A stretch of DNA of 20,608 nt. Origin: a virus. The stretch spans positions 1-20,608 of the IMG/VR virus record IMGVR_UViG_3300037104_000528. One strand, given 5' to 3'. A program made the position numbers and the translations under genes. The notes beneath the pieces are model-generated. The model was not told the origin of the DNA, ran no database searches, and saw nothing but the letters and a program-made list of their open reading frames with translations. Below, one piece after another: positions 1 through 20,608 of the stretch (position 1 is its first letter; every line of letters starts with the position of its first letter).

Positions 1-1
1 C

Positions 2-985
2 CTTTTTGTCATAAAGGCGGAAACATTATCAAGCGTATTCGGTTCGGAGTATCTTTTTAAAGGAATCAGGATGAATATCGAAGAGATAAAGTCAACCGAG
101 GGCATAGATGTCTGCTGGCTCGAGGAAGGCGCGAAAGCTTCAGAAAATAGCATGGATGTCCTGATACCGACCATCAGGAAAGAGGGCTCCGAGATAATTA
201 TAACATTCAATCCAGACAGCGAAAAGGACCCTGTTTACCATAGGTTTGTAAAAAACCCTCCGCCTGATTGCATACCCAAAGAGATAAACTGGCGCGACAA
301 TCCGTTCTTTCCGGATGTTCTGCGCCGGGAAATGGAATACTGCCGTAAAGCAGATTACGATAAATATCTTCACATCTGGGAGGGCAAGTTTAAGACCTAC
401 TCAGATGATTGCATATTTAAAGGCAAGGTTGTTGTCGAGGAGTTCGAAACACCGAAAGATGTCGAGCGGTTCTTTTACGGGGCCGACTTTGGATTCTCTG
501 TTGATCCGACAGTCCTGGTAAGATGCTTTATTCAGGACAATATTTTATACATCGATCAGGAGGCATACGGATATGGGATAGAGGTCGATGACTTGCCGGC
601 GTTCTTTAAGAAGGTGGAAAATGATAATCGCTGGAAGATTGTAGCTGATAGCGAAAGGCCGGATACTATAAGCTATCTCCGTAAGCAGGGATTTAATATT
701 GCAGGCGCTACAAAAGGAAAGGGCTCGGTTGAGGAGGGTATTCAATTTTTGCGCTCATTCGATAAGATAATCATTCATCCGCGCTGCACAGGTACAGCAG
801 AGGATTTCGAGAACTTTCGCTGGAAAAGGGACCGCGTTACCGTTGAGATTTTGCCAGTTCCAAAAGAAGGCTCTGATCATGCGCCGGATGCCGTGCGATA
901 TGCTTTAGAGTCATGGATAACCCATGCGAGAAAAACATATAAAGCATTAAAGCATTTTGAACCTACTCACCAGAGGGTTTACTAA
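2..985 (+). CDS. terL: Terminase large subunit, C-terminal part (5' end outside window)
   Basis: ATP-driven DNA-packaging motor that also cuts the concatemer; it docks on the portal during head filling. The frame is open to the left edge, so the ATG at 71 is internal and 327 residues are visible. The Walker A half of the ATPase is missing. Visible are the Walker B-like stretch DVCWLEEGA (first Asp at residue 36 of the visible part), a linker with YDKYLHIWEGKF, and the RuvC-like nuclease domain with GADFGFSVDPT (Asp at codon 485-487), VADSERPDT (Asp at 647-649) and DHAPDAVRYAL (Asp at 875-877 and 887-889). These features fit the PBSX/Terminase_3 family, whose members are usually 420-480 residues, so roughly 100-150 residues lie upstream. 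The portal gene follows after five small genes, the normal packaging-module order. Confidence 0.93.
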   Translation, partial: LFVIKAETLSSVFGSEYLFKGIRMNIEEIKSTEGIDVCWLEEGAKASENSMDVLIPTIRKEGSEIIITFNPDSEKDPVYHRFVKNPPPDCIPKEINWRDNPFFPDVLRREMEYCRKADYDKYLHIWEGKFKTYSDDCIFKGKVVVEEFETPKDVERFFYGADFGFSVDPTVLVRCFIQDNILYIDQEAYGYGIEVDDLPAFFKKVENDNRWKIVADSERPDTISYLRKQGFNIAGATKGKGSVEEGIQFLRSFDKIIIHPRCTGTAEDFENFRWKRDRVTVEILPVPKEGSDHAPDAVRYALESWITHARKTYKALKHFEPTHQRVY

Positions 986-994
986 AGGAGAAAT

Positions 995-1318
995 ATGTCC
1001 GATAACGGTTCTAAGTCAGAGGCGCAGTTAGAGCAGGAAAAGTTAGAGGCCAAGAAAGCCCATTTTGCCCAAAGACCTGATGATTTCATAGACTTGCACG
1101 ATGTCGTAATTGCAGCCATAAAGGTTTCCGATGGGATAGGCGTTTCTATCTATATTTCTCCCGGGCCGCGTAGTGAGTGGGATATCGCGTTATCCGAGAT
1201 AACCCAGCGCTTGACAGTCCTCAGGTTAGAGATGGATATCAGCGCTATGAAGCCGGGGAATATTTTATCACCGGGCAGGCTGCCTTTCGGCGGACGCAAG
1301 TTTAACTTTAAAAGATAA
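995..1318 (+). CDS. Hypothetical protein between terminase and portal genes
   Basis: 107 residues, family not recognised. It starts 10 nt after the terminase stop with the ribosome binding site AAAGGAGAAAT before the ATG. The first 35 residues are charged and probably helical (EAQLEQEKLEAKKAHF). A middle segment of alternating hydrophobic residues (VVIAAIKVSDGIGVSIYIS) looks like beta strands. A helix with EITQRLTVLRLEM follows, and the tail is Gly/Pro/basic, ending FNFKR. There are no cysteines, signal peptide or membrane segment. Its place inside the packaging module suggests a small accessory head or packaging protein; this rests on position only. Confidence 0.75.
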   Translation: MSDNGSKSEAQLEQEKLEAKKAHFAQRPDDFIDLHDVVIAAIKVSDGIGVSIYISPGPRSEWDIALSEITQRLTVLRLEMDISAMKPGNILSPGRLPFGGRKFNFKR

Positions 1319-1330
1319 ACAGGAGGGAAG

Positions 1331-1522
1331 ATGTTAGAAAAAGAGGTTCAAAAGGGAAAGAAGATAATGCATCAGACCGTAGGGCAGAATAAGACGAAGG
1401 CGCATTTCAGTTTTATCGGAACCAAAATGAAGAATACGAAGAGGGCTTCGGGACATAGCGCAAGCGGAAATTTGGGTGGATGTAGCGCCTCTGCTTACGC
1501 AAGTTCGCACGTGAGGGGATAA
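1331..1522 (+). CDS. Small hypothetical protein, Ser/Gly/Ala-rich C-terminus
   Basis: 63 residues, unrecognised. A strong ribosome binding site (CAGGAGGGAAG) sits just before the ATG, and the start is 12 nt after the previous stop. The N-terminal half is basic (EVQKGKKIMHQTVGQNKTK). The C-terminal half is low-complexity Ser/Gly/Ala with one Cys (GHSASGNLGGCSASAYASS). The composition is odd for a folded enzyme, and it may be a short nucleic-acid or structural binding peptide. The good ribosome binding site and tight fit between neighbours are the main reasons to accept it. Confidence 0.6.
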   Translation: MLEKEVQKGKKIMHQTVGQNKTKAHFSFIGTKMKNTKRASGHSASGNLGGCSASAYASSHVRG

Positions 1523-1523
1523 T

Positions 1524-1655
1524 ATGCCCTGGAAGTCGGTAGGCAAGACAGTTTACAAGAAGGAAGGTGGGAAGTGGAAAGTCCATGCTCACGCCAAGTC
1601 ATCTGATAATGCCAAGAAGATGGTAAAGCTTCTTTACATGAAAGAGAACCAATGA
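1524..1655 (+). CDS. Micro-protein, basic, 43 residues
   Basis: Short reading frame starting MPWKSVGKTVYKKEGGKW and ending LLYMKENQ. It starts one base after the stop at 1520-1522, with GAGGGG about 5 nt upstream as ribosome binding site. Its stop overlaps the next start (ATGA at 1652-1655), the coupling seen throughout this operon. The sequence is basic with a YKK-GGKWKV hairpin-like element followed by a helix (DNAKKMVKLL). It looks like the very small basic proteins common in phage head modules, but I cannot assign a function. The length and spacing argue for a real gene. Confidence 0.65.
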   Translation: MPWKSVGKTVYKKEGGKWKVHAHAKSSDNAKKMVKLLYMKENQ

Positions 1656-1834
1656 AACCCTTGCCTCTATCGCACAGGCAGTTCAAACGCGCCGGGGAGT
1701 ATAAGACTCGCGAAGAAGCTCTTGAAGGTGAAGGAAAGAAAGCGGAACGTTTAGCTGATGCAAGAATGTCTGCAGAAGGTATCATCGCAACAATAAAAAA
1801 GGAGCGCAAGGAACATGAAGGAAATATCTCTTAA
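1652..1834 (+). CDS. Small hypothetical charged protein
   Basis: 60 residues, highly charged and helical after the first ten positions (EYKTREEALEGEGKKAERLADARM, seen in pieces). The ATG overlaps the stop of the preceding micro-gene, so translation is probably coupled; only a weak AAGAGA precedes it. It ends 20 nt inside the next gene, whose ribosome binding site (GGAGCGCAAGGA) lies in its last codons. No motif recognised. It may be a small packaging accessory, but there is no sequence evidence for that. Confidence 0.6.
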   Translation: MKPLPLSHRQFKRAGEYKTREEALEGEGKKAERLADARMSAEGIIATIKKERKEHEGNIS

Positions 1835-2135
1835 GCGAGCACCAGAGAAACCGGGCAAGCCAGAAGCAGTCGCTCCCATGATGGACTCTTATCCGTCTTT
1901 CCATATCCACGATGACGCTCCTGCCGAGATTGTCAAACATGATATTGGCAAGGTCTATGACGCTAAAATAAAACTTACCTCCAAATCCGTCCATGAGGGC
2001 GATAAGAAAAGGATGTCAGTCGGGTTCGATGTCTTATCCGTCATGGTTGACGATGGCGATGCTAAGACCAAAGAAGCACGTGGAAAAGGCGCTGAGATAG
2101 CCGCCAAGATTAAAAAGGAAGGCATTGAACCTTAA
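1815..2135 (+). CDS. Hypothetical beta-rich protein upstream of portal
   Basis: 106 residues. A Pro/Lys-rich leader (KRAPEKPGKPEAV) is followed by DSYPSFHIHDDAPAEI and a core of predicted beta strands (KVYDAKIKLTSKSV, KRMSVGFDVLSVMVD), then a helical, Lys/Ala-rich tail. The YPSFxxxDxxxxEI opening followed by strands resembles small phage proteins often encoded next to portals, as I remember them. No enzymatic motif is visible. GGAGCGCAAGGAAC precedes the ATG. The last base of its TAA is the first base of the portal ATG, so the two are tightly coupled. Confidence 0.7.
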   Translation: MKEISLKRAPEKPGKPEAVAPMMDSYPSFHIHDDAPAEIVKHDIGKVYDAKIKLTSKSVHEGDKKRMSVGFDVLSVMVDDGDAKTKEARGKGAEIAAKIKKEGIEP

Positions 2136-4429
2136 TGGCTAAACAGCCTGCTAAGAAGCCCGCGTCTCAGCAAGGTCAGCCGGGAACTCCTCCTCCAAAG
2201 AGGACTCCGGGCATTCCTAAGACCGACCCGACCGAGAAGATACCTCCTCGCATAGAGCCGGACATGAAGGCTGAGTCGATATCTGTCGATGAGGCCAAAA
2301 AGATAGTGAGGATGGTCTGCGATGACGCTGTCCTCGGACAGAACGTCCAGCAAAATTGGCAGGCCAAGAAGGTAAAGGATATCCAGCATTATCTTTGTGA
2401 GAGGCCCTCGATAATCGAGGCTCTAAGCAAGAAGCAATGGCAGTCGGACAGGAACTTAGGTCTTGCCCCGGCTACCGCCGATTCATTCCAAGCTACTCTT
2501 CTCGCTACCTGTTATAATCCCGATTCGATAAATTTCGTAGCGACTGAAGTATCAGATATAAACAATAAGGTCAACCAGGAGACCTTTGTCAAATGGGGTC
2601 TGGGTAAGCAGGAAGCTAATTTCGGCCCGGAGGCAGATGACTTTATCCATAACCGCATAACCTTAGGCACCTCTTATTTCGAGATATACTGGAAGGTCTG
2701 GTTCGAGTGGGTCGATAAGCGGATGCCTAAATACGACAAAGACCATAAGCTTACCGGATACGATATCGAGACAAATAAGATGCGTTTCGAGAAAGGTATC
2801 ATTGAAAACATATCCGACATAGACGATATCCTTATCCCGGAATACGGAAAGTCCTTACAGGAGCTTCCTTTTGTAATCAGGGTCATGCACCTTCAGGGAA
2901 ACGATATCATCACCGCCGGCAAAGAGGGAATATTCAAGAATGTAACCGAAGGCTATCTCAATAAGTTAAGAGGCGCTTATTATGAATGGCTCAAGTCCGA
3001 GATAGGCGAAGAACGCCTGCGTCAACAGGGAATAACCACGCAGACTACTTTCTCCAACGACGATATCAGGACTATGACGATAGACCTTTACAAATGGTTC
3101 GGGGATTATACCCTTGAAGGTAGGACGGAGAAATACCGCTTTATAGTGGACCCGATAAATATGGTCTTGCTTTCAGCCAAACCGTTGCGTAAGATAACCC
3201 GCTCAGGAAAGATACCTATCGTCGGCGGAGGGTTGATACGGATTCCCGGACAGATTAGGGGCCGCTCGCTTATGACCCTTATCGCCCCGGTCGTAAACGC
3301 ATTTAATAACGTCTTTAACCAGAAGTCAGATTTTCAGTATGTTACGAACTGTCCTTTCGGTTTCCATAATCCCGAAGAAGGATACACCCAGGAGAAATAT
3401 GAGCTTGAGCCGGGTGTCAGCTATCCCGTTGGCGGAAAGCCATCTGATTCCGTTTATTTTCCGAATATGCAGCGGTCTATGGCGTGGGCTGAGTCCGATA
3501 TTCGTATCCTTTTGGAAGTCTTGGAACGGCTGACAGGTGCTGCCTCATATTTCGCTTCCCACAGCAGAGGTTCGAAAGGCACAGCGACCCGCGATATGCT
3601 CGTTGACAAGAATTCCGAGACCCGTTTCGGGCTTTGGGTATTCCGTATCATGCAGGATATCTGCGAGGCGATATCTCTCTGGTTCCAGATGTATCAGGAC
3701 TGGGCGCCGCCGAACTTAGGAGAGAGAGTTTTAGGCCCGGATGGCAAACAGCTATTCAAGAACATCTCGATAGACACTCTTCGTGGAGGGGCAGATGTCC
3801 AGATGACTCCTGACCTGACGGCGGGTTCAAAGGCTTATAACCGCCAGATGCAGCTTTGGATATTTGAGAACCTCTCTCAGACGTTCTGGCTTAACCCGCA
3901 GGTCAACCCTTCGGGTAATTACAACCTATGCCTTGACACCCTTCAGGAAGTCAAGGGATTATCCGAGAACGCCGCCAAGCGTTATCTTGGGCCGGCTCCG
4001 AAGTCGGACATGGAAGACCAAGCCTCGTTAGAGGAGGAATGGTCAAGGTTCATGAAGGGCGATGACTTTGCCCCGCCTGAAGGTGAAACGCAACTTGCTG
4101 CTTTACATCTCCAGGGCCATTACAAACAGAGAGCGGAAAGGTCGGATGAGCTTGATGAGGAATATCGCGGGAACTTAGACCGCCATATATTCAAGACCCT
4201 TATCAATTATATGAAATTCGTCCAGCAGGTCCAGGCGCAGAGGGCGGCGGAAGCTATCGCTGCGGCAAGGGTGATGTCTGGTGAAGGTCAACCGGGACAG
4301 CCCGGACAGCCCGGGCCTCAAGGCGCTCCGGGTAGTGCTCCGGGTGGAGCTCCGATGGGTGGGCCTCCGGCAGGACCGGGCGCAGCTCCGGGAGCGGGAA
4401 CGATAGTCCCCGGAGGCGGCGGTGGCTAA
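2135..4429 (+). CDS. Portal protein with Gly/Pro collagen-like C-terminus
   Basis: 764 residues, close to the P22 portal length (about 725). The portal is the dodecameric ring at one capsid vertex; it binds terminase, nucleates the head and later carries the tail. Supporting features are an N-terminal Pro/Lys-rich disordered segment (1-45), a helical/beta body with KKQWQSDRNLGLAPATADSF (110s), and the region around 370-420 (IRGRSLMTLIAPVVNAFNNVFNQ then DFQYV), typical of the portal stem/crown helices. Residues 716-764 are Gly/Pro rich with consecutive GQP, GQP, GQP, GPQ, GAP triplets. That tail is unusual for a portal. The gene follows terminase and precedes the scaffold and capsid genes, and overlaps the next gene by 8 nt. 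Confidence 0.9.
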   Translation: MAKQPAKKPASQQGQPGTPPPKRTPGIPKTDPTEKIPPRIEPDMKAESISVDEAKKIVRMVCDDAVLGQNVQQNWQAKKVKDIQHYLCERPSIIEALSKKQWQSDRNLGLAPATADSFQATLLATCYNPDSINFVATEVSDINNKVNQETFVKWGLGKQEANFGPEADDFIHNRITLGTSYFEIYWKVWFEWVDKRMPKYDKDHKLTGYDIETNKMRFEKGIIENISDIDDILIPEYGKSLQELPFVIRVMHLQGNDIITAGKEGIFKNVTEGYLNKLRGAYYEWLKSEIGEERLRQQGITTQTTFSNDDIRTMTIDLYKWFGDYTLEGRTEKYRFIVDPINMVLLSAKPLRKITRSGKIPIVGGGLIRIPGQIRGRSLMTLIAPVVNAFNNVFNQKSDFQYVTNCPFGFHNPEEGYTQEKYELEPGVSYPVGGKPSDSVYFPNMQRSMAWAESDIRILLEVLERLTGAASYFASHSRGSKGTATRDMLVDKNSETRFGLWVFRIMQDICEAISLWFQMYQDWAPPNLGERVLGPDGKQLFKNISIDTLRGGADVQMTPDLTAGSKAYNRQMQLWIFENLSQTFWLNPQVNPSGNYNLCLDTLQEVKGLSENAAKRYLGPAPKSDMEDQASLEEEWSRFMKGDDFAPPEGETQLAALHLQGHYKQRAERSDELDEEYRGNLDRHIFKTLINYMKFVQQVQAQRAAEAIAAARVMSGEGQPGQPGQPGPQGAPGSAPGGAPMGGPPAGPGAAPGAGTIVPGGGGG
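4280..4426 (+). repeat. Gly/Pro-rich (collagen-like) low-complexity tract in portal gene
   Basis: Codons for portal residues 716-764. The DNA is a degenerate repeat of CCGGGACAG/CCCGGACAG units followed by GCTCCGGG-type units. It encodes five uninterrupted Gly-X-Y triplets and then irregular GAP/GGP stretches. The last bases double as the ribosome binding site of the next gene. Confidence 0.8.
4411..4424 (+). promoter_or_regulatory. Ribosome binding site and GTG start inside portal's glycine tail
   Basis: CGGAGG at 4411-4416 lies 5 nt before a GTG at 4422. In the portal frame the same bases code for the terminal glycines. This decides the non-ATG start of the downstream 83-residue gene. Confidence 0.7.
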
Positions 4430-4673
4430 AGAGACCTTCAAGGATTTTGACGAGTTAAATGTCCTTGTCAATAGCAAGGACTGGAGGCAGTATATCGCTG
4501 TCTTAAAAAAGCGTCAGATACATTTACAGGAGGAGGTGAATGAATGGATTAGCAGGAAAGACTTGACCGAAGCGTATGCGGCATTAGGAAAACTCAAAGA
4601 CATCGTCAAAACGATGGAAATGGTAAACAAGCGGCTTGAGGAACTCGCTATTCACAAGCCAAAAGGAGAATAA
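4422..4673 (+). CDS. Small helical protein downstream of portal
   Basis: 83 residues starting at GTG (MAKETFKDFDELNVLV), overlapping the portal by 8 nt. Almost entirely amphipathic helix: KDWRQYIAVLKKRQIHLQEEV, then a helix with LGKLKDIVKTMEMVNKRLEEL. No Cys and no signal peptide. Such small coiled-coil proteins between portal and scaffold are common in phage head operons, and they may assist prohead assembly. I do not recognise the family. The downstream gene's AAAGGAGA ribosome binding site is in its last codons. Confidence 0.75.
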   Translation: MAKETFKDFDELNVLVNSKDWRQYIAVLKKRQIHLQEEVNEWISRKDLTEAYAALGKLKDIVKTMEMVNKRLEELAIHKPKGE

Positions 4674-4674
4674 A

Positions 4675-4881
4675 ATGGCGGAAACAAGAGGTATTACGTC
4701 AAAGAAGAAAGAAGTCAAACCGGCAGAAATAGTCGAGGACGATCCGGCAAGATTGCACATGAGCAAGGCTGATGTCTTAAAGAAAGACGCTGAAGCTAAA
4801 GAACGTAAATCCAAACTTGCCGAGTATGATTTACAGCTTAAGAAAGAGCAGGCCGGTGAAGACGTCAAGAAGAAAAAATGA
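4675..4881 (+). CDS. Small Lys/Glu-rich hypothetical protein
   Basis: 68 residues from the ATG at 4675, one base after the previous stop. AAAAGGAGAA directly upstream makes this start better than the TTG at 4636, which lacks a good ribosome binding site and overlaps the neighbour. The protein is very charged: basic near the N-terminus, EIVEDDPARLH in the middle, then a helix rich in Lys/Glu/Ala ending KKKK. Probably disordered or coiled coil. Its position before the scaffold gene suggests a head-assembly accessory (inference from position). Confidence 0.7.
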   Translation: MAETRGITSKKKEVKPAEIVEDDPARLHMSKADVLKKDAEAKERKSKLAEYDLQLKKEQAGEDVKKKK

Positions 4882-4923
4882 CTTCGCCCATAATGGCGAT
4901 GGATTAACCTAAAAGGAGAAGAG

Positions 4924-6156
4924 ATGGCAGGAGAAAAGTTTTCAGAAAGAAAGACGCCTGAGGATATAGCCAAAGAAGCCCAGGAGAGGATCAACAAGGA
5001 AAAAGAGGCTAAGGCTGCGTTAAAGCCCGAGGCCGAGAAACCGAAGATAGAGGCGGAAAAGCCTGTTTCTGAAGCAGATAAGGCCAAATTAGAGGCGGAT
5101 AAGGCAAAACAGGCTGAAGCTGACAAAGCCAAGACTGATGCTTCCATTCTCGCTAAAGAAGAAAAAGACCTGACCGAGCCTGAGAAAGTCCGCAAGGTCG
5201 AACTATTAAAGGCGATAAAAGAAGACCCGGTCGCTAAGCGCAAAGCAGAGATACAGACAGATATCAATAAACTTATCTCCGAAAAGAAAGCCCTTGAAAA
5301 TGAAGTCGGGGATAAAGAGAAAGTAAAGGCTGAAAAGATTGCGCTTGAGGCAAAGATCAAAGCCCTCGAAAACGAGAAGGCTGAGGCTTTAAAGGGCAAG
5401 GAAGTAAAGACCGATGCCCAGATAGAGGCAGAGGAAGAAACCTCTCGGCTTGCTAAATATGCCGAAGAGGACAAGGAAAAGGAACGGCAGGATCGCCGGG
5501 AGATGTCCCATGACGAGCTTGAGGAATGGCTCTTGGAGGATCAGGTTTCCGCTTACGAATGGATAAGCAGAAGAACTCTACGGCGCGATAACGAGAAATC
5601 CAAACTGCGTGTCGATAAGCAGGTCAAGAATATATTGAATAAGCACCATGAGTCGGCTCTAAGGACTCAGGCGAAATATCCTGATTTGGATGTTTCAGCC
5701 CGTGAGAAAGAACTCTTAACTGAAGGCAAGTCCAAGAAAGAGATATTCGATATTCTCTGCAAAGAGAATGAAAAATACAGGGTGGGTGCCGAGATACTTA
5801 AAGAGCATCCGGACTGGTTGGTGTTTGAAGATGCACCCGAAAGGATAGTGGCGGAGATGGGAAAAAGGATGAACATAGCTTCTCCTGCCGCTAAGAAAGA
5901 AGAAGTTCCCATAGTCGACTTGGAGAAGGTAAGAACAGATGCAGCTGAAGCAGAGCGCCAGCGCATCGCGGCAGTCGACGCCGGGATAACATCAGGGCCG
6001 GGAGCTATAAATAAAAAAGAAGGCGCCCCCGAAACTGATTTCGAAAAAGCTCAGGCAGCAGTAGCGGCAAAAGCGGGCATCAGCCCGGAAGCACTCAAGA
6101 AGGCGAAGGAGAGACGTTCTAAGATACCCGGTTCAGGAGATTATAAAGGTGCGTGA
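4924..6156 (+). CDS. Probable capsid scaffolding protein
   Basis: 410 residues, ribosome binding site AAAAGGAGAAGAG before ATG. Residues 1-190 are an Ala/Lys/Glu coiled coil with repeated EAEKP/EADKAK units. Residues 195-310 are more structured, with DELEEWLLEDQVSAYEWI, DKQVKNILNKHHESALR and LKEHPDWLVF. The C-terminus (330-410) is again Ala/Lys/Glu rich and ends in a basic helix (SPEALKKAKERRSKI). A long charged helical protein between portal and major capsid genes, with a basic C-terminal helix, is the classic profile of a scaffold that binds capsid subunits and is removed on maturation. Sequence alone does not prove it, and no protease gene is seen. It could instead be an internal head protein. 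Confidence 0.65.
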   Translation: MAGEKFSERKTPEDIAKEAQERINKEKEAKAALKPEAEKPKIEAEKPVSEADKAKLEADKAKQAEADKAKTDASILAKEEKDLTEPEKVRKVELLKAIKEDPVAKRKAEIQTDINKLISEKKALENEVGDKEKVKAEKIALEAKIKALENEKAEALKGKEVKTDAQIEAEEETSRLAKYAEEDKEKERQDRREMSHDELEEWLLEDQVSAYEWISRRTLRRDNEKSKLRVDKQVKNILNKHHESALRTQAKYPDLDVSAREKELLTEGKSKKEIFDILCKENEKYRVGAEILKEHPDWLVFEDAPERIVAEMGKRMNIASPAAKKEEVPIVDLEKVRTDAAEAERQRIAAVDAGITSGPGAINKKEGAPETDFEKAQAAVAAKAGISPEALKKAKERRSKIPGSGDYKGA

Positions 6157-6340
6157 TAGGGATAAGACCGATTACGGGCATTATACTTGTGGCCAATGTC
6201 ATACAAGGATCGAATACTTGTTGACAGACGGCATACGGGATAACTGCCCTGATTGCGGATATGCGCACAAGACTCGGTATAAGACAGACGTTCCTCCCGA
6301 GATCAGAGTTAATCTCTCTGAATTAAAAGGTAGTTATTAA
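6149..6340 (+). CDS. Zinc-ribbon protein in the head module
   Basis: 63 residues starting at GTG 6149, which overlaps the scaffold stop by 8 nt; CAGGAGA is about 9 nt upstream. Two CxxC knuckles are clear: C14-GQ-C17 and C33-PD-C36, 15 residues apart, the spacing of a rubredoxin-type zinc ribbon. The C-terminus (PPEIRVNLSEL) has no motif. Such mini zinc ribbons bind zinc and often contact nucleic acid or protein. Its role between scaffold and decoration genes is unknown; both an assembly factor and a small regulator are possible. Confidence 0.75.
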   Translation: MRDRDKTDYGHYTCGQCHTRIEYLLTDGIRDNCPDCGYAHKTRYKTDVPPEIRVNLSELKGSY

Positions 6341-6365
6341 AAGTTAAAGAAAACGGAGGAACAAG

Positions 6366-6887
6366 ATGGCAAAGGTAAGTAGGTATTTCGCAACGGGATT
6401 CATTCCGTTGGACAAGCCTCCCGCCAGAAGGCATGCCTTAATCGCCGCCAATATAAGCATATTGAAAGGCGATGTGTTATTCGAGGATGCCAACGGTGAC
6501 GTGACCAATACCCCGACAGCCCTGACGAATGAGGTCATGGGAGTAGCCGCAGCTCCATGCAATAACACGGCAGGCTCCACCGACTTCATCAACAGGAATC
6601 CAGCGGTTGCGGTTGCGGCTGCGGAGGCGTTTGATGTTGAGTATTACCCGATAGGATCACCGATTCAATATGTCGTTCCTGTTGCTCAGAACGCCTTGAT
6701 CACCCAGGCGGCGGTAGGCGACAACGTGGACCTTCAGGCGAACAACACTATTGACCACTCTGATGCGGTGACCGAAGGTTTATCGTTCATGATCGATGAG
6801 ATCGACGTTTCTGCGCCTGCGATAGCGGCTAACGCGTTTGGTTACGCGATAGGCCACTTCACCGTAGTTGGAACACAGGCTCCGTAG
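6366..6887 (+). CDS. Probable head decoration/stabilisation protein
   Basis: 173 residues, with GGAGGAACAAG before the ATG. Mostly beta-strand sequence rich in Ala/Val/Asn, with LKGDVLFEDANGDV, EVMGVAAAP, PIQYVVPVAQ and AVGDNVDLQANNTID. This pattern of G-D-x-V turns and 'GVA' strands resembles small beta-barrel decoration proteins of the DUF2190/lambda-gpD functional class encoded directly upstream of capsid genes. No signal peptide. The position immediately before the major capsid gene and the strong ribosome binding site fit a protein made in high copy. Family assignment is by pattern only. Confidence 0.6.
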   Translation: MAKVSRYFATGFIPLDKPPARRHALIAANISILKGDVLFEDANGDVTNTPTALTNEVMGVAAAPCNNTAGSTDFINRNPAVAVAAAEAFDVEYYPIGSPIQYVVPVAQNALITQAAVGDNVDLQANNTIDHSDAVTEGLSFMIDEIDVSAPAIAANAFGYAIGHFTVVGTQAP

Positions 6888-6897
6888 TAGTTCGGCG

Positions 6898-6916
6898 ATC
6901 GCGGTGGATACGCGAT
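6898..6916 (+). other. Small hairpin in the capsid gene leader
   Basis: ATCGCG (6898-6903) and CGCGAT (6911-6916) can pair as a 6-bp stem with a 7-nt loop, between the decoration stop and the capsid gene's A-rich ribosome-binding region. No U-run follows, so it is not a standard terminator. It may be an mRNA-stabilising or processing structure, or chance. Confidence 0.3.
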
Positions 6917-6940
6917 ATAAAAAGTTAAAAGGAGAATGAA

Positions 6941-7858
6941 ATGACAAGAGCTGAAGTAGCACAACTCTATACGCCGATCTATGACGAGTTTATGCTCCAG
7001 GATTACGGCGAGGAGACACAGGTTCATCCCCAGCTCTTCGATGTCGTTGAAGACCACACCTATCAGTATAAGGTAGACGGTCTCTCCGGCTTAGGAGAAT
7101 GGGTATCAGCAACAGAAGATAGCTCGGGCGGTTTTGATGTCCCGGTATTAGGCTATCCGAAGACCTTTACACAGGCGAAGTTCTGGAAGAAATTCTACGC
7201 CTCTTTTGAGTCTGTAGATCAGGACGAATACGCCCTCTTGAAGAAAGAAGGCGACGCGCGCTCTATGGGTAGAGGCGGACGTTCGAAAGTTGAACGTGAT
7301 ACGGCAGGGGTCATCATAAACGGCTTCACGACCGCTTGCCCGGACGGGCAGTTCCTTTTCTCGGCATCACATCCGAAGAACTCGGATGAAACGGGCACTC
7401 TTTACGACAACCTGCTTGCAGGCCCGTTCTCACATGACAACCTTGAAGCTGCTGAGAAATTAATATCGGCGAACTTGAAAGATCCGATGGGGATACCGAT
7501 TCCCGTTCCCGAGAAGGCGATACTCTTTTATGCTCCGGCTTTACGTGGGGTGGTAGATAGGGTATTGAACGCCCGCGCTTTAGAGCGCCCGGGAACCGTT
7601 AACCGTGATATCAACCGCTTTGCCGGGAAATATGATCCGATAGAGTGGAGATATCTCGCCTCGGATATGGGCGGTAGCGATACCATTTGGGGTATCCTAT
7701 ATCCGACCTTGAAGATGTTAAAGATAGTCTGGTCGGCGAAACCGTCTTTTTCAAGCTGGATAGACGAGGACTTGGAACGCTATTTCTTCAAGGGCCGTAT
7801 GCTTTACGATACCGGCGCAACCGATTGGCGGTCAATCTTCGCCTCAACCGGCGCTTAA
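6941..7858 (+). CDS. Major capsid protein, HK97 fold (Mu gpT-like type)
   Basis: 305 residues, with AAAAGGAGAATGAA before the ATG. It builds the icosahedral shell. Recognisable parts are an N-terminal segment with YTPIYDEFMLQDYG, a beta-rich E-loop-like region (GEWVSATEDSSGGFDVPVLGY), the spine/P-domain helix segment (ARSMGRGGRSKVERDTAGVI, in pieces), then the LFSASHPKNSDE motif. In my experience 'LFSxxHPN' is diagnostic of the gpT/encapsulin-like capsid group. A-domain strands follow (KAILFYAPALRGVVDRVLN), and the C-terminus has a P-loop-like WRYLASD and FFKGRMLYDTGATDW. About 300 residues is usual for this group. No prohead protease or cleaved delta domain is evident. Confidence 0.85.
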   Translation: MTRAEVAQLYTPIYDEFMLQDYGEETQVHPQLFDVVEDHTYQYKVDGLSGLGEWVSATEDSSGGFDVPVLGYPKTFTQAKFWKKFYASFESVDQDEYALLKKEGDARSMGRGGRSKVERDTAGVIINGFTTACPDGQFLFSASHPKNSDETGTLYDNLLAGPFSHDNLEAAEKLISANLKDPMGIPIPVPEKAILFYAPALRGVVDRVLNARALERPGTVNRDINRFAGKYDPIEWRYLASDMGGSDTIWGILYPTLKMLKIVWSAKPSFSSWIDEDLERYFFKGRMLYDTGATDWRSIFASTGA

Positions 7859-7878
7859 CCGAAAGGACACAGACAAAC

Positions 7879-8322
7879 ATGAAGAAGTTATTTGTAGTTC
7901 TCATGACTCTGGCCCTTTTGGTCGGAGTCGGTTCTAAAGCGTTAGCGACAGCCGATATCACGGCTTCCACAGGCGGAAGCTCGATAGGAACGGTCAAAGC
8001 GTATACGATGATCAACACAAGCGTCAATTACGAAGTGACCAATATTCCTGTCGGGACGATTACGCCCGGGGAGTGCCAGATACTTGGCTACTCGGCAAAC
8101 CTGATAAAAGGCGGGACACAGGACGGACTTTTCGGCATAAGAGACGCCATTTCTACTACGCCAATGGCGGATAGCTTTATCATAGCTGAAAACGAAGCTA
8201 CTGCTGCCCTTCCGGTCAACCAAATATTCCCAAGAGGGATGGATATATCCCGAGGAATAAGGGTTAATCAGTCAGGCATGACGAGCGTAACAATCTATTA
8301 CATAAGGTTAATAGCACCGTAG
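7879..8322 (+). CDS. Secreted beta-rich protein, family paralog A
   Basis: 147 residues. The start at 7879 has AAAGGA 11 nt upstream and opens with a textbook signal peptide (MKKLFVVLMTLALLVGVG, likely cleavage KALA|TADI after 23). A longer in-frame extension inside the capsid gene is not credible. The mature part is beta-rich: TITPGECQILGYSANL, AENEAT, then GIRVNQSGMTSVTIYYIRL at the end. The same framework recurs in the products at 9282 and 10909, so these are one paralogous family. No known family recognised. It may be a virion surface protein or a protein left on or outside the host cell. It directly follows the major capsid gene. Confidence 0.8.
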   Translation: MKKLFVVLMTLALLVGVGSKALATADITASTGGSSIGTVKAYTMINTSVNYEVTNIPVGTITPGECQILGYSANLIKGGTQDGLFGIRDAISTTPMADSFIIAENEATAALPVNQIFPRGMDISRGIRVNQSGMTSVTIYYIRLIAP

Positions 8323-8331
8323 GTGAAGACA

Positions 8332-9285
8332 ATGGCTTGGCTTCGGGGACTTACCTCCCCGAAGCCTTCCATCTTTGATTTAGCAGTCGCCGGGATTTTA
8401 TCTGTCGGATTCCTTCCTGATAGATTTTATCAAGGAATGTTCCTTGTCTTTTATTCCCTGTTCGTATTCTGCCTCACCTTTTTTATGAAGCCCAAGCGCG
8501 AGTTCAATTCCCTTCCGCTTGCCCTGTTCGTCTTATGGTCTTTTTTCATGATATTTGTCCACAATAAGATTCAGATAGTTCCGGGAAACTTTATGAATCA
8601 ATGGCTTAACATGTCGATAATGTTCGAAGGATTTATTTATATCCTGTTCGGGTATCTTTTTATAAGGAATATAGTTATCTATTCAAGCAACCTTAAATTC
8701 ATATTCTTGCTCCTTCCTTTCGCCCTTATCCCTACGATAAAGATTTATACCATCGGCGGCCAGATGACTATCTATATGGCGCTCATATTAAGCGTAATCA
8801 TTTATTTATTCCTAAAAAGGAAGAATACTATTGCCATAATATTAAGCATTATGTCGGCAACAGAAGTCATCGGCCTGTGGCCTTACGTGGTCAAAAAGTT
8901 CTCCTGCCGGCCCGTTGTATGGCACCAGCTATTCCTTGAAATACACAAACATCCTTTTATAGGCAGCGGCTTCAACCATACTTTACAGCCTAATAATATG
9001 ATATGGGTCAACTATATCGGCAATGTAAATTACGGGTGGATATTCAGGCATAACGACCTCTTGTCTATCGGGGCATACCTCGGGGCGGTAGTGATATTAT
9101 TCCTTGTCTGGTTTATCGCCGAGAGTTTGGTGAGGATAGGAAAGACTATTTATATTATTCCATTCTTGACAATAGCTTTAGCTTCATTTTTCCAATTAAT
9201 TTTATTTGATCCGGTAAAAGGGGCAATTTGTCTTACGTTAATCGGGGTGTGTCTCAAGGAAACTTACAAAGGAGAGAAGGCATGA
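8332..9285 (+). CDS. O-antigen polymerase/ligase-like (Wzy_C/WaaL-type) membrane protein
   Basis: 317 residues from the ATG at 8332 (AGGTGA 5 nt upstream; the GTG at 8323 has no ribosome binding site). About 8-10 hydrophobic segments span most of the chain. The large loop near 190-242 carries the Wzy_C hallmarks: R193-PVVW, H207-PFIGSGF, and H240-ND followed by L-SIGAYLGA. Known WaaL/Wzy enzymes need Arg and His residues in this periplasmic loop, about 50 residues apart, and R193 to H240 is 47. Family role: joining or polymerising undecaprenyl-linked glycans on the periplasmic face of the inner membrane. It is shorter than typical (about 400). In this late operon, flanked by secreted paralogs A and B, it may alter host surface glycans. 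Substrate unknown. Confidence 0.7.
   Translation: MAWLRGLTSPKPSIFDLAVAGILSVGFLPDRFYQGMFLVFYSLFVFCLTFFMKPKREFNSLPLALFVLWSFFMIFVHNKIQIVPGNFMNQWLNMSIMFEGFIYILFGYLFIRNIVIYSSNLKFIFLLLPFALIPTIKIYTIGGQMTIYMALILSVIIYLFLKRKNTIAIILSIMSATEVIGLWPYVVKKFSCRPVVWHQLFLEIHKHPFIGSGFNHTLQPNNMIWVNYIGNVNYGWIFRHNDLLSIGAYLGAVVILFLVWFIAESLVRIGKTIYIIPFLTIALASFFQLILFDPVKGAICLTLIGVCLKETYKGEKA
8339..8366 (+). promoter_or_regulatory. Perfect 11-bp hairpin in the first codons of the Wzy-like gene
   Basis: GGCTTCGGGGA (8339-8349), loop CTTACC, TCCCCGAAGCC (8356-8366). It begins at codon 3 of the membrane-protein gene, 17 nt after the stop of the preceding secreted-protein gene. No run of T follows (TTCCATCTTTG), so it is a poor intrinsic terminator. 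It could limit ribosome entry or mRNA decay for this gene. Confidence 0.6.
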
Positions 9286-9680
9286 ATAAGAGATTCTGGG
9301 CGGTAATAGCTTTATTGTTGGTTTCGGGGATGGCTTTCGGAAGTGATGCTTCCACGTCCAAACAGGTTTATTCATTCGGGTTGATAAACTCAGGCGCATC
9401 GAGGATGATAACCATAATCCCGACCACTTCCATAAGACCGGGGACGGACAAGATAATCGGGTATTCCATAATGCCGGCGAAGGCCGGGGCATCCGAGCTA
9501 TACGTCGCCATATTCGACCAGACGACTAACTGGCTTTCGGGTGAGGTATTCGCCGAGAACGAGGTCTTGACCCCTTACGGCGCGGGGGAGTTGTGGCCGT
9601 ACGGGAAGAAGATAGTACAGGGTGTCGTGGTTAGTCAGGGCGCTAATACACAGATACAAGTATATTTCATATCGGAATAA
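9282..9680 (+). CDS. Secreted beta-rich protein, family paralog B
   Basis: 132 residues. The ATG overlaps the previous stop (ATGA) and has AAAGGAGAGAAGGC upstream; the in-frame codons before it are not needed. Signal peptide MNKRFWAVIALLLVSGMAFG, likely cleaved AFG|SDAS after 20. The mature part matches paralogs A and C in order: SIRPGTDKIIGYSIMP, FAENEV, LWPYGKKIVQGVVVSQG, TQIQVYFIS. It has no cysteine. The family function is unknown; the all-beta pattern and small size suggest a surface or virion-decoration protein. It directly follows the O-antigen-type membrane gene, so A and B bracket that gene. Confidence 0.8.
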   Translation: MNKRFWAVIALLLVSGMAFGSDASTSKQVYSFGLINSGASRMITIIPTTSIRPGTDKIIGYSIMPAKAGASELYVAIFDQTTNWLSGEVFAENEVLTPYGAGELWPYGKKIVQGVVVSQGANTQIQVYFISE

Positions 9681-9683
9681 ACT

Positions 9684-10034
9684 ATGGGCGATAAAAACTC
9701 TCTAAAACTTGACATTACTTCTTTTCAGAATCTGGCTCTTGCTCCACTCAGCTACACTACGGTCCTGACCCGTCGCTTCAGGCTGAGCCAGATTCTTTTC
9801 CACGCCTCAGTCGCTATCACGGAAACCATAAAGACGACGTTTGTTTCCCATAACGGGACGAATTATAACGTGGTTCTGGACCAGATAACCCTGACCTCCG
9901 AACAGGACTATATCTTCGCCCCGAAGAATAAGATCGACTTCTACGAGGGCGACAAGTTGAAGATAGAATGCACCAACGCTAATCTAACGGGCGTGATCTA
10001 TGCCACAATCAAAACGGAGGAGAAACTGCTCTGA
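9684..10034 (+). CDS. Beta-sandwich virion-type protein without signal peptide
   Basis: 116 residues, 3 nt after the previous stop, with only a weak CGGA upstream. All-beta pattern: RRFRLSQILFHASVAITETI, NYNVVLDQITLTSEQDYIF, then KIDFYEGDKLKIECTNANL and VIYATIK. The 'EGDKLKIECTN' strand with a preceding 'P-x-N-K-I-x-F' resembles small beta-sandwich proteins common beside phage tail and fibre genes, as I remember them. Its strand order also resembles the secreted paralogs A-C, so a common fold is possible but unproven. A 12-bp inverted repeat lies in its first 40 codons. Probably a minor structural protein. Confidence 0.65.
   Translation: MGDKNSLKLDITSFQNLALAPLSYTTVLTRRFRLSQILFHASVAITETIKTTFVSHNGTNYNVVLDQITLTSEQDYIFAPKNKIDFYEGDKLKIECTNANLTGVIYATIKTEEKLL
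9727..9796. repeat. 12-bp perfect inverted repeat with 46-nt spacer
   Basis: AGAATCTGGCTC at 9727-9738 and its exact reverse complement GAGCCAGATTCT at 9785-9796, both inside the coding sequence of the 9684 gene. It could form a long-loop stem in mRNA. No protein-binding role is evident. Confidence 0.5.
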
Positions 10035-10912
10035 TGCCTACTAAAGAGGAACTTCAAAAAGAAATCAACGGTCTTGAGCTTGAGATAAGGGTTCTTCGTC
10101 CAAAAAGAGATGATCTTCAAAACGATATCAAGAACTTAACTATTAAGAAAGGTCAAGAAAGCGATAAGCTAACTGATGCTATAAAGAAAACTGCTGACGC
10201 TATGGACGAGTTAAAGGTAGTTCAAGGTAAAGTTTCGGATGCTAAGACGGAACTGAAGGATACCCAGTCCAAGACTACAGACGAAATAAATAAGCAGAAA
10301 GTTGAGCAGGTCAAGAACCAGAAGATCCTTGATGATATAGATATTGCCTCAAAAGATTTAGACAAGAAGAAATCAGATATTGCTTCCTCCGACCAGGCTA
10401 CGAAAGACTTGATTAAATCCCAGCTTGGAGAGAGGGCGAAACTTGACCAAGACAAAGCTGCTCATCAGGATAATGTAGATAAGTTCGAAGCGGATAAGAA
10501 AACCTCCGGGGATATCATTGCCGAGGCCAACGGATATCTGTCCCAAGCTAAAGACAAGAACGAGCAGGCTGTCAAATCTTTGGAGGAGGCCGGTGCCGCC
10601 AATTCTGCAGCCGGCGCAAAAGAGAAGCAGGCCGAGAACAAGATAAAGGAGGCTGACGACAGGGTGGCCCTCGCCAACGAGACCTTGAAGGAGGCCAGGG
10701 ACAAAAAGGTCGCTCAGGACAAGCGAGAGGCCGACCTCAACGACCGGGACGCCAAGCAGAACGAGCGTGACGGAACCCTAACTGCCGGCTACGCCGATCT
10801 TGAAACCAAGAAGACGGAGTTCGGAATCCTTGAGCTGAAGCTGAAGAAGATGGCCTACGAGAAGGGGCTTCAGGCTGAGTATGACGCACTTCAAAAGGAA
10901 GTAGGGAAATGA
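10034..10912 (+). CDS. Long coiled-coil protein, possible fibre shaft or tail rod
   Basis: 292 residues, starting in a TGATG overlap with the upstream stop and with ACGGAGGAG upstream. Essentially all charged helix with heptad-like hydrophobic spacing from residue 5 to the end (KEEINGLELEIRVLRPKRDDL-type segments, later EADDRVALANETLKEARD). No signal peptide, no Cys, no enzymatic motif. Codon choice changes along the gene: A/T-ending Lys, Glu and Asp codons dominate early, whereas GAG, GCC, GAC and AAG dominate from about 10570 on, as if two sources had been joined. Possible roles are a trimeric fibre, a linker, or an internal or ejected protein. The family is unknown. Confidence 0.7.
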   Translation: MPTKEELQKEINGLELEIRVLRPKRDDLQNDIKNLTIKKGQESDKLTDAIKKTADAMDELKVVQGKVSDAKTELKDTQSKTTDEINKQKVEQVKNQKILDDIDIASKDLDKKKSDIASSDQATKDLIKSQLGERAKLDQDKAAHQDNVDKFEADKKTSGDIIAEANGYLSQAKDKNEQAVKSLEEAGAANSAAGAKEKQAENKIKEADDRVALANETLKEARDKKVAQDKREADLNDRDAKQNERDGTLTAGYADLETKKTEFGILELKLKKMAYEKGLQAEYDALQKEVGK

Positions 10913-11316
10913 AAAAGCTTATAGTCGCTTTCCTTCTATTCGCGATTCCGGCATTTGCTGGGCCTCTTGACGGGCAGGACTCTAATCTGCCTCCTAAGAT
11001 ACCTCAACTGGCCTACACCTCGGATAACAATTCGGGGGGATACCTCATTACGAACGTATCCACCTCTATAATCGATCCTACGACTTGTAAGATACTTGGC
11101 TTCGAGGTTCTGCCTTTGTCGGTCAATGGGGAGTTCGTCGCTACCCTCCACGATACCATTACTTCAATTTCCAACACGACGATAATGGGGGAACTTGAAT
11201 GCGTCAACCAGAGTTTCGCCGGTGCGTGGTATCCGTATCCGGTCAGGTTATTCAACGGGCTTCGCATAATCCAGGGAGGCCAGACGAGAGTCATTGTCTA
11301 TTATACGAGATATTAA
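10909..11316 (+). CDS. Secreted beta-rich protein, family paralog C
   Basis: 135 residues. The start is an ATGA overlap with the coiled-coil gene, with AAAAGGAAGTAGGG upstream. Signal peptide MKKLIVAFLLFAIPAFA, cleaved AFA|GPLD after 17. The mature part shares the A/B framework: SIIDPTTCKILGFEVLP, GELECVNQ (where A and B have AENE), WYPYPVRLFNGLRIIQGGQT, RVIVYYTRY. Two cysteines (in TTCK and LECV) could pair if it is exported. It lies immediately upstream of, and overlaps by 23 nt, the tail-spike gene, which may mean that it works with the spike. Function unknown. Confidence 0.8.
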   Translation: MKKLIVAFLLFAIPAFAGPLDGQDSNLPPKIPQLAYTSDNNSGGYLITNVSTSIIDPTTCKILGFEVLPLSVNGEFVATLHDTITSISNTTIMGELECVNQSFAGAWYPYPVRLFNGLRIIQGGQTRVIVYYTRY

Positions 11317-14266
11317 AAGGATAGTTTTATCCGCTTTTATATTATGCCTTATCATTCCACAGGCACATTCAAACGGATCGTGGTATGGCGGGAGCAGCGG
11401 AAGTGGCGGCGGTGGAGTAAGCCAATCTTATGTCTTAAATAATTTTTTATCCCTCGCCGCCCCCAACCAGACCGTCACCCAGACACCTAATTTCAGCGGG
11501 GGGCTGACTTCTGGTGGTAATACTGTTTTAACTTCCGTTACAGGCCTCCTCGCCACAGGTGCGACCACAGGGGCGACAGGACAGATTCAACCTTTTACTC
11601 TTGGCGTAAGCGGTGCAGGGGTTATGCTTCATCCCTCCGCTACGGTAGTCGTTGCTTCATCCACTTCAAGGGGCAAGGCGGAGGCCGATTATGTCTGCAC
11701 GGGGACGAATGATGATGTAAAAATACAGGCAGCAGTTACTGCTATTGGTGCGACGGGCGGGAAGATAGTCCTCTTGGAAGGTATTTACAATATCTCAAAC
11801 AGCATAGATTTTTCTGGTTGTGGGGCTATCTCCCTTCAAGGGGCGGGGATGTCAACCGATTGGAAATATAACAAGGGGACTATCCTCAAATTAGCTAATG
11901 GGGTCAACAAACCCATAATAGTAAAGACCGAACCTATCTGGGCACAGGACTATATTTCCCCGATTTCCATAACGAACATTATGATAGACGGCAACAGGCT
12001 TAGTAATGCCAATAGCGCTTGCGACGGGATAATTTTTACCAATGTCGCCCACTCTGTAATAAGGGATGTCGGTATTTTCAGGTGCTATAACGCCGCAATC
12101 CACCTTAAACAATGTTATGGGGTAACGATAGACAACTGCACGTTAGGGGGTTGCGATTCTTCAGGAACTCATACTAATGGGGCGATTATAGCAGGGACGT
12201 GGGTTCCGAACGGATATGGTATTTACATAGATAGCAGTCCTGACAACAGGATAAGTAATTGCTATATTTGGCATAATTCAATAGATGGGATTTATGCAAC
12301 TACTGCTTACGATTTTGCCGCTACTGAAAATCTTGTAATCAATGCCTGTTCATTAAACTGGAATGATGGTTGCGGAGTTAAACTTATAAAAGGGACTAAT
12401 GCCCTCTGGGTAGGGAGGATATTCAATTCACATCTCGACGAGAACGGAACCTATGGTTTGTATGTTTCAGGCAACGTAACGAACTGGAAGATTATCGGAT
12501 GTAATTTCTTCGGCAACCAACGTATCGCAGGAACAGATACTTATGCTATCTATATGGCAGGAACAAGTGGGTATCTGGTTCAAGACTTCGATTTTCTTGG
12601 TTGTGCTTTTGATATGTATAACGCACAATCGGGGACTATCAATCAAAATGCTTATGTTCAAGGTGTAAGATTTCTCGACAATAACTTTGCATCTGGACAA
12701 AGCGGTATAGGTATAGGTCCGGATGGGACAGTAAATCCTACCAATCCTCTGACGATAAAAGGAATAGCGGGTTATAACAATCAGATAAGGTTGTATTCTC
12801 CTTACGCTACAACTGGCGGTGCTTTTTTAGGTGGGGGAGATAATAATAATTTCAACTTTGCTGGCGGTGCAGAAGTTTACAATGGTTCTTGGATAACTCA
12901 CGATGCAACACCCACTATTGTCCAAGGCGATGATGGGGCGATAACCTTCTATGCCGATACAGGGCAAACTCCTGAAACCGCTTATACTCCTACTTCAAGG
13001 ATGGCTCTTAATTCAACAGGGCTTACTGCAACTGTAAATATTACCGCTCCTCGACTTGTATCTAATATAGGAATAGGCACAGCTCCGTTTGTAGTGACCT
13101 CTACGACGCAAGTCGCTAACCTGAATGCGGCTACTGCAGGAACGGCGGGTAATGTCACAGGCACAGTAGCCGTCGGCAATGGCGGAACGAACCATACCAC
13201 CTTTACCGCCTATATGCCGATAGCGGCAGGCACTACTGCGACTGGAGCATTTCAGTCGATAGCTACAGGAACGCAGTATTATCCTTTGGTTTACAATACG
13301 AGTTCTTCCTTGCCGTCATTTACATTATTACCCGTCGCTGGGGGCGGTTCGGGAGTGGCTTCCCATACGGCTTATATGCCTATCTGCGGCGGCACAACTA
13401 CAACAGGAACAGAACAATCCATCGCTACTGGCACTCAATACTATCCGTTATGCTATAACACATCGGGTTCGTTACCAACATTCCAAGTTTTACCCGTTGC
13501 AGGTGGTGGGACGGGGGCGACTTCTGCGAGCATTACCGCTTTCAATAATATCACGGGTTTTAGTGCCGCTGGGACGACAGGAACGACATCGACGAATCTA
13601 GTATTTTCGACATCGCCAGTTTTGGTTACCCCTAATATTGGTGCGGCAACAGCAACTTCCGTGACGGCAAATAGTGGAGATTTGATTCTTAAAGGTGCGA
13701 GTGGAGGAACTCTTAAACTTTATGCCAATACCTCCGATACAGATTATATTCATATTAACGGAAATAATGGCTTTACAAATACCACCGAAATAAACTACGG
13801 AGCGAATAACGACTGGTATCTAAGCTATGGCACGACGGGACACGTATATATGAGAAGTGGAGCAAATATCAAATTTACTTTGGCGGCAGATGGCTCGACT
13901 CAGTTATCTAAATACGGGGCAGGTGCGGCAACCTTCGATGCAAGCGGTAATATCACCTCTGCTTCTGATGAGAGGTTAAAAAATATTCAGGGCGAATTTA
14001 AGGCAGGTCTTCCTGAAATACTTAAAATAAATCCCATCCTTTACAAGTGGAACAAAAAATCAGGTCTTGAAACCGAACATACTTATGTGGGTTTCTCGGC
14101 ACAGGAAATAAAGAGACTTATACCAGAGGCGGTAGGGCAAGATTCCAAAGGATATTTGACATTAAATGACAGAGGAATTACCGCCGCACTCGTCAATGCG
14201 GTCAAGGAACAGCAAAAAGAGATAGACGACTTGAAGGCACGGCTCGACAGGGCAGGGATAAAATAA
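11294..14266 (+). CDS. Tail fibre/spike: signal peptide, beta-helix, repeats, S74 chaperone
   Basis: 990 residues from a TTG at 11294; no ATG is available near, and upstream signals are weak (GAGAG), so the exact start is uncertain. Order: n-region and signal-like hydrophobic stretch 9-26 (AHS|NGS); Gly/Ser linker 27-42; a short trimeric adhesin-like part; a pectate-lyase-3-type right-handed beta-helix from about 120 to 480 (DVKIQAAVTAIGATGGKIVL, LEGIYNIS, then N-x-C turns); fibre domain to 620; two 54-residue repeats 638-745; a fibre segment; and a C-terminal Peptidase_S74 intramolecular chaperone. The S-D-E-R-L-K motif at S891-D892 marks the expected self-cleavage site, releasing about 100 residues. 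Role: host-surface recognition and possibly glycan degradation. No catalytic residues are assigned. Confidence 0.85.
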   Translation: MSIIRDIKRIVLSAFILCLIIPQAHSNGSWYGGSSGSGGGGVSQSYVLNNFLSLAAPNQTVTQTPNFSGGLTSGGNTVLTSVTGLLATGATTGATGQIQPFTLGVSGAGVMLHPSATVVVASSTSRGKAEADYVCTGTNDDVKIQAAVTAIGATGGKIVLLEGIYNISNSIDFSGCGAISLQGAGMSTDWKYNKGTILKLANGVNKPIIVKTEPIWAQDYISPISITNIMIDGNRLSNANSACDGIIFTNVAHSVIRDVGIFRCYNAAIHLKQCYGVTIDNCTLGGCDSSGTHTNGAIIAGTWVPNGYGIYIDSSPDNRISNCYIWHNSIDGIYATTAYDFAATENLVINACSLNWNDGCGVKLIKGTNALWVGRIFNSHLDENGTYGLYVSGNVTNWKIIGCNFFGNQRIAGTDTYAIYMAGTSGYLVQDFDFLGCAFDMYNAQSGTINQNAYVQGVRFLDNNFASGQSGIGIGPDGTVNPTNPLTIKGIAGYNNQIRLYSPYATTGGAFLGGGDNNNFNFAGGAEVYNGSWITHDATPTIVQGDDGAITFYADTGQTPETAYTPTSRMALNSTGLTATVNITAPRLVSNIGIGTAPFVVTSTTQVANLNAATAGTAGNVTGTVAVGNGGTNHTTFTAYMPIAAGTTATGAFQSIATGTQYYPLVYNTSSSLPSFTLLPVAGGGSGVASHTAYMPICGGTTTTGTEQSIATGTQYYPLCYNTSGSLPTFQVLPVAGGGTGATSASITAFNNITGFSAAGTTGTTSTNLVFSTSPVLVTPNIGAATATSVTANSGDLILKGASGGTLKLYANTSDTDYIHINGNNGFTNTTEINYGANNDWYLSYGTTGHVYMRSGANIKFTLAADGSTQLSKYGAGAATFDASGNITSASDERLKNIQGEFKAGLPEILKINPILYKWNKKSGLETEHTYVGFSAQEIKRLIPEAVGQDSKGYLTLNDRGITAALVNAVKEQQKEIDDLKARLDRAGIK
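13205..13528 (+). repeat. Two tandem 54-residue (162-nt) repeats in the tail fibre
   Basis: Copy 1 is 13205-13366 (residues 638-691) and copy 2 is 13367-13528 (692-745). Both read TAYMPI-x2-GTT-x-TG, then SIATGTQYYPL-x-YNTS-x-SLP-x-F and LPVAGGG-x-G. The DNA has diverged mostly at third positions. Typical fibre-shaft repeats; copy number could vary between relatives. Confidence 0.85.
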
Positions 14267-14282
14267 AAGGGAAGGGGTAGAT

Positions 14283-14609
14283 ATGGACTTCATAGGCATA
14301 TTCAAGGAATATGGGTTTATAGGCCTTGTCGTCGGCGCATTGTTCTTTATCGTCTGGCGTATGCTTGTGTGGGTTATGGCCTTCGTCAAAGACATCATCA
14401 AACAGCAGACCGAGGAACGACAGGGTTGGCGTTGCACCCTCGATAAACACAATGACCTTATAACTAAAATATCTATGAGCATAGACGAACACGATAAGAG
14501 GGCAGATGAACGGGGCGGGTATGTAAGGGATGAACATAAGCAGATGATAACCAATCTCGAAGAACAGGCAAAAACGCTCGCAAGAATAAATGGGTATAAG
14601 AAGGAATGA
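14283..14609 (+). CDS. Membrane-anchored coiled-coil protein, holin- or spanin-like
   Basis: 108 residues, GAAGGGGTAG before ATG. One N-terminal hydrophobic segment (12-35, FIGLVVGALFFIVWRMLVWVM) with few charges before it, then a charged helix to the end (DIIKQQTEERQGW, MSIDEHDKRADERGG, NLEEQAKTLARI). An N-terminal anchor followed by a coiled coil is seen in inner-membrane spanins and in small phage holin-like proteins. The gene lies between the tail spike and other tiny membrane genes, which supports a lysis-cassette reading. No endolysin is in the window. The assignment is inference from architecture. Confidence 0.6.
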   Translation: MDFIGIFKEYGFIGLVVGALFFIVWRMLVWVMAFVKDIIKQQTEERQGWRCTLDKHNDLITKISMSIDEHDKRADERGGYVRDEHKQMITNLEEQAKTLARINGYKKE

Positions 14610-14725
14610 AATTTCTCTACCAAATCCGTATGTATTGGCAGTTATTCCTGACCATCCTGGCGGCGGTCGTGGTGGGCGGGATCATAGCGGGTTGTATCGT
14701 GGCCTATAAAATATTAGGGAGGTAA
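14606..14725 (+). CDS. 39-residue single-span membrane micro-protein
   Basis: ATGA overlap with the previous gene (ATG 14606), with AAGGA just upstream. A short basic N-terminus (MKFLYQIRMYW) is followed by a strongly hydrophobic run (12-34) and a basic end (YKILGR). IAGC at 27-30 matches a lipobox, which would leave only ten residues after a lipidated Cys, so a plain membrane span is also possible. It may be a small holin, pinholin or micro-lipoprotein of a lysis cassette. Function not shown. Confidence 0.6.
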   Translation: MKFLYQIRMYWQLFLTILAAVVVGGIIAGCIVAYKILGR

Positions 14726-14731
14726 AATCGG

Positions 14732-14851
14732 ATGAGGATATTCAAGTTCATCTTATTGCTATCTTCTAATATTTTAATCGGGATAATAATACTCCCGATA
14801 TGTTTGGTTGCGATGTTGGGCGATAGCTGGAAAAAAGCGAAAGGAGGGTAA
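14732..14851 (+). CDS. 39-residue hydrophobic micro-protein
   Basis: GGGAGGTAAAATCGG precedes the ATG at 14732. MRIFKFILLLSSNILIGIIIL starts a continuous hydrophobic stretch to about residue 29, followed by a short charged tail (GDSWKKAKGG). One membrane span, no lipobox. The last codons (AAAGGAGGG) act as the ribosome binding site of the next gene. It has the same size as the preceding micro-gene but no clear sequence similarity. A holin/antiholin-type role is plausible by context only. Confidence 0.6.
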   Translation: MRIFKFILLLSSNILIGIIILPICLVAMLGDSWKKAKGG

Positions 14852-14852
14852 G

Positions 14853-15182
14853 ATGCCGATACTTTTAGGGATATTGGCTTGGGTGTCGAGGTTTCTGATG
14901 GCCATACCGGCGATCAAGTGGTTCTTCAAGAACGCTGGGTTGGCGCTCGGTATCATCGAGCTGATCTTGGAGTTCATCGCCGAGGTCCTGATACAACTGA
15001 TGAAGCTCGCCGTGGGACTGTGTAATATCACCGAAACGGATCGCTCGAAAGACAAGGCGGTAAACTGGATAGCGACCTCGGAGGCATCTGTTGCTTGGAT
15101 AGAGGACAAGTTTACCAAGATAAAAGGGTGGATGTATAAGATAGGGGTAAAGGAACCCGATGGACTTAATTCAAAAAGTTAA
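14853..15182 (+). CDS. Small protein with hydrophobic N-terminal half
   Basis: 109 residues from ATG 14853, with AAAGGAGGGTAAG directly upstream; the in-frame ATG at 14808 lies inside the previous gene and is not needed. Residues 1-22 (MPILLGILAWVSRFLMAIPA) and 28-60 (LALGIIELILEFIAEVLIQL) are hydrophobic or amphipathic helices. The C-terminal half is soluble, with DRSKDKAVNWIATSEASVAW and basic residues. Two possible membrane segments plus position after two tiny membrane genes fit a holin-like or membrane-associated lysis protein. Family not recognised. Confidence 0.65.
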   Translation: MPILLGILAWVSRFLMAIPAIKWFFKNAGLALGIIELILEFIAEVLIQLMKLAVGLCNITETDRSKDKAVNWIATSEASVAWIEDKFTKIKGWMYKIGVKEPDGLNSKS

Positions 15183-15363
15183 GGACATAGGTATCAAATT
15201 TACCTATTACGTAGGCGGCAGGGCTTATGACAACTCCAAGACAAAGAGGACTTCCGCCTTTGACGATATAATGAAGAAAGGAAAAGACAATGGCGCTGAT
15301 AAAAGTAAACTGGAAGGGACTGGTGGCGTGGGTGAAACAGATAATAGCGATGCTCAAAAATAA
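15160..15363 (+). CDS. Small soluble hypothetical protein
   Basis: 67 residues, overlapping the previous gene by 23 nt, with AAAGGAACCCG before the ATG. It begins MDLIQKVKDIGIKFTYYVGG (amphipathic) and becomes charged and Gly/Asn-rich (KKGKDNGADKSKLEGTGG). No motif. Its last 74 nt overlap, in another frame, an alternative upstream start (15290) of the next gene, so one of the two readings may be non-functional there. Confidence 0.55.
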   Translation: MDLIQKVKDIGIKFTYYVGGRAYDNSKTKRTSAFDDIMKKGKDNGADKSKLEGTGGVGETDNSDAQK

Positions 15364-15376
15364 CAAAGGAGGCGGT

Positions 15377-15802
15377 ATGAAAGCGGTGATTTTGGTAATA
15401 GCGCTAATGTTAGTTGGCTCATTTGCGATGGCACAAGGCGTAACCCTCAATCTACAACAGGGTGGTGTTATTACTTGGCGAGGGGAAGTAAAGAACATGA
15501 CAGGTGTCAAGGCTTATGAGTTAGTGGACGATAAGCCCATATCAAACTGGCCAAAATGGGCAAAGGCTCTTTTGGTGGGCGATTGCGCTACGGCGATATG
15601 GGCTTATGACGGGGCCAACCTGTCGGCCGGTGGAGTTTTAATCGGCAAGAACCTCGGGACTATATCACAATATGTTCCGGCGATCAAATGGGACTTGTTA
15701 AATCAGGTAGAAGTCCACGCTTATCCGATAGGCGTATTGATTGAACGTGTTGACAGCAAAACAAGAGTAACCGGAGTATCAGGGCTTTCGATTAAGTTTT
15801 AG
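15377..15802 (+). CDS. Secreted protein, possibly outer-membrane associated
   Basis: 141 residues from the ATG at 15377, which has a very strong ribosome binding site (AAAGGAGGCGGT). Signal peptide MKAVILVIALMLVGSFAMA, cleaved AMA|QGVT after 19. The mature part is beta-rich (QQGGVITWRGEVKNMTGV, TAIWAYDGANLSAGG, VEVHAYPIGVLIERV) and ends SIKF with a terminal Phe, as outer-membrane strands often do. It is too short for a usual porin barrel. An in-frame ATG at 15290 with its own AAAGGA would add 29 residues and turn the signal peptide into an internal span. No family recognised. It is distinct from paralogs A-C. Confidence 0.75.
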   Translation: MKAVILVIALMLVGSFAMAQGVTLNLQQGGVITWRGEVKNMTGVKAYELVDDKPISNWPKWAKALLVGDCATAIWAYDGANLSAGGVLIGKNLGTISQYVPAIKWDLLNQVEVHAYPIGVLIERVDSKTRVTGVSGLSIKF

Positions 15803-15821
15803 ATCAAACGGAGGGGCGGCA

Positions 15822-15908
15822 TTGAATAAAACGGCGTTCACCTTTAAGGAAAATGCATCAAATAACGGACAAGAGCTCAAGCTGCCCCTTTCCGTTGAAA
15901 GGAAATAA
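15822..15908 (+). CDS. Possible 28-residue micro-protein (TTG start)
   Basis: The otherwise empty 109-nt gap between the secreted-protein gene and the adaptor gene holds ACGGAGGGGCGGCA followed by TTG at 15822. The frame runs 28 codons (MNKTAFTFKENASNNG, ending VERK) to TAA at 15906. The ribosome binding site is better than for many neighbours, and the end supplies AAAGGA for the adaptor gene. It may be a leader peptide or a real micro-gene; length gives little support. Confidence 0.4.
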   Translation: MNKTAFTFKENASNNGQELKLPLSVERK

Positions 15909-15911
15909 ATA

Positions 15912-16604
15912 ATGTTAATGAGCGATGTGATTGCCCAGTTTCGTAATAATAATCCAGAAATGCCGTCTAACGTCGTATCGGACGCCATTCTGCAGAATTG
16001 GCTTTTGACCGGGGATAAGGAGTTTTGCGCGGTAACGAGATGTATAATCTCAGATATCGCCATTAACTCCGTTGTCGCAACTACTATATACGATGCTGTG
16101 GCAAGATACGATCTCACGACTCTGATAACCAAATTTTATGATATAGACGAATATCCCGGAGGCGGGGTGATATATGATAACAAGCGCCTTACTAAGACCT
16201 CCCCGGCTGAGCTTGATATAAATACTCCTAACTGGAGGACAAGGGCCGCTGGGACACCTAAGAAATTTTATCGCAGGGGAAAATATCTTTATTTTGATAT
16301 CCCCGTTTCGGCGGTTAAGACTATACGGATATATACAGTCCTGATATCGGACGACTGGACACCTGCTCCCGATGTCATGCCTTTTAATCAACTCTCATAC
16401 ATGATCCCCTATCATTCATCGATGGTCACCTATCTTGAATGGAAGGCGAAGCTTAAAGTCCAGAAATTTGATGAAGCCACGGCGAAGCGGACGGAGTTCT
16501 TAGATTATGCGAAATGGACGAAAACACAAATCGGCGGGAATAAGTATTCATCCATCCATTACCAACCCCCGAATGGAACTTTAGGGAATAATGATGAAAC
16601 TTAG
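15912..16604 (+). CDS. Head-tail adaptor (connector) protein, podovirus type
   Basis: 230 residues. ATG at 15912 (a second in-frame ATG at 15918), with GAAAGGAAATAAATA upstream. N-terminal helices (MSDVIAQFRNNN, DAILQNWLLTGDKEFC), then a beta section with TPKKFYRRGKYLYFDIPV and KTIRIYTVLI, then helices (YHSSMVTYLEWKAKLKVQK). The 'GTPxxFY..g..l.f.P.p....i.i.Y' pattern is common in connector proteins that sit under the portal and join it to the tail (P22 gp4 and T7 gp11 functional class). It lies directly upstream of the nozzle-type gene, the order expected in podoviruses. No signal peptide, unlike its downstream neighbour. Confidence 0.65.
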   Translation: MLMSDVIAQFRNNNPEMPSNVVSDAILQNWLLTGDKEFCAVTRCIISDIAINSVVATTIYDAVARYDLTTLITKFYDIDEYPGGGVIYDNKRLTKTSPAELDINTPNWRTRAAGTPKKFYRRGKYLYFDIPVSAVKTIRIYTVLISDDWTPAPDVMPFNQLSYMIPYHSSMVTYLEWKAKLKVQKFDEATAKRTEFLDYAKWTKTQIGGNKYSSIHYQPPNGTLGNNDET

Positions 16605-18912
16605 AGCTTTACTTTTAATAGCGTTCTTATCAATATCATCGCTTGTCTTTGGTCAGGATGCTACTAAGAACCAGATATTCTCCCTTGACGATTTCAGCGG
16701 GGGCTTGAATACCCAACTCTCCCCTGAATCTCTCCCGGGGAAATATGCTGTTATCTGCGAGAGCGTCCGGCTTGATTCTTCCTTAAAAGAACTCGTTAAG
16801 CGTCCTTTGATTTATCTTTACGGCACGACTTCTCCTTCCGAAGCCATTACGGGAATGCACCGCCTTTATCTTAAAGACGGGACGAAGGTCTTAATAGTCA
16901 ATCATGGTTCCCAGATAGATACCGGAAACGATACCACCGGGGCTTTTACCGAGATCCTTGCTTTGACTTCCGGCAATCATCGCTGGCAATGGCTGACGTT
17001 TAATAATGTGGGGATAGGAACGGATGGATATAACCAACCTGTCAAATATGACGGTTCTTCTGCTTCGGCAACTTATCTCGGGACAGCTCTTGCTACCGCT
17101 GATGCTGTCGCTGGCAATCCGAACGGAACTTATACCTATAAAATCTCTTATTATTCGGCCTCTTACGAAATCCTCTTTAATGTAGTTTCTAATCCTGTTA
17201 CGGTTTCAAGCAAGAAAATAGACCTTTCGATGATACCGATAGCCCCGACGACTTACCTTACCGAAAACGTAGTCGGAAGAAAAGTCTACCGCATAGCTAA
17301 CGGCGGGGTGATTTGGAAACTTCTTTCTAACGGGACGATAGCCGATAATTCTACGACAACTTTGCTTGATAACGACGCTGATGGGACTTTGGGAGCGGAT
17401 TATCCTGCCGGAAATGCGACTTATACCCCGCCAAAAGGAAGACTTTGCATCATAAACCGCAACAGGGTATTTATCGCTAACGACCCGAATTATCCGTCAA
17501 GGATGTACTGGTCTGAAGACGGGCTTCCCGATGTCTTTATTACCGGACATTACTGGAATTTTAGGCCGGATGACGGCGATGAGATTACCATGTTAAAACA
17601 GCTCTATGGGCAATTCATCGTCGGAAAAACTAATACCATCCAGTATTTCAATACCGATGACGCCGACTGGTCTAACTGGGTAGCCACAGATCCTTATACT
17701 TTCGTCGGTTGTGTTGGGATGTATACCTCCGCCAATACCCCTCTTGGAATTTTATATCTCGGCAAAGACGGGCTTTATAACTTTTCCGGGACGTATTCAA
17801 AACTTATATCTTACGCCGTCAATTCGGTCGATGAAGATATCTCCCCTTCCAATATAGCGAATACCTGGGGGGAATTTAATAACAATACTTATTACCTTGC
17901 CTATTCTTCCAAGACGGTAGGCGGTTCCGTAAATAACAGAGTTCTTGTATATGACCTATTGTCAGATGCCTATGAGATAGACACCGTAGGGATAAACTGT
18001 TTTACCTCTTTTTCCGGAGGAAGTGACGGGGGATTGTTATATGCGGGTTCATCTTCTTTGGGAAATATATACAGCTTCCAGCTCGCCTCGCAGAGCATTG
18101 TTCATTCGATAAGCACGGATTTTTCGGGGACATTCACCAATTCAAGGATTATCCCTCCCGAGGCCGGTGGCGATCTGTCAAACCCTATTATAGAATTGGC
18201 TTGGGATGTAACGATAGACGGATATGGCGCAGGAACGATAGACGCTGCAACAGGTATCATAGACCGTCCGACTACGACGGGTTCATATATCTCACAAGTC
18301 TTATCTACTCCTAATATCGTATCTTATGACAAGTTATTCTGGAATAGCGTCCTGCCTGCCGGGACAACGGCTACTTTCGCAGTAAGAAGCGGGGCAACTG
18401 CGGCAGCTTGTGCGGTAGCGGCATGGTCAGCTGAATTTTCCAACGCGGCGGGATCGGATATCTCAGCTGTTGGATCCGGAGCTTATACCCAATATCGGAT
18501 AAGCCTTGCTACCGGAGATATTGCAATAACTCCTACCATAATCAAGTCCGGCGGATTCGATGTCAAGCTCACCTATAATACGCTGGGATATGCCTACGAT
18601 ACCTCGATACCTCTTCATTGGCAGAGCGGGTTCTTTGATATGGGTGCTCCGGTAAACGATAAATCCCTGACTAAATTCTCTATGGTTCACGAAGGCACAA
18701 CGGGTATCATTACCGTCAAGATAACAAACGAATTGGGGATTTTTCAGACTTTTAGCGTAGACCTTTCAACTAATCCCGAAACTTACGAAGGGTATTTTGA
18801 CGGCGGACTTCTGCGGGGGAGAAGGTTCAATGTCGATATAACGAACAGCGATTTGAATCCGTTAACGGTAAAACAGATAAGGATAATATACAATGTTGAG
18901 CCGCTTACTTAG
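16591..18912 (+). CDS. Tail nozzle/stabilisation-type protein with a signal peptide
   Basis: 773 residues; ATGATG at 16591 with TTAGGGAAT upstream, overlapping the adaptor gene by 14 nt. After a signal-like N-terminus (MMKLRALLLIAFLSISSLVFG, VFG|QDAT after 21) comes FSLDDFSGGLNTQLSPESLP, then KELVKRPLIYLYG and a long beta-propeller-like body. The 'F-x-GGLN...kRp' opening followed by repeated beta blades is typical of P22 gp10/T7 gp12-class proteins forming the tail nozzle that keeps DNA in the head. Length is larger than P22 gp10 (about 470), closer to T7 gp12 (about 794). The C-terminal 200 residues are beta-sandwich-like. A signal peptide on such a protein is unexpected. Confidence 0.7.
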   Translation: MMKLRALLLIAFLSISSLVFGQDATKNQIFSLDDFSGGLNTQLSPESLPGKYAVICESVRLDSSLKELVKRPLIYLYGTTSPSEAITGMHRLYLKDGTKVLIVNHGSQIDTGNDTTGAFTEILALTSGNHRWQWLTFNNVGIGTDGYNQPVKYDGSSASATYLGTALATADAVAGNPNGTYTYKISYYSASYEILFNVVSNPVTVSSKKIDLSMIPIAPTTYLTENVVGRKVYRIANGGVIWKLLSNGTIADNSTTTLLDNDADGTLGADYPAGNATYTPPKGRLCIINRNRVFIANDPNYPSRMYWSEDGLPDVFITGHYWNFRPDDGDEITMLKQLYGQFIVGKTNTIQYFNTDDADWSNWVATDPYTFVGCVGMYTSANTPLGILYLGKDGLYNFSGTYSKLISYAVNSVDEDISPSNIANTWGEFNNNTYYLAYSSKTVGGSVNNRVLVYDLLSDAYEIDTVGINCFTSFSGGSDGGLLYAGSSSLGNIYSFQLASQSIVHSISTDFSGTFTNSRIIPPEAGGDLSNPIIELAWDVTIDGYGAGTIDAATGIIDRPTTTGSYISQVLSTPNIVSYDKLFWNSVLPAGTTATFAVRSGATAAACAVAAWSAEFSNAAGSDISAVGSGAYTQYRISLATGDIAITPTIIKSGGFDVKLTYNTLGYAYDTSIPLHWQSGFFDMGAPVNDKSLTKFSMVHEGTTGIITVKITNELGIFQTFSVDLSTNPETYEGYFDGGLLRGRRFNVDITNSDLNPLTVKQIRIIYNVEPLT

Positions 18913-19174
18913 CGTCTTGGTGTTTTTATTTATCTCGGGAAACTGTTTCGCTATCACCATAATCCCAGAATATTCGGATAAGACTATTTCGGTATTAAAC
19001 AAGAATTTCGCAGAACTGGATAAAAAGATAAATCATATCCAAATAGTAAAGACTGCCCCTAACGGGAACATGAAAGCCGAGAGGGGAACATTGATAATAT
19101 ATGACACGGGAGCGGCGCTACAGCTCTGGATGGATACGGACGGAAATAAAACATGGGTGAAAATTGGCCCGTAG
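18893..19174 (+). CDS. Small secreted tail-associated protein
   Basis: 93 residues, overlapping the nozzle gene by 20 nt, with ATAAGGA 9 nt before the ATG. Signal peptide MLSRLLSVLVFLFISGNCFA, cleaved CFA|ITII after 20. The mature part has SVLNKNFAELDKKINHIQ, a short coiled coil of the 'LN-x-NF-x-x-L' sort seen at the start of phage fibre proteins, followed by a small beta unit (GTLIIYDTGAALQLWMD). Its place right after the nozzle gene corresponds to the needle/plug position in P22, but it is far shorter than the P22 needle. Minor tail or fibre-connecting protein is the best guess. Confidence 0.65.
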   Translation: MLSRLLSVLVFLFISGNCFAITIIPEYSDKTISVLNKNFAELDKKINHIQIVKTAPNGNMKAERGTLIIYDTGAALQLWMDTDGNKTWVKIGP

Positions 19175-19181
19175 AGGAGAG

Positions 19182-20084
19182 ATGATGAAAAGATTTCTTG
19201 CTATTCTGCTATTGGGATTGATGGTGTCCAGTCCGTCTTATGCTATAACAGATTGGCGTCAAGGGAGCAATACTACTCCATTACAGGGAACGAGTCAGGT
19301 TTCGGATATCGATACCAATTCCGAAAACTATGCCTTTGCTCCGCTCGACAGGTTATTAAGCTATCACATCCGAGGATGTTCTCTTACTTGGACAAGCACG
19401 ACCGTTGTTACTGTCGCTGCCGGTGAGGTCACCTGCTTAAATGGAGCCGGAACGATTAAAAGGATGAGGCAGAATACCGTTACTACTACGGTAAATACCG
19501 CTATTGTAGGCGTAGGCGGGATAGATAGTGGTTCTCATGCCGGAGCGATTCAGGCTTCTACGTGGTATTCGGTATATGCCGTAGCGGATTCCGCCGCTAC
19601 AACGTTTACGGCAATAGCAGCAGAGCAGGGCGTTGCGCTTTCCGATGTTACCTATTATCGCTATATCGGATCAGTTTTAACCGATGGCTCTAAAAATCTT
19701 CTTGGGTTTGAATGGTTCGGATATGGCCCTGATGTACTGATAATGTGGAATATCCCTGTATCGCTTACTACAACTCCTTCTCTGGGAGCCTGGTCGTCGG
19801 CGCTTTCTTGCACGATGCCTTCAACCGCTGTCTGCGGAATATTCGGAACGTATGTGGATGAAAATAATTACTCCGAGATATATTTAAGACCGAATGGATC
19901 AACGTGGAATATACTTCCGCAGGATGGAAATTACACAGGAGTAACCGGCACCAATCCCCATCACGGGGCGCAAAGGATTTGCATGACGGATTCAAGCCAG
20001 CAAATACAGTATTATAATACTGCCGCTTCCAGTACGACTAATAACATGGTAATCAGTTTAGAGGGATATTATTTCAACAGGTAA
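19182..20084 (+). CDS. Probable tail fibre/minor tail protein with a signal peptide
   Basis: 300 residues from ATGATG at 19182, with TAGAGGAGAG upstream (the TTG at 19164 has none). Signal peptide MMKRFLAILLLGLMVSSPSYA, cleaved SYA|ITDW after 21. The mature part is beta-rich: LSYHIRGCSLTWTSTT, VTVAAGEVTCLNGAGT, VGGIDSGSHAGAIQASTWYS, then YYRYIGSVLTDG. The 'GGlDtG...a.sTWY.vy.i..' and 'RYIGSvltD' signatures recur in fibre-associated phage proteins, as I recall. The C-terminal 130 residues form a separate beta domain (WSSALSCTMPSTAVCGIFG, ISLEGYYFN). Five cysteines in the mature chain. Likely a structural or receptor-contact protein. Confidence 0.7.
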   Translation: MMKRFLAILLLGLMVSSPSYAITDWRQGSNTTPLQGTSQVSDIDTNSENYAFAPLDRLLSYHIRGCSLTWTSTTVVTVAAGEVTCLNGAGTIKRMRQNTVTTTVNTAIVGVGGIDSGSHAGAIQASTWYSVYAVADSAATTFTAIAAEQGVALSDVTYYRYIGSVLTDGSKNLLGFEWFGYGPDVLIMWNIPVSLTTTPSLGAWSSALSCTMPSTAVCGIFGTYVDENNYSEIYLRPNGSTWNILPQDGNYTGVTGTNPHHGAQRICMTDSSQQIQYYNTAASSTTNNMVISLEGYYFNR

Positions 20085-20149
20085 GAAGCCGAGATATTTT
20101 TGGAATAACTATAAAGTAAAAATAAAACAAGTAAAGAAAAAGGAGAAAA

Positions 20150-20470
20150 ATGAGATACTTATTTTTAGCAGTTTTAATATTTACGGCGAATGTTTGCTTC
20201 GGGCAAATGTATGTGGCTATTGACAAGGAAACAGGCGAAGTCAAAGGAACGGTCGATGTCAGGCCGGAAAATATTGGTGGTTGGGCTAAAATATATATAA
20301 TGAAAATGGTTGATGAGAGTTATCGCGGCAAGAAAGGTTACGAGATAAAATTCGAAGGTGGGAAACTCCGTCCCGCTACTCCCTCTGAAATTGCGGCATC
20401 GACGGTAGTGGATACTTCAGGGCAACTGACGACTGACGATATGAAAAAACTGAAGGCGCTTATTAAGTGA
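20150..20470 (+). CDS. Small secreted protein of the tail region
   Basis: 106 residues; AAAAAGGAGAAAA before the ATG, after a 65-nt A/T-rich gap. Signal peptide MRYLFLAVLIFTANVCFG, cleaved CFG|QMYV after 18. The mature protein opens YVAIDKETGEVKGTVDV and contains KKGYEIKFEGGKLRPATPSEI, a pattern like small fibre-associated or fibre-assembly proteins whose C-terminus carries 'LRPAT..EI'. The end (TTDDMKKLKALIK) is a basic helix. Function unknown. Its leader resembles those of the head genes in being A-rich, so it may be well translated. Confidence 0.65.
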   Translation: MRYLFLAVLIFTANVCFGQMYVAIDKETGEVKGTVDVRPENIGGWAKIYIMKMVDESYRGKKGYEIKFEGGKLRPATPSEIAASTVVDTSGQLTTDDMKKLKALIK

Positions 20471-20608
20471 ACACGTTGAATGATATACTCTCGACTCCAA
20501 AGGTAGCGGAGGAGATCTGCCGAGCAAGAGAGCAAGGCAGGTTTAGATATCTCGAATATGGAAAGGTCAAGGCAGGGTTTTTTATCTGGCAGGAGAAAGT
20601 CAAAGACG
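20467..20608 (+). CDS. Truncated gene at right edge, possibly GNAT-like
   Basis: GTG at 20467 overlaps the previous stop (GTGA), with GAAGG about 10 nt upstream. Forty-seven codons are visible without a stop. It begins MNTLNDILSTPKVAEEI, with EQGRFRYLEYGKVKAGFFIW following. The short helix plus 'GKVKAGFFIWQEK' strand resembles the start of small GNAT acetyltransferases, but the acetyl-CoA binding motif would be beyond the window. No signal peptide. Confidence 0.5.
   Translation, partial: MNTLNDILSTPKVAEEICRAREQGRFRYLEYGKVKAGFFIWQEKVKD

Follow-up and report, generated by a model that had tools for sequence, protein, structure and literature searches.

The Wzy_C genes known from phages are temperate cargo (PMC9241936, PMC9658991). 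The serotype-conversion Wzy proteins WzyPh1 of Acinetobacter prophages, those of the D3 type and VG_p25 of VarioGold are encoded in temperate phages outside the late genes, in VarioGold opposite to them. A gene for a phage-carried Wzy_C-type membrane protein was also present in the window, by which we mean the whole 20.6-kb stretch of viral DNA analysed here. Like VG_p25, it was located beside signal-peptide/TM proteins; unlike the known genes, it lay in the virion operon and occupied a family-wide cassette slot. The literature searched, of which coverage was partial, contained no comparable cassette that is both family-wide and part of a late operon.

The window was a linear IMG/VR record (a fragment) carrying genes for a Terminase_3-type terminase, a portal protein, a gpT-like capsid protein and tail proteins. 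The gene of interest (8332-9285, + strand) was an intact ORF of 317 aa counted from the ATG, and its product was an integral membrane protein of the WaaL/Wzy_C fold (GT-C_B), a predicted lipid-linked glycan ligase (the ligase below). An alternative GTG start at 8323 would add 3 codons, and the sequence AGGTGA (8321-8326, +), resembling a ribosome-binding site, was found 5 nt upstream of the ATG at 8332. The gene was on the late strand between the capsid and tail genes, after that of the Mu gpT-like major capsid protein (6941-7858, +), which formed the left edge of the exchanged cassette. Directly upstream was X (7879-8322, +), a secreted protein of 147 aa with a signal-peptide-like N-terminus, MKKLFVVLMTLALLVGVGSKALA. 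Downstream was Y (9282-9680, +), a secreted protein of 132 aa and a paralogue of X (29% identity over 144 aa, E 3e-15), whose start codon shared ATGA with the ligase stop codon. Next came g116 (9684-10034, +), a small conserved non-exported protein that was the right cassette edge in relatives. A third exported paralogue, C (10909-11316, +), was located outside the cassette and is a possible further acceptor.

The sequence-only reading had placed this gene in the late operon, bracketed by two secreted paralogues, and had assigned it a Wzy_C/WaaL loop signature. The operon placement was borne out by the common strand, the capsid-to-tail interval and the stop/start overlap with Y, and the bracketing (its A and B are X and Y) by the signal-peptide-like N-termini and the similarity given above. 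The signature residues were found on the ORF where they had been put: R193 (CGG, 8908-8910, +), HPFIGSG starting at H207 (8950-8970, +) and H240 of H240-N-D (CAT, 9049-9051, +).

Used as a single sequence, the window ligase had no convincing match in searches of Pfam, PHROGs, NCBIfam, the PDB, phages, plasmids and viral contigs. When PF04932 was run on this one record, the protein matched near-full-length (profile positions 15-148 of 149) with 14.1 bits (E 4e-4), under the cut-off of 31.7 bits, and hmmscan gave no match. The route into the family was a degenerate DNA pattern for HPFIGxGF, which had 15 matches in viral contigs; two of them were sister phages encoding relatives of the window protein at the same locus (61% and 37% identity). 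Portal and capsid profiles then yielded 23 and 32 related loci. Among 20 related records, PF04932 matched 14, with 10 above the cut-off and all matches at the ligase locus; the best score was 49.5 bits, and the proteins above the cut-off included two in L066 and those of L074 and L076. A tblastn search of 50,697 phage records with two long-subfamily ligases found no relative.

A profile of 16 locus homologues searched against the PDB found WaaL as its sole sequence (E 3.3e-5), and the alignment paired R193 with R265, W197 with W269, H207-P with H279-P and H240-N-D with H313-N-D. The window protein shared 12-19% identity with the long subfamily, and hhalign connected the window subfamily with the long one at 95.9% (E 6e-9). 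The window-subfamily profile alone found no relevant PDB sequence, so that the link to WaaL goes via the long subfamily. In a weak test, in which the long-subfamily HMM was run on the short subfamily with shuffled controls, 2 of 5 members beat the best shuffle, the window protein not among them. Judged from the PF04932 matches of the window protein and its relatives and from the conservation of the Arg and His, the ligase motif is beyond chance. Membership of the ORF in the Wzy_C/WaaL superfamily is very likely; the window protein's own Pfam score being under the cut-off, this assignment is based on the fold, the profile-profile match and the locus homologues.

An AlphaFold model made from the window ligase alone was useless (pLDDT 50). 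The AlphaFold2 model built with the 16 locus homologues (16 sequences) had a pLDDT of 76.4 and a pTM of 0.78, and its top Foldseek match was WaaL 7TPG (E 2.9e-4, prob 1.00). Against the same structure VIA-align gave a Z of 13.3 (rmsd 4.6, 276 residues), a value to be read with the caveat that helical models may score Z ~13 by arrangement alone. The runners-up were the SEDS proteins FtsW/RodA, with Z of about 7-8 (best 7.8). The match to the WaaL fold was considered convincing because Z fell off sharply in the next rows, nearly the whole protein was covered and the profile search had found WaaL independently. A GT-C_B fold like that of WaaL is thus supported for the modelled protein. Structure comparison, the check that could have pointed to a different membrane family, matched WaaL and no such family, and the WaaL/Wzy-like call of the sequence-only reading stands on the fold, the residues and the relatives above the PF04932 cut-off. 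No match to the model was found in a viral structure library at E 0.001; the best one was weak, to an uncharacterised protein of Arthrobacter phage Faja (BFVD A0A3G2KG04, E 0.42, prob 0.72).

Compared with WaaL (GT121; 7TPG/7TPJ, C. metallidurans), the phage protein had the same fold over 276 of its 317 residues, the R265 and H313 positions, W269, and the HPxxGxG and HND motifs. It differed in being about 85 residues shorter with 12% identity, in having Q144 at the R191 position, and in the location of its gene in a late operon and not in an LPS locus. FtsW/RodA (GT119) are GT-C_B relatives and the second-best structural match; unlike the phage protein, they have a catalytic Asp and not a His, act on a peptidoglycan substrate and matched less well.

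Loss of the Arg and His residues in homologues would have spoken against the assignment. Of the 17 sequences aligned, the window included, 16 retained the Arg at the WaaL R265 position and 16 the His at the H313 position. At the position of R191, the first phosphate-binding Arg of WaaL, Arg was present only in L052 and L055. The ligase homologue of L100 (8367-9350) had Lys for the Arg and Tyr for the His in an intact ORF, and is possibly an inactive or repurposed copy. The dN/dS values of about 0.26 (L093/L095) and 0.2 (L093/L089), calculated from pairs of genes, indicate purifying selection on the ligase genes.

Relatives kept the gene at the same locus, a check that the sequence-only reading had suggested. 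In 17 contigs, including the window, a polytopic protein of 317-420 aa was encoded between the capsid gene and g116; the L104 ligase gene was identical to that of L103, and the L098 contig ended inside the gene. Two different Wzy_C proteins, both above the Pfam cut-off, were encoded in tandem at the locus in L066 (16241-17335 and 17224-18447). No such ORF was found at the locus in 8 related contigs (L062, L063, L080, L082, L085, L086, L087 and L090), among which L082 ended before g116 and g116 was not detected in L087 and L090. Six ligase-less records had no PF04932 match anywhere in the record.

The order of the locus between capsid and g116 was X, ligase and Y. The gap between X and the ligase was -23 to 11 nt in 12 of 15 contigs and at most 64 nt in 14; in L066 the first ligase copy stood between X and the second ligase. 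The ligase and Y overlapped in 12 of the 14 contigs with a defined Y, and in L052 an extra ORF was inserted between them. Mantel tests on the similarity matrices of 15 contigs showed that X and the ligase (r 0.87) and the ligase and Y (r 0.70) varied together (both p 0.0002), and gave 0.26 for capsid and ligase and 0.18 for g116 and ligase, the flanking genes. By these comparisons, the exchange unit is X-ligase-Y. Physical linkage contributes to this co-inheritance and alone could give the correlation; the co-inheritance is also consistent with an enzyme-substrate relation. HNH-like ORFs were seen by eye in or beside the cassette in L052 (7018-7569) and L074 (11599-12279); these are possibly homing endonucleases able to drive cassette exchange.

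One Y family was found also in phages without the ligase. The S/T fractions of X and Y were 0.236 and 0.217, versus 0.206 and 0.184 in ligase-less phages, with no clear enrichment. The long X of ligase-less phages had an N-terminal module common to some short X proteins and was divergent downstream, like fibre proteins.

By a simple rule, signal-peptide-like N-termini were found on 9 of 25 called genes in the window versus 0 of 20 in the related-phage control L002; the rule was crude, for it missed X, whose signal is clear by eye, and counted among the nine the gene at 14808, which is probably that of a membrane protein. Sec-signal-like starts were observed on the window genes at 7879, 9282, 10909, 11294, 15374, 16591, 18893, 19185 and 20150, and on tail-module proteins of L066, L070, L074, L087, L089 and L100. 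They include the tail fibre/spike (beta-helix, S74 chaperone; 11294-14266, +), a possible further exported acceptor, and the tail 'phage stabilization'-like protein (16591-18912, +), to which a known relative without a signal-like N-terminus aligned only from residue 29. Signal-bearing proteins with the second domain of Mtd above the Pfam cut-off were encoded in L110 (4483-5349) and L115 (5735-6559), this domain being like the tropism determinant of BPP-1. One would not expect export signals on the tail proteins of phages whose assembly is thought to be cytoplasmic, and their presence also poses the question of how particles of this kind are put together.

Among 100 proteins of two 45-46 kb relatives, no glycosyltransferase or flippase was present in the 25 of 29 Pfam families listed, which included recombination, replication, methylation, lysis and GroES-like genes, and a PHROGs scan of the same proteins gave no glycan-synthesis family among the 25 of 112 families listed. 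Since the scans of these relatives revealed no further glycan gene, the glycan donor would be that of the host. No tyrosine integrase (PF00589), the one lysogeny gene covered, was found in four near-complete 42-46 kb relatives. Four GroES-like co-chaperonin genes were observed among the 100 proteins of the near-complete relatives G001 and G003. The large terminase of the window (2-985, Terminase_3-type) had no detectable similarity to that of the sister phage L046 (10317-11837), and the proteins pooled from G001 and G003 included Terminase_6C; on sequence comparison, a swap of the terminase gene appears to have taken place. Aligned with MW202601, the window terminase showed no convincing homology, and single-protein capsid and terminase scans of viral contigs gave nothing. 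Genome contigs searched with the portal and capsid profiles contained no relative, hence no host pointer.

The favoured reading, held tentatively and placed ahead of an action on the host surface, is that the enzyme transfers host lipid-linked glycans to the exported proteins of its cassette. The transferase would be made late, together with the virion proteins, and would span the inner membrane so that the loop bearing the active site faces the periplasm. There R193 would hold the diphosphate of a host undecaprenyl-PP-linked glycan, H240 would activate the acceptor, and the glycan would be passed en bloc to a periplasmic acceptor. A ligase facing the periplasm would meet exported phage proteins, because tail-module proteins carry export-like signals. 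The most likely acceptors would be these proteins, X and Y first and possibly the exported tail adhesins. With such acceptors, the enzyme would act like a protein O-oligosaccharyltransferase (PglL/TfpO) encoded beside its substrate.

PglL genes are next to acceptor genes in 21 of 31 cases (PMC3643930). The phage gene likewise adjoins exported acceptor candidates outside LPS loci, X and Y flanking it and being co-inherited with it. With PglL/TfpO/PilO it shares the superfamily, the catalytic Arg/His and this gene neighbourhood, and a GxLGQ motif that recalls Q178 of PglL is present in several members of the long subfamily. Unlike PglL, it is phage-borne, its acceptors are candidates, and the PglL_A profile (PF15864) did not match the window protein and matched L070 weakly (E 0.1, 12.8 versus 25 bits); much of the long subfamily had Thr for the Asn of GQxN (N180), and the loop in question was missing from the window subfamily. 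A wider form of the proposal, more doubtful than the favoured reading itself, is that these apparently virulent short-tailed phages decorate Sec-exported virion-module proteins with host lipid-linked glycan by a dedicated oligosaccharyltransferase, gaining a host-type sugar coat whose enzyme and acceptor genes are swapped as a cassette.

Remodelling of the host surface, the role that the sequence-only reading had suggested, is also possible, with somewhat lower probability. The enzyme would late in infection ligate or re-link host O-antigen, capsule or another lipid-linked glycan and block superinfection or re-adsorption of progeny to debris, and X and Y would be exported helpers, for example inhibitors of the host enzyme like the one in the serotype-conversion set of D3. 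Surface polysaccharide is what the known phage Wzy_C-type genes act on (WzyPh1, PMC9241936; D3-type; VarioGold, PMC9658991), and the ligase-like gene of VarioGold is likewise beside signal-peptide/TM protein genes (PMC9658991). The ligase fold is compatible, and the swapping of subfamilies at a fixed locus would suit varied host glycans. However, the genes described so far belong to temperate phages or are moron-like and do not lie in the late operon, while the present gene is within the virion operon, and the four 42-46 kb relatives carry no tyrosine integrase. Surface remodelling also does not by itself explain the joint travel of X, ligase and Y; this family-wide co-inheritance with two exported proteins points to phage-protein glycosylation at least as much as to a change of the surface.

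A true Wzy polymerase changing the linkage of repeat units or the chain length is improbable. It would share the superfamily and membrane topology, and phage-encoded Wzy polymerases exist (PMC9241936); but the nearest solved structure was a ligase, and at the H313 position, where the phage proteins have the His of ligases, most inverting Wzy polymerases of the clan carry Asp/Glu (PMC10920833). Because this acceptor-activating position is His, the protein is probably a ligase/transferase, which upholds the ligase half of the original 'polymerase/ligase-like' label and makes its polymerase half the less likely one. Some or all members might instead be catalytically idle membrane proteins that block, for example, the ligase of the host or the entry of DNA (superinfection exclusion). 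This would suit the Lys/Tyr copy of L100 and the lack of the WaaL R191 in most members, but is very unlikely given that Arg and His are so widely kept although the window protein shares so little identity with the long subfamily.

In earlier descriptions, Wzy/WaaL-like genes of phages are cargo of lysogens and alter the serotype of the host. Here, a WaaL fold holds a conserved slot in the virion operon of an uncultured group of tailed phages and is inherited with two exported proteins. Both readings of its acceptor are open to test in a laboratory glycan-donor strain. If the acceptor is a phage protein, the gene would be a phage-encoded oligosaccharyltransferase, and would provide a route of virion glycosylation unlike that of cytoplasmic sugar-nucleotide glycosyltransferases; with the host surface as acceptor, the gene would be a lytic-phase tool for surface remodelling.

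Follow-up and report, generated by a model that had tools for sequence, protein, structure and literature searches.

The gene at 16591..18912 of IMG/VR virus record IMGVR_UViG_3300037104_000528, whose 20,608 nucleotides form the window of this analysis, raises the question of how a tail nozzle, which has to bind the adaptor and portal ring formed in the cytoplasm, can carry the signal sequence of an exported protein. For tailed phages, assembly is generally placed in the cytoplasm. The initial annotation had placed the product in the DNA-retaining nozzle class and had left three options, namely that the nozzle role is wrong, that the signal does something else or that head and tail meet in another compartment.

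Leader and predicted fold of the nozzle

The nozzle precursor (773 aa; plus strand, as all window features given below) begins with an ATG, and a similarity search of the record found 16591..18912 as its only nozzle gene. Its N-terminus reads MMKLRALLLIAFLSISSLVFG/QDATKNQIFSLDDFSGGLN, where the slash, here and below, marks the predicted cleavage. The first 21 residues (16591..16653) form a Sec/signal peptidase I-type signal peptide with cleavage at VFG/Q (rule score 4.58, cut at 21): a basic n-region is followed by a hydrophobic core and a V-x-G box with the small residues at -3 and -1 that signal peptidase I substrates have. The mature chain of 752 aa, as judged from an AlphaFold2 model and its structural alignment to known nozzles, starts at Q22 (16654..18909) and opens with a DFSGGLN...VKRP motif. 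Both the FSGGLN...KRP opening and the clean 21-residue signal had been recognised in the initial annotation; the score and a -3/-1 pattern kept in a 25-row alignment bear this out. A mis-called gene or alternative start was rejected for the window, as its nozzle ORF has no in-frame ATG, GTG or TTG between the signal and the motif.

The mature chain was modelled by AlphaFold2 from a 28-row alignment (pLDDT 88.3, pTM 0.77; the single-sequence prediction reached a pLDDT of 31.5). In a Foldseek search of the PDB with this model, ranks 1-31 were all chains of phage tail entries and the first unrelated structure stood at rank 32. Z scores were 31.7 for Pa223, 28.8 for the crAss001 muzzle, 27.5 for P22 gp10 (423 residues, 3.5 A, for a predicted and not a solved fold) and 21.9 for T7 gp12. 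The known nozzles align end to end, from mature residues 2-10 through 747-752. Unrelated propellers reach a Z of up to 22.4 with alignments of 265-294 residues, and the T7 gp12 score does not exceed this value, yet 437 of its residues are aligned. For 23 of the 24 phage rows (14 phages), the alignment begins at residue 1-5 of the known nozzle, and the signal of the window nozzle is thus an added leader. On the sequence level, hhalign matched the nozzle family to the signal-less nozzle gp11 of Paenibacillus phage API480 (E 1e-7, 152 columns), whereas profile comparison detected no similarity to P22 gp10 or T7 gp12, and searching solved structures with the nozzle sequence gave no match. The PHROG family phrog_511, annotated 'internal virion protein', matches 3/9 nozzles (best 5.5e-17).

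The partner gene points in the same direction. The head-tail adaptor (15912..16604), which lacks a signal, overlaps the nozzle start with its 3' end. A 12-row profile of its family matches the adaptor gp81 of phage GP4 (8jov_G, 12 chains) at E 2.8e-4; the second match, an unrelated-looking G10 protein at E 0.0019, indicates the noise level of this search. The family phrog_399 is matched by 9/12 adaptor family members, and direct comparisons of the adaptor with T7 gp11 and API480 gp10 gave no match. Adaptor- and nozzle-family genes are adjacent in the window and in 11 further contigs. In several relatives they also overlap, an arrangement that would be odd if the partners go to separate compartments. 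Judged from the fold prediction, the order of the genes and the homology of its partner, the 16591..18912 product is a predicted podovirus-type tail nozzle of the P22 gp10 / T7 gp12 class, which upholds the original assignment and makes the option of a wrong nozzle role unlikely.

Signals in the nozzle family and in head and tail genes

Signals were called by a fixed rule of our own, not by SignalP; the rule is blind to the difference between a cleaved signal and an anchor, and it also flags P22 Rz. The nozzle set comprised 35 loci, the window and 34 others, from which one locus with a cut 5' end (L025) and five with an N-terminal part identical to that of L029 were left out. All 29 testable loci, the window included, carry a signal: 28 by the rule and one (L037) by eye, the latter having no ordinary start codon within ~150 bases. 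An alignment of 25 rows, from which L054 and duplicates were excluded, has A or G at -1 in 23 rows and Q at +1 in 18 (by rule, in 17/26 distinct N-termini). Mean identity is 0.29 in the signal vs 0.47 in the mature chain. Of the 28 rule-positive rows, 6 have an in-frame start near the cleavage site or between it and the motif; the other 22 rows have none. Each of the 12 contigs with any nozzle match has exactly one.

As controls, the rule was applied at the annotated starts of late or structural genes chosen from ten phages. No signal was called in P22 (0/11 chosen from 22 annotated genes in the stretch), T7 (0/4 from 7), Pf-WMP4 (0/8 from 15), CRP-902 (0/36 from 49), ct7ZZ929 (0/25 from 28) and ctf1B273 (0/16 from 51). 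One was called in crAss001 (1/24 from 31; gp27, lysis), API480 (1/8 from 16; weak, 2.84) and vir526 (1/17 from 25), and two in MW202554 (2/22 from 33). By this rule no comparable signals occur on structural genes of P22, T7, crAss001 and a Roseobacter phage. With the gene caller and cut of the survey described below, the controls gave 0/5 for T7, 1/25 and 1/25 for P22, 0/23 for API480 and 4/32 for MW202554.

Signals of this kind are found on about nine genes of the window, a point absent from the initial annotation of the nozzle. These genes include a tail fibre or spike with a beta-helix and an S74 chaperone (11294..14266, TTG start, signal ending IPQAHS/N; Pfam Beta_helix 5.9e-21, Peptidase_S74 1.3e-9, PHROG tail fibre 1.3e-11) and two small tail-region proteins of one family, at 9282..9680 (LVSGMA/F or FG/S) and 10909..11316 (AIPAFA/G). 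Another small protein (7879..8322, GSKALA/T), whose start lies inside the 7687 ORF, falls outside the family table; by eye it looks like a paralog of these two. Signal-bearing by the rule are also the product of 15377..15802 (GSFAMA/Q) and a tail-region protein at 19182..20084 (SSPSYA/I). The nozzle is followed by a small protein (18893..19174, GNCFA/I) that resembles a needle or fibre solely in its position and appearance and has no homologs among 17 related contigs. The small product of 20150..20470 (NVCFG/Q) scores 3.66, which is under the count cut of 4.2, and its single homolog among the contigs likewise has a signal. The head genes carry none: the portal (2135..4429; phrog_332 connector, E 0.0054), a scaffold-like protein assigned by position and composition (4924..6156), a virion structural head protein (6366..6887; phrog_1731, E 6.9e-4) and the major capsid protein (6941..7858; phrog_371, E 1.6e-6; Mu-like gpT, E 1.8e-5).

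The same split was found in a table of 23 gene clusters, each present in at least 4 of the 17 related contigs, in which a score of at least 4.2, a cut chosen after the scores were seen, counted as a signal. Signals are present in 12/12 members of the nozzle family, in 11/11 of the small tail-region family that includes 9282..9680 (members from 5 contigs), in 4/4 of each of two further small families and in 3/4 of another. They are absent from the adaptor (0/13), portal, scaffold-like, head protein and capsid (0/11 each) and ejection-like (0/5) families, in total 0/62. Eight families of 8, 7, 7, 7, 7, 6, 5 and 4 members have no signal at all. Intermediate counts were obtained for the family of 19182..20084 (6/11), whose five misses open, by eye, in stretches resembling the reverse strand of an HNH-type gene, and for two membrane protein families, Wzy-type (4/8) and 8323-type (1/5). 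Two families located among the tail genes are practically free of signals, the coiled-coil 10034 family (0/7) and the 9684 family (1/12, the one being a neighbouring gene joined by similarity).

Large proteins add to this picture. A first tail-domain search covered large proteins chosen for having signals. Signal-bearing are the tail-fibre genes 11294..14266 and one in contig G012, a collar-domain protein (E 7e-22), the fibre-like genes at 19513-20895 of G004 and from 19025 of G009 (both in the uncut reading) and an SLT protein, a lysis-type enzyme; no signal was called in two large GH108 proteins. When 10 large proteins scored as signal-less were searched later, one tail match emerged, a counterexample at G004 27951-28556 (PHROG tail fibre adhesin, 6e-31), and export of the outer tail would therefore have exceptions. 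Disulfides were considered as a reason for export and rejected, as cysteine contents per 100 aa show no clear contrast between signalled and unsignalled families (nozzle 0.76, portal 0.76, adaptor 1.08, small tail-region family 1.15).

Possible assembly routes

With a probability of about 0.56 we assume that a genuine nozzle and the outer tail are exported by Sec, cleaved, stored outside the cytoplasm and joined to heads late, at lysis. The analysis shows the signal pattern, its universality among the nozzles and the split between head and tail genes, together with a predicted nozzle fold; actual export, cleavage, storage and late joining are inferred. The nozzle precursor would be exported via the host Sec pathway and signal peptidase I would cut the leader, leaving a chain that begins almost exactly where other nozzles begin. 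Nozzle, fibres, collar-type and small tail-region proteins would leave the cytoplasm; the proteins staying behind would be capsid, portal, adaptor and those of ejection type. DNA-filled, adaptor-capped heads would meet the stored tail parts once holins open the inner membrane at lysis, and the last assembly step would thus be late and outside an intact cytoplasm. Of the three original options, the third, with head and tail meeting in another compartment, has the strongest support: every testable nozzle of the family has the signal, other tail-region genes share it and head genes lack it. A different job for the signal is less probable. A more detailed version, which we consider slightly short of an even chance, is a two-compartment assembly of the virion. 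Heads would be built in the cytoplasm together with portal, adaptor and ejection proteins, and the outer tail would be Sec-exported, matured outside and perhaps sugar-modified by a co-encoded Wzy_C-type membrane enzyme, with infectious particles arising only after a breach of the inner membrane.

Other explanations start from the same leader. It is rather unlikely that the hydrophobic stretch is not an export signal but a phage-specific N-terminal module that aids assembly, undergoes cleavage by a protease of the phage or stays in the virion for membrane action during infection. The leader does sit ahead of the first residue of the nozzle fold, and a passage of a P. gingivalis phage study ascribes signal-like capsid sequences to prohead protease cleavage (PMC10367356). 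However, the leaders conform to what signal peptidase I requires (A/G at -1 in 23/25 rows) and occur on unrelated proteins such as fibres, collar and small proteins but not on the capsid (0/11); if retained, ~20 hydrophobic residues would precede the position at which known nozzles start. Dual targeting, in which a fraction escaping Sec builds virions in the cytoplasm and the exported fraction, for example, blocks receptors or superinfection, appears improbable, somewhat more so than such a module. It would fit the overlap of adaptor and nozzle genes, the unsignalled tail-fibre-type gene of G004 and the 6/28 nozzle rows with an in-frame start close to or beyond the cleavage site, but the window and 22/28 rows lack such a start, every one of the 12 contigs has a single nozzle match and it is hard to see how a DNA gate would serve to block receptors.

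An unusual cell plan of the host, with heads packaged at or passing the membrane before lysis and joined in the intact cell, is very improbable. Two scans of genome contigs with the nozzle gave no relative, host or prophage, but lysis-type enzymes are present, among them the SLT protein with its signal, and no gene suggestive of budding was noticed. That the product is a secreted cell-surface propeller or adhesin, the outcome that would have spoken against the initial annotation, is hardly credible: it does have a signal peptide and generic propellers do reach Z near 21-22, but their alignments are confined to part of the chain that phage nozzles cover in full at Z up to 31.7, and the gene comes after a GP4-type adaptor and matches API480 gp11. 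A nozzle fold was predicted instead.

Relation to known phages

The nozzles of P22 (gp10) and Sf6 share the fold over the entire mature chain (Z 26.0-27.5), and gp10 follows the adaptor gene gp4 as here, but P22 gp10 has 472 aa, no signal and no detectable sequence similarity. T7 gp12 is of similar size, follows gp11 and was found by Foldseek at E 1.9e-16 (6r21_a), but it likewise lacks a signal and sequence similarity, and its Z is 21.9 at best. Phage GP4 (8jov) provides counterparts of both adaptor and nozzle (Z 26.9) from one solved complex; its nozzle aligns from its own residue 2, so that no space remains for a signal. The crAss001 muzzle gp44, in a passage of PMC10172136 described with T7-nozzle-like parts, differs from the window nozzle in having a large extra domain and no signal, and 23/24 crAss001 genes tested are signal-less. 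API480 gp11 has a similar opening, FQDFSGGMN, but no signal, and its host is Paenibacillus. Phage genes adapted to host Sec export are also described in part of the report on P. gingivalis Nixviridae phages, with Q-rule signal peptides on five genes of unknown function (PMC10367356); the present lineage has its signals on a nozzle and on genes of the tail region, and overall they do not conform to the Q-rule. A passage of PMC5837995 gives Q at +1 for 71% of Bacteroidetes exported proteins on average. The nozzle column (18/25 Q) had suggested a Bacteroidetes host, but this was dropped, since only 7/100 other rule-positive proteins have Q at +1 (10/100 with nearby cuts; some membrane proteins and odd frames are counted among the 100). 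Searches of phage collections returned remote records only. Taken together, the data suggest that in this uncultured group of short-tailed bacterial viruses heads and tails are produced in separate compartments and come together late.

By title and start of abstract, no report of an exported nozzle or tail protein was among the matches listed in the open-licence literature other than preprints, and we found no precedent for an exported tail nozzle in the literature searched. P22 heads without gp10 lose their DNA, and waiting heads in the present lineage would accordingly need another closure. If true, export of nozzle and fibres would break the assumption of cytoplasmic tailed-phage assembly and would raise the question of what holds the DNA until the nozzle arrives. 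In part of a 2026 paper, the absence of a signal peptide was counted as support for a tail protein (PMC13097943); if the proposed route holds, using a signal peptide as a mark of non-virion proteins would mislead annotation.

A nozzle behind a signal sequence

The ORF at 16591-18912 of the window starts within the final bases of the adaptor ORF (15912-16604) and encodes a nozzle precursor of 773 amino acids. Residues 1-21, MMKLRALLLIAFLSISSLVFG, have the appearance of a classic Sec signal; QDATKNQIFSLDDFSGGLN comes next, and no further in-frame start codon lies between signal and motif. The initial annotation had described a signal sequence on a nozzle-type protein, and this Sec-like leader of 21 residues ahead of the motif bears it out.

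The mature chain was modelled with AlphaFold2 from 28 alignment rows (pLDDT 88.3, pTM 0.77). A Foldseek search of the PDB returned phage tail entries in the top 31 rows, the first unrelated row standing at rank 32. VIA-align placed the model closest to the Pa223 nozzle (Z 31.7) and the crAss001 muzzle (Z 28.8); the comparison with P22 gp10 and T7 gp12 suggested in the initial annotation gave, for this predicted model, Z 27.5 (423 residues, 3.5 Å) and Z 21.9 (437 residues, 3.7 Å), respectively. Unrelated propellers reached Z values of up to 22.4, spanning 265-294 residues, and the T7 gp12 score is thus not decisive by itself. Profile comparison matched the gene that occupies the nozzle position in Paenibacillus phage API480 (E 1e-7, 152 columns) and detected no sequence-level similarity to P22 gp10 or T7 gp12. 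On the predicted fold and the API480 match, the product is a tail nozzle, as initially proposed.

Residue 1-5 of the known nozzle aligns with residue 2-10 of the mature chain in 23 of 24 phage rows (14 phages), rows being taken as nozzle chains from titles and sizes; the exception, the cyanophage A4 nozzle, aligns from its residue 19. Because known nozzles begin at this point of the modelled chain, the signal is an added leader whose removal leaves the usual nozzle start.

Against solved structures, the adaptor profile matched GP4 gp81 (8jov_G, 12 chains; E 2.8e-4) and otherwise only an apparently unrelated G10 protein (E 0.0019). The nozzle model in turn matches the GP4 nozzle chain 8jov_A (Z 26.9), so adaptor and nozzle lead to a single complex of solved structure. 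Compared directly with API480 gp10 and T7 gp11, the adaptor profile gave no match. Nozzle fold, gene order and adaptor partner are of known kind. Among the open-licence literature matches listed, no paper reports a nozzle, or a range of tail genes, with an export signal; the nearest finding, in PMC10367356, is Q-rule signals on five function-unknown genes of P. gingivalis phages. We rejected a lineage-wide Q-rule: the nozzle has glutamine at +1, but elsewhere glutamine occurs in 7 of 100 cases, and the residue therefore points to no host.

Conservation of the signal in the nozzle family

As a single query the nozzle protein found no relative in IMG/VR or the genome collection. The portal led to 15 contigs, and one of the six searched encoded a nozzle at 47% identity. 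Alignment queries of two and nine rows yielded 10 and 34 loci, the latter giving, with the window, a set of 35; the genome collection again returned none, and cultured phages gave remote matches only. The window, 20,608 bases long, comprises a whole virus record, which may be only part of the viral genome.

After exclusion of L025 (5' end absent) and five loci with the same N-terminal part as L029, our rule called a signal in 28 of 29 nozzle loci. The remaining relative (L037:4180-7060) has a signal by eye, with no in-frame ATG, GTG or TTG in about 150 bases upstream, through either an unusual start codon or a sequence error. Judged from sequence, the signal is universal in the family. Mean pairwise identity is 0.29 in the signal columns versus 0.47 in the mature chain (25 rows, 300 pairs); signal chemistry and a small residue at -1 are kept in these rows despite the divergence, as expected from selection for a signal and not for a sequence.

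Signals across the tail region

Genes were called in 17 contigs, and the 23 families present in at least four of them were counted, rows within a family sharing descent and not being independent. Signals were found in the nozzle (12/12), a small tail-region family (11/11) and two other small families (4/4 each). They were absent from adaptor (0/13), portal, scaffold-like, head and capsid proteins (0/11 each) and ejection-like proteins (0/5), 0/62 in sum. Tail-gene neighbours without signals were the family of window 9684 (1/12) and the coiled-coil family of window 10034 (0/7). The 9684-10034 product itself (116 aa, no signal) has relatives in 11 contigs, the one in contig G007 adjoining the adaptor, and might serve in the cytoplasm to close or decorate the head. 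Three small signal-bearing window proteins (7879-8322, 9282-9680, 10909-11316; two in one family, the other alike by eye) perhaps decorate the virion.

Domain searches covered 10 signal-bearing proteins, one mixed set and 10 proteins called without signal. Signals occur on the window tail fibre with beta-helix/S74, a G012 tail fibre (2.7e-36) and a G011 collar-domain protein (7e-22), and by these sequence calls seem common to much of the tail region. Two very large GH108 lysozyme-domain proteins have none; from size and place we take them for ejected proteins. Very large proteins are encoded at L066:1727-6262, L063:430-4644 and L070:11553-18029; one has an ART-PolyVal match under cut-off (1.2e-5), and two combine GH108 with peptidoglycan-binding domains.

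The controls were P22, T7, crAss001, API480, MW202554, Pf-WMP4, CRP-902 and three further records. Several positives occurred in MW202554 only (Manatee Spring podovirus; 2/22 by rule), a remote second podovirus. There, signal-like N-termini lie on fibre-, lectin- and collar-type proteins (316-2856, 2837-3430, 3430-4221, 10985-11479, 15521-16546; those from 3430 and 15521 by eye only), whereas the nozzle has none.

A possible two-compartment assembly

Most likely, nozzle, fibres and small tail-region proteins would pass out through Sec, lose their signals to signal peptidase I and stay outside the cytoplasm, while heads carrying the portal, adaptor and ejection proteins would fill inside it. 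In extracts, filled P22 heads can receive tail parts, and holins breach the inner membrane ahead of outer-membrane failure; once they do so, the head and tail pools would mix and the nozzle would dock onto the adaptor.

Some observations speak against this. In the window and several relatives the nozzle gene overlaps that of the adaptor, an arrangement suggestive of coupled translation, yet the two partners would afterwards go separate ways. At least one tail-fibre-type gene, G004 27951-28556 (L019:7951-8556, 201 aa; PHROG tail fibre adhesin match, 6e-31), has no signal, which speaks against export of the whole outer tail. Its product looks cupin-like by eye and its gene comes after signal-bearing tail genes; HNH-type endonuclease-like genes, from a look at the sequence, lie between G004 structural genes (L018:11530-12282, L019:1329-1982, L019:13084-13707). 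Alternatively, the signal could be leaky, with a cytoplasmic tail fraction assembling normally.

Polytopic membrane proteins are encoded among the structural genes at window 8323-9285, L018:14488-15702 and L068:11615-12796. The L018 protein is a Wzy_C protein (O-antigen ligase; E 6.7e-11), and the L068 protein has a Wzy_C match under the curated cut-off (7.3e-5); the window protein, with no Pfam match, is considered similar to these two from its appearance and position. An enzyme acting on sugar polymers or protein glycans would be suggestive next to exported tail genes.
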